Shown: positions 1 through 64,000 of the stretch, piece after piece
How the letters are laid out: every line of letters begins with the position of its first letter
Numbering within the stretch: position 1 is the first letter of the stretch
From: Candidatus Roseilinea mizusawaensis
GTDB taxonomy: Bacteria > Chloroflexota > Anaerolineae > J036 > Brachytrichaceae
Reading direction: 5' to 3'
Assembly (NCBI GenBank): GCA_016841965.1
Contig: JAEANN010000017.1
Coordinates: 1-64,000, forward strand
DNA: 64,000 nt
Made by a program: the position numbers and the translations under genes
The notes under the pieces: model-generated
Told to the model about the DNA's origin: nothing
The model's input: the letters and a program-made list of their open reading frames with translations, nothing else
Database searches by the model: none

Positions 1-2724
1 CTGAACTACGGGACGCAGTATTACTGGCAGGTGAGCGCGTGCAACGCGGGCGGCTGCGCGCCGGCCAACGGCGGGGTGGCGTGGATGTTCAGCACGCAGA
101 ACCCGCCGCTGCCGGGGCCGTTCCAGAAGACGGCGCCGACCAACGGGGCGCTGGGGGTCTCGACCAACCCGAACGCGGTGCTGTTGCAGTGGACGGCGTC
201 GGATCAGGCGGACGGGTATGAGGTGTGCTTCGGGACGGCGCCGGGGACGTGCGACCTGAGCGGGGGTGGGTTCCAGGACGTGGGGAACGTGCTGGGGCGG
301 TATATCAGCCAGTTGCCGTTCAGCGTGACGTTGCAGGCGGCGAGCACGTATTACTGGCAGGTGCGGGCCTACAACAACCTGACGGCGACGCGCAGCTTGG
401 CCGACGGCGGGGTGGACTATCACTTCACCACGCTGAGCGTGAGCGGGCCGGGCGGGTTCAGCAAGGACGCGCCGGTGAACGGGACGTTCAACGTGGCGAC
501 GGCGAGCGTGACGCTGAAGTGGTTTGCGGCGAGCGGGGCGACCAGCTACGAGATCTGCGTGGGGACGGCGGCCAACAGTTGCGACGCGCTGCCGGGGAAC
601 GCCTGGCAGAACGTGGGCAACGTCCTGCAAGCGCCGGTGGTGAACCTGTTGCCGGGGACGACGTACTTCTGGCAGGTGCGGGCGAAGAACGCCGGCGGGA
701 CGACGCCGGCCAACGGCGGGGCGTGGTGGACGTTCACGACGAAGAACGCCAACCCGCCGGCGGAGTTCAACAAGGCGGCGCCGATGCACCTGGCGACGGG
801 CGTGCCGACGGCGACGGCGACGCTGAGCTGGTATGCCAGCACGGGCGCGAGCGGGTATGAGGTGTGCGTGGGCAGCGCGCCGGGGCTGTGCGAGGCGAGC
901 GGCGGCTGGGTGAACGTGGGCAACGCGACGAGCTGGGCGGTGACGCCGGCGCTGCAGACGGCGACGACGTACTGGTGGCAGGTGCGCGCGCTGGGCAGCG
1001 GCTTCAGCGTGCAGGCGGACGGCGGGGCGTGGTGGGCGTTCACCACGCAGGCCGACCCGCCGCCTGGGCCGGGGGCGTTTGGCAAGCTGCAGCCGCTGCA
1101 AGGGGCGAGCGAGCGGCCGGCCGGCGGGCTGCAGTTGAGCTGGCAGTCGTCTGCGAACGCGAGCAGCTATCAGGTGTGCGTGGGGACGCAGGCTGGGCTG
1201 TGCAACGTGACGGGCGGCTGGGCGGACGCCGGCAGCTTTACAAGCTGGAACGCGCCGAGCTTGCAGGCGGCGACGACGTACTGGTGGCAGGTGCGCGCGG
1301 TGAACGGCAGCGGGCAGACGCAGGCCGACGGCGGGGCGTGGTGGCACTTCACCACGGCGGCGGCGGCAAGCGCGCCGGGGCCGTTCGGCAAGAGCGCGCC
1401 GGCCAACGCGGCGGCGGGCCAGCCGCAGAACGTGACGCTGAGCTGGGGCGTGGCGAGCGGGGCGACGGGCTACGCGGTGTGCGTGGGGACGCTGCCGGGC
1501 GACTGCTCGGCCACCGGCGGTAGCTGGGTGAGTGTCGCCGGCACGAGCTACGCGCTGAGCGGGCTGAGCTACGACGCGACGTATTGGTGGCAGGTGCGCG
1601 CCACAAACGCCGCCGGCCAGACGTTTGCCAATGGCGGGGTGTGGTGGCGCTTCACGACGGGCAACAACCCGGCCTCGCCGCTGGGGACGTTTGTCAAGAG
1701 CGCGCCGGCGGCCAATGCGACGGGCGTGCTGACCAACACGCCGCTGAGCTGGGGCGCGGCGGCAAACGCGCAGCGCTACACGGTGTGCGTGGGCACGCTG
1801 CCGGGCCTGTGCGACGTGATGAACCACGTCGAGGTGATCGCGACGAGCGTGGCGCTGACCGGGACGCAGGCCGGGCGGACGTACTGGTGGCAGGTGTGGG
1901 CCTACAACGACGGGCAGTTCCTGCTGGCGAACGCCGGGCAGTGGTGGCCGTTCACGACGGCGAACAACGTCGGCTCTGGGCCGGGCGCCGGGCCGGCGGA
2001 CTTCACCAAGGTGGCGCCTGCGAACATGGCGCAGGTGGGGTCGCTGGTGACGTTGCAGTGGAACGACACGAACGCCGTGGAGTATCGCGTGTGCGTGGGC
2101 ACGGCGTGGGGCCTGTGCGACGTGGTGAACAACGCGCGGCTGAACGCGTCGGGGATGGTGATCAACCGCGTGAACGTGGTGTTGAGCTATCAGACCGGTC
2201 ACCTGGCGCCGGGGACGTACTGGTGGCAGGTGACGGCGTTGGACGCCCAGGGCGACGCCACGCAGGCCGACGGCGGGGTGCGCTGGCAGTTCACGGTGCT
2301 GAACGACGGCGTGACCAACCTGGACACGTCGGGTCTGACCGGCACGCGCAAGGAGGTGACGCCGACGCAGGTGCGGATGGGCGAGGCGGTGAGCTACACC
2401 ATCACGCTGAGCAATAGCGGCAGCCTGCCGGTGACGGCGCAGGTGACGGACACGCTGGCGGCGAACGCGACGCTGCTGAGCGCGACGCCGGGCTACGCGC
2501 AGAGCGGGCAGACGCTGGTGTGGAGCAATGTAGAGGTGTCGGCCGGCGGGACGGCGGTGCTGACGGTGACGGTGTGGGCGGGCAGCGGGCCGCTGCCGGA
2601 GGGCTATGCGCTGAACAACAGCGTGACCATCGGCGCGCACGATGGCGAGTTCACGCGCAGCGCGCCGGCGGTGGACGTTGCGCCGTGGCAGGCCTTTGCG
2701 CCGATTGTGCTGCGGGGAAACTGA
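1..2724 (+). CDS. Exported multi-module Fn3-like/DUF11 protein, 5' truncated by window edge
   Basis: The reading frame is open from base 1, so the N-terminus lies outside the window. About seven modules of roughly 90-100 residues follow one another. Each begins with an F-x-K-x-x-P motif, carries a conserved Y-x-(V/I)-C-V-G-T...C pair of cysteines and ends with TYWWQV...W-x-FTT, a fibronectin-type-III-like pattern with a probable disulfide per module. A DUF11-like domain follows (around 780-880: MGEAVSYTITLSN...), then the tail FAPIVLRGN, which resembles the C-terminal tail of many exported Chloroflexota proteins (family memory). Glycine is written mostly as GGG and threonine as ACG, more than in neighbouring genes. 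Probably extracellular or surface-attached; ligand unknown. A second DUF11-like gene lies downstream. Confidence 0.8.
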   Translation: MNYGTQYYWQVSACNAGGCAPANGGVAWMFSTQNPPLPGPFQKTAPTNGALGVSTNPNAVLLQWTASDQADGYEVCFGTAPGTCDLSGGGFQDVGNVLGRYISQLPFSVTLQAASTYYWQVRAYNNLTATRSLADGGVDYHFTTLSVSGPGGFSKDAPVNGTFNVATASVTLKWFAASGATSYEICVGTAANSCDALPGNAWQNVGNVLQAPVVNLLPGTTYFWQVRAKNAGGTTPANGGAWWTFTTKNANPPAEFNKAAPMHLATGVPTATATLSWYASTGASGYEVCVGSAPGLCEASGGWVNVGNATSWAVTPALQTATTYWWQVRALGSGFSVQADGGAWWAFTTQADPPPGPGAFGKLQPLQGASERPAGGLQLSWQSSANASSYQVCVGTQAGLCNVTGGWADAGSFTSWNAPSLQAATTYWWQVRAVNGSGQTQADGGAWWHFTTAAAASAPGPFGKSAPANAAAGQPQNVTLSWGVASGATGYAVCVGTLPGDCSATGGSWVSVAGTSYALSGLSYDATYWWQVRATNAAGQTFANGGVWWRFTTGNNPASPLGTFVKSAPAANATGVLTNTPLSWGAAANAQRYTVCVGTLPGLCDVMNHVEVIATSVALTGTQAGRTYWWQVWAYNDGQFLLANAGQWWPFTTANNVGSGPGAGPADFTKVAPANMAQVGSLVTLQWNDTNAVEYRVCVGTAWGLCDVVNNARLNASGMVINRVNVVLSYQTGHLAPGTYWWQVTALDAQGDATQADGGVRWQFTVLNDGVTNLDTSGLTGTRKEVTPTQVRMGEAVSYTITLSNSGSLPVTAQVTDTLAANATLLSATPGYAQSGQTLVWSNVEVSAGGTAVLTVTVWAGSGPLPEGYALNNSVTIGAHDGEFTRSAPAVDVAPWQAFAPIVLRGN

Positions 2725-2726
2725 GT

Positions 2727-2757
2727 GGGGGGGGGGGGTTAAACCCCCCCCCCCCCC
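2727..2757. terminator. G12/C14 homopolymer hairpin after the surface protein
   Basis: Twelve G, then TTAAA, then fourteen C, starting three bases after the TGA of the Fn3-like gene. The two runs can pair fully. There is no U tract, so it may act as a terminator, an mRNA 3' stabiliser or merely a replication-prone homopolymer pair. The run lengths are the least reliable bases in this region. Confidence 0.35.
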
Positions 2758-2796
2758 AGCCCCGGCAGCCAACCCGCGCCGGGCGGTGTAGGGGTT

Positions 2797-3876
2797 TTGG
2801 ATGGAGGCGCCGCGCCGGTCGCTGCTGTTGTGGCGGGGCAGGCCGAGATTGCGCCGGGGATGTTGGGGGTGCGGGGTTCACCCGCTACCCAGCGGCAGGG
2901 CGACTACTTTGTGCACACGCCCGATACACCGCTGGTGCTGGGAGCGCTGCCTACGCAGATGTTCACCTACACCCTGCAAGCTGTGGCCGGCGGGTTGGGC
3001 CAGATCACCGCGCGCGGGCTGGCGACTGCGCTGGTCAGCAGCGCGCTGCTGGTCGCGCCGGCCCAGCCGCTGCCCATTCAGGTAATCGACGAGGCGTTGC
3101 TGGAGTCATCCTTGCAGGTCAGCCATGCCCGATTAGCCGCCGGCGAGCGGGTGACCTATACCCTGACGCTGCGCAACGCCGGCCCGCTGGAGCGCCATGT
3201 GCTGGTGACGGACGACCTGGCGCTGGCCGGGCAACTGACGCTGGCCGAGCTGCTGACAGAGACGATCAGCCCTGGGGGGGCGTTTGACGGGCGTTATCTG
3301 CGCTGGGAGGCCGATGTGCCGGCCGGCGGGGCGCTGTTGCTATCGTTCAGTATGCGCACACGGGCGGCAGCGCTGAGCGGCTGCGCTGCGCCGTGCCTGT
3401 TGCGCAACTCGGTCAGCCTGTTCGACGGCGAGACGCACTATAACGTGACGGCGGCGCGCACCGTGTTGCAGCCGGGCGGGTCGCCGGGCGAGCCGCCCAG
3501 TCAGCCGGCGCCTGACCTGGCCGGCGCGCAATATGGGCCGGCCTGGCCGCTGGCGACGGCCGGCCAGGTTGTGACGTTCGAGGTCGGGGCGCTCAACGCC
3601 GGAGCCGGGGCGGCGGCTGTGACGGTGACGGTGCGGTTGCCGCCGGCCGAGTTTGCGGCGCTGGAGGGGGCAGACCCTGCGCCGGCCAGTGTGACAGGCC
3701 GGCAGGTAGTCTGGCGCATGGGCGGCCTGGGCGCCGGGCAGGCTCTGGCGATAACGCTGCGACTGCGCGTGGCTTCCCATGCGCCGGTTGGGGCGCTGCT
3801 GCGCAGTCTGGCGCTGATTGACGATGGGGTGAACGCGCCGTTGATCCGCGTCGCCGAGGCGTGGGTGCAGGAGTAA
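2797..3876 (+). CDS. DUF11-like repeat protein
   Basis: A 359-residue reading frame with at least two DUF11-like beta-sandwich domains: around residues 105-190 (RLAAGERVTYTLTLRNAGP...) and 235-340 (GQVVTFEVGALNAGAGAA...). The sequence is Ala/Gly/Leu-rich and looks extracytoplasmic, but no signal peptide is visible at the proposed TTG start and no good ribosome-binding site precedes it. Either the start is wrong, or the N-terminus was lost, or the homopolymer hairpin just upstream hides a frame error. It probably belongs with the preceding surface protein. It converges on ygeW, whose stop is 8 bases away. Function unknown. Confidence 0.6.
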   Translation: MDGGAAPVAAVVAGQAEIAPGMLGVRGSPATQRQGDYFVHTPDTPLVLGALPTQMFTYTLQAVAGGLGQITARGLATALVSSALLVAPAQPLPIQVIDEALLESSLQVSHARLAAGERVTYTLTLRNAGPLERHVLVTDDLALAGQLTLAELLTETISPGGAFDGRYLRWEADVPAGGALLLSFSMRTRAAALSGCAAPCLLRNSVSLFDGETHYNVTAARTVLQPGGSPGEPPSQPAPDLAGAQYGPAWPLATAGQVVTFEVGALNAGAGAAAVTVTVRLPPAEFAALEGADPAPASVTGRQVVWRMGGLGAGQALAITLRLRVASHAPVGALLRSLALIDDGVNAPLIRVAEAWVQE

Positions 3877-3883
3877 CGCCGGC

Positions 3884-4900
3884 TCAGGCCGGCGCTACTC
3901 CGCCCATGGTCATCGCCATGACCGCCTTCTGCACATGCAGGCGGTTTTCGGCTTCTTCATACACCACCGATTGCGGGCCGTCGATCACGGCGTCGGTCAC
4001 TTCCAGGCCGCGATCGGCCGGCAGGCAGTGCATGTAGATGGCGTCTGGCTTGGCCAGCGCCATGCGCCGTTCGTCGCAGATCCAGCCGGTGTATTGCTTG
4101 CCGATCTCGGCGCTCTCCTTCAGATCGCTGGTCGTCAACATACAGCCCCATGATTTAGGATAGACCACATCGGCGTTCTCAAAGGCCTCGTCCATGTCGT
4201 GGGTGATGCGGAACGAGCCGCCGCTTTGCCGCGCGCCCTGCTCGGCCTGTTGCAGGATTTCCGGCATCAGTGTGTATTCCGGCGGATGCGCCAGCACCAC
4301 ATCCATGCCGAAGCGCGCCAGTTGGATGATGAGCGATTGGGGCACGCTAATGGGCTTCTGGTAACTGGCTGCGTAGGCCCAGCTCACGGCAATCTTGCGG
4401 CCTTTCAGGTGCTTGCCTTTGTATTCGCGGATGGTGAGCAGGTCGGCCAGGATCTGGAAGGGGTGGTACACGTCACACTGCATGTTCAGCACCGGGGCGG
4501 GGCTGTGCTGGGCGACTTCGTTGATGTAACGGTTGCCAAAGCCCCAATCGCACTGGCGGATGGCGATGGCGTTGAAGTAGCGCCCGAAGATCTGGCCGAT
4601 CTCTTTGGCGGTGTCGCCGTGCGAGATCTGGGTGGTGTCGCTGTCGATGAAGGCGGCGTGGCCGCCGAGCTGGGCCATGCCGGCCTCGAACGAGCCGCGC
4701 GTGCGGGTGCTGGTGAAGAAGAAGAGCATCGCCAGCGTCTTGTCGCGCAACAGGGGGTGTGGCTTGCCGGCGCGGTATTCCTGTTTCAGCCGGCTGGCCA
4801 ATTCGAGCACCGCTTCGGTTTCAGAGATCGAAAAGTCCAGGTCGCTGATGAAGTCGCGGCCGGCGAGGGAAATGGGCGAAATGGGGGAAGTGTCGGGCAT
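3884..4900 (-). CDS. ygeW: YgeW-type carbamoyltransferase
   Basis: A 338-residue member of the aspartate/ornithine carbamoyltransferase fold. The carbamoyl-phosphate motif STRTRGSFE is at about 62-70, and a HPFQ-like motif is at about 145-148. The stretch SWAYAASYQKPISVPQ plus RFGMDVVLAHP is the signature I recall for E. coli YgeW rather than ordinary OTC or ATC, and HCLPAD lies near the C-terminus. YgeW acts in anaerobic purine/urate degradation clusters, although its exact substrate is not fixed by sequence. A GGAG Shine-Dalgarno lies 8 bases before the ATG. It follows ygeY by 18 bases on the same strand, so the two are probably cotranscribed. Alternative: a catabolic ornithine-type carbamoyltransferase. 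Confidence 0.88.
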   Translation of the reverse strand: MPDTSPISPISLAGRDFISDLDFSISETEAVLELASRLKQEYRAGKPHPLLRDKTLAMLFFFTSTRTRGSFEAGMAQLGGHAAFIDSDTTQISHGDTAKEIGQIFGRYFNAIAIRQCDWGFGNRYINEVAQHSPAPVLNMQCDVYHPFQILADLLTIREYKGKHLKGRKIAVSWAYAASYQKPISVPQSLIIQLARFGMDVVLAHPPEYTLMPEILQQAEQGARQSGGSFRITHDMDEAFENADVVYPKSWGCMLTTSDLKESAEIGKQYTGWICDERRMALAKPDAIYMHCLPADRGLEVTDAVIDGPQSVVYEEAENRLHVQKAVMAMTMGGVAPA

Positions 4901-4918
4901 GTGTGTTTCTCCAAAAGA

Positions 4919-6154
4919 CTAGGTGTGCGCCGCGCCTGCGCCGGCGGTAAGCATGGCCGGCAGCGCAGCGTAGAAAGCAGTGGCGTTGACGACGTCGTCC
5001 AGTCGCACGTGATCGAGGGTGGTGTGGGCGTAGATTTCGTTGCCCGGCCCAAAGCCGATGGACGGAATGCCGGCCTGGCCGGCCCAGTATGTGCCGTTGG
5101 TGCTGAAGTCCCATTTGCCGGTGCGCGCGCGCTGGCCGTACACCAGTTCGGTGGTGTTCAGGGCGGCCTGCACCAGCGGGTGCAGTTCGTCGAGCGCCCA
5201 GGCCGGGAAATACTTGTCGAGCGTCAAGCGAAAGCCGGTGTAGCTCGGCTCGTCGTAGGTGAGCATCTCCAGCCGCACGTCGCCGTTGCCGGCGCGGTCG
5301 ATGATGGCCTGCACCTCGGCCAGGGCGCTCTCGCGCGTGTCGCCAAAGGTCAGGCGCCGGTCGATGAACAGGGTGGCCTCATCGGGCACGGCGTTGATGC
5401 TGGCCGTGCTGACGCGCAGATCGGTGGCGGTGATGGTGCCCTTGCCCAGGAACTCATGCGTGCGCAGGCCGGCGTCGAGATCGCGCACGCCGGCGATGAC
5501 CGGCAACAGCTTGTAGAGGGCGTTGTCGCCGAGGAAATTGCTGGCGGCGTGCGCGCTGCGACCTTTGGCGACCACTTTCATTTCAATGCGCCCTTTGTGG
5601 CCGCGATAGACTTGCATGTTGGTCGGCTCGCCGATCACCACAACGTCGGGGCGCAGTTTGGGGTCGTAATCGACGAAGCACAAGCCGGCGATGCCGTCCA
5701 TCCATTCTTCCATGTTGCCGGTGTACCAAGCTGTCCAGCCGTCCAGCAAGCCAAGATCGCGCGCCAGCGCCATGCCATAGATCATGCCGGGCGTGCTGCC
5801 TTTCTCGTCGCACGCGCCGCGCGCGTACAAAATGCCGTCTACGACCTTGCCCTCGAAGGGATCCCATTGCCACTGCGAGCGGTCGCCGATGCCGACCGTG
5901 TCGATGTGCGAATCGAAGACGATCACGCGCGGGCCGTTGCCAATCCGGCCCAAGATATTGCCCATCACGTCGAAGCGGGTTTCGTCGAAGCCAAGCCGGC
6001 GCATCTCTTGGGCGATGCGTTCGCCGACCGGCCCGATCTGCGAGTCCATGCTGGGAATGGCGCAAATCTCGCGCATGAAGCGCACGATCGGATCGCGCTG
6101 GGCGTCGATGCGCGCCCGAAGTTGATCGATTACCGAGGCAGTCAGATAGCTCAT
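4919..6154 (-). CDS. ygeY: YgeY-type M20 family metallohydrolase
   Basis: A 411-residue M20 peptidase-family protein. Metal-ligand regions are visible: DSHIDTV (about 100-106), ARGACDEKG (about 131-139) and the glutamate pair in NMEEW (about 166-170), followed by IGEPTNMQVYRGHKGR and WDFSTNGTYWAG. These blocks match YgeY, the hydrolase always found with YgeW, closely. The family removes acyl or carbamoyl-type groups from amino-acid-like intermediates, possibly in purine catabolism; the precise substrate is inference. First gene of a leftward pair with ygeW. A TAAAAT -10 box lies only 9 bases before the ATG and there is no Shine-Dalgarno, so the transcript is probably leaderless. Confidence 0.88.
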   Translation of the reverse strand: MSYLTASVIDQLRARIDAQRDPIVRFMREICAIPSMDSQIGPVGERIAQEMRRLGFDETRFDVMGNILGRIGNGPRVIVFDSHIDTVGIGDRSQWQWDPFEGKVVDGILYARGACDEKGSTPGMIYGMALARDLGLLDGWTAWYTGNMEEWMDGIAGLCFVDYDPKLRPDVVVIGEPTNMQVYRGHKGRIEMKVVAKGRSAHAASNFLGDNALYKLLPVIAGVRDLDAGLRTHEFLGKGTITATDLRVSTASINAVPDEATLFIDRRLTFGDTRESALAEVQAIIDRAGNGDVRLEMLTYDEPSYTGFRLTLDKYFPAWALDELHPLVQAALNTTELVYGQRARTGKWDFSTNGTYWAGQAGIPSIGFGPGNEIYAHTTLDHVRLDDVVNATAFYAALPAMLTAGAGAAHT

Positions 6155-6163
6155 AGCCCCAGG

Positions 6164-6186
6164 ATTTTAATTCGGTCTGCTAAAAT
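6164..6186. promoter_or_regulatory. Divergent promoter pair, ygeY / pyrK-like
   Basis: The 38-base gap between two divergent starts holds two TAAAAT boxes: one read leftward (6169 to 6164) 9 bases before ygeY, and one read rightward (6181-6186) 6 bases before the ATG at 6193. Neither gene has a Shine-Dalgarno, consistent with leaderless mRNAs. Clear -35 boxes were not seen. Confidence 0.5.
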
Positions 6187-6192
6187 CGTGCT

Positions 6193-7128
6193 ATGTCGTC
6201 CGCGCGTTGTTCTGACCTGCCGGCCGCCTGCGAGCCTGTGGCAAAGCCTGGGGCAAAGTCGGCGCTGGAACTGCCTCGCCTGTCGCGCATTGTCGAGATC
6301 CGTCGCGAGACGCCGCTGGTCAAAACCTTTGTGCTGGATTGCGAGATCGAGGCCGAGCCTGGGCAGTTCGTTTTGGTGTGGCTGCCGGGGGTCGATGAGA
6401 AGCCGATGAGCATCGCCGGCATGGCCCCGCTCACGATCAGCGTGGCCCGCGTTGGCCCGTTTACGATGGCGTTGCACGCGCTGGAGGTGGGCGATAAAGT
6501 GGGGTGGCGCGGCCCGTTCGGCAGGCCGTTCCGGCTGGAGCGCGACCGGCGCGCCTTGCTGGCGGCCGGCGGCTATGGCAGCGCGCCGCTGTATGCGCTG
6601 GCGCGGCAAGCGCTGGCGCACGGCATGGATGTCACAGTCGCCATCGGCGCGCGCGTGGCCGACGAGTTGTTGTACGCCGACAAGTTTGCCGCGCTGGGGG
6701 CGCCGCTCGTTCTTAGCACGAATGACGGCTCGCGCGGCGTCAAGGGCTTTGTCACCGACGCTATCCGCCAACACGTTATCGCCCCGCTTGCCGATCCTGC
6801 ATCGCCAATCGTCGATCCTCAGCCCTCAATCTCGCCAGGCCCGCCCATCCAAAATCTGAAGTCCAAAGTCCAAGATGTCACCGTCTATGCCTGCGGCCCA
6901 GAACGCATGTTGGCGGCGCTGCACGCGCTGTGCCGGCAACAGGGCTGGAACGGGCAGCTCAGCGTGGAGCGCTATATGAAATGCGGGTTTGGCGTGTGCG
7001 GTCAGTGCGCGCTGGACGATATCCTGGTGTGCGTGGATGGGCCGGTGTTGACGCTCGATCAACTGGACGGCAAGAAGGACTTTGGTCATTGGCATCGCGG
7101 GCCAACAGGCCGGCGCATGGAGATTTGA
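6193..7128 (+). CDS. pyrK: PyrK-like FAD/[2Fe-2S] NAD(P)H electron-transfer subunit
   Basis: A 311-residue ferredoxin-reductase-type protein. The FAD-binding KPMSIAG motif is at about 73-79, the NAD-binding AAGGYGSAPL at about 123-132, and the late YACGPERML at about 232-240. A C-terminal [2Fe-2S] cysteine set follows (CGFGVCGQCALDD...VC, about 263-282). This is the architecture of the dihydroorotate dehydrogenase electron-transfer subunit and related flavin reductases. A linker at about 200-228 (PASPIVDPQPSI...), not expected in the family, is encoded by heptamer arrays at 6793-6874. Directly upstream of the dihydroorotase gene. The nearest DHODH-like protein is at 29882-30895. It could serve the purine-degradation locus instead of pyrimidine synthesis. 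Confidence 0.75.
   Translation: MSSARCSDLPAACEPVAKPGAKSALELPRLSRIVEIRRETPLVKTFVLDCEIEAEPGQFVLVWLPGVDEKPMSIAGMAPLTISVARVGPFTMALHALEVGDKVGWRGPFGRPFRLERDRRALLAAGGYGSAPLYALARQALAHGMDVTVAIGARVADELLYADKFAALGAPLVLSTNDGSRGVKGFVTDAIRQHVIAPLADPASPIVDPQPSISPGPPIQNLKSKVQDVTVYACGPERMLAALHALCRQQGWNGQLSVERYMKCGFGVCGQCALDDILVCVDGPVLTLDQLDGKKDFGHWHRGPTGRRMEI
6793..6874 (+). repeat. Heptamer arrays inside the pyrK-like gene
   Basis: Units of seven such as GATCCTG, CATCGCC, AATCGTC, GATCCTC, AGCCCTC, AATCTCG, then after a register shift ATCCAAA, ATCTGAA, GTCCAAA, GTCCAAG. They encode a linker of about 27 residues just before the conserved YACGPERML block, and the frame is kept. Confidence 0.6.
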
Positions 7129-7152
7129 CCCGCGCCTCAGGAGCATGGTCTG

Positions 7153-8517
7153 ATGATTCTGATTCGGCAGGGCGCGCTGGTCAGCGCCGGGGGGGTGCAG
7201 CGGGCGGATATTCTGATTGCCGGCGAACAGATTGCGGCGGTCGCCGCGTCGATCCGCGACGAAGACGCGGCAACCTTGCGCGCCGCACAAGGCCGGCACG
7301 ATGAAACGCTGCACACCCTCGACGCCGCCGGCCTGTTGATCTTTCCCGGCCTGATCGACGTGCACGTGCACACCCGCGAGCCGGGGGCAGAACACAAGGA
7401 AGACTGGCACAGCGCGACCTGCGCGGCAGTGGCCGGCGGCGTAACCACCGTGCTGGCCATGCCCAACACATCGCCGGCTGTGACCGACGCGTCCTCATTT
7501 GCCCATGCGCTGGCGCTGGCGCAGCGCAAAGCGGTGTGCGATTTTGGGCTGTATCTGGGCGCGACCAATGACAACGCCGGCCTGGCCGAACACATGCCGC
7601 GGCTGGGCGAGTGCGGGTTGAAGATGTACATGGGCAGCAGCACCGGCGATTTGCTGGTGCAAGATTTCGAGCCGCAATACGAGCACTTTGCGCGCTATCC
7701 CCACGATCGTGTAATTGCCGTGCATGCCGAGCACGAGCCGGCGGTGCAGTACTTTGCGCGGCGCGGCGTTCGGCGTCCGCCGATTTGCGCCGAGCTGGAG
7801 ACCGCCCGCGCCATCACGCTGGCCCGTCACTGCCGGCGCCCGGTGCACATCTGTCATTTGTCCACCCGGCGCGAAATCGAGCTGGTGCGCGAGGCCAAAT
7901 CGGGCGGCGCGCGCGTGACCTGCGAGGCCACGCCGCATCACCTTTTCCTGACGTTGGACTATGAGGTGCAGGCTCAGATGCCTGCTGGCTTGCGCACACA
8001 TCTGCCGGCCTGCTACGCCATGAACCCGCCGTTGCGCGAACTGGTCGATTTGAACGCGCTGTGGGACAACCTCGATGTGATTGATTGCATCGCCACCGAT
8101 CACGCCCCCCACAGCCTGGACGAGAAGCGCAGCGCGCGTCCGCCGAGCGGCGTGCCCGGCCTGGAAACGCTGTTGCCCTTGTTGCTGACGGCCGCCAATC
8201 CTCCCGACGGCCCGGCGCGTTTGAGCTTGCCCGACATCGCGCGCCTGTGCTGCGAGGGGCCGGCGCGCGTGTTTGGCCTGCGCCGCAAAGGTACAATTGC
8301 GCCCGGCTATGACGCCGATCTGTGTCTCGTTGATCCCACCGCGACCTGGACGATTGGCGACAGGCCGCTGTTTTCAAAATGCGGCTGGACACCCTTTGCC
8401 GGCTGGCGCGTGCGCGGCGCGGTCAGCCACACTTTTGTGCGAGGACGCCTGGTCTTTGATGGGCGGGCAGTCGTTGCCCCCATGGGCAGCGGCCGGCATG
8501 TGAGTCCCGATGCGTAA
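7153..8517 (+). CDS. pyrC: Class I dihydroorotase
   Basis: A 454-residue amidohydrolase. Zinc ligands HVH are at 71-73 (DVHVHTREPG), the probable carboxylated lysine at about 157 (GLKMY, the CAD-type arrangement), then CEATPHHL, ICHLS and the catalytic aspartate in ATDHAPHS. These are dihydroorotase rather than hydantoinase signatures. The enzyme interconverts carbamoyl-aspartate and dihydroorotate in the cytoplasm. An AGGAG ribosome-binding site lies 9 bases upstream. It follows the PyrK-like gene by 24 bases and overlaps the next gene by 8 bases, indicating an operon. In this context allantoinase or another ureide hydrolase is a less likely alternative. Confidence 0.85.
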   Translation: MILIRQGALVSAGGVQRADILIAGEQIAAVAASIRDEDAATLRAAQGRHDETLHTLDAAGLLIFPGLIDVHVHTREPGAEHKEDWHSATCAAVAGGVTTVLAMPNTSPAVTDASSFAHALALAQRKAVCDFGLYLGATNDNAGLAEHMPRLGECGLKMYMGSSTGDLLVQDFEPQYEHFARYPHDRVIAVHAEHEPAVQYFARRGVRRPPICAELETARAITLARHCRRPVHICHLSTRREIELVREAKSGGARVTCEATPHHLFLTLDYEVQAQMPAGLRTHLPACYAMNPPLRELVDLNALWDNLDVIDCIATDHAPHSLDEKRSARPPSGVPGLETLLPLLLTAANPPDGPARLSLPDIARLCCEGPARVFGLRRKGTIAPGYDADLCLVDPTATWTIGDRPLFSKCGWTPFAGWRVRGAVSHTFVRGRLVFDGRAVVAPMGSGRHVSPDA

Positions 8518-9517
8518 GTCCCAGACCCAACAGCGAAAGTCTGTACTGCCCATCGGGCCGGCCGGCGCGATGCCCGATAACCTGCCGGCCGATGCAGTGG
8601 CGGGCGACGCGGCGCAGCAAGCGGCGCAGCAAGCGGCGCAGGATGCGGCGCAGCAAGCGGCGCAGCAAGCGGCGCAGCAAGCGGCGCGCGAGTTGAGCGC
8701 CGCCTCGGTGCGCGAGCGCGTGCTGGCGCTGCTGGGGCTGATTGCGCTCACCCCCCTGGCGCTGCTGGTCGTCGAGTTGCCGGCGCGCAGCGCCACGCTC
8801 AGCGTTCTCGGCTCGCCGCTGTCGATCAATCTTTCGACCGATTCGCTGTTGCTCATTCTGATCCCGGTGCTGACGTGCGCCGGCGTAGATTGGGTGCTGC
8901 GCGATCACCCCGATGTGCGCGCCGGCGAAGTGCCCTATCTGTTCCCCTTCTGGGTTGCGCCGGCGTTCGCGGCGCTGGCGCTCAGCCTGCTGCTCACGCG
9001 CATCCCCACCTGGCCGGTGTGGATCCTCACCCTGCTGATCGGCGTGATCATGATCGCCACGCTGGTGTTTGCCGAATATGTCAGCCTGTCGCCCAACGCG
9101 CGCGGTTATGCCGTTGCGCGCCTGGCGCTCACCGGCGTCAGCTATGCCATTGCCTTTGCGTTGTTCACGCTCGTCTACAGCGCGCGCGAGCGCAGCATCA
9201 TCAGCGCCACGCTGACCACGCTGATTGCCGCCGGCTTGGCGCTCGATCTGCTTGCGCCGCACATCATTGGCCTGCGCACGGCGGCTGTGTTTGCCGGCGT
9301 CATCGGCCTGATGGTCGGGCAGACCACCTGGGCGCTCAACTACTGGAACATCTCGAACTGGAGCGCCGGCCTGCTGTTGTTGACGGTGTTCTATGTGTTG
9401 ATCGGCCTGGCCCAGCAATACTTTCAAGATCGCTTGAGCCGCGCCGTGTTGATCGAGTTCGTGGTGGTGGCGCTGGCCGCGCTGGTGGTGGCATGGCAAC
9501 TGGCCGGCGTGCGCTAG
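8510..9517 (+). CDS. Polytopic membrane protein with a QAA-repeat N-terminus
   Basis: A 335-residue protein whose first 65 residues are soluble, including an Ala/Gln-rich stretch (AAQQ units) encoded by a 12-base tandem repeat and predicted to be helical. About nine or ten hydrophobic segments follow, from roughly residue 73 to the C-terminus. No catalytic motif was recognised; it resembles uncharacterised Chloroflexota membrane proteins (possibly a DUF5656-like family, from memory and uncertain). Its start overlaps the end of pyrC by 8 bases, so it is translated from the same message. Confidence 0.7.
   Translation: MRKSQTQQRKSVLPIGPAGAMPDNLPADAVAGDAAQQAAQQAAQDAAQQAAQQAAQQAARELSAASVRERVLALLGLIALTPLALLVVELPARSATLSVLGSPLSINLSTDSLLLILIPVLTCAGVDWVLRDHPDVRAGEVPYLFPFWVAPAFAALALSLLLTRIPTWPVWILTLLIGVIMIATLVFAEYVSLSPNARGYAVARLALTGVSYAIAFALFTLVYSARERSIISATLTTLIAAGLALDLLAPHIIGLRTAAVFAGVIGLMVGQTTWALNYWNISNWSAGLLLLTVFYVLIGLAQQYFQDRLSRAVLIEFVVVALAALVVAWQLAGVR
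8609..8680 (+). repeat. 12-base tandem repeat GCGGCGCAGCAA x6
   Basis: Six head-to-tail 12-base units, one variant (the third reads GCGGCGCAGGAT). Twelve is a multiple of three, so copy-number change would lengthen or shorten the AAQQ tract without a frameshift. Confidence 0.9.
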
Positions 9518-9569
9518 GGAGTAGTCAGAGGGTTTGTTCTTGCGCCCTGAAAGCCAAGTGCAGGAGATC

Positions 9570-10490
9570 ATGGCAGACGAAATTCTGGTCATTGGAGCGG
9601 CGAACCTGGACATCAAAGGGCGTTTGTTTGGCCCGGCGGTGGCCAGCTCATCCAATTCGTGCGCAATCAAGACCAGCTTTGGCGGCGTGGCGCGCAACAT
9701 CGCCGATAACCTGGCGCGTCTGAGCGTGCCGGTGACCCTGCTGACGGCAGTCGGCAACGACTTCGCCGGCCAGAATATCCTCAACCAGGCCGACGATGCC
9801 GGCGTGGATGTCTCGCGCGCGCTGGTCATCGAGGATGAGCCGACCGGCACTTATTTGGCGGCGCTTGACCAGGCCGGTGAACTGATCCTGGGGCTGGATG
9901 ATCTGCGCGTGTTGCGCCACATCACGCCGGACTATCTGCGTCTCAACCGCGACGCTTTCCGCACATGCCGCATGGTGGCCCTGGACATGAATCTGACCGG
10001 CGAGGCCACACTGGCTGCCATTCACCTGGCCCGCGAGTACGGCAAACCGATTTGTGTCGATCCAACCTCCGCGCCGCGCGCGCGCAACTTGCGCCCCCAT
10101 CTGCCGCTGCTCGATCTGATCACGCCCAACATTGCCGAAGCCGAGGCCTTGCTGGGCTGCGACCCCCTACAAGATTCCGATCAGGCGTTGCAGGCCGCGC
10201 GCAAGCTGGTGGGACTGGGCGTTCATCGCGTCGTCATCACCCAGGCCGAACGCGGCGCGTGCTATGCCACGGTGGACGAGAGCGGGCAGTTCCCGGCCTT
10301 GAAGTGCGCGATTGTGGACACCACCGGCGCCGGCGATGCGCTCACCGCGCTGGTCATCTTCGGCATGCGCGAAGGGTTTGGCATGGCCGAATCGTTGCAG
10401 TTGGGATTGCGCGCGGCCGCCCTCACCCTGCAATCGCCCGAAACAGTTGCGCCTGAATTGAGTCTGGATCGCCTCTACGGGATGGAATGA
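9570..10490 (+). CDS. PfkB-family kinase, pseudouridine kinase-like
   Basis: A ribokinase-fold sugar kinase of about 306 residues from the ATG at 9570, which is preceded by AGGAG and gives the family N-terminus MADEILVIGAANLDIKG. An upstream TTG start at 9534 is less likely. The glycine-rich GGVARNIADNLARL (about 35-48) and the catalytic signature DTTGAGDAL (about 250-258, Asp as base) are clear. Block similarity to E. coli YeiC/PsuK (GGVxRNIAxNLA, AVGxDFxGQ, DPxSA) suggests pseudouridine kinase, which phosphorylates pseudouridine for psuG cleavage; no psuG is in the window. It overlaps the next gene by 4 bases (ATGA). Confidence 0.75.
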   Translation: MADEILVIGAANLDIKGRLFGPAVASSSNSCAIKTSFGGVARNIADNLARLSVPVTLLTAVGNDFAGQNILNQADDAGVDVSRALVIEDEPTGTYLAALDQAGELILGLDDLRVLRHITPDYLRLNRDAFRTCRMVALDMNLTGEATLAAIHLAREYGKPICVDPTSAPRARNLRPHLPLLDLITPNIAEAEALLGCDPLQDSDQALQAARKLVGLGVHRVVITQAERGACYATVDESGQFPALKCAIVDTTGAGDALTALVIFGMREGFGMAESLQLGLRAAALTLQSPETVAPELSLDRLYGME

Positions 10491-11164
10491 CCGACGCGCT
10501 AGCTATTGTGATCTCGTTTGTGTATGTCTTTGGAGTGCTGGGCCTCGCCGAGACGCTGCGGCGCGCCTTGCGGCTGGGCGTGGAATTTACGCGCAAGGGG
10601 GTGCACATCGGCGTGGGCATGTGGGCCTTTGGCACGGCGGCCCTGTTCAGCAGCCCGTGGGCGGCCATCGTTCCGCCGGCGGCCTTTGTCGTCATCAACT
10701 ACGTGTCGTATCGCCGCAATCTGTTTCAGGCGATGGAATCAGCGGACAAGTCGAACCTGGGCACTATCCTCTTCCCGCTGGCGTTCATTGCCATGACGTT
10801 GATTTTCTTTGATCGGTCGAAGGCGCTCTTTGTCGCATCGCTCATGCCGCTGACGTGGGGCGATTCGTTTGCGGCCATCGTGGGGCGACGCTGGGGCCGG
10901 CATCGCTTCACCCTGGCCGGCGCCGCGCGCAGCGGCGAGGGTACGCTGGCCATGCTGGCGCTGTCGTTCGTCAGTGTGGCGCTCACGCTGCTGGGGTTTG
11001 GGTGGCCGGCTGATGTCGTTTTGCTGTACGCCCTGCCGATGGCGTTTGTGGCTGCCCTCGCCGAGGCCATCAGCCCGGCCGGCCTGGATAACCTGACCGT
11101 CCCCGGCGCAGGGGTGCTGGTGTGGACATTGATCGACTTGCTGTTGCGAAACGGGGTGAACTGA
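10487..11164 (+). CDS. Phytol/dolichol kinase-family membrane protein
   Basis: A 225-residue protein with about six or seven transmembrane segments. Family marks are RKGVHIGVG (about 36-44), LTWGDSFAAIVGRRWGRHRF (about 122-141) and the late SGEGTLAM; together these form the CTP-dependent polyprenol-kinase signature (VTE5/phytol kinase, farnesol kinase, dolichol kinase). It would phosphorylate an isoprenoid alcohol at the membrane. Substrate not deducible. Translationally coupled to the PfkB gene (ATGA overlap) and followed with no gap by the amidohydrolase, so it sits in an operon unrelated to lipid metabolism, which is odd. Confidence 0.75.
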   Translation: MTDALAIVISFVYVFGVLGLAETLRRALRLGVEFTRKGVHIGVGMWAFGTAALFSSPWAAIVPPAAFVVINYVSYRRNLFQAMESADKSNLGTILFPLAFIAMTLIFFDRSKALFVASLMPLTWGDSFAAIVGRRWGRHRFTLAGAARSGEGTLAMLALSFVSVALTLLGFGWPADVVLLYALPMAFVAALAEAISPAGLDNLTVPGAGVLVWTLIDLLLRNGVN

Positions 11165-12490
11165 ATGCGCACCCTCGATGCTTCGTGGTTGGTGTTGCCC
11201 GATCATGTTGCGCCCGGCCGCATCCTGATCCAGGGCGACCGCATCTCGGCTGTCGAGACTGCTGTCTCCGAGCCTGGCATTCGGCCTGCACAATCCACAA
11301 TCCACAATCCACAATCCACAATCGCCTTGCCCGGCCTGATCAACGCGCACACGCACCTCGAACAGACTTTCATGCGCGGCTATAGCGCCAATCGCGCGCT
11401 GCTGGACTGGCTGAAGCACTACATCTGGAAATTGCAGGCCGCCATGACGGTCGAGGATGTGCGGCTGGCCTGCCTGCTGGGCATGGTCGAAGCGCTGCGC
11501 GGCGGCGCAACCACCGTCATCCAGCATTTCAAGCTGGCATCTGCGCCGGCCCACACCGATGCCGTGCTACAGACTGCCGAACAGCTCGGCATTCGGCTGG
11601 TGCTGGCGCGCGCGTGGAACGATCGCGGCGCCAACGCCGAAGCGCCCGATGCCATTCTGGCCGACTTTGACCGGCTGTATGCCGAATGGCATGGCGCGGC
11701 AAACGGGCGCATCACCATCGCCAACGGCCCCATCACCCCCTGGCGCTGTTCGGCGGATATGCTGCGCCGAACAGTTGAGCTGGCGCGTCGGCATGGCGCC
11801 TTCACCGTGTGCCATGTCAGCGAGACGCGCGACGAGGTGGGCTTGACTGTTGAGGACACCGGGCGCCGGCCGGTCGAATGGTTCGATGCGCTGGGCGTGT
11901 TGGGGCCGGACTTTCATCTGATTCACGGCGTGTGGGTGTCTGAAGCCGAGCGCGACATCCTGGCCCGGCGGGGTGTCGCTGTTGTGCATTGCCCGGCTGC
12001 CAACATGATTCTGGCGTCGGGCGTTGCGCCGGTGACCGCACTGCTGCGCGAAGGGGTGACGGTGGCGCTGGGCACCGATGGGCCGGCCAGCAACGACGGC
12101 CAGGATATGATCGAGACCATGCGGCTGGCTGCCTATCTGGCGCGCGTGACCACTCTGGACCCCCAGGCGCTGCCGCCGCGTCAGGTGATCGACCTGGCGA
12201 CTGCGCACGGCGCGCGCGCCCTGGGTAACTCTGCCCTGGGCCGGCTGTCCCCCGGCGCGAAGGCCGATCTGATCACGCTCGACCTGAACGCCGCGCACAT
12301 TCAACCAATCGGCGACCCGCTCTCGGCGGTGGTGTATAACGCGCGCGGCAGCGACGTGGACACGGTGATCGTCGATGGGCGCGTTCTGATGGCCGGCAAA
12401 CAAGTCCTGGTTCTGGACGAAGTCGCGTTGCTCGACGAGTGCCGCGACCGCGCCGCGCATCTGGCCCGGCGGGCCGGCGTAGAGATTTGA
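11165..12490 (+). CDS. SsnA/TrzN-type amidohydrolase (candidate purine or pterin deaminase)
   Basis: A 441-residue amidohydrolase. Metal ligands appear as NAHTHLEQTF (about 58-67), HVSETRDE (about 218-225), HGVWVS (about 257-262) and GTDGPASND (about 300-308, catalytic Asp). HCPAANMILASG is typical of the SsnA / 8-oxoguanine deaminase / hydroxyatrazine-hydrolase branch. Likely a zinc- or iron-dependent deaminase of a heterocycle. SsnA is a regular member of ygeW/ygeY/hyuA clusters, which supports the name but not the substrate. Residues just before the first metal motif (QSTIHNPQSTI) are encoded by a CACAATC heptamer array. It starts one base after the preceding TGA. Confidence 0.8.
   Translation: MRTLDASWLVLPDHVAPGRILIQGDRISAVETAVSEPGIRPAQSTIHNPQSTIALPGLINAHTHLEQTFMRGYSANRALLDWLKHYIWKLQAAMTVEDVRLACLLGMVEALRGGATTVIQHFKLASAPAHTDAVLQTAEQLGIRLVLARAWNDRGANAEAPDAILADFDRLYAEWHGAANGRITIANGPITPWRCSADMLRRTVELARRHGAFTVCHVSETRDEVGLTVEDTGRRPVEWFDALGVLGPDFHLIHGVWVSEAERDILARRGVAVVHCPAANMILASGVAPVTALLREGVTVALGTDGPASNDGQDMIETMRLAAYLARVTTLDPQALPPRQVIDLATAHGARALGNSALGRLSPGAKADLITLDLNAAHIQPIGDPLSAVVYNARGSDVDTVIVDGRVLMAGKQVLVLDEVALLDECRDRAAHLARRAGVEI
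11289..11323 (+). repeat. CACAATC heptamer x5 inside the amidohydrolase gene
   Basis: Five perfect head-to-tail copies of CACAATC. They encode AQSTIHNPQSTI immediately ahead of the conserved LPGLINAHTH block, where the family normally has a short strand connection. The frame is kept. Confidence 0.95.
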
Positions 12491-12515
12491 GATTGGGACG
12501 GATGCGGAGGCAGCG

Positions 12516-13958
12516 ATGCTATTTGATTTGCTTGTGACAGGCGGCACGGTGGTGACAGCAGACGCAACCTTTGCTGCAGATATCGGCGTGCGCGACGGCA
12601 AAATCGCCGCCCTGCTGCCGCCATCAACAGATTCAAACGTGCAATCTGCACCCACGCTCGACGCTTCCGGCTGCTACGTGCTGCCGGGCGCTGTGGATGG
12701 TCATGTGCATTTGCAGATGCCGACCGGTGTGGGCTACACCGCCGACGATTGGGCGACCGGCACACGCGCAGCGGCCCTGGGTGGCACAACCTGCATCATC
12801 GATTTTGTCGAGACCGAGCCGGGCGAGCGGTTGACCGACGCGCTGACCAAACGACTGGATGAGGCGCGCGCAGCGGTGATCGACTTTGGCCTGCACATGA
12901 CCATCCAGCCTGACGAGCATCCGATTGCCGGCATCCCGCGCCGGGTGAGCGCCCGGCGGCTTGCCGAGATGGGCGAGGTGTATCAGGCCGGCTGCGCCAG
13001 CTTCAAACTCTACATGGCCTATCCCGGTTTTCAACTCAGCGACGGCGACCTGTTTCGCGCGTTGCGCACCGTGGCCGAACTGAACGGCATCGCCTGCATC
13101 CACGCCGAAAACGGCGATGTGATCGAGGCGCTGCGCGAGGCTGTGGTCGATCGGCCAGAGCGCGCCATTCACCATGCGCGCACCCGCCCGCCGGCTAACG
13201 AGCACGAGGCCGTGACGCGCGCGCTCCTGTGCGCCGAGTTGGCCGGCGCGCGCGTGATGATCTTTCACGTCGGCTGCGAAGCAGCGGCCCGCGTGATTGC
13301 AGACGCCAAATTGCGCGGTAACGATCGTGTGTTTGGTGAAACCTGCCCACACTATCTCACGCTGACCGAGGATACGCTGGCGCGCGACGATGGCCGGCTG
13401 TGGGTGTGCGCGCCCCCGCTGCGGCCCCAGGCCGACCAGGATGCCATGTGGCGCTTGCTGGCGTCGCGCGCCCTGGATGTGGTGGGCACTGACCATTGCC
13501 CCTTCACGCGGGCGCAGAAAGACGCCGGCAAGCCAGACTTTCGGCGCGCGCCCGGCGGCATTCCCGGCATCGAGACACGGCTGGGGCTGTTGCACGAGTT
13601 CGGCGTGCGCCGTGGCCGCCTTACGCTCAACGACTGGGTGCGCGTGTGCTGCACCCGGCCGGCAGAGCTGTACGGGCTGGCCGGCAAAGGCCGCATTGCC
13701 GTTGGCTACGACGCGGATCTGGTCGTCTTCGACCCGGCCTTGCCCAAGACGCTGACAGCCGACGCCCTCAATTCAGCCATTGACTGGTCGGCTTACGAGG
13801 GGCTGACCTGCGCCGGCTGGGTGCGCGATGTCATTGCGCGCGGCGACCTAATCGTGCGCGATCAAGGCTGGATTGGCCGGCCAGGCCGAGGTCAGTTCGT
13901 GCGACGCGCTTTCCCCGGCAATACGCACGCCGCCGATCCAACGACGCGCTTCAGATAA
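12516..13958 (+). CDS. hydA: Dihydropyrimidinase / D-hydantoinase
   Basis: A 480-residue cyclic amidohydrolase. The metal motif GHVHLQMP is at about 61-68, the carboxylated lysine in SFKLYMAY at about 160-167, the histidine blocks are HAEN and FHVG, ETCPHYL follows, and the catalytic Asp is in GTDHCPF. The length and order match dihydropyrimidinase/hydantoinase (E. coli HyuA) rather than dihydroorotase. It opens cyclic ureides of pyrimidine or purine-breakdown origin. A GGAGG Shine-Dalgarno lies 5 bases before the ATG. Last gene of the rightward run; its 3' end overlaps the convergent response-regulator gene by 8 bases. Confidence 0.87.
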   Translation: MLFDLLVTGGTVVTADATFAADIGVRDGKIAALLPPSTDSNVQSAPTLDASGCYVLPGAVDGHVHLQMPTGVGYTADDWATGTRAAALGGTTCIIDFVETEPGERLTDALTKRLDEARAAVIDFGLHMTIQPDEHPIAGIPRRVSARRLAEMGEVYQAGCASFKLYMAYPGFQLSDGDLFRALRTVAELNGIACIHAENGDVIEALREAVVDRPERAIHHARTRPPANEHEAVTRALLCAELAGARVMIFHVGCEAAARVIADAKLRGNDRVFGETCPHYLTLTEDTLARDDGRLWVCAPPLRPQADQDAMWRLLASRALDVVGTDHCPFTRAQKDAGKPDFRRAPGGIPGIETRLGLLHEFGVRRGRLTLNDWVRVCCTRPAELYGLAGKGRIAVGYDADLVVFDPALPKTLTADALNSAIDWSAYEGLTCAGWVRDVIARGDLIVRDQGWIGRPGRGQFVRRAFPGNTHAADPTTRFR

Positions 13959-14700
13959 ACATGTATCCGGTGCCACGCAGATTGACGATGCGGTGCGCCA
14001 TTCCGGGAAACCTTTTCAAACTGTTGCGCAGCCGCATGATATGAGGACGCAACAGCCTCGCCCCTTGCTTGATGTCCAGTTGCCTTCGATTGAACACAAC
14101 CCCAATCAACTCCTCTGTCGAAACAACCTGATTGTGCTTGCTGATGAACAGATCAAGCAAGCGACTTTCGATGGAGCTTAAGCGCAGGTAGCTGTTCCCC
14201 ACATAGATCACTCGGGCAGCCGGGTCCCAATCAAAACCCAGCATTTGGGTCAGCGTTGAGGTTCCAGCTCTGACCATGCCTGTCGCCGGCGCCCCTATGC
14301 GTCTCGCCGGCGTGTAAGATGGCATGCTCACTCGCTCGGCAAGGATGCGCGCGCGGATCTCGCGTTGAAGATCGGGATCGCTGGCAAGCAGGTAGTCAGA
14401 GGCTCCGTATTTCAGCGCCTTCACCACTGCGTGAATATCGGTTCCGGCGTGGTCCAGGATCAGGATGCCGGGCAGCTTGATTTTTTGTTCCTCTAACAGC
14501 GCAAGCAGCGCGATCCCTCCTGCTTTTACCTCGGCAACCAGCAACGTCGCCTCTCCTGCCTCGCGCGCGGCCTTCAGCGCTGCCGTTGTGGCTGTGATGG
14601 AACGTGTTAGTTCAATTGTGCAGCCTGCCTCGGTCAATCCTTTGCGAATAGCATTATCAGGCTCATCGCCGGCCATAAGATAAACAGCCTTGCAAGACAT
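13951..14700 (-). CDS. Winged-helix response regulator with a degenerate receiver domain
   Basis: A 249-residue protein. Residues 1-115 have receiver-domain length and the late pattern AVVKALKYGASDYLL, but the expected phospho-acceptor Asp appears replaced (LLVAEVKAGG) and the conserved Lys after strand 5 is absent (YLLASDPD). Residues about 150-249 form an OmpR/PhoB-type winged helix (SSIESRLLDLFISKHNQVVSTEELI...LRPHIMRLRNSL...GTGYMFI). It is probably a DNA-binding regulator that works without phosphorylation. No partner kinase nearby. The target is unknown; the adjacent base-catabolism operon or its own promoter are candidates. Confidence 0.78.
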   Translation of the reverse strand: MSCKAVYLMAGDEPDNAIRKGLTEAGCTIELTRSITATTAALKAAREAGEATLLVAEVKAGGIALLALLEEQKIKLPGILILDHAGTDIHAVVKALKYGASDYLLASDPDLQREIRARILAERVSMPSYTPARRIGAPATGMVRAGTSTLTQMLGFDWDPAARVIYVGNSYLRLSSIESRLLDLFISKHNQVVSTEELIGVVFNRRQLDIKQGARLLRPHIMRLRNSLKRFPGMAHRIVNLRGTGYMFI

Positions 14701-14901
14701 TCGAATACCTCACGGACTTACTGCGGATTCAGACATAAAATTAGATGGTTTTTTTGCACACGGCTGACACATGCAATAGTTTGTGTGTGATTGGTGTCAT
14801 AACCTGCTGTTAAGTTTACCACAATCTTGCTTTTTGCGCTACGATCTTGGGATGTCGGTTTGTACTGATTGGTGGGTTTGTATTTGACATGGTTTACGCT
14901 A

Positions 14902-15318
14902 TTAGGGCGCATTTTTAAGCTGCCTGGATTGTTTGCGTAGATGGTATACCAGGCCGACCAAACCGCCCATTGTGTCGAATAAGACGACGTCCGTAAGCGA
15001 GCTGTTTCTGCCGGGCACAAAAGACTGATGAAACTCGTCGCTGCAAGCGTAGGCAACAAGAAGCACACAGCAGATAATTATTCTGCCGCGTGTGAGTGCG
15101 CCGTGATCGGGTGTGGCAGAACGTAGCAAGAGCACCATCAGGATTGCATAAGCTGTCACATGACCCGCTTTCTTGAGCACAACATCGAGCATAGGATCGT
15201 CGGCCGAGGGCAGGGAGGGTTGAGCCGACATCAGGAAGATAAGGCCCATCCACCCTACAGGGGGAAGCAGCCGCCGCAACATCTGTATGATAGGCTGGTC
15301 GCGCCAGGAACGTAACAT
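14902..15318 (-). CDS. VanZ family membrane protein
   Basis: A 138-residue protein with about four transmembrane segments and the VanZ hallmark ACSDEFHQSFVPGRNSSLTDVVLFDTMGGLVG (about 93-124; DEFHQ and PGR are the invariant parts). VanZ-like proteins are small membrane proteins of unclear biochemical role, some linked with teicoplanin resistance or envelope stress. It stands alone here, downstream of the divergent trxB region. The 201-base gap to the response regulator holds no gene. Confidence 0.85.
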   Translation of the reverse strand: MLRSWRDQPIIQMLRRLLPPVGWMGLIFLMSAQPSLPSADDPMLDVVLKKAGHVTAYAILMVLLLRSATPDHGALTRGRIIICCVLLVAYACSDEFHQSFVPGRNSSLTDVVLFDTMGGLVGLVYHLRKQSRQLKNAP

Positions 15319-15575
15319 TGCGCTATTTTAGCCGGCTGGGCGAAAAACACCTCTTACATCTGGCACAACACACAGCGCCGCATTCGGGCACAGCAACCCC
15401 GGCCCGCCGTCGTTGCGCTCTGTGCGCGGCTGTCCTGACGCCCCCGTCGTCAGGGCGACAATAAAATCTTGTTACGCACACATCGCCCCGCCGGAAGCCG
15501 ACACTTTTGCAGATAAAATGCATCTAAGCTGAGGCAACTTGAAAACAAACGCTTTGTGTTGGACGAGGTAAGCGC

Positions 15576-16490
15576 ATGACAGAGAAACTTGCAATTATCG
15601 GCGCCGGCCCGGCCGGATTGACGGCGGCCTTGTATGCCGGGCGCGCCTTTCTAGAGCCGCTGGTCTTTGTCGGCCCAGCCTTTGGCGGCCAAATCGCCAC
15701 CACTACCGAGGTGGAAAACTTCCCCGGCTTTCCCAACGGCCTGCAAGGCCCAGAGCTGACCGATGCTATGCGCGCCCAGGCCGAGCGTTTTGGCGCGCGC
15801 ATGATTGAAGAAACAATCGAGTGGGTTGACCTGAGCAAGCCGCCTTTCAAATTGGCTTCTTCCAGCAATCGCTATGAGGTCGAAGCCGTCATCATCGCCA
15901 CCGGCGCGACGCCGCGCAAGCTGGGCGTGCCGGGCGAGAACGAGTTTGTAGGGCGCGGCGTCTCCTATTGCGCGACGTGCGACGGCTTTTTCTTCCGTAA
16001 CAAAGAGATCATGGTCGTCGGCGGCGGCGACAGCGCCTTTCAGGAAGGTTTGTTCCTGACCAAGTTCGGCTCGCGGGTGCGCATTGTGCATCGCCGCGAT
16101 GAGTTTCGCGCCGGGGCCACTCTTCAGGCCCGCGCCATGGAGAACCCCAAGATCGAGTTTGTCAAGAGCACAGTTGTCGAACGCATCGAAGGCAACGGCA
16201 AGGTGACAGGTGTCGTCTTGCACAATCTCAAGACCGGCGCGGTCGAGACAACGCCGGTGGACGGTGTGTTTGTCTTCATCGGCCATCAGCCCAATACGGC
16301 GCTGTTCCAAGGCCAGCTCGAGATGGATCATGAGGGGTATTTGAAGGTTGACGCGCGTCTGCATACCAGCGTGCCCGGCGTGTTCGCTGCCGGCGAAGCG
16401 CATGACAACTGGTTCAAGCAGGCCATCACATCGGCCGGCTTTGGCTGCATGGCCGCCATGGAAGCGGAGAAGTACCTCGCCAACAAATAA
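15576..16490 (+). CDS. trxB: Thioredoxin reductase
   Basis: A 304-residue low-molecular-weight flavoprotein. The FAD motif IGAGPAGLTAALYAGRA is at about 8-24, the redox-active CATC at about 134-137, the NADPH motif VGGGDSAFQEG at about 152-162, and the closing GVFAAGE...QAITSAGFGC near 275-300. It reduces thioredoxin-type proteins with NADPH in the cytosol. GAGG lies 7 bases before the ATG. The usual Asp in the late FAD motif is replaced (GVFAAGEAHD), a minor variant. The thiol proteins at 45649-46837 may be clients. Followed by the inositol monophosphatase gene after 38 bases. Confidence 0.93.
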   Translation: MTEKLAIIGAGPAGLTAALYAGRAFLEPLVFVGPAFGGQIATTTEVENFPGFPNGLQGPELTDAMRAQAERFGARMIEETIEWVDLSKPPFKLASSSNRYEVEAVIIATGATPRKLGVPGENEFVGRGVSYCATCDGFFFRNKEIMVVGGGDSAFQEGLFLTKFGSRVRIVHRRDEFRAGATLQARAMENPKIEFVKSTVVERIEGNGKVTGVVLHNLKTGAVETTPVDGVFVFIGHQPNTALFQGQLEMDHEGYLKVDARLHTSVPGVFAAGEAHDNWFKQAITSAGFGCMAAMEAEKYLANK

Positions 16491-16528
16491 CCGGGCTGGT
16501 GTGTTGGCGATTGCGCCCCGCATACATC

Positions 16529-17371
16529 ATGACTGATTTGCTCTCCCACGACTCGCTGCGTGAGTTACTCGATACGGGTATTGCGCTGGCGCGCGGCGCC
16601 GGCGCGATTCTGCTCGACGGTCTGAACCAGATTCACGCCGGCAACGGCGGCGCGCTGCGCTTCAAAAGCAGCCCAGGCGATGTGGTCACCGAATATGATC
16701 AGCGCAGCGAGGACTTTATCGTTTCCGAGTTGCGCCGGCGCTATCCCGCTCATGCGATTGTGGGCGAAGAGGGTGGCGCATATGCCGCCGGCGGGCCGGC
16801 CTCTGCCCCGGCGCATTACGAATGGCAGATCGACCCACTGGACGGCACGACCAACTTCTTGCACGGCTTCGCCATGTTTAGCGTGTCGATCGGCCTGTTG
16901 ATTGACGGCGTGCCCGCCGTGGGTGTGGTGTACAGCCCGGCCACCAATGATCTCTACGCGGCGGCGCGCGGCCTGGGCGCGACCTGGAATGGCCGGCCCA
17001 TCCATGTCTCTTGCGTCGATGCGCTGGAGCGCGCCCTGCTCATCACCGGCTTCCCCTATGACTACGCGCAAAGCCCGCATAACAATCTGCGCGCCTTCGA
17101 CGCTTTCAATCGCCGGTCGCAGGCGGTGCGGCGGATTGGCTCGGCTGCGCTCGATCTATGCCTGGTGGCCTCCGGCCAGATGGACGGCTACTGGGAAACC
17201 AAGATCAAACCATACGATATTGCCGCCGGCATCGTAATAGTGCGCGAGGCCGGCGGCGTGGTCACCGATAGCGCCGGCGGTGATACCATGCTGGCCAGCG
17301 GCGATATCGTGGCCAGCAACGGACTCATCCAGTCGGCCATGCTCGATGTGCTCAGCACGCTCCAGACCTGA
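16529..17371 (+). CDS. suhB: Inositol monophosphatase family protein
   Basis: A 280-residue magnesium-dependent phosphatase. Metal-binding motifs are GEEGG (about 75-79), DPLDGTTNF (about 96-104) and the C-terminal PYDIAAG block (about 231-237), where the more usual WD is YD. Substrates in the family include inositol-1-phosphate, fructose-1,6-bisphosphate and related sugar phosphates. The ATG at 16529 gives the family N-terminus; a GTG ten codons upstream is possible but unsupported. In line with trxB and ahead of the zinc-ribbon gene. Confidence 0.85.
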   Translation: MTDLLSHDSLRELLDTGIALARGAGAILLDGLNQIHAGNGGALRFKSSPGDVVTEYDQRSEDFIVSELRRRYPAHAIVGEEGGAYAAGGPASAPAHYEWQIDPLDGTTNFLHGFAMFSVSIGLLIDGVPAVGVVYSPATNDLYAAARGLGATWNGRPIHVSCVDALERALLITGFPYDYAQSPHNNLRAFDAFNRRSQAVRRIGSAALDLCLVASGQMDGYWETKIKPYDIAAGIVIVREAGGVVTDSAGGDTMLASGDIVASNGLIQSAMLDVLSTLQT

Positions 17372-17417
17372 GAACACACTCATGTTGTCATGAGATAGTT
17401 CGGCCTGGATCACAATC

Positions 17418-17987
17418 ATGAGCGCTGAATCGATCACAGCCCAAAACACTGCGTCGCCGGCCTCTGACGCAAGGCCAGAGGACAGTTGCCCCTATGTGGC
17501 AAGCGGCCCAACCACGCTGCGTTGCGCCAAATGTAACCGGCCCCTGATGCCCAAAGACGCCCGCCGCACGCCTACGGGCTATGTCTGCCCTTACTACATC
17601 AAGGCCCGCGTGGCCACGTTCTACAATGCCCGACCGATCCACTATGTGATCGGCGGGGCGATTGCGCTGGCGCTGGGCGCCCTGGGCGGATTTGTGCTGC
17701 AACTGGTGGGCAGCATCGGCTTCTTCGCCATCATCCTGTCTGCGTTTGTCGGCCCGATTGTGGGGGGCGTGGTGGCCGAGGCGATCCGGCGCGCTCTGGG
17801 CAAGACGCGCGGGCAATATATGTGGCTGGTGGCGGCCGTTTGCGTGGGCATTGGCGCGGCTTACTTCACGCTCCTGCCGCCGATTGTGCTTCTGCTGGCC
17901 GGCTCGCCGCGCTTTCTCTTCGCGCTCATTCCCGTGTTGGGCTTGGCGTTAGCCATTGGCGCGCTGGTTGCCCGCATGCGCGTCTAG
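17418..17987 (+). CDS. Zinc-ribbon membrane protein
   Basis: A 189-residue protein. A short zinc-ribbon-like segment near residues 24-60 (C...CAKCNRPL...TGYVCPYY) is followed by about four transmembrane helices, with [14 protein letters not shown] and [18 protein letters not shown] as the clearest. No enzyme motif seen. It could be a sensor or assembly factor. It converges on hypE with a 4-base overlap. Confidence 0.65.
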
Positions 17988-19048
17988 CAAATGCGCGGCA
18001 GTTGTTCGCCGCTCATCATGTCCACGATGCGCGACGCGCCGATGCGGCTCCTCAGGGTCACCAGGCCGGGCCGGCCTGCTGCATTGACGCTGCCAATCTG
18101 CGCTGCGCCTCGACCGAGGGGATGCGCTTGTAGAATCTCCAGCGCCCGCCCGGCATCCTGCGCGCCCACAAATGCGACCAGCCGGCCTTCGTTCGCCACA
18201 TAGAGCGGATCGAACCCCAAAATCTCGCACGCCGCGCGCACATCATCGCGCACCGGGATGAGCGCCTCTTCGATGCTGATGCTGACCTGAGCAACCCCGG
18301 CGATCTCGTTCAACGCGCTGGCCAGGCCGCCGCGTGTCAGGTCGCGCAGACAGTGAATTTCAATCCCTGCGTCAATCAACGCTTGCACCAGGCCGTTGAG
18401 CGGGGCGGAATCGCTTTCGATGGCGCTCTCAAATTCCAGCCCCTCGCGCACGGCCATGATCGCCATGCCATGCCGGCCCAGGTCGCCGTTCACCAGCAAC
18501 ACGTCGCCCGGCCGCACCGATTGCGGCGCGATGCGCAAATCGTGCTCGATCACGCCCACGCCGGCCGTGTTGATGAACAGGCCGTCGGCCTTGCCGCGAT
18601 CTACCACTTTTGTGTCGCCGGTCACGATCTGCACGCCGGCATGTTGGGCTGCCTGCTGCATCGACTGGACTACGCGCCACAGCGTGTCCATCGGCAGCCC
18701 CTCTTCGATGATGAAGCCGGCGCTCAGATACAGTGGCCGCGCGCCGCACATCGACAGGTCGTTGACCGTGCCGTGCACGGCCAGCGAGCCAATGTCGCCG
18801 CCGGGGAAGAACAGCGGATGGATGACGTAGGAATCCGTGGTGAACGCGACGCGCGCCGGGCTGCCGTTTAGGGTGAAGACCGCGCCATCATGACGCGCGT
18901 CCAGGGCCGGATTGCCGAACGCGCCGAGCATGATCTTTTCAATCAGCATGTGCGACAGCTTGCCGCCGCCGCCGTGCGCCAGCAGCACGGTCGGATAGTC
19001 GGAAATGGGAATCGGGCACGAGAGGGTAAAGGGTGTGGCAGGGTCCAT
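17984..19048 (-). CDS. hypE: Hydrogenase maturation protein HypE
   Basis: A 354-residue PurM-like ATP-binding protein. The N-terminal [13 protein letters not shown], the central [14 protein letters not shown] and the obligatory C-terminal cysteine (PRIC at the very end) are all present. HypE receives a carbamoyl group from HypF on that cysteine and dehydrates it to thiocyanate, the source of CN ligands for [NiFe]-hydrogenase. Last gene of the leftward hypF-C-D-E set, 12 bases after hypD. No hydrogenase structural genes are in the window. Confidence 0.93.
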
Positions 19049-19060
19049 AGAGCCGGCAGA

Positions 19061-20167
19061 TCATGCGCGCGCCGGCGCGACGGCCGGCCTGCGATAGAGG
19101 TAGTAGGCCGCGCAAGCGCCTTCCGATGACACCATCGGTGCGCCGAGTGGGTGTTCCGGCGTGCAGCGCGTCCCGAAGGCCGGGCATTGATCCGGCTTCT
19201 TCACGCCTTGCAGCACCAGGCCGGCGATGCACTCGCCTGATTCTTCTGCGCCGCGCGCTGTCAGCCCAAAACGGCGTTCGGCGTCGAAGTCGGCATAGGC
19301 CGGGCGCAGTGCGTAGCCGCTATGTGGAATTTCGCCGATGCCGCGCCATGTGCGCGGGCCGATCTCGAACACTTCGTGGATCAGTTTCTGCGCCTGGGGG
19401 TTGCCCTCTCGCCGCACCACGCGCGTATACTGGTTTTCGACCTCGGCGCGGCCTTCTTCCAGTTGTCGCACGCACATGTAGACGCCCTGCAAGATGTCCA
19501 GCGGTTCGAAGCCGGTCACCACAATCGGCGTGTGATAACGCTGCGCGATCGGCTCGTACTCGGTGTAGCCCATCACGGCGCACACGTGGCCGGCAGCCAG
19601 GAACCCCTGCACCTGGTTCTGCGGCGCGGACAAAATGGCTTCCATCGCCGGGGGCACCAACACGTGCGACACCAGCATGGAGAAGTTGGCGATGCCCTGT
19701 TGCCGGGCGGCATAAACGGCCATGGCATTGGCCGGCGCGGTCGTCTCGAACCCGACGGCGAAAAAGACGACTTGCCTGGCCGGGTTGTCGCGCGCGATCT
19801 TCAGGCAGTCGGTTGGCGAGTAGACGATGCGCACATCCGCCCCGGCTGCTTTGGCAGACAGCAAATCTCTGCGCGTGCCCGGCACGCGCAGCATATCGCC
19901 GAACGAGCACAAAATCGTGTCCGGTCGCGCAGCGATCTCAATCGCTTTGTCGATCAGATCGACCGGCGTCACGCACACCGGGCAGCCTGGCCCATGCACC
20001 AGCGTCAGGCTGGCCGGCAGCAACTCGTCGATGCCGAATTTGACGATCGCATGCGTCTGTCCGCCGCAGATCTCCATGATTGTCCAGGGCTGCGTGGTGA
20101 TGCGGGCGATGGCCTGCGCGTATTGGCGCGCCGTCTCTGCGTCGCGATACTCGTCCAGGTACTTCAT
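19061..20167 (-). CDS. hypD: Hydrogenase maturation protein HypD
   Basis: A 368-residue protein with the conserved CGGQTHAI (about 34-41), [10 protein letters not shown] (about 64-73) and the C-terminal cysteine cluster ([17 protein letters not shown]...GACAAYY) that binds the [4Fe-4S] cluster. With HypC it forms the scaffold on which Fe(CN)2CO is built. Its start overlaps the hypC stop by 4 bases, indicating translational coupling. Confidence 0.94.
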
Positions 20168-20445
20168 TGTGATTCCGGCGCAGAAGCGGGCCGGCCTGCC
20201 CTGTCTTCCAACTCGGCCAGCTCGCCCATCTCTTTGAGATATTCGAACACCTGGTTGGCTTCGGTTTCGTCGATGGTGTTGAGGGCAAAGCCGACATGCA
20301 CGATCACATAGTCATCCACTTTGGCGTCTGGCACGTAGGCCAGGTTCACATCCTTGACGATGCCGCCAAAGTTGACTTTGGCCATTCGCATCAGGGGGTC
20401 GTCGCCGCTAATGCTCACAATCCGTCCTGGAACAGCCAGACACAT
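20164..20445 (-). CDS. hypC: Hydrogenase maturation chaperone HypC
   Basis: A 93-residue protein with the diagnostic N-terminus [12 protein letters not shown], in which Cys2 binds the iron centre and HypD. It has the normal length for HypC/HybG with a slightly longer acidic tail. GGAG lies 9 bases upstream. It precedes hypD with overlapping stop and start. The upstream 388 bases up to hypF hold tandem repeats rather than a gene. Confidence 0.94.
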
Positions 20446-20469
20446 TTGGCATCACTCCTTTGCAGAGCA

Positions 20470-20518
20470 CAGATCGCAGATTGCAGACTACAGATTACAG
20501 ATTACAGATTACAGACCT
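20470..20518 (+). repeat. CAGAYNN heptamer array, 7 units
   Basis: Units CAGATCG, CAGATTG, CAGACTA, three CAGATTA and CAGACCT, with no gaps, starting 25 bases upstream of hypC. Same consensus as arrays at 20811-20901 and 22129-22163 (reverse strand) and 57811-57859. Confidence 0.9.
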
Positions 20519-20570
20519 AGCCACCTGACAGATTTCCACTGCGTCCGCTCACCGGCTTTGTCCCATCGTG

Positions 20571-20635
20571 GCGCGAGGATGCGGCGCGAGGATGCGGCGC
20601 GAGGATGCGGCGCGAGGATGCGGCGCGAGGATGCG
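20571..20635 (+). repeat. 13-base tandem repeat GCGCGAGGATGCG x5
   Basis: Five perfect 13-base copies, then two degenerate relatives (to about 20668). The unit length is not a multiple of three, so it cannot be a stable coding repeat. Confidence 0.95.
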
Positions 20636-20810
20636 GCGCGAGAGCGGCGCCAGAGCGGCGCCAGAGCGGATTGCCATTGGCCTCGTCGATTACAGATTGC
20701 GGATGGTTGGCTGTGCATGGTCGATCTGCCATGTTGGGCCGGCGCTTTTTGCAGGCGCACTGCACGCGGCAGGCTGTAAGTGTACACGACGCGCCCAGCG
20801 CCCGATCGTC

Positions 20811-20901
20811 TCTCGTCTGTCATCTGCCATCTGTCATCTGCCGTCTGCCGTCTGCCATCTGTTGTCTGCCATCTGTTGTCTGTCATCTGCCGTGTGCCAA
20901 C
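20811..20901 (-). repeat. CAGAYNN-family heptamer array running into the hypF 3' end
   Basis: On the plus strand this is eleven consecutive TGYYRTC units with looser edges, the reverse complement of the CAGAYNN consensus. The hypF stop codon (20834-20836) lies inside it, so the last 20 or so HypF residues (TADDRQQMADNRWQTADGR) are array-encoded. Confidence 0.93.
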
Positions 20902-23377
20902 GCGCCGCCGCCGCCTGCCCCAGCGCAATGCCGCCATCGTTGGGCGGCACGCGCTGATGCCAGTATGGCCGGAATCCCTCGTCGCGCAGGCGCTGAACGA
21001 CGCGCTCGAGCAGATAGCAGTTTTGGAAGCAGCCGCCGGTCAACACGACGCGCGGTTCATTGACCCGGCGCGCCACGGCAATCACCATCTCTGCAAGGGC
21101 ATTGTGAAAGCGCGCCGCCAGCACACTCAACTGACGATCGCCGATTGATGCTTGACGATTGAGCGCGCGTGTGTCGTCGATGACGGCCTGGATCAGCGGC
21201 GCCCAGTCGATCTGGATTCTCGATGCTGCATTTTGGGTTTTCGATTGAGCGTCGTCGAATCTAGAATTCGCAATCCCCCAATCCAAAATCGAAAAGGGGT
21301 ACGCTTCATCGGTGTGCAGATCGTCGATGGCGAATTCCAGCGCCATGGCGGCCTGGCCCTCGTAATTGAGGTGTTGGCGCAGGCCGGCCAGCGACGCAAC
21401 CGCGTCGAACAGCCGGCCGGCGCTGGTGGTCAGCGGCGCGTTCAGATGCTGCTTCAGCGTCTGCCGCAGCAGCGCGCGCTCGGCCGGCGCGAAGGCGGCC
21501 ACCGGCGGCAAGTCCGTCATCTGCCAGACCGCATCGCCGAACATCTCGAACAGCACGCCCAGCGCCACACGGCGCGGTTCTTTAACCGCCAGATCGCCGC
21601 CGGGCAGGCGGAACGGTCGCAAATGGCCGACCCGCTCGAACAACAAGCCGGCCTGGGCATCTATGCCCGTCGGCATGACGCGCAGAAACTCGCCGCCCCA
21701 AATCGTTCCGTCCAGCCCGTAGCCTGTGCCATCCCACGCCACGCCCAGCGCCGGGCCGTCCAGATCATTCTCGGCCATGCAGGCCGCCACATGCGCCAGA
21801 TGATGCTGCACGCGCATTAGCGGCAGGCCGCGCTCTTGGGTGTAGGTCTCGGCAAAGTGCGTCGAAAGGTAGTCGGGGTGCAGGTCGCAGGCTACCACGT
21901 CGGGGGTGAATGCGTACAGCCGGCTCAGGCTGTCGATCACACGGCAAAACGCCTCGTAGGCTTGCGCCGTCTCTAGATCGCCGATGTGCTGGCTGATGAA
22001 CACGTTGTCGCCGATGGCGAGGGCGATGGTGTTCTTCAGGTGCGCGCCCACGGCCAGAATGGATTTTGGATTGACGAGTGACGAGTGGCGAGTGGCGAGC
22101 GGTGAGCCGGCATCGGCGGCGACATCTCTGCTGTCTGTTGTCTGTTGTCTGTTGTCTGTCGTCTGACCAATCCGCACCGGCAACGGCGCGTAGCCGCGCG
22201 CCCGGCGCACCATCATCTCGCGCCCTGCCACGACACGCACGATGGAATCATCTACATGGCGGACGATAGGCCGGTCGTGAACCAGAAATAGGTCGGCGAT
22301 GCCGGCCAGTCGCTGCAGCGCCTCATGTTCGTCGATGCAGATCGGCTCGTCAGACAGATTGCCGCTGGTTGCCACGACCGGGAAGCCCAGCTCGGCCATC
22401 AACAAGTGGTGCAGCGGGGTATAGGGCAGCATCACGCCGAGATATGGATTGGGCGGCGGCGCGACTGCCGGGGAGATGGCGCCGGCGCTGTCTGCGCGCC
22501 GGCGCAGCAGGACGATGGGTGACTCGGCAGAACGCAACAGCCGCGCCTCCAACGCGTTGACATGACACAGCGCCTCGACATGGCGCAGCGCGCCGGCTTC
22601 CGGGCCATGCGCCCAGGGAAGCATCAGTGCAAAGGGCTTTTCTTCGCGCTGTTTGCGCCGGCGCAACACGCGCACGGCGTCGTCGTTGCGCGCATCCACG
22701 ATCAGATGAAATCCTCCCAGTCCCTTGGCCGCCACAATGCGCCCCTCGCGGATCGCTTCGGCTGCGCTTCGCAGCGCCTGATCCTGGCTGCCGACTGTAT
22801 GGCCGTTCGCATCCCACAGTTCAAGGCGCGGCCCGCACACGGGGCAGGCGTTGGGCTGGGCGTGGAAACGGCGATCGCGCGGGTCGTTGTATTCGGCCTG
22901 GCAGGCCGGGCACATCTGGAAAATGCGCATCGCTGTGTTGGGACGGTCGTAGGGCAGCGCCTCGATGATGCTGTAACGCGGCCCACAGTTCGTGCAATTG
23001 GTGAAGGGGTAGCCAAAGCGCCGATTGGCGGGATCAAAAATCTCGCGCCGGCAATCTGGGCAGGTCGCCAGGTCTGGCAGCACCAGCGCTGTTTTGTGGC
23101 CGGCATCCTCGCTGTGCCGGATCTCGAAGGTTGTGAAGCCGGCTGCATCCAGGCGCGCAGCCTCCAGGCTTTGGATGATGGCATGCGGCGGCTTCTCCGG
23201 CTCGATGCGCAGCAGAAAGGCGTCCAGTTCAGCTTGGCTGCCCTCTACTTCGATGAACACCCCTTGCGCGTTGTTGATGACCCAGCCGGTCAGCCCCATT
23301 TCGGTGGCCAGGCGGTAAATAAAAGGTCTGAAGCCAACACCTTGTACGGCGCCGCGGATTACTATGCGCAGGCGCAT
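20834..23377 (-). CDS. hypF: Carbamoyltransferase HypF with repeat-encoded insertions
   Basis: Starting at the ATG at 23377 (MRLRIVIRGAVQGVGFRPF), about 847 residues; the longer frame to 23608 adds 77 residues without family support. Domains in order: acylphosphatase (1-90), two C-x2-C...C-x2-C zinc-finger pairs (CPDC...CTNC; CPAC...CPVC), a YrdC-like domain, and a Kae1-like domain (HHLAHVAA, DGTGYGLDG, NDGGIALGQ). HypF converts carbamoyl phosphate to the carbamoyl adenylate passed to HypE. Odd: three array-encoded segments, one at RIGQTTDNRQQ...LVNPKS (arrays 22060-22163), one at GIANSRFDDAQSKTQ (21214-21297), and the C-terminal tail. They fall between conserved blocks and keep frame, so the protein may still work. 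Confidence 0.92.
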   Translation of the reverse strand: MRLRIVIRGAVQGVGFRPFIYRLATEMGLTGWVINNAQGVFIEVEGSQAELDAFLLRIEPEKPPHAIIQSLEAARLDAAGFTTFEIRHSEDAGHKTALVLPDLATCPDCRREIFDPANRRFGYPFTNCTNCGPRYSIIEALPYDRPNTAMRIFQMCPACQAEYNDPRDRRFHAQPNACPVCGPRLELWDANGHTVGSQDQALRSAAEAIREGRIVAAKGLGGFHLIVDARNDDAVRVLRRRKQREEKPFALMLPWAHGPEAGALRHVEALCHVNALEARLLRSAESPIVLLRRRADSAGAISPAVAPPPNPYLGVMLPYTPLHHLLMAELGFPVVATSGNLSDEPICIDEHEALQRLAGIADLFLVHDRPIVRHVDDSIVRVVAGREMMVRRARGYAPLPVRIGQTTDNRQQTTDSRDVAADAGSPLATRHSSLVNPKSILAVGAHLKNTIALAIGDNVFISQHIGDLETAQAYEAFCRVIDSLSRLYAFTPDVVACDLHPDYLSTHFAETYTQERGLPLMRVQHHLAHVAACMAENDLDGPALGVAWDGTGYGLDGTIWGGEFLRVMPTGIDAQAGLLFERVGHLRPFRLPGGDLAVKEPRRVALGVLFEMFGDAVWQMTDLPPVAAFAPAERALLRQTLKQHLNAPLTTSAGRLFDAVASLAGLRQHLNYEGQAAMALEFAIDDLHTDEAYPFSILDWGIANSRFDDAQSKTQNAASRIQIDWAPLIQAVIDDTRALNRQASIGDRQLSVLAARFHNALAEMVIAVARRVNEPRVVLTGGCFQNCYLLERVVQRLRDEGFRPYWHQRVPPNDGGIALGQAAAARWHTADDRQQMADNRWQTADGR
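21214..21297 (-). repeat. Degenerate heptamer array within hypF
   Basis: Seven-base units such as GGATTCT, GCATTTT, GGGTTTT, CGATTGA, CGAATCT, AGAATTC, GCAATCC, CCCAATC and CAAAATC, with a small inverted centre CGAATCTAGAATTCG. They encode residues inserted between AYPFSI and DWAPLIQAVIDD. Confidence 0.6.
22060..22107 (-). repeat. Mixed heptamer array (GGATTTT and RRYGAGY units) within hypF
   Basis: GGATTTT, GGATTGA-type units, followed on the plus strand by GACGAGT x2, GGCGAGT, GGCGAGC and GGTGAGC (22073-22107). On the coding strand they yield SPLATRHSSLVNPKS, a segment absent from ordinary HypF. Confidence 0.75.
22129..22163 (-). repeat. CAGAYNN-family heptamer array within hypF
   Basis: Five gap-free units on the plus strand (TGCTGTC, TGTTGTC x3, TGTCGTC), the reverse complement of CAGACRN. 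They encode QTTDNRQQTTDSR directly after the conserved YAPLPVRIG. Confidence 0.93.
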
Positions 23378-23986
23378 CACCTGTTCCGCTTGCATCGGCG
23401 TGATGATACCCGATGCCCTCTGCATAGCGCCGGCAAAAGCGCCAAAGCGGAGGGGCCGCTGCTTCTCGCCGACCACTTTGACCAGATCAACGCAGCGCTG
23501 CGCGAGCACATGCAGATCCAAAAGCTGTCTGCGGCGTATGTCTGGGCGGCCATCAATCATCGCGCTCCAGCAGCGCGCGAGTGCGTATGTCAAACGCGAT
23601 GAGCGCACTCTGCCGGCGCCGATCTGCTATCTCCAGCGCGTTGGCAGCGTTGGTCGGGCCGGCAGTGCGAGGGCGGAACGGTCAACTCTGTCATCAAAGA
23701 GAAGTTTGGTGATGCTGTTCATGCAGTGAGGGTCGCCTGTCAAAACCGTGAGGGTTGAGTCAAGTCTGATGTCTACAATGCGCATCATTAAGCGTATGCT
23801 TGTGGCTATAGGTTTTCAAATTTTCAAAAAGAGAAGTTGACAAGTTTCTACCCTACAGATACCATGCTTATTCTGGCGAACCTTGGCGAAGCGCATCGCG
23901 CTGCATCCGGTCGTTTCTTTAACCCATCTAGGGCATGAGAATTGACTGCAATTGAATGCAACTGAATAATGAAGGAGGTAGAGGCT
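23378..23986. other. 609-base divergent spacer hypF / dctQ
   Basis: No gene recognised. The left half (to about 23740) can be read as short frames without any recognised domain and may hold remnants. The right half is AT-richer and carries the dctQM promoter (23837-23865). No hypF promoter was identified with confidence. Confidence 0.6.
23837..23865 (+). promoter_or_regulatory. Sigma-70-type promoter for dctQM
   Basis: TTGACA (23837-23842), a 17-base spacer, then TACCAT (23860-23865). It sits about 120 bases before the dctQ start in an AT-rich stretch. Confidence 0.6.
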
Positions 23987-24652
23987 ATGAGGGTCATGCT
24001 TCGCATTGCATCGTGGATTGACGCGATCACCAACCGATTGAGCATGCTGATCAGCGTCGTAGTCATCCTGGCCGTGATTGCCGGGTTTTTGAACGCAGCG
24101 CTGCGCTATCTGGGCCAGGGCTTACAGCGCACGCTGATCTCCAATGAGCTGATCCAGTTGCAGTGGTATCTATTCTCACTGCTCTTCCTGATCGGTTTTC
24201 CCTATTTGCTCAAACACAACGTGAACGTGCGAGTGGACTTCTTCTATTCGCGCTGGGGTGCAAAGCCGCGCGCGGTCGTCGATCTGCTCGGCACGCTGCT
24301 CTTCCTCATCCCGTTCTGCGTACTGGCGATCTACGTCAGCGTGGGGCCGGTATTGATGTCGTGGGGACGCCTGCCGGATGGAAGCTGGGGGACCTGGGAG
24401 GTATCGAGCGACGCCGGAGGATTGCCGCTGGCGCCGCTGAAATCGCTGATCATCGTGGGCTTCTTTGGGCTGCTGGTGCAGGCCATTGCGCAAGTTTTCA
24501 AATATGCCGCCGTCCTGCTCGGCTACCAAGAAGCCAACCAATCTGTGATGGTCGTCCAGACCGAACAGGCTGAGGCTGAAACGATAGTGCGCGAGATGCG
24601 AGAGGAGTTGAGGCAAGAAAAGCCGGCAGGGCAACAATCAGGGCAACAATAA
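23987..24652 (+). CDS. dctQ: TRAP transporter small permease (DctQ)
   Basis: A 221-residue membrane protein with four hydrophobic helices (about 18-40, 55-75, 95-115, 145-170) and a charged, Gln/Glu-rich tail. The start at 23987 is set by AAGGAGGT seven bases upstream; an earlier ATG lies inside that Shine-Dalgarno. The ELIQLQWYLFSLLFLIGFPYLLKHNVNVRVD block is typical of the family serving TakP/FcbT-type binding proteins. It partners DctM in sodium-driven uptake of organic acids. The dctM gene begins 12 bases later. Confidence 0.9.
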   Translation: MRVMLRIASWIDAITNRLSMLISVVVILAVIAGFLNAALRYLGQGLQRTLISNELIQLQWYLFSLLFLIGFPYLLKHNVNVRVDFFYSRWGAKPRAVVDLLGTLLFLIPFCVLAIYVSVGPVLMSWGRLPDGSWGTWEVSSDAGGLPLAPLKSLIIVGFFGLLVQAIAQVFKYAAVLLGYQEANQSVMVVQTEQAEAETIVREMREELRQEKPAGQQSGQQ

Positions 24653-24664
24653 CGAGGTTCACAC

Positions 24665-26050
24665 ATGGAAGAAGCGTTCAACCCACAATGGCTTGGCATT
24701 CTCATGTTCGTCGGCTTCTTCTTCTTGTTGCTGACGGGCTACCCGGTGGCCTTCTCCTTTGCCGGCGTCTCCATCGTGTTTGGGCTGATCGGCCTGGCGA
24801 TGGGCGCGTTCGACTTGAATTTGCTGCTGTCGCTGCCGAATAGCTGGTTCGGCATCATGAGCGATAGCACACTGCTGGCGATCCCCTTTTTCATCTTCAT
24901 GGGCGCTATCCTGGAAAAGTCGGGGCTGGCGGAGGAGCTGCTCGAAACGGTCGGCCAGTTGATGGGGTCGCTGAAGGGTGGCATCGCGCTGGCGGTGGTG
25001 GTAGTGGGGGCCTTGCTGGCGGCCACCACCGGCGTCGTGGCGGCCACCATCATCGCCATGGGGCTGATCTCGTTGCCCACCATGCTGAAGTACGGCTACA
25101 ACAAAGAGCTGGCCACCGGCGTGATTGTCGCCTCCGGCACTATGGCGCAGATGATCCCGCCTAGCATTGTGCTGGTGCTGCTCAGCGACCAGTTCGGGCT
25201 GTCCATTGGCGATTTGTTCGCCGGGGCGCTGGTACCCGGCCTGTTGTTGGCTGCGTCTTACGCCATCTATGCGCTGGTGGTTGCCTACGTCCGTCCAGGC
25301 AGTGCGCCGGCGCTTCCGCCAGAGGCGCGCACGCTGAGTGGTCGCCCCCTGCTTCTACGCACGCTCCGCGCGTTCGTCCCGCCGGTGGTGCTCATTCTGG
25401 TGGTGCTCGGCACCATCTTTGCGGGCCTGGCCACTCCCAGCGAAGCCGGGGCTTTCGGCGCCATCGGCGCTTCTGTCCTGGCTGTGGCCAATCGCCGGAT
25501 GAGCCGCAAGGTCATCACCAATGCCGCTTTGTCCACGGCCAAAACCACGGGCCTGGTGCTGATGATCCTTTTTGCATCCACCTTGTTCACCAAAGTGCTC
25601 TTTGCGCTGGGCACCGATCTGTTAATCGAAGAATGGTTGACCAACCTCCCCGGCGGGTTCTGGACGTTCATCATCGTTGCGAACATCGCCATCTTCCTGC
25701 TGGGCATCTTCCTGGAATTCACCGAGATCACCTACATCGCTATGCCGCTGCTGGTGCCGGCGGCCGAGAGAGTGCTGGATATGTTCAACGCAACAGGCGC
25801 TTTCTCGAATGAGGGCTACACCATGGTGTGGTTTGCAATCGTGGTTGCCATCAATCTGCAAACAGCTTTCATCTCGCCGCCGGTGGGCTTTTCGCTCTTT
25901 TACATGCAGAGTGTGGCGCCGAAAGAGGTGACAACCGTCCAGATCCACCGCAGCGCGATCCCTTTCATGATTATCCAACTTGCGGTGCTGGCCATCGTGA
26001 TCGCTTTCCCGGAGACGGTCAACGCGCTGGTGCGATTGTCGTTTAGATAG
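24665..26050 (+). CDS. dctM: TRAP transporter large permease (DctM)
   Basis: A 461-residue, about twelve-helix ion-transporter-superfamily protein. Marks: the [23 protein letters not shown] start, [60 protein letters not shown] and the late [16 protein letters not shown]. It forms the translocation channel with DctQ and couples substrate import to a sodium gradient. It ends 11 bases before a strong bidirectional hairpin. Confidence 0.93.
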
Positions 26051-26061
26051 CTGCGGAGTCT

Positions 26062-26105
26062 AAAACGCTGACGGGCAGGAGATGAATCCTGCCCGTCAGC
26101 GTTTT
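26062..26105. terminator. Bidirectional terminator between dctM and dctP
   Basis: A perfect 19-base inverted repeat (26062-26080 and 26087-26105) with a GATGAA loop. The outer arms read AAAA/TTTT, so each strand has a short U tract. It separates convergent dctM and dctP. Confidence 0.9.
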
Positions 26106-26125
26106 CACGTGCACTCGTGTGGCGC

Positions 26126-27226
26126 TTATGATGCGCCAAACAGGAAGCCCTCAATGGCGTATTCGTTCAGTCCAAACCACTTGTCTGTTTCGGCTTTGAA
26201 CTTCTTCCAGTTTTCATAAACGCGCTTGAAATCAGCGTCTTTACTGGCATACTCGTCGTACAGCGCCAAGGCAGCTTTCTGGGCCGCAGCCATGATCTCG
26301 GTGCTATATTTGCTCACCTGCACTTTCTGCTCGATCAGCTTGGCCAGCGCAGCGGCGTTACGCGCATCGTAACGCGCGACCATGTTTTGATTGGCCTCTG
26401 CCGCAGCACTCTTGATTGCCTCCTGATAAGCCTTGGGCAGCTTGTTCCATTCATTGAGATTCACTTCGATCTCCAGCGAGGGCGCCGGCTCCCACCAGCC
26501 GGGATAGTAATAGAACTTAGCCACCTTGAAGAATCCCAGCTTTTCATCGTCATAGGGGCCAACCCACTCTGCGGCGTCCACTGTACCGGTCTGCAGCGCC
26601 TGGAAGATCTCGCCGCCCGGCAACGTCTGCACGGTCACTCCCAGCCGTTTCATCACCTCGCCGCCCAGGCCGGGGATGCGCATCTTCAACCCTTGCAGGT
26701 CTTTGACCGTCTTCACTTCCTTGCGGAACCAACCGCCCATCTGGGCGCCGGTGTTGCCGGCCGGCCACTGAATCACGTTGAAGCGCTTGGCATACACCTC
26801 CTGGAGCAGCTTGAGGCCCCCACCTTCGTAAAGCCAGGCGTTCTGCTGCCGTAAGGTCATGCCGAAGGGCAGGGCAGCGCCAAACGCCGTGACCGGGCTC
26901 TTGCCGATGTAGTAGTACGATGCCGTGTGCCCGATGGGCACCGCGCCCTGCGAGACCACGTCAAGAATGTCGGTGCCGCGCGAAAGCTTGCCGGCCGGGT
27001 TAGGCGTAATCTGAAAGCGCCCGTCTGTCAGGGCCGCAACGCGCTCGGCAAAATATTCTGCTGCGCCGTAGATGGTGTCGAGCGACACCGGCCAACTGGT
27101 GGCCATCTGCCAGCGTATCCTCTGCGTCTGAGCATGCACGATGGTTGGGACGGCAAAGGCGGTCGAGGCTGCACCTACGGCTGCTGTTCCCTTAGCGGCG
27201 ACAGAAAGAAATTTACGACGTTTCAC
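26126..27226 (-). CDS. dctP: TRAP transporter solute-binding protein (DctP/TakP-like)
   Basis: A 366-residue exported binding protein. The start is GTG at 27226, set by AGGAGGT six bases upstream. The N-terminus [13 protein letters not shown]...[10 protein letters not shown] is a twin-arginine-type leader. Downstream, [27 protein letters not shown] and [15 protein letters not shown] are hallmarks of the TakP/mannitol/lactate-type branch that binds 2-oxo acids or related carboxylates. It delivers ligand to DctQM outside the membrane. Unusual layout: it is convergent with dctQM rather than in one operon, with its own promoter. Confidence 0.92.
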
Positions 27227-27589
27227 TGAAGCACCTCCTAGAAGTTAGCAATATGCAGACGCTCAAAGCGCTAGATGTTTTAGCATCGAAATGATGATGT
27301 GTCAAGTTTGTTCGCCGCTGACAGGCTAGGGCTAATGTATCTAAAAGTCTAAGTTTCCGATAATGCTAGTCGTTCTTCATTTAATGTGCCATGTGTTCGG
27401 GCGCGTCTGTTTGGCGTGCTGACAAGCTGTGCTATGTGTGGCTACTGCGAGCTTGGCAAGTGTCAGATGCCGTCTTAAGTCAGATAGGCGTTAGCCCGGA
27501 GTGCTCAACAAGGCGCTCTCCCTGTTGCGTTTGATGGTGGCCTGGGCTAAACCAAGCCCCAGTATCTGCGCCAGTCGTGCGCGCGATCC
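27227..27589. other. 363-base spacer upstream of dctP
   Basis: Holds the dctP promoter in its left part. From about 27310 to 27589 I see no gene, repeat or RNA; short frames there lack any recognisable domain. Confidence 0.6.
27277..27305 (-). promoter_or_regulatory. Sigma-70-type promoter for dctP
   Basis: Read leftward: TTGACA (27305 to 27300), a 17-base spacer, TAAAAC (27282 to 27277), about 50 bases before the GTG start of dctP. Confidence 0.65.
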
Positions 27590-28444
27590 CTACAGGCGCT
27601 CGAAGACTACGAAGCGATACGTCACTAGGCCGGCTTTCAGGCATTGTTGCAACGCCAGGCTGCCCACTGTGCTGCGCCAATAGGCCCACGGCAACCAGGC
27701 TGCGCTGCCCAGCCCGATCAGCGCATGCATAAGCCGGCTAGGCCAATTCAATAAGCGCAAGTCTGGCGTAAGGTCGCGGTCGCTCACAACCGAGAATCCA
27801 TGCCGGCCGGCCATTTGCGTCACCTGTGTTACAGACGATAGGCCCGGCGCGTGCCAGCCGGCCTGAAAAGCCCCCACCCACCGCCGTTCATTGGCTGTAA
27901 GCGCCTTCGAGACGCCGCGCGCAGACAGAAAATCGTCGCACAGCGCCAGCCGTCCGCCGGCCCGTATGAGGCGCGCGACCTGCTCAAAGTAGCGCTCTGG
28001 CGCCGGCGCGTGGATGAAAGCCTCGATGGAAAAGACGACATCCGCCGGTGGCAGGTCGGGCAATGCCAGAAAATCGGCTTCAATAAAGCGGCAGCGATCG
28101 CCCAGACCGAGCCGGGCGGCGTGTTCACGGGCCAACCGGACTTGCAGCGGGCTGATGGTGACGCCGGTGGCGCGCAACACATCGTCCAACTGGGACGCCA
28201 GGTAGAACAGGCTGCCGCCCACGCCGCATCCCAGATCGACGATATGCAGCCCTTCACCTGGCCGGCGCAGGCGCGCGATCTCTTCCAGCACCAGCCGGCT
28301 GGAATAGTTCAGCGCCTGCTCGATTGTGCTCACGCCTGCGGCCCACACCGCCCGACGAATGGCGCGCGCCCGGCCTCCTGCGCCCAGCGCGAGAAACAAG
28401 TGTGTGTTGCGTTCGTAGTAGGTGCGAATGTCCGAGGTCTTCAC
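27590..28444 (-). CDS. Class I SAM-dependent methyltransferase
   Basis: A 284-residue methyltransferase. SAM motif I is VDLGCGVGGSLFYLA (about 69-83), the acidic loop GVTISPLQVRLAREHA (about 94-109), then ADVVFSIEAFIHAP (about 133-146). The opening TYYERNTHLFLALG is shared with small-molecule C- or O-methyltransferases of the UbiE/tocopherol type. The substrate cannot be read from the sequence; an isoprenoid or quinone is a guess. The upstream UroD-like gene ends 13 bases before it, so the pair may be cotranscribed. Confidence 0.8.
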   Translation of the reverse strand: MKTSDIRTYYERNTHLFLALGAGGRARAIRRAVWAAGVSTIEQALNYSSRLVLEEIARLRRPGEGLHIVDLGCGVGGSLFYLASQLDDVLRATGVTISPLQVRLAREHAARLGLGDRCRFIEADFLALPDLPPADVVFSIEAFIHAPAPERYFEQVARLIRAGGRLALCDDFLSARGVSKALTANERRWVGAFQAGWHAPGLSSVTQVTQMAGRHGFSVVSDRDLTPDLRLLNWPSRLMHALIGLGSAAWLPWAYWRSTVGSLALQQCLKAGLVTYRFVVFERL

Positions 28445-28457
28445 CGTGCAGGCGCTT

Positions 28458-29747
28458 TTACCATCCTTCAGCTTCCTCGCGCGCGATGCGCGTCCAGCGG
28501 ATCACACGCGCGGGGTCGTTGGCGATGGTGTGATTGTCTTTCATGATAATTTCGACCCGGCAGTCGTGACGGCGCAACTCGCCCAGTGCAGCGCGCAGGT
28601 TGGCGCGAATGCGCGCTTCGTCAAAAGTGGGCATGGCCAGATCAGCCGGATTCGGCTTATAGGAGAAGATGTAGCGCGGGCCAAGCTGCTCGGCCATTAC
28701 CGGCACATTGGCCCATGGCGACATCGACACCCGTCGCAGGCGAGGCGTTTTCTTGACCACCCGCCAGCGCGTATCCAGCGCCTCGCAGCATCCGTAGCAG
28801 TTCAGGCCGAAACGCTCCAGGATCGGCAATTGGTACTGAAACACAAACTCCTCGAACATGGCCGGCGATACGCCTACCGTCTCCTGGCTTTCGGCGAAGC
28901 CCCACAGATCAATTGTGCGAGGGCGCTCGGCGAAGTCAGGCTGAGGCAACTCGTGTGTCCAGCCAAAGCCGCCTGATCCGACATAGGTGCCGTCGTTGTT
29001 CAAGCTCAGCAGGCCGTGCCCCTCCAGAAAATCCAGCCGCGCCAGTGTGCCATCGCGCAGAAAAGCCATCAGGCGATGGATTAATTGCGGCTGGTCGATC
29101 ATGTCCATCAGGAACTGTTGTAGCCCGCGCAGGAAAACTGCCGTCTGGGTCAGCCCCAGCGTCCACCACCAGCTCGACTTCAGCCGCACTGCAAGAATGT
29201 CGCCCAGTGTGTCGCCGGCCAGTTCCAGGACGCGCCTGGTTGCGGCGTGGTCGATCTCGATATGTGGAAAGCGCAGCTTGTTGAGGTCGGCCCAGGTCTT
29301 GATCGGCGCATCCCAAACATACGAGCCGCCGTGTTCGCCGCCGATTTTGGTCTCGTGGAGGCCCCAATCGCTTTCGACATACACATGACCGATGTTGAAA
29401 TACGCCTCGATCACGCGGTCATCCTGCATGTCGCAGCCCCAGAAGATTTCCTTGCGCAGGCGCATTTCCCACTCGCGGGCCAGCGCGCCTTCACATCGGA
29501 GATCGTTGGCGGTGATGATTTCGTTCCAGCCGTTTTCAGGATCGCAGAACACCAGCGGGCGTGTAGGCAGCAGCGCGTTGTGGGCGTACCACAGGTCGCG
29601 TTTATCTTGCTCGATGGGCCGCGCAGCCAGTTCTGCCACGCGCCGCGCCAGGTCGCGCAAGATCGCGCGATCGGGGGCGCTGAGGGTTGCTTCGCCGGCC
29701 GGCTGGCCGGTGGCGCTGAGGCTCGCAACAGTCTCGTCTGAACGCAT
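28458..29747 (-). CDS. Uroporphyrinogen decarboxylase-like (URO-D/MtaA fold) protein
   Basis: About 429 residues from the ATG at 29747, set by AGGAGG five bases upstream; a frame 12 codons longer lacks such support. A TIM-barrel URO-D-family protein of the divergent group related to cobamide-dependent methyltransferases: VESDWGLHETKIGG..., LRFPHIEID, LNNDGTYVGSGGFGW, and a cysteine-rich NCYGCCEALD (about 303-312) that could bind zinc. True haem-pathway UroD is unlikely. Role unknown; it may handle methyl groups from methylated compounds. Confidence 0.7.
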   Translation of the reverse strand: MRSDETVASLSATGQPAGEATLSAPDRAILRDLARRVAELAARPIEQDKRDLWYAHNALLPTRPLVFCDPENGWNEIITANDLRCEGALAREWEMRLRKEIFWGCDMQDDRVIEAYFNIGHVYVESDWGLHETKIGGEHGGSYVWDAPIKTWADLNKLRFPHIEIDHAATRRVLELAGDTLGDILAVRLKSSWWWTLGLTQTAVFLRGLQQFLMDMIDQPQLIHRLMAFLRDGTLARLDFLEGHGLLSLNNDGTYVGSGGFGWTHELPQPDFAERPRTIDLWGFAESQETVGVSPAMFEEFVFQYQLPILERFGLNCYGCCEALDTRWRVVKKTPRLRRVSMSPWANVPVMAEQLGPRYIFSYKPNPADLAMPTFDEARIRANLRAALGELRRHDCRVEIIMKDNHTIANDPARVIRWTRIAREEAEGW

Positions 29748-29816
29748 GGCTTCCTCCTGCTCATTTTCATTGATATGGTACACCTGGGCGCCTACGTTGT
29801 GCGCCTATTCAAAGTA

Positions 29817-29849
29817 AACGGGACTCCCAGCCTCGCCGGGAGTCCCGTT
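29817..29849. terminator. Hairpin after the DHODH-like gene
   Basis: A 12-base inverted repeat (29817-29828 and 29838-29849) with a 9-base loop, between the DHODH-like stop and the UroD-like start. Read leftward it ends in TTTACTTT, a weak U tract. Confidence 0.7.
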
Positions 29850-29881
29850 ATCATCTTGCGCCTGGCAGAAACTACCTGCAA

Positions 29882-30895
29882 CTACAGCTTTACGCCGGTT
29901 GGATCTGGCCGCCACGATTCGAGCGACTTCATGTAGTTTGCCCGCTCGAAAGCTGCCGGCTGGGCCACGTTGATCTGGCTCACGCTGCCTTGCATCTGCT
30001 TGACCGATTCGTATTCGTGTGCTTCCATCCACTGTTTGAGCTCTGCCACGAGTTCGCCGATGCGGCCGGGGCCATGCTGAAGCAACGCGGAGGCCAGCAT
30101 GGCTACTTTCGCGCCGGCCATCATGCTTTTCAAGATATCGTGCGTGGTATGCACGCCGTTGGTGACGGCAAAGTCCACCGGCACGCGTCCATACAAAATC
30201 GCCACCCAGCGCAATCCCAGCAGCAAGTCAGTTGAAGTGCTCAGAATATGCTGCGGCACCACTTCCAGCGCTTCGGGGTCGATGTCGGGCTGGTAGAAGC
30301 GATTGAACAACACCAGGGCATCTGCCCCGGCATCGGCCAGTTTGCGCATCATGTTGCCGGTGGCGCTGAAGAACGGGCCGATCTTCACTGCAACCGGGAT
30401 GGACACACTCTTCTTCACGTCGCGCACCACGTCGAGATACATCTGCTCGATCTCAGCGCCCTCGCGCCCGATGTCGGTGGCGATATAGTACACGTTCAGT
30501 TCCAGCCCGGCTGCGCCGGCCTGCTCGATTTTCTTGGCGTAGCTGACCCAGCCGCCGCTGGATACGCCGTTGAGGCTGCCGATGATCGGGACGCCGGCTG
30601 TCTCGCTGGCCTTGCGCACCAGTTCCAGATAGGCGTCCGGCCCGATGTTGTAATGCTTCAGATCGGGGAAGTACGTCATCGCTTCGGGCGAGCTGTAAGA
30701 ACCATAGTTCAGGTAGTGATCGAGGATCAGCGATTCGGCGTTGATCTGCTCCTCGAACAACGAATACATCACGATGGCCGGCGCGCCGGCGTCGACCAGG
30801 CGCTTGATGCTGTCAAGATTTTTCGACAGGGGCGAAGCGGCCGGCACGACCGGGTGCGCCAGTTTCAAACCCATGTAGGTGGTAGTCAGGTCCAT
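29882..30895 (-). CDS. Dihydroorotate dehydrogenase-like flavoprotein next to PFOR
   Basis: About 337 residues from the ATG at 30895 ([22 protein letters not shown]); GAGGA precedes it. A TIM-barrel FMN protein of the DHODH superfamily: [29 protein letters not shown] (about 105-133), VAVKIGPFF, then [10 protein letters not shown] and [19 protein letters not shown] phosphate-binding blocks. It lies after nifJ, a pairing I recall from many anaerobes. The usual catalytic Cys or Ser of PyrD is not evident, so it may not be the pyrimidine enzyme. It may still be the partner of the PyrK-like protein at 6193. Confidence 0.8.
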
Positions 30896-30924
30896 TGGTG
30901 TCCTCATTAAAAGTGGGTCAGTCA

Positions 30925-31059
30925 GGTTGCTCGGGTTCATCGGGTTAGGCAGGTTGCTTGGCTTCGAGAGGTTGGTTGGGTTGACTGCCCGTCCACACAG
31001 TCGGCCTGCTCAACCTTGCGAACGTTACTGACCTTGACAACCTGAGAACCTCATCAACC

Positions 31060-31062
<3 letters not shown>
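30925..31062. repeat. Inverted pair of GGTTNNNNR nonamer arrays
   Basis: Plus strand: seven 9-base units at 30925-30987 (GGTTGCTCG, GGTTCATCG, GGTTAGGCA, GGTTGCTTG, GCTTCGAGA, GGTTGGTTG, GGTTGACTG). Minus strand: about six units of the same type at 31008-31062, overlapping the nifJ stop. The two arms face each other and could form a long imperfect hairpin between nifJ and the DHODH-like gene. Confidence 0.8.
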
Positions 31063-34617
<3,555 letters not shown>

Positions 34618-34972
34618 CTCAACAGAATCTCCTGTGCATGGCCTACGCAGGACGCGATGAACCGCTGTGTGTCGGATCGTCAATCGTCATACATCGCCGC
34701 GCAGCGCCGCTCATCGCGACCGAGTGTCGGAAACAAGCCTGTGGGAATCAGGCCATGTCGCGGATTCGATCCGTGGTGGCTCCCTTCCGCATCTGCGGCT
34801 CAACGCGCCCTGCGAAGGATGAATTGAGTTTTCAACCTCACTGCACCGGCCGGCGTTCAGCAGACAACGCAACAGGCTGCGACGAGGCAGTCTGGGCCGG
34901 TGTCTGCAAGTATTATGAGCCGGCGCATGCTTTGTGCAAGTGAGATTTGGCTGCGCTGTGGTGTGAAGGAGG
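34618..34972. other. 355-base spacer between the membrane-protein gene and nifJ
   Basis: No gene recognised; short frames here have no domain. A nifJ promoter must lie here but no box pair was convincing. Confidence 0.5.
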
Positions 34973-36775
34973 TCATGGTTTGGTGTGATTGGCCGGCCAC
35001 AGCGTTGCCAGGTAGATCGCATACAACATCGGCTTCCCGAACCGATCTAACCCGAAGGTTGCCGCATCGCCGGTCAGTTGGGCGGTCTGACTCAGATCGT
35101 GCGTGCTCAGCGCCCAGTTCACCAGCGTCACCGTCAACAACACATAACCCAGGTACAGAAAGATGCGTCCGGCGCGCGGCAACCCCGGCGAACTGACATT
35201 GGCCCATGATCCGGCGGTCAGAGCATCCCAGATCAGGCCGAATGCGATAAACCCGACGCCGGCAAATCCGAAAAGTGGCGTGAAACGATTGTTGATAAAG
35301 GCTGTCTGTCGCAGGAGTCCGCTTACCAGCACAACCATCAGCAGCGCTGCTGCGCGGGCCGGCGTCAATTCTCGGCGGATCAACCATACCAGTGCCACGA
35401 CGCTAAAAATGATCGTCCACCAGAAATCTGTGTAGGTCGGCCCGTACCAGGTCAGTAAGCTCAGTGGCCGGCCGATGTCGGCCATCTCGATCCACAGCGC
35501 CATCAGACCAAATCCGCACAGATAGACCGCCAGCGCCTGCCGCCCGCGTCTGGCCTGCGTGATGCCGGCGAGAACCACCAGCCCGAAGAACACGACCCGC
35601 CACACCGGCGTGTACTGGTTGTTCAGGAAGTCGGCATAGGCGCTGGCAGCCAGTTCCGCCATGGCCGAAACCTGCCCATCTGCGAAGTTGGCGATGAATG
35701 CCATCACCAGATTCAGCATGACAAAGATGTAGAGCTGCACCAGCGTATAGCCGATGATCAGAGGCAGGGCCGCCTTATCGGCAGCATTCAGCACATGCTC
35801 AGAGGACAGCGGTTCTGATTGCGTGGCGCGGGTTGCAAGCCGCCGCACTGTCCACCACGCAAGGCCAATGCAGGCCGGCACGCCGAATGCACCCACAAAA
35901 GCCCACACTTCCTGCCCGGGCGCACGCAAGAATGTCTCGAGCGCGGTCGTCACGACGTTGTGGAGACGCAACCCTAGCGCGATTGCCATCACCCCCAACA
36001 GTGCGATGCGAGGCAGCCGATCCTGGGCGATCCTGACCACCCAACCGGCTGTGACGTAGGTGAAGTTGGCCATCGACAGCCCAATCAACAACAGCAAGGG
36101 CAAGACGAGCGAGGACAGCGTCTGCACGTGGCCGTTGACTTTGGATACCAGCAACGGCGTGCCGCTGATTTGCCAGTCGGCCAATCCCTGCGCCTGGGGA
36201 AACAGAAAGGTGAGCGAAACCAGGCCCAGCAACACAGAAAACTCGACGCCCAATCGGGGGCGCCGTCGTTGTCTGACCAGAAAGAAGACGATCACGCCGG
36301 CCAGTGCCACAAGCCCGCCCCAGGGGCTACCCCAGCCGGCTGTAGCGCCGATCCATGTCATGCTGACCATCACGAACAGGCTCACGACACCCAGCCGGAT
36401 AGCCCAATGGCTGTGCAACGCCCCGGCCAGCGCGAAACTCCAGGCCATTGCCAGCAGGAACAAAGTGGCCGGCAGCAGCGACAATGGCGCCAGCGTGCCG
36501 CGTCCGGCCAGGCTGTTAGTCAATGGAACGAGATCGGCCGACGCGCGCCAGAAATCGTTGAACAGCAACAGCCCGATCATCAGAACCATCAACGCAAAGC
36601 CGAGCAGGATCAACCCGCGTGTGACGCGCGACAGGCCGCGCAGATCGATCAGGCCGGCCTTCAAGTCTGCCCACACGAAGTCGCGCAGCGCGCCGAACGT
36701 TAGCGCCCAGATCAAGCCGAGCAGGGCTGCCGGCGTGAGCGAGGTCGGTTTCAGCCGGCGCAAGGGATTGCTCAT
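34973..36775 (-). CDS. Large polytopic membrane protein of the envelope cluster
   Basis: About 600 residues from the ATG at 36775, which overlaps the upstream stop as ATGA. Roughly fourteen hydrophobic segments fill the chain, with a cytoplasmic-looking linker near residues 320-345 (TRATQSEPLSSEHV). No transporter, glycosyltransferase or protease motif was recognised. It is translationally coupled to the beta-propeller protein, so the two probably form one complex. Terminal gene of the leftward cluster that begins at 44563. Confidence 0.7.
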   Translation of the reverse strand: MSNPLRRLKPTSLTPAALLGLIWALTFGALRDFVWADLKAGLIDLRGLSRVTRGLILLGFALMVLMIGLLLFNDFWRASADLVPLTNSLAGRGTLAPLSLLPATLFLLAMAWSFALAGALHSHWAIRLGVVSLFVMVSMTWIGATAGWGSPWGGLVALAGVIVFFLVRQRRRPRLGVEFSVLLGLVSLTFLFPQAQGLADWQISGTPLLVSKVNGHVQTLSSLVLPLLLLIGLSMANFTYVTAGWVVRIAQDRLPRIALLGVMAIALGLRLHNVVTTALETFLRAPGQEVWAFVGAFGVPACIGLAWWTVRRLATRATQSEPLSSEHVLNAADKAALPLIIGYTLVQLYIFVMLNLVMAFIANFADGQVSAMAELAASAYADFLNNQYTPVWRVVFFGLVVLAGITQARRGRQALAVYLCGFGLMALWIEMADIGRPLSLLTWYGPTYTDFWWTIIFSVVALVWLIRRELTPARAAALLMVVLVSGLLRQTAFINNRFTPLFGFAGVGFIAFGLIWDALTAGSWANVSSPGLPRAGRIFLYLGYVLLTVTLVNWALSTHDLSQTAQLTGDAATFGLDRFGKPMLYAIYLATLWPANHTKP

Positions 36776-38679
36776 GGCCCCAGCCTCCACAGGATCGCTT
36801 TGGCGTTCACCGCCCAGATGGCGCCACCGCCGACTGTTGGCCCATAGATGAAGTCATAGCGATTGCCTGTCTCGGCAATCCCCACCCGTTCGGAAGTTGC
36901 CCAGTGACGCACCTGCCGGCCGGCCTGGTCGAATAGCCGGAATGTGCCGCCTTCGTCGATTGCCAGGATCGATTGCCCCACCACAAGCGGCGCGCCCGAG
37001 TAGCGGTGCGCCGGGTCTTGCCACAGCCGGCGTCCGTCGTCGGCGGCCAAGCTCGTGAGCCGGCCTGCCTCATCAACCACCACCACAAAGCCGTCGCCTT
37101 TGGCTGGCGCGTAGCGCACGCCTGCCCCAATGCGAGTGACCCATCGCTCCGCGCCGCTGGCAGCTTCTAGCGCAACCAGCGCGCCGGCGTTGCTGGCTGC
37201 ATAGGCCACATCGCCCGCGACCACAATCGGCGCTTCAATTGCTCCGTCGGCCGCGTAGTCCCAGTTCAGCGCGCCGGTCGCTATGTCATAGGCGTACACA
37301 GCCCCATCGTCTGAACCGATCAACGCCAGATCGCCGGCAATCGCCGGCGATGACACAACCGCTGCTCCGGTTTCGGCCTGCCACAGCAGCGCGCCGGTGT
37401 CTGCGTTCAGGGCATATACGTGGCGATCCTCGCTGCCGAAGAGGACGATATCGCCGGCTACTGCCGGGCGCGTGGCCACGTTGTCGCCGACGGCAAACGA
37501 CCAGAGATATAAACCGCGCACATCGAGCGCGTACAACCGCTTGTCGGTTGCGCCAAAGTAAATGCGCCCGCGCGCTGGGTCGAAGGCCGGCGGGCTGAAG
37601 ATGCTGCCGCCGGTGTGAAATCGCCACACCAGATGGCCTGTCTCGGTCACGGCGCTGAAAGCCAGCAGGTCGCCGTTGTAGGCTGCTGCCAGCACGATGG
37701 GCGGATCGATCGGCAGCCATACCGGCGGGATGGTGCTTTCGATCTCTACGCCGGTTAGATTTGCTCTGGCGAATACTGCCAGTCGCCACAGATCGGGCGC
37801 TGTTGCGGGCGCTGTTGCGGGCGCTTGTTGCGCGCCGTTGACCAGAAGCGCCGCCGGCGGAAACTGAGCCGTTGAGGGATTAGGTAAATAGCGCCGGATC
37901 AGCGCGCCAGAGGCATCATGCTCCTCTGTCTCAATCACGCCGGCGCCGGCGCACAACCACTCGGCAGACCTTGTTTCGATGGGGGGCGAACTTAGTAATG
38001 TCAATGTTGATTCAATGCGCAGGCAGTCATCGAATTCGCCCGCCTCTGTCTTGCGCGGCCCGGCTGCCACAACACGGCTCTCACTGCGGTAGCCTGTCGC
38101 GCCGACAATGACACCGTCGCTCTGCCATGATTTGTCCGGCCCCAGGTCAGGGGGATATGCCAAAATTGGCGGATCAAAGACCACATCTGTGGCCGTCTCT
38201 ATGGTGTGAATGCCGATCAGAAACAGCCCGCGCGCTTCGCGCACATATACCGTCAGGGTCGTCGTGATCGTGCCATTCATGTCCATGAAGCGGTGGCGTA
38301 CCTCACTCAACTGAATGCTGCGCAGCCAGCTCGTCGCATCGCCTGTCTTCGAGCCGTCGAGGGGGGCGTAGCGCGCCAGAACTGCTGCGCCTAGGGCAGG
38401 CTTCAGGTCGTAGGTCAGGCCGCGCAGGCTGGGCAGCAGGACGACGTTCTGGCTGTTCCAACCGACCAACACGCCGGCCGGGTCGTAGACGCCGGTCAGG
38501 CGCGAGTCGGCATCCATGGCAGGGACGTAGCGGTCAAGGGCGGGGCCGGCCATATCCGGCTGAGGCATCCAGGGCTGCGCGAAAGCAACACCCACTGCGG
38601 CCACACACACGAATATGGCCAACAGGCCGACCATGTCACGCAGGATATCCAGCCGCTTCGCTTGGTCGGGCGTCCTCAT
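36772..38679 (-). CDS. Membrane-anchored PQQ-type beta-propeller protein
   Basis: About 635 residues from the ATG at 38679 (MRTPDQAKRLD), preceded by GGAG; two in-frame ATGs upstream are alternatives. One transmembrane helix (about 17-37) is followed by an extracytoplasmic domain (about 50-330) and a C-terminal propeller with repeated blade motifs such as GRIYFGATDKRLYALDV, DIVLFGSEDRHVYALNADTGALLWQAETG and DLALIGSDDGAVYAYDIATGALNWDY. Such BamB-like propellers are usually protein-interaction platforms; nothing shows that PQQ is bound. Coupled to the polytopic protein that follows. Confidence 0.8.
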   Translation of the reverse strand: MRTPDQAKRLDILRDMVGLLAIFVCVAAVGVAFAQPWMPQPDMAGPALDRYVPAMDADSRLTGVYDPAGVLVGWNSQNVVLLPSLRGLTYDLKPALGAAVLARYAPLDGSKTGDATSWLRSIQLSEVRHRFMDMNGTITTTLTVYVREARGLFLIGIHTIETATDVVFDPPILAYPPDLGPDKSWQSDGVIVGATGYRSESRVVAAGPRKTEAGEFDDCLRIESTLTLLSSPPIETRSAEWLCAGAGVIETEEHDASGALIRRYLPNPSTAQFPPAALLVNGAQQAPATAPATAPDLWRLAVFARANLTGVEIESTIPPVWLPIDPPIVLAAAYNGDLLAFSAVTETGHLVWRFHTGGSIFSPPAFDPARGRIYFGATDKRLYALDVRGLYLWSFAVGDNVATRPAVAGDIVLFGSEDRHVYALNADTGALLWQAETGAAVVSSPAIAGDLALIGSDDGAVYAYDIATGALNWDYAADGAIEAPIVVAGDVAYAASNAGALVALEAASGAERWVTRIGAGVRYAPAKGDGFVVVVDEAGRLTSLAADDGRRLWQDPAHRYSGAPLVVGQSILAIDEGGTFRLFDQAGRQVRHWATSERVGIAETGNRYDFIYGPTVGGGAIWAVNAKAILWRLGP

Positions 38680-38728
38680 CGCGCCTGACTCCATTGCGCA
38701 ATCGCGCACATGTGCAATCGCTCACACG

Positions 38729-38762
38729 TCACAGGGGCGACCAAGACCGGTCGCCCCTGTGA
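38729..38762. terminator. Hairpin between the SnoaL-like and beta-propeller genes
   Basis: A 14-base perfect stem (38729-38742 and 38749-38762, TCACAGGGGCGACC and its complement) with a 6-base loop. Probably terminates the upstream leftward transcript. No long U tract. Confidence 0.7.
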
Positions 38763-38783
38763 TGGACACAACGCTGTCGCCGC

Positions 38784-39218
38784 CTACTCCGGCCCGAATG
38801 GCGCGGCCCAGGCCGGCGATTTATGCACGTGCACGACTGTCCACGCCCCATCACGCCGGATTAACACGCGGCTTTCGTTGTGCGTGCGATGCATGATGCC
38901 CTGGGGCGTCTTGCGCGTCACCATCAGGGTGTAACTGGCGATGGCGACGGCCAGGCTATCGCCGGCCAGGTCGCCGTACACTTGCAGACGCGGTTCAAGC
39001 AGATCAAAGCGCGTTTCATGACCTGCGGGCAGAACGGATTGGCTCACCAGAAACAGATGGAAATCCAGCCCATCCTGCCGGTGCGGTGTGATATACCACT
39101 CGTATAGCGAGAGGTCCGCGCTGGTGGTTGCGGCATAGGCGTCTGGATCGCCGGTAAAGATCGCTGTCAGATGCCGGCGCAAGGTGTCCCAGATTGGCTG
39201 CTGATCCGCGTCGCTCAT
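38784..39218 (-). CDS. SnoaL/CaMKII-association-domain-like protein
   Basis: About 144 residues from the ATG at 39218, with AGGAG eight bases upstream. A single NTF2-like fold domain: WDTLRRHLTAIFTGDPDAYAATTSADLSLYEW at the start and RTHNESRVLIRRDGAWTVVHVHKSP at the end, the latter typical of the CaMKII-association branch. Cytosolic, probably an oligomeric small-molecule-binding or scaffold domain; no catalytic role can be assigned. It lies 40 bases after the HtrA-like protease gene. Confidence 0.78.
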   Translation of the reverse strand: MSDADQQPIWDTLRRHLTAIFTGDPDAYAATTSADLSLYEWYITPHRQDGLDFHLFLVSQSVLPAGHETRFDLLEPRLQVYGDLAGDSLAVAIASYTLMVTRKTPQGIMHRTHNESRVLIRRDGAWTVVHVHKSPAWAAPFGPE

Positions 39219-39258
39219 CGGTGTTGCTCCTCTCATGCTCGCGAGACGGGCAACCGCT

Positions 39259-40530
39259 CTACTGCTTTTGCAGCTTGAGCTTTGCCTCCACGACTTCGGG
39301 CGTGTCGTCTGTCACTTCAAGATTGTCCTGTGTCACTTCCTTGTAGCCTCTGGCGCCCCAGCCCACGCTATAGGTCTTGCCGCGCTCCAGCAGTTCGGTC
39401 ATCTCGAAGCGGCCCTGTCGGTCGGTTTTGACGGCTTCGAGCACTTCGTCCTCGCTGCCGGTGAAGTCGTCCCAGGTGATTCCAGATTGCAAGACCACGA
39501 ACACTGCGCCGGAAATCGGTTTGCCGGTGTTTGCATCGACGATCGTGCCCACGATCTGCACGCCATCGCTCACCGGCCCATCCGGCTCGTCGGGGCCGGC
39601 TGGCGTTTCACCCATCGCTTCGGCGATCATCTCGCGGGCCAGATTGACGGGCCGCAGGGCGTTGATGAACCCGCCGATGGGGATGCAGGTGTCGGTCTCG
39701 TCGATTTGACCGTCGCCGTTGGTGTCCTGGATGCGCCGGCAGTCTGCGACGTTTGGCGCACTGGCCACGGCAGCCTGAGTGGGCACGCCCACAAGCTGGC
39801 CGGCCTCGTTCAACGCCGTGCCGCCGCTGTTGCCGCCGGAGATGGTCGCATCGGTCTTGATCCACGCGCGCCCCTCGATGCCTTCTTCGCTATCGAAGCC
39901 GCTGACGTTCCCGCGCGTGAACGTGATTGTGTTCCCGCCAATAGTGGGATAGCCATAGATGCGCAGCACATCTTCGATCTCGACGGTGTCAGAGTCGCCC
40001 GGTTCGATGAAAGGCAGGTCGAGCGAGTCTGGATCCACTGCTTCGCCGGACAAATCGCTGCTGATGCGCACCAACGCCAGGTCAATGTCTGGCAAAGCGT
40101 CCACCACATCAGCGATGAACATGGCCACCGGTGGCTGATCGGGTTGCCGGGTGAACAGCACCACCAGCTTGTCTTCCAGAACGGTGACATTCTTTTGGCG
40201 CTTCATGCGCTCGATCAGATCGCTGACATCGACGACATGGTAATTGGTGAGGATCAGGCCGTCAGAAGTGAGCACGGTTCCGCTGCCCCAGCCGAAGAAG
40301 CGCAATTCTTGCTTGCCTTTCTTGTTTTTCACCAGCGCCACCGGCCCCAGTTGCACCACAGCGCGCCACTGTGCTTTGGCAGATGGGCGTTGCTGGTTGC
40401 TACCCTGGCTCGCCGGCGCGGCCTGGGCCGTCCAGGCGCGCAATGGCGAGGCTGCGCCGCTGGTCAGCATTGCCACCAGCACCGCCAGCGCCACGCACGA
40501 CATCTTGAAGAACGGATGAATCCTTCTCAT
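39259..40530 (-). CDS. HtrA/trypsin-like serine protease with regulatory-like C-terminal domain
   Basis: A 423-residue exported protease. A signal peptide or anchor lies at 1-38. The catalytic triad is visible as His in TNYHVVD (about 97), Asp in DIDLALV (about 148) and Ser in TISGGNSGG (about 236). Between protease and tail is a Ca-binding-like loop DTNGDGQIDETD (about 270-281). Residues about 325-423 (VGTIVDANTGKPISGAVFVVLQSG...) form a carboxypeptidase-regulatory-like beta domain that closely resembles the tail of the protein at 42159-42998. No PDZ domain was seen. It overlaps the upstream gene by 4 bases. Confidence 0.87.
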   Translation of the reverse strand: MRRIHPFFKMSCVALAVLVAMLTSGAASPLRAWTAQAAPASQGSNQQRPSAKAQWRAVVQLGPVALVKNKKGKQELRFFGWGSGTVLTSDGLILTNYHVVDVSDLIERMKRQKNVTVLEDKLVVLFTRQPDQPPVAMFIADVVDALPDIDLALVRISSDLSGEAVDPDSLDLPFIEPGDSDTVEIEDVLRIYGYPTIGGNTITFTRGNVSGFDSEEGIEGRAWIKTDATISGGNSGGTALNEAGQLVGVPTQAAVASAPNVADCRRIQDTNGDGQIDETDTCIPIGGFINALRPVNLAREMIAEAMGETPAGPDEPDGPVSDGVQIVGTIVDANTGKPISGAVFVVLQSGITWDDFTGSEDEVLEAVKTDRQGRFEMTELLERGKTYSVGWGARGYKEVTQDNLEVTDDTPEVVEAKLKLQKQ

Positions 40531-41210
40531 GGCACCCTCGCTGATTCAACGAATGCCCGGAACCTCTGTTCGGTCAGGTCTCGATTCTCGCGCGCGGTGA
40601 GCAGACTGAACACGTACACCCGCTCGCCTTTGCGGGCCAGCAGGTCTTCGCCCAGCACAACAGCCGGGATGCCCTGCTGGAACAGGCTGGTCGGATCGTA
40701 CACAAACACGAAACTCGCCGTAGCGCCGGGCAGACCCTTGATGGTCTGCCCGTTCTGGGTGTCGAGCAGTTTGAACGAGGACAGGTCGCGCCCACGATTG
40801 AGCGCCAGCGTATTCAGGGCGGTGGCAAGCGCGTCTTCGTCCCCGGCGTCGGCTGCGACCGGCAGCCAGCGCAGCTCGAAGGTGGTGGGGTATTCGGTTG
40901 CCAGGCTGTCGCTGACGCGAATCAGGCCGATCTCGGCGCTTGTCGCGTCCAGCCGCCACGCTTCGGGATACGCGATCGTCACGCCGGCGGGGTCGGCATA
41001 TGATTTGACGCGCGCCTCGACAGCGTTGCGCCACAGCAGGCCGGCCAGAATGGCCACCAGTGTGACGATCACCGTCAGCAGGGCCGACATCTGATCGCGT
41101 GTGTTGATGCGGAACACGGGCGCATTGCGGGTTGTGGTGTGGGCGGACGAAGTCCGGGCGGACGGAGTCCGGGCGGACGGAGTCGGAGCGGACGGAGTCC
41201 GAGTTGTCAT
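40527..41210 (-). CDS. Single-pass anchored protein with the PrsW-associated domain
   Basis: A 227-residue protein. A Pro/Ser/Thr/Arg-rich head (residues 5-30) encoded by 15-base repeats is followed by one transmembrane helix (about 43-60), then an extracytoplasmic domain of about 160 residues (GVTIAYPEAWRLDATSAEI...FRAFVESARVP). That domain aligns by eye with the C-terminal half of the fused PrsW-like protein at 43103-44563 (shared YP, RV.D, LA..R, P.VV.G.D, F..FV.S). It looks like a PsbP/Mog1-type beta-sandwich, which is inference. Sits between a PrsW-like gene and the HtrA-like gene, with ATGA coupling to the latter. Confidence 0.65.
   Translation of the reverse strand: MTTRTPSAPTPSARTPSARTSSAHTTTRNAPVFRINTRDQMSALLTVIVTLVAILAGLLWRNAVEARVKSYADPAGVTIAYPEAWRLDATSAEIGLIRVSDSLATEYPTTFELRWLPVAADAGDEDALATALNTLALNRGRDLSSFKLLDTQNGQTIKGLPGATASFVFVYDPTSLFQQGIPAVVLGEDLLARKGERVYVFSLLTARENRDLTEQRFRAFVESARVP
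41143..41202 (-). repeat. 15-base tandem repeat x4 in the N-terminus of the anchored protein
   Basis: Four units of GCGGACGGAGTCCGG type with few changes. Each unit contains a CGGAC...GTCCG inverted repeat and encodes five residues (PSART type), so length changes stay in frame. Confidence 0.9.
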
Positions 41211-41220
41211 GGCGCGCCTC

Positions 41221-42108
41221 CTACTGTTGATCCGCGTCGGCGCCGGTCAGGGTGAGCTGATTGGCCCGCCGCATGAGGGCAAAGGTCACACCCAGCAGCG
41301 CGACGGCGACGACTGTCGCCAGCGCCAGCGCCGGCCAGGGGTTGTAGCCGCCGCTCGCGCCTGTTGCGCTGATCGTCAGGGGCGACGTGGTGATCTCGCC
41401 GGCCAGCCATGTGAACAGGCCGTTGATGACCGCCGCCAGTGTCAGGCCGGCCGGCATCCACCAGACGGGTTCGTCGTCGAACTTGGTGCGCGCGATGAAG
41501 TAGCCGGTGAATCCGCCCAGGGTTGCCTGCACCAGTGTCACAATCACGATGCGGATGATGCCGGCGCCGAGTTGTTCCGCGGCAATGCCGCCGCTGTTGG
41601 CCACCATGGCGATATTGATGAAGGTGGCATAGCCCAGGCCGGCGGCTGTGCCGTAGATCACCCCGTCGATGCGCTCATCGAATTCGTTCGAGTAATAGAT
41701 GCTGTAGCGCACGGCGGCGTACTTCAGAAACTCTTGGGTAAAGCCGACGATCAGGATCGCGCCGAGAATTTCGGTCAGGGGGTCATGACCGATCCACTGC
41801 GGCGCGCGGGCAATGTCGTTGATAAACGGCTGTCCCACGGCTGCCGCCAGCAATGCGCCCAGCACGCCTACTGCCAGCATGTATTGGCGCGGCTCCGGCT
41901 CGACGCGATCCTGGGCATAGAAGAAGGCCATCCAGAGGGCGGCCGGCACGATCGCCAGCACAATCCCAACCGGCAGCAGCATCTCCCGCCCAATGGTTGG
42001 ATTGAGCACGGCAACAATCAGTTCTGCCACTGCGACGTAGACGAGCAGGCCGACGATCTCGATCAAGCCGGCTCGCCAGACGCTTTGGCGGTTGCGCGCA
42101 ACATTCAC
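41221..42108 (-). CDS. PrsW-like membrane protein (probably inactive)
   Basis: A 295-residue protein with about eight transmembrane helices. PrsW-family landmarks: FFYAQDRVEPEP (about 63-74), QEFLKYAAVRYSIYYSNEFDERIDGVIYGTAAGLGYA (about 125-161). The family usually has EE-x2-K, then a Glu in the EN-x2-Y-type block and a late His as catalytic or metal positions. Here these read QE, IN and Gln/Asn, so protease activity is doubtful. Paralogue of the N-terminal half of 43103-44563. Located 11 bases upstream of the anchored-domain gene, as if that fused protein were split in two. Confidence 0.75.
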   Translation of the reverse strand: MNVARNRQSVWRAGLIEIVGLLVYVAVAELIVAVLNPTIGREMLLPVGIVLAIVPAALWMAFFYAQDRVEPEPRQYMLAVGVLGALLAAAVGQPFINDIARAPQWIGHDPLTEILGAILIVGFTQEFLKYAAVRYSIYYSNEFDERIDGVIYGTAAGLGYATFINIAMVANSGGIAAEQLGAGIIRIVIVTLVQATLGGFTGYFIARTKFDDEPVWWMPAGLTLAAVINGLFTWLAGEITTSPLTISATGASGGYNPWPALALATVVAVALLGVTFALMRRANQLTLTGADADQQ

Positions 42109-42124
42109 GACGACGCCTCCTCTC

Positions 42125-42168
42125 TACTTCTTCGACTTCTTCTACTTCTTCTACTTGTCTACTTCTTC
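42125..42168 (-). repeat. TACTTCTTC nonamer array at the 3' end of a CDS
   Basis: Five units (TACTTCTTC, GACTTCTTC, TACTTCTTC, an 8-base TACTTGTC, TACTTCTTC). The stop codon and last Lys codons of the gene at 42159 fall in it; on the coding strand the unit GAAGAAGTA offers repeated in-frame TAG stops. Confidence 0.85.
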
Positions 42169-42998
42169 ACCAGCTTGATGTCCAGCACCAGCGGGTCTTC
42201 GATGTCCTCTTCGAGCGCCCAGTCTTCCCGGATGATTGGCTTGTAACCCTGCGCCCCGATCAGCCAGGAATGGGGGACGCCGATCTCGATGGGATTGTCC
42301 AGCACAAACTGGCCTTTGCTGTCGGTTTTGGCCGAAGCGAAGATTTCCTCGTCTGTGCCGTTGTCGAGCCAGTCTTCTGCTGACACACCTTCATTCAGCA
42401 CCACGACTACCGCGCCCTTGATCGGTTTCTTGCTCTTCGAATCGACAATCGTGCCCTGCACCGTCACGGCATCGGGCGTTGGCCCATCGCCGCCGATCAC
42501 CACCGCGCCGGATGTCAGCAACTCTTCGCCGATATAGAACTCGACACCGTATTCGGCATCGGGCAAAGGTGACTCGTCCTTCATGTACAGATAGGCCTGC
42601 CACACATCCGGCTGGTTGCTTGCCTTAGGCTTGTCTTCTGAGGTGAGCACGGCTTCGCCGTCCATGTACCACACCGTGACCAGCGTGGTTTTGCGCGGGA
42701 CGCAGTTGTACTCGAACTGGGCGGTGATGCGCGTCGCGCCGGTGGGATAGCTCTCGACTTCCTCTTCCACCTCGCCTTCCTCGTTCAGCGTGACCCACAC
42801 GACGTCGCCGGCCTGCATGGCTGTGCAGCGCGAGGTCTGCGCCGCCGGCGCTTCAACCGCGCTGTGTTGCGCCGCAGCCGGCGCCGAATCCCCGGCGAAC
42901 CTTATGGCGCGCTCGGCATAAGCTGTGCCGGCGGCCGAAACTAGCAAGCCCAGGGTGATGCCTAGTGCAACGATCCACAGTTGTTTGATCTGTCTCAT
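42159..42998 (-). CDS. Exported protein with carboxypeptidase-regulatory-like domain
   Basis: A 279-residue protein with a signal peptide or anchor (residues 1-28, ...SAAGTAYAE). A central beta-rich region (about 55-175) is followed by a C-terminal domain VQGTIVDSKSKKPIKGAVVVVLNEG...AKTDSKGQFVLDNPIEIG...GYKPIIRED, strongly similar to the tail of the HtrA-like protease at 39259. It may therefore share its binding partner. No catalytic residues were recognised. Located between two PrsW-like genes in the leftward cluster. Confidence 0.72.
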   Translation of the reverse strand: MRQIKQLWIVALGITLGLLVSAAGTAYAERAIRFAGDSAPAAAQHSAVEAPAAQTSRCTAMQAGDVVWVTLNEEGEVEEEVESYPTGATRITAQFEYNCVPRKTTLVTVWYMDGEAVLTSEDKPKASNQPDVWQAYLYMKDESPLPDAEYGVEFYIGEELLTSGAVVIGGDGPTPDAVTVQGTIVDSKSKKPIKGAVVVVLNEGVSAEDWLDNGTDEEIFASAKTDSKGQFVLDNPIEIGVPHSWLIGAQGYKPIIREDWALEEDIEDPLVLDIKLVKK

Positions 42999-43102
42999 CT
43001 CAAAATCCTCCTCGTCGATCAGGCGAACCCGCTACCCGTGTCCGACGAACACTGTGCAGGCCGTCTGTCGGAGATGCTGGACATTTGCCCATCAAGTTGC
43101 TG

Positions 43103-44563
43103 TCAAAATGACAGGCTGCTGACGAAACGCTCGAACTGGGGTTGAACGGCGCCGATGGTGTCGGGCGTAGCGACTAATGTGACAACGACAACGGCGTTGT
43201 CTGTGACGAAGAGGTAATCGACGCCCTGAAAGACTTGGGGCACAGCGCCAGTCAATCCGCCCTGGTCTACCCAGGCGAACTCCTGAAGGGTGGCCGTCCG
43301 GCTGTTCACCATGGTCTGGCCGGTGCGCACTACCTTGTACATGAGGTTGTTGGCGGCGCGCTCGGCGGCCAGCATCGATGTGATGGCTTTGATGTCCTTG
43401 CCCGCCGGCATCGCCATCGTTCTGACAATGAACTCGGCGCCGGTGCCGGTGCGGTCAGCCACGCGCACCACTTCACGCGTTCCTGTGGCAATGCTGAAAT
43501 GAGTCGGGTAGGCCCCGCGAATGCCGTCCTTCTCGAAAGCCGTCGCGCCGTTGACGGCGCTGTTCCAGCCGATGATGCCAACGATCAGCATCACGACAAA
43601 CACCCCCACCGTCGCCAGATTCGCCTGGCGATCGCCCACCGTGGCGTCTTCGGCGGCGCCGGCCGTCTGGCCGCTGGCCGAGGCTGCGACATCACGGTTG
43701 ATCAGCCAGGCGACCAGGGCTGTGACCACGATAGCCAGTGCGCCGGCCAGCAACAGGCCGGTCAGGGTCGGCAGGCCGGCGGCTTGCGCATCAGTGGAGA
43801 TCGATCCGCTTTCCAACTGGCCGCGCAGCATCAGGAACAAGCCGTTCAAGGCCGCAGTAATCACGAATCCGAGCGGCAGCCACCAGATGGGGTCGCGCTG
43901 CATCTTGGCGTGGCCGAGGAAATAGCCCAGCAATCCGCCAAATGCTGCGTAGGCAAGCGCTACTTCGACCACGTACACTTCCGCGCCGCCCAGCGCCGCG
44001 CCGCCGCTGCCGAGGATGAATTGCAGATTGGTCGCTGTGGCATAGCCCAGGCCGGCTGCCATGCCATAGATCACGCCGTCGGTGCGCTCGTCGAACTCCG
44101 GCGAGTCGAATATGAAGTAGCGCACAGTGGCGTAGATGATGAACGTCTCGATTGCGCCGCGCACGAAGACGGCGCCGATCAGGGTGTTGGCCAAATCACG
44201 GAACAGCCAGTCCTGGGTGCGGAAAACCTGATCGCTCAGCGGCACGCCGATCGCGCCGGCCAGCGCAAGCCCGATCACAAACATCTGGGCCACATGTCCG
44301 ACCGGCTCCGGCTCCACCCGATCTTGCAAATAGAAGAAGATCAGCCACAGCACCGCCGGCACAAGCGCCAGCACGACCCCCACGGCCAGCAGACCAATCC
44401 CCGACAATTGCGGTTGCAGCGCAACATCGATGGCTGCCACCGCAGCAACAAAAATCAACAAGACAATCAACGTAATGACAGCCGATCGCCAAACACCAGA
44501 ACGAGGTTGGGCTGCTTTCGCGTAACGGTTCGGCCCGGAACTGGCAGAAGACTGCTGAGACAT
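43103..44563 (-). CDS. PrsW-like membrane protein fused to the anchored extracytoplasmic domain
   Basis: About 486 residues from the ATG at 44563, set by AGGAGG upstream; a longer frame is unsupported. Residues about 25-290 carry PrsW-type landmarks (FFYLQDRVEPEP; IETFIIYATVRYFIFDSPEFDERTDGVIYGMAAGLGYATATN). A further transmembrane helix (about 325-345) leads to a 140-residue extracytoplasmic domain (GAYPTHFSIATGTREVVRV...FERFVSSLSF) like the protein at 40527. Canonical PrsW residues are again missing (IE for EE, Ile for Lys, TN for EN). It begins the leftward cluster. Confidence 0.75.
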   Translation of the reverse strand: MSQQSSASSGPNRYAKAAQPRSGVWRSAVITLIVLLIFVAAVAAIDVALQPQLSGIGLLAVGVVLALVPAVLWLIFFYLQDRVEPEPVGHVAQMFVIGLALAGAIGVPLSDQVFRTQDWLFRDLANTLIGAVFVRGAIETFIIYATVRYFIFDSPEFDERTDGVIYGMAAGLGYATATNLQFILGSGGAALGGAEVYVVEVALAYAAFGGLLGYFLGHAKMQRDPIWWLPLGFVITAALNGLFLMLRGQLESGSISTDAQAAGLPTLTGLLLAGALAIVVTALVAWLINRDVAASASGQTAGAAEDATVGDRQANLATVGVFVVMLIVGIIGWNSAVNGATAFEKDGIRGAYPTHFSIATGTREVVRVADRTGTGAEFIVRTMAMPAGKDIKAITSMLAAERAANNLMYKVVRTGQTMVNSRTATLQEFAWVDQGGLTGAVPQVFQGVDYLFVTDNAVVVVTLVATPDTIGAVQPQFERFVSSLSF

Positions 44564-44901
44564 TCCTTGTTCCTCCTGAAAGACTGGTTCACAGCCGGGA
44601 TAATTGGGGCAACCTGCAACTAGATCCAAAAGAGCAGTTCAGCGCCTGTTGGGGCATTTGGGTTCGGGTTTGCTGAACTGCGTTGCCATTACACCTCTTT
44701 TGACTGCGTCACTCACTGTCCGCAAGGCTATTATTACACGAGATGTAGCTTTCTGGCCGGTCAATTTCGTTGCCCGAGCGTATCAAAGGCAACGACGGCA
44801 TTCCGGCGATTCTGACGGTTTCGACAGGCCCGGCCACAGGAAATCGCCCGCGCCCACCGGCGCCCCCTTGCCGGCTCGTGTGATACACTCCTCGCCCAGC
44901 C
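44564..44901. other. 338-base divergent spacer with an inverted repeat
   Basis: No gene. It contains a perfect 10-base inverted repeat GCAGTTCAGC/GCTGAACTGC (44634-44643 and 44672-44681, 28-base loop), about 70 bases upstream of the fused PrsW-like gene: a possible operator or leader hairpin. No clean promoter was seen. Confidence 0.5.
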
Positions 44902-45621
44902 ATGAAGGGATTGACCAAGCTGGCCCTGGATATTGTGATGGGCGCGGTTGTGCCGATTGTGATCCTCAACAATCTGACCCAACCGCTGGGCGCTCCCGTG
45001 GCGTATGTTCTGGCGGCGCTTGTGCCCGTCACCTATGTCCTGGTGGATACTTTCTTCATCAGCCGGCGCTTTAATGTCATCACGTCCTATGTCGCGCTCT
45101 CGGCCATCATGAATGGCATTTTGGCGTTCTGGTTTGTGGATGGCGTGCTGTACGCGCTGAAGGACACAGCCTCGCTGGTGGTGTCGGTGATCGTCTTTGC
45201 CGGCTCGCTTGCGATCGGTCGGCCGATCATCCAGTATTTCCTCATACAAGCGTTGGGGCCTGACACGTCGGCGCGCGAGGCCAAGCTGCGCAGGCTGCTG
45301 TCTCTGACGCAGGTGCGGCGCAGTCTGGCGCTGGCGACTCTCATCATCGCAGGGCAGACGGCGCTGGCCGGCGCCGTAAACTTTGCGCTGAACGTCAATA
45401 TGGTGACGGCTTCTTTTGGTAGCGATCTGTTCAACCAGCAGGTCGCTCAAGTGAACGCCCTTACGCGCGTCGCCTTCCCAATCGCCAGCCTGGCTGCTTT
45501 TGGACTCGGCTTTGTGTTTATCTTCCGCGCGCTGTATGGGGTGCTGCCCCGGCAGGAGGACAAGCCGCAGCAAGAGGGGGATTTATGGCCGCTGATCGAC
45601 CGCTGGGAGCCGGCGGCTTGA
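44902..45621 (+). CDS. VC0807-like integral membrane protein
   Basis: A 239-residue protein with about six transmembrane helices. LALDIVMGAVVPIVILNNL at the start, VAYVLAALVPVTYVLVDTFFISRRFNVI and the late NMVTASFGSDLFNQQVAQVN are features of VC0807-type / intracellular-septation-protein-A-like proteins. Function unknown in all members I recall. Stands alone, divergent from the PrsW cluster and convergent with osmC. Confidence 0.7.
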   Translation: MKGLTKLALDIVMGAVVPIVILNNLTQPLGAPVAYVLAALVPVTYVLVDTFFISRRFNVITSYVALSAIMNGILAFWFVDGVLYALKDTASLVVSVIVFAGSLAIGRPIIQYFLIQALGPDTSAREAKLRRLLSLTQVRRSLALATLIIAGQTALAGAVNFALNVNMVTASFGSDLFNQQVAQVNALTRVAFPIASLAAFGLGFVFIFRALYGVLPRQEDKPQQEGDLWPLIDRWEPAA

Positions 45622-45648
45622 CGCGCCGCGGCTTGACGCGCCCGAATA

Positions 45649-46074
45649 TCACTCGCCGGCTGCGTCGCGAATCGTTAACCTATGCTCGACCTGGATAGCG
45701 GGGTCAAGCGATGCCTGCACCGAGCAATAGCGCGTGGCAGACAGGTCAATGGCCTTCTGCGCCGCCGTCTGATCGATCTTGCGCCCGGTCAGCACATACT
45801 CTAGCGTGATGTGAACGAACCGGCGCGGGTGCTCGCTGGCCCGGTCGCCGTGCGCGCGCACCTCGAAGCCGGTCACATCCTGGCGCATCTTTTTCAAAAT
45901 CGAAATGACATCCATGGCCGTGCAGCCGGCCAGGCCGATCAACATTAACTCAACCGGCCGCACCCCATCGTTGTCGCCGCCGACGTCGGGCGAAGTGCCC
46001 ATCTGTACGGTGAACCCGCTGTCGGCTGTGCCGTCGAAGGACATGCGGCCTTTCCACACTACTGTTGCGTCCAT
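45649..46074 (-). CDS. OsmC family peroxiredoxin-like protein
   Basis: About 141 residues from the ATG at 46074 (MDATVVWKGRMSF). The two family cysteines are visible in GLAGCTAMDV (about 50-59) and SATRYCSVQAS (about 112-122), with RPVELMLIGLAGC before the first. OsmC/YhfA-type proteins reduce organic hydroperoxides using a thiol system, in the cytosol. It lies downstream of the disulfide oxidoreductase, anti-sigma and sigma genes on the same strand, which suggests a thiol-stress unit. Confidence 0.88.
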   Translation of the reverse strand: MDATVVWKGRMSFDGTADSGFTVQMGTSPDVGGDNDGVRPVELMLIGLAGCTAMDVISILKKMRQDVTGFEVRAHGDRASEHPRRFVHITLEYVLTGRKIDQTAAQKAIDLSATRYCSVQASLDPAIQVEHRLTIRDAAGE

Positions 46075-46171
46075 CTTAGTTATCTGGTCTTGAAAGCCGC
46101 GCAGACACAAAGGCCATGAGGATATAACAACTTTCGCTTCGTGTGCTTTGTGTCTTTGTGGTCAATTATGC

Positions 46172-46837
46172 TTACGCCAGGGCGCGCTGAATTTCGGCGA
46201 TCAGATCTTCTTCTGGCGCCGCGCCAACCAGTGTGCCGGCCCCGTCGTTGATGGTGGTGTGTGGCACGCCGCTGACGCCGTAGCGGTCGGCCAGTTCTGG
46301 AAACTCCATCGCTTCCACCATGTCGGCCTTGACCATCGGGCTTTCCAGCGCCATCTGATGGGCCAGCATGACTGCGCGCGGGCAGTAGGGGCAGGTGGGT
46401 GTGACAAACACTTGCAAATGCACCGGCTCTTTCAACCCGCGCAGCCACGCCCGGGTGGTCTCGCTCAATCCAGAGTCGCGGCTCGACACCAGCAACACAT
46501 CGCGCACGAGCGTTGTGAACTCGTAGCCGGCCGGGATCCCCTTCAGGCGGATGCCATAGTCAACTGTCTGGTCGCCCTCTTTGCCGGCGATGATGAGCGT
46601 TGGGGCTGCGTCCACTCCGAACTCGGCAGCCTTGGCCGCGTCCGCGTCCAGGTCGAACGTGCTTAGGCTGAGCTTATCTGACAACCCTGCCACACCCTCG
46701 ACCAGCTCACGCGTGTCGTTGCAATATTCGCAGTTTCCGTGGTTGCGCGTGAACAGCAGCAGCGCGACTGGCTGCTCTAACTGGGTAAACGCATCCCGCA
46801 CCTGCTGTTTCACATTTTCGTTCAACAATTGAGACAT
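46172..46837 (-). CDS. Two-domain protein disulfide oxidoreductase (PDO-like)
   Basis: About 221 residues from the ATG at 46837, with GAGG six bases upstream. Two thioredoxin-fold halves: the N-terminal half has CEYC (NHGNCEYCND, about 35-38) and the C-terminal half CPYC (TPTCPYCPRAV, about 148-151), each followed by the cis-Pro region (APTLII; VPHTTIN). This is the archaeal/Chloroflexota-type glutaredoxin-like PDO layout. It is reduced by thioredoxin reductase in known cases, and trxB lies at 15576. Between osmC and the anti-sigma gene. Confidence 0.88.
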   Translation of the reverse strand: MSQLLNENVKQQVRDAFTQLEQPVALLLFTRNHGNCEYCNDTRELVEGVAGLSDKLSLSTFDLDADAAKAAEFGVDAAPTLIIAGKEGDQTVDYGIRLKGIPAGYEFTTLVRDVLLVSSRDSGLSETTRAWLRGLKEPVHLQVFVTPTCPYCPRAVMLAHQMALESPMVKADMVEAMEFPELADRYGVSGVPHTTINDGAGTLVGAAPEEDLIAEIQRALA

Positions 46838-46963
46838 CTTAAACCTCGCGTTGCGCACGCTTGACCGCTGGTGTTCGTTGCGAACACCCTGATTCATGAT
46901 CGGGCATCACTGCGTTAGATGTGCAGGGCGGGTAAAGGTTACAGCAGCCGGGGGCGCAGAATC

Positions 46964-47329
46964 CTACGACAAGCTGGTGGACGGGCCGGCGGCGTCCTTG
47001 GATTCGGCCTGCTGGACAAATTGCTCCAGGTGCAGGCGGAAAAGCAGGCGCTGCCGGACATCCGAGGGCAACACTGCTGCTGTGGCAGTGGTGGCCTGAT
47101 ACAACTCCACCGTTTTGTGCAGCGTGTCTACCACGATCCGGCAACGCTCGCAGCCGGCCATGTGCCGCTCGATCTCTGCGCAGATTTCATCGGCCAGGTC
47201 GCCATCCACATAGTCGGACAATGATCCGAGCAACTGACGGCACTGCGCGTGATCGTGCGCGTGATCGTGCGCGTGATCGTGCGCGTGATTGCTCAGACTG
47301 CCGGCTTCGGGTTGATAGCTCATGCTCAT
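46964..47329 (-). CDS. Zinc-finger anti-sigma factor with His-rich N-terminus
   Basis: A 121-residue protein. HMAGCERC (about 56-63), with the earlier CRQLL, matches the zinc-binding anti-sigma (ZAS) HxxxCxxC pattern. The N-terminus contains four HAHD-type units encoded by a 12-base repeat, which is not part of the family and could bind metal. The gene starts 4 bases after the ECF sigma stop, the normal sigma/anti-sigma pairing. No transmembrane helix, so a soluble redox- or metal-responsive anti-sigma is likely. Confidence 0.82.
   Translation of the reverse strand: MSMSYQPEAGSLSNHAHDHAHDHAHDHAQCRQLLGSLSDYVDGDLADEICAEIERHMAGCERCRIVVDTLHKTVELYQATTATAAVLPSDVRQRLLFRLHLEQFVQQAESKDAAGPSTSLS
47245..47292 (-). 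repeat. 12-base tandem repeat encoding HDHA units
   Basis: Three perfect copies of GCGCGTGATCGT and a fourth changed one. Codes for the His/Asp/Ala-rich head of the anti-sigma factor without a frame shift. Confidence 0.92.
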
Positions 47330-47333
47330 GCTT

Positions 47334-47996
47334 TCAGGCTCCTCGACCGTTGTGATTGTCGATCGGCGTGCTCAGCAGCCGCTCGTTGTAGTAAGCGGAT
47401 AACTGTTCGCGCAGATTCAGCCGGGCGCGCAGCAGCCTGGTCTTCACGGCTGCTTCGGTCACGTTTAAGGCTTCGGCTGTTTCGCGCACCGACAGGCCCT
47501 CGATATCGCGCAGCAGAAATACGGCTTTCAGCGCCGGCGACAGGCGGTCGATGGCTTGATCGAGATGATCGCGCGCCTCAGATGACAGCAGTTCCTCTTC
47601 TGGCAGGCAACACCAATCCACGATTTGGATTGGTTCCTGTTCGCCATCTGGCGTTGGCTGGGCTTCGTCCACTGAGATGGCGTCGGGTTTGCGCCGCCGC
47701 AGCGCCATGAACGCTTCGTTGGCGGCAATCCGGTATAGCCAGGTCGAGATGCTGGAACGGCCTTCGAAGTCGGGCAAGGCGCGGAAAGCTTTCAAGAACG
47801 TCTCTTGAAGCACGTCCTCGGCATCTTGTGTGTCTCCCAGAATCTTCAACGCCAGCCGGTAAATAGGGCCGGAATACCTGTCGACCAGACGGGCGAATTC
47901 TGCCCGATCGCCGGCCCGCAACGCAGTCAGTGAAAACTCGGTACGGCCATCGCTGCGCTCACCCGATGGTTGCAAAGCAGTTGCACTTTTAGCCAT
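47334..47996 (-). CDS. ECF RNA polymerase sigma factor
   Basis: A 220-residue sigma-70 group IV protein. Region 2 is around 27-95 (FARLVDRYSGPIYRLALKILGDTQDAEDVLQETFLKAFRAL...STWLYRIAANEA), a Glu/Asp-rich linker with a CC pair, and region 4 around 140-195 (LSPALKAVFLLRDIEGLSVRETAEALNVTEAAVKTRLLRARLNL). It redirects polymerase to a stress regulon and is held by the adjacent anti-sigma. Its start overlaps the xer stop by 8 bases. Candidate targets: the PDO and osmC genes downstream. Confidence 0.93.
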   Translation of the reverse strand: MAKSATALQPSGERSDGRTEFSLTALRAGDRAEFARLVDRYSGPIYRLALKILGDTQDAEDVLQETFLKAFRALPDFEGRSSISTWLYRIAANEAFMALRRRKPDAISVDEAQPTPDGEQEPIQIVDWCCLPEEELLSSEARDHLDQAIDRLSPALKAVFLLRDIEGLSVRETAEALNVTEAAVKTRLLRARLNLREQLSAYYNERLLSTPIDNHNGRGA

Positions 47997-49044
47997 TATG
48001 TCGATCCGTAAGTTTTGACTCGATGATCGAGTCCGATTCTAATGGCCTTGATGGTTGGAGTTGCGAGTGTTCAGGTGATGGCAAGGGAGTGAGCACAACA
48101 GAGGGGCCTTCGACAATAGGCGGGTGGGCAGCACTCTGCTCGTCCGGCTTGGCCGGCGATTGCTGCTCCGGTGGCGCCTTGCTCCCCCTGTGTGACCGGT
48201 ACATCTGGGTGGTGGCAAGATTGGCGTGTCCCAACCATTCCTGGACGCGTCGCACATCCTCGCCGCTGTTGAGCATATGTGCGGCGCGCGAGTGGCGCAG
48301 TGTGTGAGGCGTTACCTCACCCTCGATGCCGGCTGCTTTGGCATATTGACGTGTTATCAGCCACACCGCCTGGCGCGTCAGCCGGGCGCCTTGGGGATTG
48401 ACGAACACGTAATCGGTCATACTGTTGCCGGCCAGTTCGATCCGAGCTTGTGCCAGATAGTCGCGCAAGACAGCAATGGTGCGCGGCAGCAGCGGCGTCA
48501 TGCGCTGGCGGTTTCCGCGTCCGACGCATCTGACTTCATTCGTTTCCAGGCTTAGGTCCTCCAGCCTCAAGTTGATTGCTTCGGATACGCGCATGCCGGT
48601 GGAGTAGATCAGTTCCAGCAAAGCCCGGTCTCGCATAGATCGGGGCGGCGGTGTCATTGCGGTTGCTTCGAACAAGCGCTCGATTTCATCGGTATTGAGC
48701 AGCCTCGGCGGTCGCTTCTTAACGCGCGGCGATTTCAACTTCAGCGAAGGATCTTGCCCAATCCTCCCTTGTTGGTGTAACCAATGAAACAGCGTCTTAA
48801 GCGCGGCAACTTTTCGCGCGATGGTAGATTTGGCGTAGCCGTGCTCCGTCAGCACCGCTACATAATCTGCCAACATCTCCTGCGTGATCGCCGACCAAGC
48901 AGACACAGCCTGGGTATCTTGGTGTATGAGATATTGTGCAAACTGGCTTAGGTCATTCTTGTACGCCCAGATCGTGTTTGGCGAGGCGTCGCGGTCTGTC
49001 CTCAAATGCTCCAAAAACTGTTCAATCCCGCTTTGCCAGTGCAT
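47989..49044 (-). CDS. XerC/XerD-type tyrosine recombinase with Pro-rich tail
   Basis: A 351-residue recombinase. SAM-like N-terminal domain (8-90), catalytic domain with Arg in GMRVSEAINL, HTLRHSRAAHML (His and Arg), GHANLATTQMY (His and nucleophile Tyr, about 284). The usual GKGxKxR loop reads GRGNRQRMTPL, so the conserved Lys is Arg. A Pro/Ser/Glu-rich tail of about 65 residues follows the active Tyr, beyond normal Xer length. Likely resolves chromosome dimers, but an integrase role is possible. It shares a compact divergent promoter region with serA. Confidence 0.85.
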   Translation of the reverse strand: MHWQSGIEQFLEHLRTDRDASPNTIWAYKNDLSQFAQYLIHQDTQAVSAWSAITQEMLADYVAVLTEHGYAKSTIARKVAALKTLFHWLHQQGRIGQDPSLKLKSPRVKKRPPRLLNTDEIERLFEATAMTPPPRSMRDRALLELIYSTGMRVSEAINLRLEDLSLETNEVRCVGRGNRQRMTPLLPRTIAVLRDYLAQARIELAGNSMTDYVFVNPQGARLTRQAVWLITRQYAKAAGIEGEVTPHTLRHSRAAHMLNSGEDVRRVQEWLGHANLATTQMYRSHRGSKAPPEQQSPAKPDEQSAAHPPIVEGPSVVLTPLPSPEHSQLQPSRPLESDSIIESKLTDRHNG

Positions 49045-49064
49045 AAGTCACACTCCGCGATGTC

Positions 49065-49084
49065 ATTATACAAGCTTATATAAT
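49065..49084. promoter_or_regulatory. Overlapping divergent -10 boxes, xer / serA
   Basis: ATTATACAAGCTTATATAAT, a near-palindrome with TATAAT rightward (49079-49084) and TATAAT leftward (49070 to 49065). The rightward box ends 7 bases before the serA ATG and no Shine-Dalgarno precedes that start, so serA is probably leaderless. Confidence 0.65.
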
Positions 49085-49091
49085 CTCCCTT

Positions 49092-50699
49092 ATGCCGAAT
49101 CCACAGTCCAATTACAAGATACTGATTCCAGACGATCTGTCATCTGCCGGCCTTGATCTGCTGCGAGCCGATCCGGCTGTTTGTGTCACCGTCGCCAAAA
49201 AGATGCCCAGGGCCGAGCTAATAGCCCAGATCGGCGATTACGACGCATTGATCGTGCGCAGCGAAACAAAAGTAGATGCCGAGGTGATCGAAGCTGGCAA
49301 AAAACTGCGTGTGATTGGCCGCGCCGGCATCGGGGTAGACACTATCGACGTGGTCGCAGCGACACATCGCGGCATTATTGTCATGAACACCCCGCAGGCC
49401 AACACTACTGCTACCTGTGAACATACCATCGCCATGATGCTTGCGCTCGTTCGTAACATCCCCCAGGCTGATGCTTCGTTGCGCCGGGGGGAATGGACGC
49501 GCAGCAAGTTCATGGGCGCGCAGCTCCTCGGCAAGACGCTGGGTGTGATCGGCTTCGGACGTATTGGCACCCAAGTCGCCCGACGCGCGCAAGCCTTTGG
49601 CATGGAGGTCATTGCCTATGACCCTTATGTGAGCGAAGAGGCGGCGCGCGCCAACAAGATCGTGCTGGTTGATCTGGATGAGTTATTGGCCAGGAGTGAT
49701 ATCATCACGCTCCATTCGTCGCTGAATCCCGGCAGCCGGCGTTTGTTAGATTCGGCTGCCATTGACAAAATGAAGACCGGCGCGCGAGTCATCAACGTGG
49801 CGCGCGGCGCGCTGGTCGATGCAGATGCGCTATGCGAGGCGCTCATCAGCGGCAAGCTGGCCGGCGCGGCGCTTGATGTGTTTGAAGAGGAGCCGCCGCC
49901 GGCCGACCATCCCCTGTTCAAGCTGCCAAACGTGGTGCTCACGCCGCATCTCGGCGCCAGCACCATCGAAGCTCAACGCGATGTCTCCATCCAGATGGCC
50001 GAGCAGATCCTCGACGCGCTGCACGAGCGCGAAGTGCGCAACGCTGTCAATTTCCCACCCATCGACCCAACCGCGCTGCCGGTGATCCGGCCCTGGCTGC
50101 GGTTGGCGGAAAAGCTGGGCGCCCTGCAATCGAGCCTGATCGTCGGTCGCATGGAGCGGGTGGAGGTGGAATATCGCGGCGCCGATGTTGCCCCGCACAT
50201 CAAACCCCTCTCGGTGGCCTTGTTGCGCGGTTTGCTTGCCCCGGTGTTGGGCGCAGAGCGTGTCAACTATGTCAATGCGCCGGTCATTGCCGAGGAACGC
50301 GGCATCATCGTGTCTCAGGCAGTTGATCTCACTAGCGCCAACTACACCAACCTGATTTCGTGCCGGGTGACGACCGACAAGGATACCCACACCATCGCCG
50401 GCGTGTTGTTCAATGGCCAACAGCCCCGCGTTGTTCAGATCGACGGCTTTGTGCTGGATGCTGTACCAGAGGGCCTGGTGTTGATTGTCTCCTCGCGCGA
50501 TGTGCCCGGTGTGATTGGCCGCATCGGCACCATTCTCGGCCAGAGCTATGTCAATATTGCCGAGTATCGGCTGGGCCGCACCGGGCCGGGCGATATGGCC
50601 ATGTCGTTCATCAACCTGGACAACCCGGTGCCCGAAGAAACGCTGGAGACCCTGCGCGCGCAGCCGGAAGTGGTGGATGTCAAACAGGTCATGCTGTGA
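49092..50699 (+). CDS. serA: D-3-phosphoglycerate dehydrogenase
   Basis: A 535-residue enzyme of the long (type 1) class. NAD-binding GFGRIGTQVARRAQAFGMEVIAYDP (about 155-179), catalytic Arg in NVARGALVD (about 237), Glu in DVFEEEPPP (about 266) and His in TPHLGAST (about 288), then an intervening allosteric-substrate-binding domain (about 320-450) and a C-terminal ACT domain (LIVSSRDVPGVIGRIGTILG..., about 460-535). First step of serine synthesis, feedback-inhibited by serine in relatives. Divergent from xer. Confidence 0.95.
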   Translation: MPNPQSNYKILIPDDLSSAGLDLLRADPAVCVTVAKKMPRAELIAQIGDYDALIVRSETKVDAEVIEAGKKLRVIGRAGIGVDTIDVVAATHRGIIVMNTPQANTTATCEHTIAMMLALVRNIPQADASLRRGEWTRSKFMGAQLLGKTLGVIGFGRIGTQVARRAQAFGMEVIAYDPYVSEEAARANKIVLVDLDELLARSDIITLHSSLNPGSRRLLDSAAIDKMKTGARVINVARGALVDADALCEALISGKLAGAALDVFEEEPPPADHPLFKLPNVVLTPHLGASTIEAQRDVSIQMAEQILDALHEREVRNAVNFPPIDPTALPVIRPWLRLAEKLGALQSSLIVGRMERVEVEYRGADVAPHIKPLSVALLRGLLAPVLGAERVNYVNAPVIAEERGIIVSQAVDLTSANYTNLISCRVTTDKDTHTIAGVLFNGQQPRVVQIDGFVLDAVPEGLVLIVSSRDVPGVIGRIGTILGQSYVNIAEYRLGRTGPGDMAMSFINLDNPVPEETLETLRAQPEVVDVKQVML

Positions 50700-50815
50700 T
50701 CGGGCGCGCGCGCCTCTCCATAGCCTGGTTGTTGGCCTCGAGGACGAGGCCGGCCCGCGCATCAATCTGCCCTTAGCTTTTCAGCCCGCTGTTGAAGCGA
50801 CAGGTATCGATCCCG

Positions 50816-52075
50816 ATGAAATCTGATCTATCCCAACTGATGCGCGAGCGCGAGCTTGACGCGCTGATGATCTCGTGCCCCGATGGCCTTGCGTCGGTCA
50901 ACACGTCTTTCTTGTACTTCACCGGCCCGGCGCATGTGACACACGGCCACATTATTGTGGTGCGCCGCCCCGACGCCCCCGATCTTGAGGTCACGCTGGT
51001 GCATGCGCCAATGGAGCGCGATGAAGCGGCGCGGGCCGCCGCGCGCGCCGGCCTGCGCCTGCACAGCCTGGGCAACTATGACATGCGCGAGATCCACCGG
51101 GCCGTCAACGGCGACCGGCTGGCCGGCCAGGTCGAACTCACCCGCCGCTTGTTCCATGATCTGGGCGTGCAGGGGCGCGTTGGCTTCTACGGCGTCGACG
51201 AGCGGGGATCGTCTTACATCTTCCTCGACGCGCTGGTAGACGCCAACTTCGTCGAGGTGGTGGTCGAGTATGACAACGACATTCTCAGCGAGGCGCGCAA
51301 AACCAAAGATGCCCAGGAGGCAGCGCAAATCCGCCTGGCCTGCCGGCTGACCGAACAGGTCATCGGCGCCACGCGCGACTTTTTGCGCCGCCATCGTGTC
51401 AGCGGCGAAACGCTCTTCAAGCCGGACGGCAATCCGCTGACCGTCGGCGACGTCAAGTCATTCATCCGCCGTGAAGAGGCCGCGCTCGGCCTCGACGACC
51501 CAGGCTGTATCTTTGCGATTGGGCGCGACGCCGGCGTGCCACACAGCGCCGGCACTGCCGGCGATCCCATTCAACTAGGCCGCACCATTGTGTTCGACAT
51601 TTTTCCGCGCTGGCCCGGTGGCTACTACGCCGACATCACGCGCACCTGGTGCCTGGGGTACGCGACCGATGAAGTCTTGCAAGCGTATGCGCTGGTGAGG
51701 GAGGTGCATGATCGCGCCGAGGCCATGCTCGACACCATTCGTCCGGCCTGGGAGTACAACGAGATGGCCTGTGACCTGTTCGAGGCGCATGGACACCCCA
51801 CGCCGCGCCAGAACCCCGGCCTGACCGCAGGATACGTGCATTCGCTGGGCCACGGGTTCGGGCTGGCCGTGCATGAAGCGCCCTCGATGCGTCTGAAGGC
51901 GCTGACCGGCAACGATGATCCCCTGCCCGCCGGCAGCATCATCACCAATGAGCCGGGCTTGTATTACCCCGATAAAGGCTGGGGCGTGCGGCTGGAGGAC
52001 GATTACTGGCTGAACCCGAACGGCACGGTGGAGCGGCTGACCGAATTCGACCCCGAACTGGTCATTCCGATGTAG
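50816..52075 (+). CDS. M24 family metallopeptidase (Xaa-Pro aminopeptidase-like)
   Basis: About 419 residues from the ATG at 50816; a TTG start 24 bases earlier is possible, and neither has a clear ribosome-binding site. A creatinase-like N-terminal domain (1-150) precedes the pita-bread fold. Metal ligands fit VFDIFPRWPGGYYADITRTW (about 258-277), HSLGHGFGLAVHE (about 343-355), TNEPGLY and RLEDDYW. The C-terminal half is typical of Xaa-Pro peptidases. Cytosolic peptide turnover. 116 bases after serA. Confidence 0.87.
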   Translation: MKSDLSQLMRERELDALMISCPDGLASVNTSFLYFTGPAHVTHGHIIVVRRPDAPDLEVTLVHAPMERDEAARAAARAGLRLHSLGNYDMREIHRAVNGDRLAGQVELTRRLFHDLGVQGRVGFYGVDERGSSYIFLDALVDANFVEVVVEYDNDILSEARKTKDAQEAAQIRLACRLTEQVIGATRDFLRRHRVSGETLFKPDGNPLTVGDVKSFIRREEAALGLDDPGCIFAIGRDAGVPHSAGTAGDPIQLGRTIVFDIFPRWPGGYYADITRTWCLGYATDEVLQAYALVREVHDRAEAMLDTIRPAWEYNEMACDLFEAHGHPTPRQNPGLTAGYVHSLGHGFGLAVHEAPSMRLKALTGNDDPLPAGSIITNEPGLYYPDKGWGVRLEDDYWLNPNGTVERLTEFDPELVIPM

Positions 52076-52135
52076 GGCGTCACAGCGCCATGCAGCCCCA
52101 TCGCCCCGCAGTTTTCAGCCTGCGCGCCGATCCAT

Positions 52136-53353
52136 TCATCTCAGCACTTCGCCCAGCCGCGCAATCCCTTCTCGAATCTGGTCTGGAGCAGCGTTGGAAA
52201 AGTTCAGCCGCATGGTGTTTTCGCCGCCGCCACATGGATAAAATACCCTTCCCGGCACGAACGCCACTTTCTTCGGCACAGCCGCGCGCAGTCGTTCCGT
52301 GGCGTCCACGCCGTCGGCCAGTTCGCACCACAGGAACATGCCGCCTTCGGGTCGGTTCCAGCGCGCCGAGGCAGGAAAGTGTTGTTGCATCGCCGCCAGC
52401 ATCACATCGCGCCGCTCGCGGTATGTTCGGCGAATCACTTCCAGGTGCTGGTTGATGAAGCCATCCTTTGCCAGCTCGTAAGCGATTATCTGGCTGAGGG
52501 TGGATGTGTGCAGGTCGGCGCCCTGCTTACCGCGCGTCAGCATGACGATCACCTCCGGTTCGGCGCACACCCAGGCCAGGCGAAGACCGGGCGCCAGAAT
52601 CTTTGAGAACGAGCTGAGATAGATCACATTGCCGTGATAGGCCCCGTTCACCGGCCCGCGCCCGGCCGCCAGCGACACCAGCGACGGCAGCATCTCGCCT
52701 TCGAAGCGCAACTGCCCATATGGATCGTCCTCGATGATCGGCACGCCGTGCCGCGCCGCGATCTCGATCAGGGCGCGCCGGCGTTCCGGCGAGAGCGTGC
52801 GCCCGGTCGGGTTATTGAAGTTGGGCACCAGGTAAATGAATTTCGGCCCGGCGCGCAACGCCTGCTCCAGCGCGTCGACGACCATGCCGGCCTCATCGGA
52901 GGGCACGGTCACGTACTGCGGGCCATAGGCCGACCAGGCCTGCAATGCGCCGAGATAAGTTGGCGACTCCACCACAATGCGATCGCCGGGATCAATGAAC
53001 ATGCGCCCGATCAGGTCGAGCGCCTGTTGCGAGCCGGAGGTGATGAGGATATTGTCCACCCCGCAGGCCGGCAACCGGTGACGGGGATCGTCGCGCATCC
53101 ACGACGCGATCAACTCGCGCAGGGGCCGGTAACCTTCGGTGGTGCCGTATTGCAGCGCCTGCGCGCCGTGTTCGGTCAGCACGCGCTCGGCGGCGGCGCG
53201 CACCTGGACGATCGGGAACACCTCTGGGGCCGGCAAACCGCCGGCAAACGAGATGAAGTCGGACTGTTCGGTGAGTTTCAGAAGCTCGCGGATGACAGAG
53301 CTGGACATGCTCCGCGCGCGGGCAGTGTAGACGTTTTGCCAGATCGTTTCCAT
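52136..53353 (-). CDS. PLP-dependent aminotransferase, class I/II (LysN/MocR-domain type)
   Basis: A 405-residue enzyme beginning METIWQNVYTARARSMSSSVIRELL. NFNNPTGRTLSPERR (about 175-189), IIEDDPYGQLRFEG (about 200-213) and the PLP lysine in SSFSKILAPGLRLAW (about 234-248, Lys about 238) are all present. The opening is typical of 2-aminoadipate or aromatic aminotransferases of this subgroup. Substrate unknown. GAGG lies six bases upstream. Confidence 0.88.
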   Translation of the reverse strand: METIWQNVYTARARSMSSSVIRELLKLTEQSDFISFAGGLPAPEVFPIVQVRAAAERVLTEHGAQALQYGTTEGYRPLRELIASWMRDDPRHRLPACGVDNILITSGSQQALDLIGRMFIDPGDRIVVESPTYLGALQAWSAYGPQYVTVPSDEAGMVVDALEQALRAGPKFIYLVPNFNNPTGRTLSPERRRALIEIAARHGVPIIEDDPYGQLRFEGEMLPSLVSLAAGRGPVNGAYHGNVIYLSSFSKILAPGLRLAWVCAEPEVIVMLTRGKQGADLHTSTLSQIIAYELAKDGFINQHLEVIRRTYRERRDVMLAAMQQHFPASARWNRPEGGMFLWCELADGVDATERLRAAVPKKVAFVPGRVFYPCGGGENTMRLNFSNAAPDQIREGIARLGEVLR

Positions 53354-53547
53354 GTTGTGCCTCGCTCAACGGTCGTCTGCAAGTCTCGGCAAACGACGCT
53401 GCTATAAGAGGATTGTTGTGCACCTGTCTTGCGCGCCGCCGGCAGCGCCGCAGCCGCCCGGCTGCCACAGGCAAAGACATATCCTCAGTGTAGCCCGTTT
53501 TTGTTAGCGGTGCATTCGCATGGCGCGATCTGTCACGCCCTGGTGCG

Positions 53548-54342
53548 TCAGAGGTGAAATTTCTTCAGCGCAACGTCCAGTTCCTCGGCTGTGCCGATGT
53601 CCAGATATCGCCCGCTGTCGAAGCGCACACCCTGCACGCGCAATCCCTGCCGGATGGCTTCATCGAACACCTGTGACAGAACGATTTCTTTGCCGGCGTA
53701 GGCCGTGTTGCGCAGAAAATCGTGCATCAGGTCGCTGAATGTCTGATTCCAGCAACACAATCCCCACATGTAGCGCAGATCGGTTTCCTTCGGCTTGTCG
53801 ATGTTGTAGACGACCCGCTCCTGCTCGTCGAGCTTGACCATGCCGAATTTCCACGGCGTCTCGGTGGGAAACAGGCCGAGGCTCAAGTCGGCGCCGGCTG
53901 CGCGGTGCCTGGTCAGCAATTGCACAAAGGCGTCGTGCGGCTCGATGATCGTGTCCGGCATTCCGAACACCACGGTTGCCCCCATCAGCCAGGGATAAGC
54001 CAGATCGAGCGCAAACGGCATCCCCCGCAGGTCTTCCTGATACAGGTAGGCCACGTCTGCCCCGAAGCGCCGGCCATCGCCGTAGTAGCGCGCGATGTCG
54101 TGCTTGCTCTCGCCCAGAATGATGAAGACTTGCTGCGCGCCGGCCAGCACTATCTCTTCGAACAAGTATTGGCTTACCACTTTGGGCCGGCGTTCTATCT
54201 TGCCCTTGATTTCGTAGTCCTGGTAGCCTACCGGAAAAAGTTCTTTGGGGCATGGGAACGGGGCCAGTCGTGTGCCTTTGCCCGCCGCCGGGATGATGCC
54301 GATAATTCGCTCGTGCGCGCGATCGCTGATCTGCTCATTCAT
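53548..54342 (-). CDS. Sugar nucleotidyltransferase (RmlA-like)
   Basis: A 264-residue nucleotidyltransferase. Signature IIPAAGKGTRLAPFPCPKELFPVG (about 15-38), then FGMPDTIIEP (about 125-134), WKFGMVKLDEQ and the closing VRFDSGRYLDIGTAEELDVA. Activates a sugar-1-phosphate with a nucleotide triphosphate; the exact sugar is not readable. GGAGG lies six bases before the ATG. Likely feeds envelope polysaccharide or glycosylation. Confidence 0.85.
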   Translation of the reverse strand: MNEQISDRAHERIIGIIPAAGKGTRLAPFPCPKELFPVGYQDYEIKGKIERRPKVVSQYLFEEIVLAGAQQVFIILGESKHDIARYYGDGRRFGADVAYLYQEDLRGMPFALDLAYPWLMGATVVFGMPDTIIEPHDAFVQLLTRHRAAGADLSLGLFPTETPWKFGMVKLDEQERVVYNIDKPKETDLRYMWGLCCWNQTFSDLMHDFLRNTAYAGKEIVLSQVFDEAIRQGLRVQGVRFDSGRYLDIGTAEELDVALKKFHL

Positions 54343-54418
54343 GGGTGCCCTCCACTGTTACTCAAGATGAGATCGATGCCGACCAATCTTGAGTATTTGC
54401 CGGTCGCACAGGATTGTA

Positions 54419-55888
54419 TCAACCCGGGTTCAGCATCGCGCGGGCCTGCGCGGCCATCATGCGCGCGCGGCGCGGGGCGTCGCCCACATAGGCGCCGGCG
54501 TCGAGCAGGCTGCGTGCCGTTGCCGCGTCCACATATTGCGTGATGCCCGGGTCCGCGCACAGGTGGTCGATGAGTGGATTAGGTTTACCGGCGCCGACGG
54601 CCGCCCACGCCGCCAGGCTGTGCTCGCGGATGCGCTCGTGCATATCCTGCCGGCTGGCGCCGGCCTTCACCAGCGCCATCAACAAACGCTCGGTCGCCGC
54701 GAATGGGCCGTAGACATGCATCGTGCGCGCCACCTGCGTCTCGTTCACCTGCAACCCGCTTACGATGCGCTCGGCTGTGCGAATGATCTCATCCGTCGCC
54801 AGAAATGCTTCGCTCAGCACGACCCGCCGATTGGCCGAGTCGTCCAGCGTGCGTTCGAGCAGCGAATGCGCGGCGTTGTCCCACAGCACACGCGGCAGCG
54901 TGGCGATATAACGCGCCAGCGAATCGATCTTCTCGGCATGGATCGGGTTGCGCTTGAAGGGCATGGCCGACGACCCGACCTGCTTTGCCCCAAACGGCTC
55001 GGCCCACTCGCCGATGGGCGGCGATTGCAGCACGCGCAGGTCAAAGGCAAATTTGTAGAGCGATTGCGCGACGCCGGCCAGCCCGTTCACCACCACCCAG
55101 TCTTGCTTGCGCGGGTAGGTTTGTGTAGCGACCGGAAAAGCCAACAGGCCGAGTTTGTCCAGCACGCGCTGTTCAAGCGCGTGGGCGCTCGTGTTATCTT
55201 GCTGCCCTGTCTGCGGGCCGATCAGTTCCAGATAAGAGGCGCTCGTGCCCACTGCGCCTTTGAAGCCTTTGCCCCGGATGCCGGCCCGAATCTGGCGCAC
55301 CTGCTCCAGGTCGATCAACAGGTCTTGCAGATATTGCGCCAGACGATAGCCGATTGTGGTTGGCTCGGCCGGCTGGAGGTGCGTGAAAGCCATGCCCGGC
55401 GTGTCTGCGTAGCGCTCCACCTTGTCCGCGAACGCGGCGATCAGCCGGCTCAGGCCGGCAATCACTTCATCCAGCGCCTCGCGCAGGCGCAGCGCATCGG
55501 CGTTGTCCTCGATATCCATCGACGTAGCGCCGAGGTGAATGATGCCGCCGCCGATGGGGCATTGTTCGGCGAACGCGCGCACCTCGGCCATCAGGTCGTG
55601 ATGAATCTCGCGTTCGATCTCCAGCGCCCGCGCAATGCTGGCTTCGGTCACATCGTCGACGTGGGCGCGCAAATCGGCCGCCTGTTCGGCGCCGACGATG
55701 CCCAGTTCGCGCTGCGCCTCGGCCAGCGCCACCCACACGCGCCGCCACAGCAGCCGTTTGTGGCGCTCGCTCCAGATCGCGCGCATGGTCGGGCCGGCGT
55801 AGCGCGTGGTGAACGGCGATTGATACACGTCGATGGAAAACGGGGGACTCTCGATTTGAGATTTGGGATTTGGGATTTTGGACTGCAT
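54419..55888 (-). CDS. purB: Adenylosuccinate lyase
   Basis: About 489 residues from the ATG at 55888, where stop and start overlap as TGATG with mevalonate kinase. The 57 residues upstream in frame lie inside that gene and are discounted. Fumarase/aspartase-superfamily marks: HLGATSMDIEDNADALR (about 94-110), TAFTHLQPAEPTT-type block (FTHLQPAEPTTIGYR, about 144-158) and the flexible signature loop GSSAMPFKRNPIHAEK (about 285-300). Acts twice in purine synthesis. The first residues (MQSKIPNPKSQIES) are coded by a heptamer array and do not belong to the family. Confidence 0.92.
   Translation of the reverse strand: MQSKIPNPKSQIESPPFSIDVYQSPFTTRYAGPTMRAIWSERHKRLLWRRVWVALAEAQRELGIVGAEQAADLRAHVDDVTEASIARALEIEREIHHDLMAEVRAFAEQCPIGGGIIHLGATSMDIEDNADALRLREALDEVIAGLSRLIAAFADKVERYADTPGMAFTHLQPAEPTTIGYRLAQYLQDLLIDLEQVRQIRAGIRGKGFKGAVGTSASYLELIGPQTGQQDNTSAHALEQRVLDKLGLLAFPVATQTYPRKQDWVVVNGLAGVAQSLYKFAFDLRVLQSPPIGEWAEPFGAKQVGSSAMPFKRNPIHAEKIDSLARYIATLPRVLWDNAAHSLLERTLDDSANRRVVLSEAFLATDEIIRTAERIVSGLQVNETQVARTMHVYGPFAATERLLMALVKAGASRQDMHERIREHSLAAWAAVGAGKPNPLIDHLCADPGITQYVDAATARSLLDAGAYVGDAPRRARMMAAQARAMLNPG
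55852..55886 (-). repeat. GGATTTK heptamer array at the purB start
   Basis: Five gap-free units on the plus strand: CGATTTG, AGATTTG, GGATTTG, GGATTTT, GGACTGC. They encode SKIPNPKSQIE right after the purB start codon. Confidence 0.9.
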
Positions 55889-56868
55889 CACATCACTCGT
55901 TTGGCGCCGGCGACCAGCAGCTGTTCGCGCAACAGGGCGGCGTGTTGCGCGTCGCGCGCCAGCGCAATCATATTGCCGCCGCGTCCGCCGCCCGACAGTT
56001 TTGCGCCCAGCGCCCCGGCCCGGCGCGCCGCTTCGCACAGTGTGTCCAATTCCGGACACGACACGCCCAGCTCAGACAACAGGGCATGATTGTCATCCAT
56101 CAGCCGGCCCAGGCGCTCCCAGTCGCCGGCAAGCAGCGCCTGACGCGCGGCGTTGACTACCTCGGCGATGCGGTCGAACAGCCGCTCGTAAACGGCCGGC
56201 GTTGATTCCCAGCCCCGCCGTACATCGCCAACCGGGATGCGCGTCGGTGTCGAGAGGCCCGTGTCGGCGATGACCAGATGCGGCAGCGTGTTGATGGGGA
56301 TTGGGTCGATATGCGGCGCGCCGGCGTTAGATTCATCCGCTGCGCGCACAAACCACACCGGCTGCTCGTAAGCCACCACCGTGTTGTCGATGCCGCTGGG
56401 TGTGCCATGGTGCATCTTCTCTGCCTCGAACGCCAGTGCGCTGGCCTCGGCAGGAGTCAATTCGTGGCCGACATAGGCAGCTACCGCGCGCGCCACCGCC
56501 ACAGACACCGCCGCGCTGCTGCCCAGGTGTGCTGCAGCCGGAATTTCCGATCTCAGCGTGAGCTGAGCGCGCAGGGCTGCAAGAGGCAAGCCGGCTTGCT
56601 CTCTGTGGGTCGCTCGCACAAAGTCTAGCGTGGCTGCTGCCAGCCGTATCAGCGAGCGATCTGCGTCATGCTCAGCCGTGTAGAGGCGATTCAGATCGGC
56701 CGCCAGGATGCGAAATGACTGGCCGGATGGCTCGATGCGGGCGCGGGCGCGCAAATGAGACAGCGGAAAAGCAATGGCCGGCCGGCCATACACCACAGCG
56801 TGTTCGCCGCACAGGATAACCTTGGCGCACGCAGAGCGCTCCAGGGGTGAAGTGGTTGACATCAACAT
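55888..56868 (-). CDS. mvk: Mevalonate kinase
   Basis: About 326 residues from the ATG at 56868 (a second ATG two codons on is possible); the much longer upstream frame merely shadows the prenyltransferase. GHMP kinase motifs: SACAKVILCGEHAVVYGRPA (about 10-29), AAAHLGSSAAVSVAVARA (about 106-123) and KLSGGGRGGNMIAL (about 286-299). AEKMHHGTPSGIDNTV is characteristic of mevalonate kinase. Phosphorylates mevalonate for isoprenoid synthesis, which suggests a mevalonate route, though no other genes of that route are in the window. Follows the UbiA gene by 11 bases. Confidence 0.9.
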   Translation of the reverse strand: MLMSTTSPLERSACAKVILCGEHAVVYGRPAIAFPLSHLRARARIEPSGQSFRILAADLNRLYTAEHDADRSLIRLAAATLDFVRATHREQAGLPLAALRAQLTLRSEIPAAAHLGSSAAVSVAVARAVAAYVGHELTPAEASALAFEAEKMHHGTPSGIDNTVVAYEQPVWFVRAADESNAGAPHIDPIPINTLPHLVIADTGLSTPTRIPVGDVRRGWESTPAVYERLFDRIAEVVNAARQALLAGDWERLGRLMDDNHALLSELGVSCPELDTLCEAARRAGALGAKLSGGGRGGNMIALARDAQHAALLREQLLVAGAKRVM

Positions 56869-56879
56869 GGCTGCGCCTT

Positions 56880-57770
56880 TCAGACCGGCGGCAACATGTA
56901 CAGCGCCAGCACGACCGAGATTCCCCACAATCCCAACGCGACCTGCATGGGCCGGTCGGTCAGCACCAGCTCGTCCGGCGCGCCGCCCTCGCCCTTTACA
57001 TGCACCAGATACAGGTAGCGGAACAAGCCATAGACCACGAAAGGAATGGTCAGCATCATGGTGTGGTTCTTCGGCAACTGCGGCGCGGAGAATGTGTACA
57101 GCGCATAGGACACGATGGTGGCGCCGGTGATGATGCTGATGATCTGATCGAGGAGGGCCTGATTGTACTCGTTGAGAATGGCGCGCGTGCTGTTGCTGCC
57201 GTTCAACTCGACGATCTCTTGTCGGCGCTTGCCGAAACCCAGCAGCAGCGCCAACAGCATCATGCACACGTACATCCAGGGTGAGAAACGAATGGCGTCG
57301 GCCAGCGCTGCGCCGGCCCCCACGCGCAGCACAAACCCCGACGCGATCACCAGCACATCCAGAATGACGACATGCTTCAGCCGGAACGTGTACAGCGTCA
57401 TCAGCGCGAAGTAGCCCAGGCTGATCACGCCAAAGACAGCGTCCAGCGCAACCGCAACGCCCAGCGAGACGATGCACAGCGCGCCGGCCCATGCCAGCGC
57501 CAGCCCCGCCGACACATCGCCGCGCGCGATGGGCCGGTTGCGCTTGGTTGGGTGCAGCCGGTCGGCCGGCGCGTCGGCTACATCGTTGATCAGGTAGACC
57601 GCGCTTGACAGCAGGCACAACACCACGAATCCGATCACAGTGTCGCGCAGGTAAGGAAAGATGAACAACTTGCCGTCGAACACCAGGGCGGCAAAGATAA
57701 ACACATTCTTGGTCCATTGCCGGGGACGCATCGCGCGGAACAAGCCGCGCGTCGTCTGCTTGAGCTTCAT
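56880..57770 (-). CDS. UbiA-family prenyltransferase, decaprenyl-phosphate phosphoribosyltransferase-like
   Basis: A 296-residue protein with about eight transmembrane helices. AMRPRQWTKNVFIFAALVF (about 13-31) and the metal-binding NDVADAPADRLHPTKRNRPIA (about 61-81, an NDxxDxxxD pattern) match the DPPR-synthase subgroup, with a second acidic motif near YDxxxD-like positions. In relatives it joins PRPP to decaprenyl phosphate for cell-wall arabinan. Start is directly downstream of a leftward TATGAT box (57784 to 57779), so possibly leaderless. First gene of prenyltransferase-mvk-purB, all tightly packed. Confidence 0.82.
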   Translation of the reverse strand: MKLKQTTRGLFRAMRPRQWTKNVFIFAALVFDGKLFIFPYLRDTVIGFVVLCLLSSAVYLINDVADAPADRLHPTKRNRPIARGDVSAGLALAWAGALCIVSLGVAVALDAVFGVISLGYFALMTLYTFRLKHVVILDVLVIASGFVLRVGAGAALADAIRFSPWMYVCMMLLALLLGFGKRRQEIVELNGSNSTRAILNEYNQALLDQIISIITGATIVSYALYTFSAPQLPKNHTMMLTIPFVVYGLFRYLYLVHVKGEGGAPDELVLTDRPMQVALGLWGISVVLALYMLPPV

Positions 57771-58063
57771 AGGCAGTCATCATAAGCGATTTGCGGCAGA
57801 CAAGAGAAAACAGACAACAGACCATAGGCGACAGATCACAGACGACAGATCACAGCAGCGCGCAGCCGCCATGCCGCCCCATCCTGGGTGCATTTCTCGG
57901 CGGCGGCAAACTGCCTGGCAGAGAGCGTTGCGCGCAGTGGGTATGCCTGTAGGGCAAGCCGCCGGGCTTGGCCTGCTTTGTATGCCCATTGCCTCACGGC
58001 AAAATGCACCCCCACCGGCCGGGACAGGTACAATCGCCACATTCAACATCGGACACTTCAGCC
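57771..58063. other. Divergent spacer with heptamer array and inverted repeat
   Basis: 293 bases with no gene. Contains the leftward -10 box TATGAT at 57784-57779, the CAGAYNN array at 57811-57859, and an imperfect inverted repeat whose ends read GGGTGCATTT (from about 57887) and AAATGCACCC (to about 58014). Confidence 0.6.
57811..57859 (+). repeat. CAGAYNN heptamer array, 7 units
   Basis: CAGACAA, CAGACCA, TAGGCGA, CAGATCA, CAGACGA, CAGATCA, CAGCAGC in one register. Same consensus as the hyp-locus arrays 35 kb away. Confidence 0.85.
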
Positions 58064-58813
58064 ATGCATCGATTCGAGGACCTGGCGCAACGATTGATCG
58101 AGGGGTCGCTGGCACGCCTGTTGGGTCAGCGCCTACAACCGCAGACTGTGCTGCGTGCGCTCGTGCAGGCCATCGAGGACGCCCAAGTGCTGGGCGCGCA
58201 GGGCGAACCTGTTGCGCCGAACCATTTCTGGGTCAACCTCAGCGAGCAGGACCTGGCGCCCCTGGAATACTTTCATCCTAATTTGGCCGATGAGCTATCT
58301 GAAAACGCGCGCCAGATCATGGTGCAGATGGGTCTGCGGCTGGATATGCCGCCGCGTGTCTTTCTGCGCGGCGTGCAGGAGCTGTCTCCCCGGCAAATCA
58401 GCGTCATCGCGCGCTGGATTCCGCCTGATCTGCCGATGTCCTCTACCACAGCCCAGGCTGCCCACCCCGTGGCTTTGCCGCGCCGGCCTTTTGTGATTGT
58501 CGATGGCCGCCGGCAGATCGCGTTGACGCGCGAACTGGTGCGTATTGGGCGCTCGCGCGAAAATGACATCGTGGTCGATGATCGTCGCGTGTCGCGGCAT
58601 CATTTGGAGTTGCGCTGGCAGACCAATCTTGTCAAGTTCCTCGCCGTCGATCTGGGCAGCACCGGCGGCACCAAACTCAACGGCTATCCCATCCAGCAAT
58701 GCACCCTCGAGGCCGGCGATGTGCTGTCGCTCGGCGGGGTTGAGATCATCTATGGCGAGGAATTTGCCTTGCAGTCTACGCTGGGCAGACCACAAGCCGA
58801 CGACATGGGCTGA
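58064..58813 (+). CDS. FhaA-like protein (DUF3662 plus FHA domain)
   Basis: A 249-residue protein from the ATG at 58064. N-terminal domain (1-115, MHRFEDLAQRLIEGSLARLLG...) resembles the DUF3662 domain of actinobacterial FhaA. A C-terminal FHA domain (about 150-235) has RIGRSRENDIVVDDRRVSRHH, in which Arg, Ser and His-His are the phosphothreonine-binding residues. Would bind phosphorylated Ser/Thr-kinase targets, often in cell-wall control. No kinase in the window. A TACAAT box lies about 30 bases upstream. Confidence 0.85.
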   Translation: MHRFEDLAQRLIEGSLARLLGQRLQPQTVLRALVQAIEDAQVLGAQGEPVAPNHFWVNLSEQDLAPLEYFHPNLADELSENARQIMVQMGLRLDMPPRVFLRGVQELSPRQISVIARWIPPDLPMSSTTAQAAHPVALPRRPFVIVDGRRQIALTRELVRIGRSRENDIVVDDRRVSRHHLELRWQTNLVKFLAVDLGSTGGTKLNGYPIQQCTLEAGDVLSLGGVEIIYGEEFALQSTLGRPQADDMG

Positions 58814-58831
58814 TGAGCCGGCAGCCTGCCT

Positions 58832-61363
58832 TCAGTCTCGCACAATCAAGCGTGTCACATCATCGGCTGCGCCGACAGGTTTGTTATCTGCTGCATATAA
58901 CCGTAAGCGCAACGGCTGCCGGCCCTCCACAATTGCCGGGTGCGCGCTCAGGCGTTGTGCGTCCTCTACGCTCACCGCCACTTCGGGTGGGCCGTCTTCG
59001 GCGTATACAATGCGCGTCGGCCTCGCTGGCGTCAGTTCGATCTTCGCCGGCGCCAGCCGCTCAATCGCCGCGCGTTGTTCGGGCGTCAGCAATCTCTCGA
59101 ACGCCGGCTGCAAGGGGCGCTCGGCGGCTTCCCTGGCTGTGAGCGCGCCGCGCCATGCCGATGCCAGTCCGCGCTCGATCAAGGCCCGATCCACCGCCGG
59201 CAGACCCAGCTCTGGCATGAGTGATCCCACCAGTCGCACGCGCAACAGCCATTGCTTTAGTTCGTGTGTCCAGCCCGGCAGCCTGCCGAGTTGATCGCTG
59301 AACTCGCCAGCCAGCGTTTGCGCCGCCGCATCGAGATCGAATTGCGCCGGGTCGAGTGGGCCGCCCCCGATCACCAGATCTTCATAGCGCAACACGCGCC
59401 CGGCTGCCACGCGCTTGTTTAGCCGGTCGTACACATACTCCACGCGCTCGCTCAGGCCGGGCGGGTTCAGATCGCGCACCCACTCCGGCTTGACTGCGCT
59501 CGCCAGGCCGATCAGGTTGAGCCGGCTGCCTGTGCGAGTGGTGATCTCGCGCATCTCCGACACAACGATCAGCAGCGCGCGCTTGACGGCGCTCTCGTCC
59601 ATCAATGTGCCGTGCCGGCCGCCGGCCAGATCGAATTCGTCCGTGCCGCTGCTTTTGCGCACGGCCAGTTGATCAATGAAGCCGGCCAGATGACAGCGCG
59701 CCACAGCCTCGTCCGGACTTTGACTGCCAGCTCCTTCTCCCGTTTGATCGGAGAAAGTTGGGGAGGGATCTGCCAGCCCGGCTTGTTCGCACAGCGCCAT
59801 GATCTGGCGATAGGCTAGCGCCACCTCACGCGCGGCATGCGGATTGACGCCGTGGCTATAGCACGCTTTGGCGTTGAAGCGGTTCTGCGCGGCGTGCTCG
59901 AACGCGCGGGCCAGCACAAAGTAATCGGACTGGTGGGAGATATAGAACCGCTCGCGGTTGCGGCGCGCGACTTTGTCGTTGCGGTCGAGCCGGGTGAACA
60001 GATCACGCCCGCTGACCAGCGCGGCCAGCAAAGCTACCTCGCGCACACAGCCCAGGCGAGCCGCTTCGATCACCATGCGCGCATAGCGCGGGTGCATCGG
60101 CAGGCGCAACATCTGCCGGCCCAGTGGGGTCAGCCCGCGTCCGATCTCAATTGCTCCCAGCAAGGCCAGCAGTGCTTCGGCGTGGCGCAGGCGTTCGGGC
60201 TGTGGTTTGTCCAGAAAGTCAAAGCCGGCCACATTCGTCTGGCCGAGCGAATATAGCAAGAGCACCACTTCGGCTAGATCCGTGCGCCGAATTTCGGGAG
60301 TGTTGCGTGCGGGGCGTTGGGCGTGTTCGGCCTCGCTCCACAGGCGGTAGCACACGCCCGGCGCGATGCGGCCGGCCCGGCCGGCGCGTTGATCTGCCGA
60401 AGCGTGCGAGATCGGCTCGACGCGCAGCGTGTCCAGCCCGCGTTCAGGGTCGTAGCGCGCAATGCGTGCCAGGCCGCTGTCCACCACATAGCGAATGCCG
60501 GGGATCGTCACCGATGTCTCGGCGACATTGGTCGATACGATGATGCGGCGGTACGGGGTAGGAATGAAAGCGCGGTCTTGTTCTTCCGGCGGCAGCTCGC
60601 CGTGCAACGGCAACACCACCACCCCGTCGCGTTGTTCGCGGCCCAGCGCGCGACGGATTTCCTCAATCGTTCGGGCAATCTCATATGCGCCGGGCATGAA
60701 CACCAGGATGTCGCCTTCGCTTGTGTCGCGCACGATCTTGCCCACCTGGGCAGCGGCGCGCTCCCAAATGTCCGTGTCGTCGCCCCATGCCTGATAACGA
60801 ATGTCCACCGGAAACTGCCGGCCTTGTGATTCCAGGATCGGGCAGTGGCCAAGATAGTCGGCCACCGGCCGGGCTTCGAGTGTGGCCGACATGACGACGG
60901 CAAGCAAATCGGGCCGGCGCTCGGCTTGCAGGCGTTTGACGATTGCCAGCGCCACATCGCCCAACAGGGTGCGCTCGTGGAACTCGTCGAACAGGATTGC
61001 GCCGACCCGCGACAATGTTGGATCGCTGTGCAGCCAGCGCAGCAGGATGCCCTCGGTCACAAAGGCGATGCGTGTATCGGGCGCAAGCGCTTCTTCAAAA
61101 CGCACCTGATAGCCCACTTCACGGCCCAGCGCAACGCCCATCTCTTCAGCCACGCGGCGGGCCACGCTGCGCGCGGCCACCCGGCGGGGTTGCAGCACCA
61201 CGATCTGTTCGCCGGCCGGCACGCGCCCGTCGCGCGCCAGCATCTGGCACACCTGCGTTGTCTTGCCGGAGCCGGTCGGTGCAATGAGAACGAGCCGGTT
61301 GTGCCGCTCCCACGCTGCGCGTAGATCATCGTGAAGATCCCAGATGGGTAGATCGGTCTGCAT
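58832..61363 (-). CDS. hrpB: HrpB-type DEAH-family ATP-dependent helicase
   Basis: About 843 residues from the ATG at 61363 (MQTDLPIWDLHDDL). Walker A APTGSGKTTQ (about 27-36), motif II ILFDEFHERTL (about 123-133), motif III VMSATLE, motif VI SHASADQRAGRAGR (about 320-333), then helicase-associated and HrpB C-terminal regions with VKPEWVRDLNPPGL-like text. Role in bacteria unclear: probably RNA unwinding. Around residues 540-560 there is an unusual segment SPTFSDQTGEGAGSQSPDEA, coded by a partly palindromic stretch (about 59735-59770). Confidence 0.88.
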   Translation of the reverse strand: MQTDLPIWDLHDDLRAAWERHNRLVLIAPTGSGKTTQVCQMLARDGRVPAGEQIVVLQPRRVAARSVARRVAEEMGVALGREVGYQVRFEEALAPDTRIAFVTEGILLRWLHSDPTLSRVGAILFDEFHERTLLGDVALAIVKRLQAERRPDLLAVVMSATLEARPVADYLGHCPILESQGRQFPVDIRYQAWGDDTDIWERAAAQVGKIVRDTSEGDILVFMPGAYEIARTIEEIRRALGREQRDGVVVLPLHGELPPEEQDRAFIPTPYRRIIVSTNVAETSVTIPGIRYVVDSGLARIARYDPERGLDTLRVEPISHASADQRAGRAGRIAPGVCYRLWSEAEHAQRPARNTPEIRRTDLAEVVLLLYSLGQTNVAGFDFLDKPQPERLRHAEALLALLGAIEIGRGLTPLGRQMLRLPMHPRYARMVIEAARLGCVREVALLAALVSGRDLFTRLDRNDKVARRNRERFYISHQSDYFVLARAFEHAAQNRFNAKACYSHGVNPHAAREVALAYRQIMALCEQAGLADPSPTFSDQTGEGAGSQSPDEAVARCHLAGFIDQLAVRKSSGTDEFDLAGGRHGTLMDESAVKRALLIVVSEMREITTRTGSRLNLIGLASAVKPEWVRDLNPPGLSERVEYVYDRLNKRVAAGRVLRYEDLVIGGGPLDPAQFDLDAAAQTLAGEFSDQLGRLPGWTHELKQWLLRVRLVGSLMPELGLPAVDRALIERGLASAWRGALTAREAAERPLQPAFERLLTPEQRAAIERLAPAKIELTPARPTRIVYAEDGPPEVAVSVEDAQRLSAHPAIVEGRQPLRLRLYAADNKPVGAADDVTRLIVRD

Positions 61364-61903
61364 GTGCGCCGAATTGTAGCGGTGCGCCGCCGCATTTGGG
61401 GCTACAGTACGCACTTACACAGACAACGCAGCTCAGCCAAATCGCAGGGTAGCACACACAGTCCGTGATGAAGATTGTCTATCTGCCTGGCGCGATGCGA
61501 TCATGCGCGATTACCAGATCGACCCGTCGCCTGCGCCGGGTTGGCAGGTGCACTGGCAGATCGACGATTGCTATAGCTACTTGCCGGCCGGCGCACTGGA
61601 TTCTGGCTTGACGGCGACCTGTGCGTGGCGCGCTTCGGTTCAAATGGCCGGCTGGCGCATTGTGTCGCCGAAGGCGGTCGTGTGCGGTTCTGAGCGGATG
61701 ACGGCAATGGCTAACCGCGACGAGGATGCAGTGTGGTGTGCAAACGTATCTGGCCGGCCTGGAGGCATTGCCGTTCAATCGACCGCCACATGCAAAGCTC
61801 ATTGATTTATTTTTATCATCTGCGGGCCAACCGGCGGCGGGAGGCGCTGCTCGCCTCGCTTCCGCCCTTAGTTGGAGATTTTGAAATTTCATCAGCCGGC
61901 CAC
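61364..61903. other. Gene-free stretch right of the helicase
   Basis: I see no supported gene. A 100-codon plus-strand frame (61503-61805) lacks a Shine-Dalgarno, domain or recognisable motif and overlaps an equally long frame on the other strand. No repeat array here. Confidence 0.5.
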
Positions 61904-61932
61904 TTGACACACCCCAATCGACATGATATTGT
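61904..61932 (+). promoter_or_regulatory. Sigma-70-type promoter of the small transcription unit
   Basis: TTGACA (61904-61909), a 17-base spacer, TATTGT (61927-61932). It is the best promoter match in the right part of the window. Confidence 0.65.
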
Positions 61933-61992
61933 CTTCTGCAGCACAGCAGGCAACTGCATGCGCAAACCATAATCGGAGGCAAGGTTAGACCG

Positions 61993-62100
61993 ATGGTATT
62001 CGAAATCACTCTTCCCGCCTGGATGACCCGCACCGCCGGGGGCGATGTTGGTTTTCCTTGCCGTATTGCGCCTGTTGCTCGCTGCACGGTGAATCAGTAG
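61993..62100 (+). CDS. Possible 35-codon small or leader ORF
   Basis: ATG to TAG, protein beginning MVFEITLPAWMTRTAGGDVG. GGAGG lies 13 bases and AAGG 8 bases before the ATG. It sits about 55 bases after the predicted transcript start and ends 18 bases before the first of two terminators. It could be a leader peptide, a small protein, or chance within a noncoding RNA. No similarity recognised. Confidence 0.35.
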   Translation: MVFEITLPAWMTRTAGGDVGFPCRIAPVARCTVNQ

Positions 62101-62118
62101 AAATTCCACGGACATAGC

Positions 62119-62165
62119 GAAGGCCACGGGCGCAAGCGACGGCTCCCCGTGGCCTTCTTCTTTTT
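62119..62165 (+). terminator. First tandem intrinsic terminator
   Basis: Stem GAAGGCCACGGG / CCCGTGGCCTTC (62119-62130 and 62146-62157), 15-base loop, then TTCTTTTT. Confidence 0.85.
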
Positions 62166-62177
62166 CGGGACCCTTTC

Positions 62178-62228
62178 AAGGCCACGGGTGTGTCAGCGGC
62201 GTTGCCGCAACGCCCGTGGCCTTTTTTA
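62178..62228 (+). terminator. Second tandem intrinsic terminator
   Basis: Stem AAGGCCACGGG / CCCGTGGCCTT (62178-62188 and 62213-62223), with an inner GCGGC/GCCGC helix, then TTTTT. Same outer stem as the first terminator. Confidence 0.88.
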
Positions 62229-62498
62229 GTTTTGCTTTTGTTGGAGAGTTTGCCGTGACCGTGAAGTCAATATTCATCAGATTCGTCAAGTTCATCACGT
62301 TCGCCTGGCTGGTTCCAACCGGCCATCGCCGGCCTGCGGACAATGGCAAACGCGCTGAACACACCGGCACAGCGCGATCTGCGCGCCGGTCTGGTCGGCC
62401 TGATCTGCCCGAAACGACCGAATTGCGCGATATCGGAAGTCTGGTGTTGTGAGGGCATTGCTGCCACCCGATCGACGCTTTGAGAAATGGAGAACAAT

Positions 62499-63431
62499 AT
62501 GACTGCGACACCGCTGAGCGCCGTGGCACAAGGGAGATGTGAAGGGCCGGACGATCTGGTTGCCCTGTGCGACATGCTGTCGTCGGCGAGCGCCGAAGAC
62601 CCGGCCGGCGTGTACTGGCATCCCGGCGACCTGATCTGGCGCTACTTTCTGCTCACGATAAATGAAGACCCTGAGCGATGTATGCGCGTCTGGCGCGCCG
62701 GCAGCGACGTGCTTGGCTTTGCCTGGCACGATCCGCGCGATGGCTATGTGGATTGGCAGGCGCATCCCCGCGCGCGCCGGCTGGGCCTCGACACCGAAAT
62801 GATCGATTGGGCGCTGATGCGCCACTCAGCCAGCCAGTCCGGCAAGCCCCCCGCCGAGCGCAGGCCTCCCTTCACCGGCTGTTGCGACACCGACACGCAC
62901 CGGCAGGCCACCCTCGAACGGCATGGCTTTGCGCGCGACACCAACGTGTTTCATCATCTTGTCCGCTCCTTGAACGGCCATCTGCCCGAACCCAATCTGC
63001 CGGCCGGCTTTGTCTTGCGCAGCGTGGCCGGCGAACATGAGTATGTCAACCGCGCTGCCGCGCACCAATCGGCCTTTCACCCCTCCCGCGTCACCGCAGC
63101 GCACTATCTTCGATTGATGCGGCTGCCCGGCTATGACCGTGACATGGACGTGGTAGCTGTGGCGCCAGATGGCCGCATCGCCGCGTTTGCGCTGGGGTGG
63201 GTTGACCCGCGAACCGGCATTGGCGAGTTCGAGCCGGTCGGCACACACGCGGATTTTCGGCGCATGGGGTTGGGCCGGGCGGTGTTGATCGAAGGGCTGC
63301 GCCGCATGCAGGCGCGTAGCTGCCACACCGCCTTCGTCATGTGCGAGGGCCACAATGCCGGCGTCAATCAGTTTTACCAGTCTGCCGGCTTCACCCTGAT
63401 TCGCAGAGATTTCGACTATGTCCGCAGGTAG
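62499..63431 (+). CDS. GNAT-family N-acetyltransferase, two-domain
   Basis: About 310 residues from the ATG at 62499, which has GGAG six bases upstream; an earlier ATG lies in that signal. The N-terminal half (about 20-150) looks like a degenerate GNAT domain. The C-terminal half has the acetyl-CoA loop GTHADFRRMGLGRAVLIEGLRRMQ (about 245-268) and closing GVNQFYQSAGFTLIRRDFDY. Acetylates an amine, substrate unknown. The upstream terminators raise the possibility that expression depends on read-through. Confidence 0.83.
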   Translation: MTATPLSAVAQGRCEGPDDLVALCDMLSSASAEDPAGVYWHPGDLIWRYFLLTINEDPERCMRVWRAGSDVLGFAWHDPRDGYVDWQAHPRARRLGLDTEMIDWALMRHSASQSGKPPAERRPPFTGCCDTDTHRQATLERHGFARDTNVFHHLVRSLNGHLPEPNLPAGFVLRSVAGEHEYVNRAAAHQSAFHPSRVTAAHYLRLMRLPGYDRDMDVVAVAPDGRIAAFALGWVDPRTGIGEFEPVGTHADFRRMGLGRAVLIEGLRRMQARSCHTAFVMCEGHNAGVNQFYQSAGFTLIRRDFDYVRR

Positions 63432-63432
63432 A

Positions 63433-63533
63433 GCGTATTTCGTGTTGCGTATCTCGTTTCGTATGGCGTACTGCGTATGGCGTGTGAGCAGTCTCACGCA
63501 ACATGCAACACGTGATACGCAACACACCCACGG
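63433..63533. repeat. GCGTATY-type heptamer array folded as an inverted repeat
   Basis: Units GCGTATT, TCGTGTT, GCGTATC, TCGTTTC, GTATGGC, GTACTGC, GTATGGC on the left, and ACGCAAC, ATGCAAC, ACGTGAT, ACGCAAC on the right. Perfect 12-base inverted repeat 63442-63453 / 63514-63525 and a central GTGAG-CAGT-CTCAC hairpin. Confidence 0.85.
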
Positions 63534-63543
63534 AGCATTCAAC

Positions 63544-63750
63544 ATGTCTATTGTGACAGCCCAGATCGAAGCGCAGATTCAGCATGCCGAAAAAACGCTG
63601 GAGATGTTGACACGCGACCTGGAAATGGCCGGGTGCAACGGCGCGTTCGACAAGATTCAGCGATTGAGTGCCGAGTATGCCGCGCACCAGGGCAAGCTCG
63701 AGACGCTGTTGGCAGAGTGGGAAAGGGTGGCAGCGAATGGCAGTGACTGA
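63544..63750 (+). CDS. Free-standing coiled-coil protein like the C-terminal domain of ABC-F ATPases
   Basis: A 68-residue protein MSIVTAQIEAQIQHAEKTL...; GGAG lies eight bases before the ATG. The chain is two predicted helices with a short turn (AGCNGAFDKIQ), ending in EYAAHQGKLETLLAEWERVA. It resembles the Uup/ABC_tran_CTD two-helix coiled coil that ends many ABC-F proteins, but no ATPase domain precedes it. It could be a split-off domain with its own role, or a small partner protein. Confidence 0.7.
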   Translation: MSIVTAQIEAQIQHAEKTLEMLTRDLEMAGCNGAFDKIQRLSAEYAAHQGKLETLLAEWERVAANGSD

Positions 63751-63789
63751 ACACAGGGCCGGTCATGCCGGCCGGGGAGCGTGCGTGCA

Positions 63790-64000
63790 ATGTTGAAGCA
63801 ATATAGCTATGCCGAGAGGCCCGACCTGATCAAACAAGTGCGTGACATGATCCGCAGGTCGTGGCCAAAGTTCATGCTGCAGGACCCCATCGCCGACCGG
63901 CTGTGGGAGCGCATGGAAGACGAGTTCGCCAATTTTCAATTTACTCTGAGCGATGACAACGACCGGGTAGTGGCGATGGGCAATTGTATGCCGTTTGTCT
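63790..64000 (+). CDS. Partial gene, GNAT-like N-terminus, cut by window edge
   Basis: Seventy codons from the ATG at 63790 (MLKQYSYAERPDLIKQ...). Text such as RRSWPKFMLQDPIADRLWERM and FQFTLSDDNDRVVAMGN resembles the start of GNAT-like acetyltransferases with a W-P-x-F-M/L-x-D opening. No start-deciding Shine-Dalgarno; a short CCGGTCATGCCGG palindrome lies just upstream. Confidence 0.6.
   Translation, partial: MLKQYSYAERPDLIKQVRDMIRRSWPKFMLQDPIADRLWERMEDEFANFQFTLSDDNDRVVAMGNCMPFV

Follow-up and report, generated by a model that had tools for sequence, protein, structure and literature searches.

APH-1 helps to build gamma-secretase, in which nicastrin is the single-pass ectodomain partner, and PrsW of Bacillus subtilis is the site-1 protease of RsiW. 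Within the PrsW/CAAX superfamily, APH-1 is a relative that carries a QExxR motif where CAAX proteases have EExxxR (cited portion of PMC6588880). In Staphylococcus aureus, SpdC, a membrane protein homologous to CAAX proteases, scaffolds SagB, a hydrolase located outside the membrane (cited portion of PMC10581084), and fusions of PrsW to other domains (PrsW-toxin fusions) were described earlier (PMC3482391, in part). Literature searches found no work on PrsW in Chloroflexota, none on PrsW as a pseudoprotease and none joining the carboxypeptidase regulatory-like domain, HtrA and Chloroflexi. Here we describe a gene module whose putative core is an envelope unit of three parts: a pseudo-PrsW membrane protein; a single-pass extracytoplasmic domain (ECD) of predicted PsbP/DcrB fold, which is either fused to the pseudo-PrsW or encoded immediately downstream; and an exported protease with a C-terminal domain that we call TAIL. 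We propose, with a probability of roughly 0.55, that the pseudo-PrsW and the ECD would form a membrane scaffold holding or controlling the exported tailed protease.

The window, by which we mean the whole stretch of 64,000 nucleotides that was analysed, contains eight leftward open reading frames (A to H, all on the minus strand), whose positions, first given by the first-pass annotation, were confirmed. Their spacing is operon-like, with overlaps of 4 bp (D/E) and 19 bp (G/H) and a gap of 10 bp between C and D. Protein A (43103..44563) comprises a putative pseudo-PrsW part with eight long predicted helices (residues about 15–300), a ninth helix and an ECD of predicted PsbP/DcrB fold (residues about 336–486). 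An alternative start of its reading frame lies further up, at 44629. Protein B (42159..42998) is exported and joins a domain termed BMID, which we take to be Ig-like from its matches to pilins, to a C-terminal transthyretin-like TAIL (42162..42476, minus strand; row 2 of TAIL alignment A2), and has no protease domain. The model of B (pLDDT 82, pTM 0.50) matched the transthyretin-like domain of carboxypeptidase D (5aq0, TMt 0.78) and gave long matches to pilins. Protein C (41221..42108) is an unfused putative pseudo-PrsW in which QEFLK replaces EExxK; D (40527..41210) is a single-pass protein of ECD family A1 that shares its extracytoplasmic domain with A; and E (39259..40530) is an exported HtrA/trypsin-type serine protease with a C-terminal TAIL (39262..39576, minus strand; row 1 of alignment A2). 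In Pfam searches, A and C matched PrsW (PF13367) at 47.5 and 64.6 bits, above the cut-off of 23.5, and both missed the 225-bit cut-off of the NCBIfam PrsW equivalog NF033739 (85.6 and 78.1 bits). E matched Trypsin_2 (PF13365) at 82.7 bits and CarboxypepD_reg (PF13620) at 34.7 bits, above the cut-off of 32.3, just below which B fell at 30.7 bits. Pfam gave no match for D or H at E values up to 1, and no peptidoglycan hydrolase domain in any of A to H.

The cluster contains the module twice. The PrsW parts of A and C aligned with z = 72 (Smith–Waterman against 500 shuffles), and the homology that the first-pass annotation had claimed for the tails of B and E (z = 31 against 500 shuffles) and for the anchored domains of A and D (z = 12.5 with the TM helix, 7.5 for the soluble parts only) was borne out. 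In the window's genome, ECD and TAIL profiles, built from relatives with the window's own rows included, matched both anchored domains (E values of 9e-64 and 2e-63) and both tails (1e-36 and 6e-36) and detected no third copy of either. The homologies of PrsW parts, ECDs and TAILs support the earlier reading of a single module present in fused (A+B) and split (C+D+E) form.

The module is widespread among Chloroflexota. Of 410 named loci, the best 80 were examined; 70 of these combine a PrsW-like protein and an ECD with an exported protease that carries the same TAIL at its end, and 8 of the remaining 10 are cut by contig ends. The earlier proposal was to fall if the domains or tails were not homologous or the neighbourhood not conserved in any related genome; the parts proved homologous, and the neighbourhood recurs in related genomes. 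PrsW and ECD genes lie a median of 4 bp apart (50 bp or less, overlaps included, in 67 of 71 cases), ECD and HtrA genes a median of 9.5 bp (50 bp or less in 56 of 64), and PrsW and ECD are fused in 8 ORFs among the 80 loci. The protease, earlier thought to have been added in the second copy, is instead the usual partner. In a 108-row PrsW tree made by a quick method, A+B falls in an 11-row clade (9 labelled; 100, starred) within a 39-row clade (100, starred) of mostly protease-bearing cassettes. A+B is most likely a copy that lost its protease, although the direction depends on the root and the tree is unrooted. A recent tandem duplication is not supported: A and C fall in different starred clades of this tree. 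On a separate 4-kb contig (L041, from G018, an ECD-only genome), PrsW-ECD is followed by an open frame of 729 residues that runs off the contig end and, as far as the contig reaches, has no TAIL, BMID or protease match.

The eight genes had been described as one cluster; A to E stand as the module, and the other three are accessory, in the case of F probably so. F (38784..39236, minus strand), a CaMKII_AD/SnoaL-like protein (PF08332, 102.8 bits), is found at this position both here and in two genomes of the same genus; within the initial sets of related stretches, BLAST found it only in L034 and L035. G (36772..38709, minus strand), a PQQ-type beta-propeller with an N-terminal domain (PF13360/PF13570), adjoins H in L034, L035, L039 and L109. 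H (34973..36790, minus strand) is a multi-spanning membrane protein present in 6 of 40 genomes searched, its own included; a profile search against the PDB gave one match, to ND4L (E 0.007, 57 residues), which we do not take as meaningful.

The original description of A and C as PrsW-like holds for fold and family (PF13367) but not for the residues of a working PrsW. Published PrsW motifs are EExxK, HxxxD and a histidine in TM5 (cited portion of PMC4602095), and we scored five residues drawn from EExxK, FxxxE, the TM5 histidine and HxxxN/D. In the alignment, all five were present in 10 of 10 ordinary (canonical) Chloroflexota PrsW proteins, whose strand was chosen by a GF..EN-like motif and agreed with the hit-list strand in 10 of 10, versus none of 84 module members, A and C of the window included. 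The maximum was three of five, kept by three members; A and C are degenerate both by direct reading and by alignment. The first glutamate is replaced by glutamine in 54 of the 84, with QExxK present in C and many other members. Because at least two of the five residues are missing in each of the 84, the module's PrsW-like proteins are probably pseudoproteases, a character that would be new, and the label ‘PrsW protease’ is probably wrong for this subfamily. Several polar positions are still conserved (Asn in 83/84, Asn or Asp in 84/84, the second Glu in 58/84 and Lys in 55/84), which leaves room for a re-modelled activity. Such an activity would be needed for regulated intramembrane proteolysis, in which the exported protease would cut D at site 1 and the re-modelled PrsW would then cut within the membrane and release a signal. 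The PrsW fold, the HtrA gene adjoining that of a single-pass protein, a layout with a parallel in DegS-like arrangements, and the retained polar residues, often QE..K, all fit this pathway. We nevertheless consider it unlikely: residues are lost in every member, the 8 ORFs noted above join PrsW to what would be its substrate, and D has no Pfam match and a short, low-complexity cytosolic N-terminus, so that no anti-sigma- or effector-like domain was found.

The protease that bears TAIL is either HtrA-type or an unrelated thermolysin (M4), and the sharing of one TAIL by two unrelated protease types is new. The His-Asp-Ser triad is intact in 63 of 63 aligned HtrA-type rows, E included, in an alignment restricted to HtrA stretches longer than about 150 residues. 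String matching found GxSGG in 58 of 65 HtrA ORFs and HExxH in 10 of 10 M4 proteases; judged by the triad and HExxH, the partner proteases look catalytically intact. Pfam detected no PDZ domain at E values up to 1 in five HtrA-type members (E, L044, L049, L100 and L101). TAIL lies at the extreme C-terminus, followed by at most 3 residues in 69 of 75 ORFs. This position and its conservation on unrelated proteins would suit a sorting tag that a PrsW-type sortase recognises and then cuts or anchors, comparable to MYXO-CTERM, which is handled by myxosortase (PMC11980579, in part). TAIL is, however, a folded domain of about 100 residues, a hydrophobic C-terminal stretch occurs in 1 of 75 TAIL ORFs, only 20 copies were found in 13 of 15 genomes (1 to 4 per positive genome), and the catalytic residues of PrsW are lost; sorting is thus highly improbable, and the low counts and the C-terminus check rule out a genome-wide tag.

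According to structure prediction, the ECD has a PsbP/DcrB-like fold, an assignment that is also new. D falls in no Pfam family, and a search with its sequence gave a single PDB match (E 0.34), so that the ECD was placed by fold search only. In the AlphaFold model of A (pLDDT 90.1, pTM 0.89), the ECD matched PsbP (2xb3; Z 16.7, rmsd 2.7, 142 aligned), EagT6 (6xrf, Z 14.5), SciW (6xrr, Z 14.4) and Tsi3 in its complex with Tse3 (4n80_B, Z 11.6). Mog1 and LpqN were also among the ECD matches listed; nicastrin was not, the listed matches showing the PsbP/DcrB fold. The Tsi3 match suggests an ECD that blocks the protease until a signal arrives, as immunity proteins of this fold do with their enzymes. 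What speaks for this is the fold similarity itself, at a Z below that of PsbP, and the element common to the two protease folds is TAIL, not the protease domain; we regard such a latency device as quite improbable. For the membrane domain, the best solved structure among the matches listed was APH-1 (5a63_C; Z 13.5, rmsd 6.1, 209 aligned), a match at the helical-bundle limit, where a Z near 13 between helical proteins may reflect common arrangements. SpdC (6u0o_A; Z 7.1, rmsd 4.6, 169 aligned) is a weak match on its own and ranked below an ABC transporter domain (8.3). A canonical CAAX protease structure was absent among the 50 matches listed, most of which concern the ECD, and this is no evidence against such a likeness.

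Strong ECD and strong TAIL matches fall in an identical set of 23 of 400 phylum genomes, at cut-offs chosen after the lists were seen. The strict dependence of TAIL on PrsW that these sets suggested was ruled out in a sample of 396 genomes of the class: with a threshold of E 1e-8, both were found in 121, neither in 249 and one only in 26 (16 TAIL-only, 10 ECD-only). TAIL can thus occur without the pair, and the pair sometimes without TAIL. Seven genomes of genus g277 have the ECD and no TAIL match genome-wide at E 1e-8; PrsW is also present in six, and in G477 the contig ends there. In G099, a tailed M4 protease is still present, but on another contig. An intermediate TAIL match in G414 has a diverged PrsW next door, and one in G236 has no cassette nearby. 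The 15 TAIL-only genomes read (all but G496) showed no PrsW or ECD in the stretch, three of them at a contig edge; the twelve not so explained have HtrA-TAIL proteins, mostly leaderless, with no PrsW/ECD nearby. A hydrophobic N-terminus is found in 60 of 61 cassette HtrA-TAIL proteins versus 2 of 13 from TAIL-only genomes, and the PrsW/ECD pair therefore goes with exported TAIL proteins.

This association, together with the fold that the ECD shares with Eag/SciW and DcrB, would also be expected of an assembly or export factor, in which a chaperone-like ECD would fold or deliver the TAIL protein, with PrsW as its membrane base and no stable complex. Yet the fold serves many roles (PsbP, Mog1, LpqN and Tsi3 among them) and the clientele of 1 to 4 TAIL proteins in each positive genome is small, and we think such a factor unlikely. 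TAIL divergence tracks that of PrsW (partial r 0.40, 0 of 1,000 permutations) versus a partial r of −0.15 with the protease domain in the same chain, and the protease domain likewise tracks PrsW (0.39). Co-divergence was rejected as proof of TAIL–ECD contact: the TAIL–ECD value was expected to lie above the protease–ECD value, and the difference was −0.21 (interval −0.37 to −0.05).

The scaffold proposal draws on composition, conservation, residue loss and retention, predicted folds and statistical association. The protease would be secreted, and its TAIL would dock at the membrane's outer face onto the pair formed by pseudo-PrsW and ECD, where docking may tether, orient or switch the protease and so control proteolysis. 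In the window, C+D+E would be the unit with a protease and A+B a second unit, in which B, with BMID and TAIL but no protease, is perhaps a competitor or an adaptor, as a guess. Tentatively, and at slightly under even odds, an APH-1-like dead PrsW with its ectodomain would be the fixed scaffold on which a serine or zinc protease is exchangeable via the common TAIL, the protease fold having changed once on the tree while scaffold and tail were kept.

Module members share fold and Pfam family with PrsW and differ in lacking its active-site residues; the C-terminal PsbP-fold fusion and the pairing with a tailed protease are not described in the cited portion of PMC3482391. Their protease domains resemble HtrA/DegP and M4 thermolysin in their intact catalytic residues, unlike both in ending in a common transthyretin-like TAIL and unlike HtrA/DegP in the lack of a PDZ match in the five members scanned. 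SpdC belongs to the CPBP family rather than to PrsW and is not known to have an ECD subunit or a common TAIL. Like SpdC–SagB, the module would pair a CAAX/PrsW-superfamily membrane protein with an extramembrane hydrolase; SagB is a glucosaminidase, whereas the module's partner is a protease. The QExxR of APH-1 resembles the QExxK of C and many module members; unlike in gamma-secretase, the protease is soluble and exported rather than a presenilin, the ECD is PsbP-like and the fold relation is distant. If the proposal is true, TAIL and the Pfam-less ECD family gain candidate partners, and a bacterial PrsW-family pseudoprotease, in a module that spans at least two Chloroflexota classes, was recruited as scaffold for a soluble protease, which suggests that a disused enzyme was reused as the holder of another, in parallel to APH-1 and SpdC.

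Eight leftward genes, here A to H, occupy positions 34973–44563 of the window, all where the first-pass annotation had placed them and with operon-like spacing. In Pfam scans, the PrsW profile matches both C and A, the latter being fused to an anchored extracytoplasmic domain (ECD). E, a protease of HtrA/trypsin type, carries a C-terminal carboxypeptidase-regulatory-like domain (TAIL). The exported protein B, which has an Ig-like BMID domain, also ends in this TAIL, scored by Pfam slightly below the cut-off. G is a PQQ-type propeller and F matches CaMKII_AD; neither the single-pass ECD protein D nor the multi-spanning H matched any Pfam family in the scan. Shuffle controls bore out the proposed homology of the PrsW parts of A and C (z 72), of the tails of B and E (z 31) and of the two anchored domains (z 12.5; 7.5 for the soluble parts by themselves). 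G and H (34973–38709) also stand together beside the module in loci L034, L035, L039 and L109 of relatives, and H is present in six of 40 genomes, including its own. Beyond the cluster, we read the ORF at 46172–46897, with its CxxC motifs, as glutaredoxin-like, and the one at 46964–47329, short, His-rich and with a CxxC motif, as resembling an anti-sigma type zinc protein.

The motifs published for PrsW include EExxK, HxxxD and a TM5 histidine (PMC4602095). We scored five residues: the EE pair, the FxxxE glutamate, the TM5 histidine and the HxxxN histidine. All five are kept in each of ten canonical Chloroflexota PrsW proteins, one from the window genome and nine from relatives; the window genome's third PrsW-profile match, on a separate contig, has the canonical motifs. 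The 84 module members (82 from 80 loci, plus A and C) keep three at most: 13 keep none, 56 one, 12 two and 3 three. The FxxxE glutamate and the HxxxN histidine are absent from all 84. The first glutamate is most often replaced by glutamine (54/84), which resembles the QExxR that PMC6588880 gives for APH-1. A zinc-ribbon-like CxxC...CxxH motif is found at the N-terminus of 38 of 82 module PrsW ORFs (for example, L048:8534-9463 and L055:1369-2280), and on reading is absent from A and C.

The predicted model of A (78-row alignment) is confident, with a pLDDT of 90.1 and a pTM of 0.89, and shows eight long helices followed by a ninth helix and an alpha/beta domain. Among Foldseek's top-ranked chains, to which structural comparison was confined, this domain is PsbP/DcrB/Mog1/Eag-like (2xb3, Z 16.7; 6xrf, 14.5; 6xrr, 14.4; DcrB 6e8a, 12.1). 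The best solved match to the membrane part is APH-1 (5a63_C, Z 13.5, rmsd 6.1, 209 residues aligned), followed by two more APH-1 entries (12.1 and 11.9) and, lower, by ABC transporter domains (8.3 and 6.8) and SpdC (7.1); helical matches at such a level need caution.

The neighbourhood proved to be conserved: BLAST and HMM annotation found its three parts, PrsW, ECD and TAIL, repeatedly in genome stretches of relatives and across the phylum. Query A matched 32 of 40 genomes, including its own, many of the weaker matches being canonical PrsW. A single scan of GTDB species genomes with a PrsW alignment matched 428 stretches, 410 of them from relatives; the best 80, ranked by similarity to the query and thus biased to close relatives, were retained and overlap the earlier relatives' stretches (L107 and L108 are the contigs of L034 and L035, judged from length and content). 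Their taxon labels are Chloroflexota groups or unspecific, except for one MAG labelled Coprothermobacterota. Among these 80 loci, PrsW, ECD and TAIL occur with an HtrA-type protease in 60 and with an M4 protease in 10. The remaining ten comprise eight cut by contig ends (L119, L122, L135, L137, L151, L157, L164 and L173), L165, an A+B type with no protease, and L179, where the tailed protease is absent locally; in the tree, the L179 PrsW is identical to one from genome G099, which has its M4-TAIL gene on a different contig. Of the two nearest relatives of C in this set, one, at 89%, is from an uncultured Anaerolineae bacterium and the other, at 87%, from Thermoflexales SKYG113. Because matches fall in families of the same phylum but of another class, the module is present in at least two classes. 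L197 holds a very diverged cassette (4933-5967 and 3541-4914), its PrsW (5e-20) adjoining an HtrA-TAIL gene, with a second HtrA-type gene nearby (1549-2757). In L041, a large open frame (1854-4040) follows the fused PrsW-ECD gene, where a B-type gene would stand; its product is exported and lipoprotein-like, and the frame runs past the contig end.

Three tailed proteins of ~860–880 residues are of the thermolysin type (FTP, Peptidase_M4 and Peptidase_M4_C) and four tailed HtrA types are Trypsin_2 in Pfam scans: one TAIL family is borne by two unrelated proteases. The TAILs form a single family with two invariant glycines (36-row alignment) and lie at the extreme C-terminus, with three residues or fewer following in 69 of 75 ORFs; across the 80 loci, a protease is part of the same ORF in 71 of these 75. 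In the model of B (pLDDT 82), the TAIL is folded like the transthyretin-like domain of carboxypeptidase D (5aq0, TMt 0.78). Judged by their sequences, the partner proteases look intact in catalytic residues, with an HDS triad in 63/63 aligned HtrA-type rows, E included, and HExxH in 10/10 M4 proteases. In a PrsW tree of 108 rows, built by a quick method with no root inferred, with 11 unlabelled rows and with near-copies shared between the two genome sets, the 23 M4-linked rows form one side of a branch (99) and the protease-less A+B rows a single clade (100). Two changes on this tree account for all labels; when the labels are shuffled, the mean is 29.3.

The occurrence of ECD and that of TAIL are statistically associated. 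Across 400 phylum genomes, including the window's own, the strong-ECD (E ≤1e-26) and strong-TAIL (E ≤1e-15) sets are the identical 23 genomes, at cut-offs chosen after viewing the gap in each match list; of two intermediate TAIL matches inspected, G414 is a diverged cassette and G236 has no cassette nearby. An overlapping class sample of 396 genomes, with E 1e-8 fixed beforehand, gave 121 with both, 10 with ECD only, 16 with TAIL only and 249 with neither. Stretches were examined for nine of the ten ECD-only genomes and for 15 of the 16 TAIL-only genomes (all but G496). Seven ECD-only genomes belong to one genus, g277, with PrsW in the six whose contig extends far enough; none has a TAIL match genome-wide at E 1e-8, and one has a weak match (2e-5) on a nearby 987-residue ORF. 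The PrsW and ECD pair lacking a TAIL match stands in L220-L224 and L226, and the PrsW C-termini of L220-L224 share an end stretch like 'LKxSWEALIAEQE'. As for other ECD-only genomes, G567 has an adjoining HtrA cut by the contig end, the contig of G707 stops within the ECD, and that of G018 (L041) stops within the open frame after PrsW-ECD, in which no TAIL, BMID or protease match was seen.

No PrsW or ECD was found in the stretches of the 15 TAIL-only genomes, three of which (G034, G444 and G564) have their locus at a contig edge. HtrA-BMID-TAIL is encoded in the remaining 12, with an N-terminus under the hydropathy threshold in 11; the twelfth, L214, exceeds it with a stretch resembling a piece of the protease domain. 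By this crude rule, which is distinct from a signal-peptide predictor, 2 of 13 HtrA-TAIL ORFs of TAIL-only genomes pass, as against 60 of 61 cassette HtrA-TAIL proteins. The TAIL can thus occur without the PrsW/ECD pair where the protease seems cytosolic, and the pair accompanies the exported form of the tailed protease, which fits a membrane role. L204-L209 and L211-L216 (for example, L213:7964-9514), whose HtrA-BMID-TAIL proteins mostly lack an N-terminal hydrophobic segment and have no PrsW or ECD in the stretch, possibly represent a cytosolic sister system; in L204 and L213, an upstream ORF has ILGG motifs.

All four domains are present in 55 of the 80 loci, 49 after near-copies were dropped. 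In these 49, TAIL divergence follows that of PrsW (partial r 0.40), is weakly related to that of ECD (0.10) and is uncorrelated with the protease domain of the same chain (−0.15); the protease domain too correlates with PrsW (0.39) and ECD (0.32). The preset contrast, TAIL-ECD higher than protease-ECD, failed. The co-divergence evidence is suggestive at best.

The most economical reading is that the dead PrsW and the ECD form a membrane scaffold, which would take up the exported tailed protease. Since none of five HtrA-type members scanned matched a PDZ domain and the N-terminus of E resembles, by eye, a cleavable signal, docking of the TAIL would provide the membrane tether for the protease. 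Within open-licence PMC papers, we found no printed description of the module. APH-1, which has a role in gamma-secretase assembly, is one known parallel to such a scaffold. Another is SpdC, which scaffolds SagB (PMC10581084).

Follow-up and report, generated by a model that had tools for sequence, protein, structure and literature searches.

Two PrsW-like membrane proteins of Candidatus Roseilinea mizusawaensis, P1 and P2, belong to a clade whose members have lost catalytic residues of the PrsW proteases and are encoded beside an exported protein with a carboxypeptidase-regulatory-like (CREG) domain. From sequence comparison and analogy we propose, with a probability of about 0.6, that these pseudo-PrsWs act as scaffolds that would dock or restrain a CREG-domain surface protein, in the manner of iRhom–ADAM17 or SpdC–SagB. 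In the open-access literature searched, we found no earlier account of a clade of this kind.

P1 and P2 are encoded in a module on the minus strand of the window, the 64,000-nucleotide stretch of DNA that was analysed (Table 1). In the direction of transcription the genes follow in the order listed, with gaps of 104, 50, 10 and −4 bp. The C-terminal part of P2 is homologous to the separate PsbP-like gene, forming a natural fusion. The Pfam scan returned no match for that separate gene itself, and a relative found by profile (L130:6229–6852) has a Pfam PsbP match of 28.7 bits. The CREG domain is C-terminal in the trypsin-like partner; in the protein that carries CREG without a catalytic domain, the PF13620 match falls just below the cut-off of 32.3 bits (30.7 bits, E = 4e-07). 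After the module, in the same direction (34973–38709, minus strand), come a beta-propeller (PQQ) protein, for which a DUF3108-like match was weak, and a membrane protein of 605 aa. Both adjoin the module in the two congeners and in L036 as well. The minus strand also carries, about 3 kb away (46964–47996), a sigma-70-type gene (47334–47996) followed by one for a small Cys/His-rich protein (46964–47329), which could be its anti-sigma factor.

Table 1. Genes of the pseudo-PrsW module in the window
Product	Positions	Strand	Length	Matches and remarks
P2, pseudo-PrsW membrane domain, TM helix and exported PsbP-like domain	43103..44563	−	486 aa	PF13367, 47.4 bits; ATG at 44563
CREG protein without catalytic domain: N-terminal hydrophobic stretch, CREG_N beta domain, CREG	42159..42998	−		PF13620
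P1, stand-alone pseudo-PrsW, 8 long predicted helices	41221..42108	−	295 aa	PF13367, 64.6 bits
PsbP-like protein, N-terminal TM anchor and exported domain	40527..41210	−		10 bp after P1
Exported trypsin-like serine protease with C-terminal CREG	39259..40530	−		PF13365, 82.7 bits; PF13620, 34.7 bits

Both P1 and P2 match the PrsW family above the Pfam cut-off of 23.5 bits. They fall below the cut-off of 225 bits for the equivalog of the glutamic-type protease PrsW (NCBIfam NF033739; 78.1 and 85.4 bits), a result of little weight because the intact PrsW of the same genome also fails (58.2 bits). Active PrsW proteins carry an EExxK motif in the first catalytic helix, a conserved His in TMH5 and an HxxxD-type His in TMH6 (PMC4602095). 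As the reference for aligning P1 and P2 we used that intact PrsW (L001), which is encoded on another contig and reads EEILK, VEN, MHGFW and SHVLHN. Against the pattern EE..K / E / H / H of the active set, P1 reads QE..K / I / Q / N (Q125-E126-K129, I164-N165, Q194 and N229) and P2 reads ET..I / T / Y / N (E139-T140-I143, T178-N179, Y205 and N240). Both proteins thus depart from EExxK, P2 having kept just its first Glu and P1 its second Glu along with the Lys; both also lack the motif-2 Glu present in L001 (I164 and T178), the TMH5 His (Q194 and Y205) and the TMH6 HxxxD-type His (N229 and N240). The sole His of P1, H108, lies in the loop before motif 1, so that a shifted catalytic His is not possible in this protein, and the three of P2 (H90, H218 and H355) occupy none of the catalytic positions. 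These His positions and the clade alignment described below rule out shifted catalytic residues. An earlier note on this DNA had suggested that both paralogues have lost the catalytic residues and have no obvious late His at a catalytic place, and both points are borne out by the alignment to L001 and by a comparison of 150 domains. Its residues QEFLK, IN and TN were also correct; motif 1 of P2 is ETFII, one residue later than the IETFI it gave, because YAAVR/YATVR fixes the register. By sequence, P1 and P2 are pseudoproteases and are probably without proteolytic activity.

The loss extends well beyond this genome. Relatives were collected from related genomes and by a scan of GTDB genomes, which found 355 stretches encoding a relative and from which we retained the best 79 loci; because a single peptide pattern drove the scan, close relatives are over-represented among these loci. 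The labels of the scanned relatives are nearly all Chloroflexota or a group within it. The module also occurs in contigs labelled Coprothermobacterota (L094) and Candidatus Fermentibacteraceae (L141), labels that may reflect misbinning or transfer. We split 150 distinct domains on the motif-2 Glu into 102 without it (pseudo) and 48 with it (active), so that its frequencies of 0% and 100% are the splitting criterion itself. The first Glu of motif 1 is present in 29% of the pseudo set versus 98% of the active set, the motif-1 Lys in 35% versus 98% and the TM5 His in 20% (20/102) versus 98%; at TM6, where some active rows align poorly, no position of the pseudo clade has a conserved His. This pattern of catalytic loss is far beyond chance. 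The motif-2 Glu defines the active set; separate support comes from the remaining motifs and from the tree. In a tree of selected rows one branch divides the two sets (SH-aLRT 99), and the two clades persist (SH-aLRT 100) after removal of the catalytic columns and of four long or odd rows. The earlier note had asked whether homologues in other Chloroflexota retain these residues; the same loss is found clade-wide, the motif-2 Glu being absent throughout.

Within the pseudo clade, motif 1 has eroded in several directions, QE..K being common, EE..K surviving in a few members and others reading ET..I, YQ, WQ or YT. The pseudo-PrsWs of L046, L100, L084, L085, L101, L125 and L127 keep the motif-1 EE, and some of them also the TM5 His, without the motif-2 Glu. 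These are possible intermediates of the loss, and members that keep EE..K with or without the TM5 His, such as L046 and L100, might possess residual or unusual chemistry. Inside the active set, L162:901–2448 (VE..T) and L184:660–2672 (Ile for the TM5 His) have odd motifs and are perhaps other, separate losses of activity. Four residues of the pseudo clade, W105, R134, E145 and R146, hardly vary within it and are seldom seen in active PrsW. Comparison with two congeners gave dN/dS values of 0.09–0.11 for P1 and 0.10–0.17 for P2. Both genes are under purifying selection, and the proteins are kept for something. A local pseudogene or sequencing error is ruled out by these values together with the clade-wide loss.

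The serine protease encoded at the end of the module had been taken in the earlier note for an intact, HtrA-type enzyme. Its triad is indeed intact (H98, D150 and S235), as in all 68 trypsin-like domains found by profile (68/68). It is not HtrA proper, however: its TIGR02037 score of 64.4 bits compares with a cut-off of 416.2 and lies far below every HtrA/Deg equivalog cut-off, the Pfam scan found no PDZ domain, and CREG follows the protease domain.

The partners of the pseudo-PrsWs were surveyed in the 79 scanned loci and the window, which together hold 85 pseudo-PrsW genes, many of them on short MAG contigs. Forty-eight have a trypsin–CREG partner, 21 a thermolysin–CREG partner and nine a CREG protein without a catalytic domain; for six of the seven with none, the contig stops on the very side on which a partner should lie. 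A CREG protein therefore adjoins the pseudo-PrsW in 78 of the 79 assessable cases, almost always together with a PsbP-like exported protein, and in the sole exception (L118, whose genome was matched to G118 by contig position) a CREG protein, an 883-aa frame of thermolysin-type length, is on another contig. L135, counted among the nine CREG-only cases, is a fragment at the end of a contig and groups within the thermolysin branch of the tree, which brings the split closer to 22 thermolysin and 8 non-catalytic. The thermolysin type is also carried by the cultured Chloroflexus islandicus (L145). The HE[FL]TH motif is present in 28 of 29 thermolysin hits, the remaining one being a fragment. Trypsin–CREG and CREG-only genes come after the pseudo-PrsW, and thermolysin–CREG genes before it. 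On the tree the partner type needs three changes, with the trypsin type widespread and the thermolysin and CREG-only types nested within it. HtrA as the constant partner is ruled out by the thermolysin and protease-free partners. In the subset of neighbours that was scanned, Pfam matches identified S1 peptidases, M4 peptidases or CREG proteins. Two loci encode two tandem trypsin-type proteins after one pseudo-PrsW (L095:1904–6538 and L102:6108–10331).

Chance neighbourhood is ruled out by a control set of 20 active PrsW loci: within about 5 kb, where contigs allow, none of them has a hit for trypsin, M4 or PsbP, and CREG hits are confined to a single large protein. In a 121-genome sample of the phylum, the pseudo-PrsW and the CREG subfamily were found in exactly the same 11 genomes; a twelfth hit (G114), weaker than the rest, is an active PrsW. 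Among 60 relatives including the genome studied here, 29 have both, two only the pseudo-PrsW and one only CREG, and the three discordant genomes show short contigs or fragments. The p-values of this co-occurrence are too small owing to the relatedness of the genomes and are indicative only. The window's genome has 11 generic PF13620 matches, whereas the CREG subfamily occurs only twice, both times in the module. Taken together, these data support a real and old link of pseudo-PrsW to a protease, and show that it is the C-terminal CREG domain, not the protease, that stays constant among the partners. The suggestion in the earlier note that two pseudoproteases beside a protease would serve as its sensors, adaptors or substrate presenters thus survives in part, in that genes of the P1 type lie beside a trypsin-like domain in much of the clade. 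What is constant is CREG. As an account of P1, an adaptor for a protease is partly correct; it falls short for P2, which belongs to a branch whose own partner (42159–42998) has no protease domain.

The partners are taken to lie outside the cell from their N-terminal hydrophobic segments: a hydrophobic helix precedes the PsbP-like domain in every separate version (67/67), and an N-terminal hydrophobic stretch is present in 46 of 50 trypsin proteins. An AF2 model of P1 (mean pLDDT 93, pTM 0.91) was compared with the PDB. The best matches were APH-1 (Z 14.2 for 5a63_C, 12.6 for 8oqy_C, and 12.1) and chain 6 of the multipass translocon structure 7tm3 (Z 13.0), which we take to be TMEM147. The next unrelated rows followed after a clear gap at Z 7.9, and SpdC–SagB (6u0o) was a weak match at Z 7.5. 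The predicted fold of P1 is thus APH-1/TMEM147-like, a Z near 13 for helical bundles not being proof by itself. Searches of solved structures gave no match to PrsW by sequence, so the resemblance may hold for the PrsW fold generally and not for the pseudo clade specifically; a profile search of PDB sequences gave no hit, APH-1 and TMEM147 included. The AF2 model of the CREG protein 42159–42998 (pLDDT 94, pTM 0.58) is beta-rich in two parts. The CREG profile had no significant hit among PDB sequences; the fold class of CREG may be comparable to that of the prealbumin-like domains of NOMO.

Catalytic loss under continued constraint, a dedicated partner that is exported, and a predicted fold resembling that of non-proteolytic scaffolds point to a scaffold or cofactor. 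We propose that P1 and P2 would be non-cutting, PrsW-derived membrane proteins, each paired with a PsbP-like exported subunit. The pseudo-PrsW would hold the exported CREG protein at the outer face of the membrane in a physical complex and control its folding, placement or activity. Where CREG is joined to a trypsin-like or thermolysin domain, the result would be a membrane-docked surface protease held, and presumably controlled, by a dead one. That the catalytic domain changes while CREG stays suggests that CREG is the part held and recognised.

Known systems offer partial parallels. With the PrsW family (PF13367, MEROPS M82; for example, Bacillus subtilis PrsW) the pseudo-PrsWs share domain-wide homology, the D..EPEP and FD...DG..YG landmarks and the helix layout, but they differ in the clade-wide loss of the Glu/His set and in their constant exported partners, and no sign of an RsiW-type sigma pathway was seen. 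APH-1 of gamma-secretase and TMEM147 of the BOS complex, the best fold matches of P1, are both non-proteolytic multi-pass scaffolds. APH-1 is placed in the same superfamily, and its QExxR corresponds to the QExxK of P1 (PMC6588880), but it keeps two membrane histidines whereas the membrane helices of P1 have none. The partners of these two proteins are nicastrin or nicalin and presenilin or Sec61, and the TMEM147 complex includes NOMO, which is built of prealbumin-like domains (PMC7505659, PMC11186639). In Staphylococcus aureus, SpdC, a CAAX-protease homologue of the CPBP/Abi family, scaffolds the membrane-associated hydrolase SagB (PMC10581084), although it represents a different branch of the superfamily and SagB is a glucosaminidase. 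In animals, iRhom2 is an essential cofactor of ADAM17, a membrane pseudoprotease that guides its traffic and restrains it (PMC11248996). It is likewise dedicated to a surface protease, but its fold is that of a rhomboid and the analogy is one of working only. That the pseudo-PrsWs form a bacterial complex of the APH-1/TMEM147 type across Chloroflexota, in which a PrsW-derived dead protease and an exported prealbumin-like (CREG) partner belong to a constant core of scaffold, PsbP-like protein and CREG while serine protease and thermolysin are exchanged, seems to us quite unlikely.

Other readings of the same observations have to be weighed. The pseudo-PrsW and PsbP-like protein might be an export or maturation chaperone that aids the CREG protein in crossing the membrane and folding and then releases it, with no lasting complex or regulation, as might be expected of a TMEM147-like fold, that of a translocon subunit (PMC7505659). 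Most partners do have an N-terminal hydrophobic stretch, and the pairing is dedicated and nearly one-to-one, without many cargoes per genome, although one helper per cargo would be costly. Sec export of secreted proteases ordinarily needs no such partner, which further counts against a chaperone, and we consider this explanation possible but unlikely. The gene pairing could also arise from shared regulation or export without contact.

A sensor that relays an external signal into the cell, in the way that PrsW acts through anti-sigma-factor cleavage, would be in keeping with PrsW ancestry and with the sigma-70-type gene 3 kb away. Among the loci searched with the window proteins, however, linkage to the sigma-factor gene is confined to the congener L034 and is not seen clade-wide, and the constant partners are exported, so that a role in signalling is very unlikely. 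We judge it highly improbable that these proteins are still proteases with a rebuilt active site, whether formed by the acidic/Arg cluster (D67, E70, E72, D144, E145, R146 and D148) or by the remaining motif-1 Glu. The cluster is strongly conserved and P1 keeps E126 and K129, but D67, E70, E72, D144 and D148 are conserved in active PrsW too and therefore look structural, motif 1 varies freely in the clade, and no conserved His is left.

Pfam names these proteins PrsW proteases, and proteolysis should not be inferred from that name. If the scaffold reading is true, bacterial intramembrane proteases became partners of surface proteases, as rhomboids did in animals with iRhom, and the module would provide a simple setting in bacteria for asking how an inactive membrane protease holds an active one. 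A swap of serine protease for metalloprotease on a single scaffold would then point to recognition of the docking domain and not of the enzyme.
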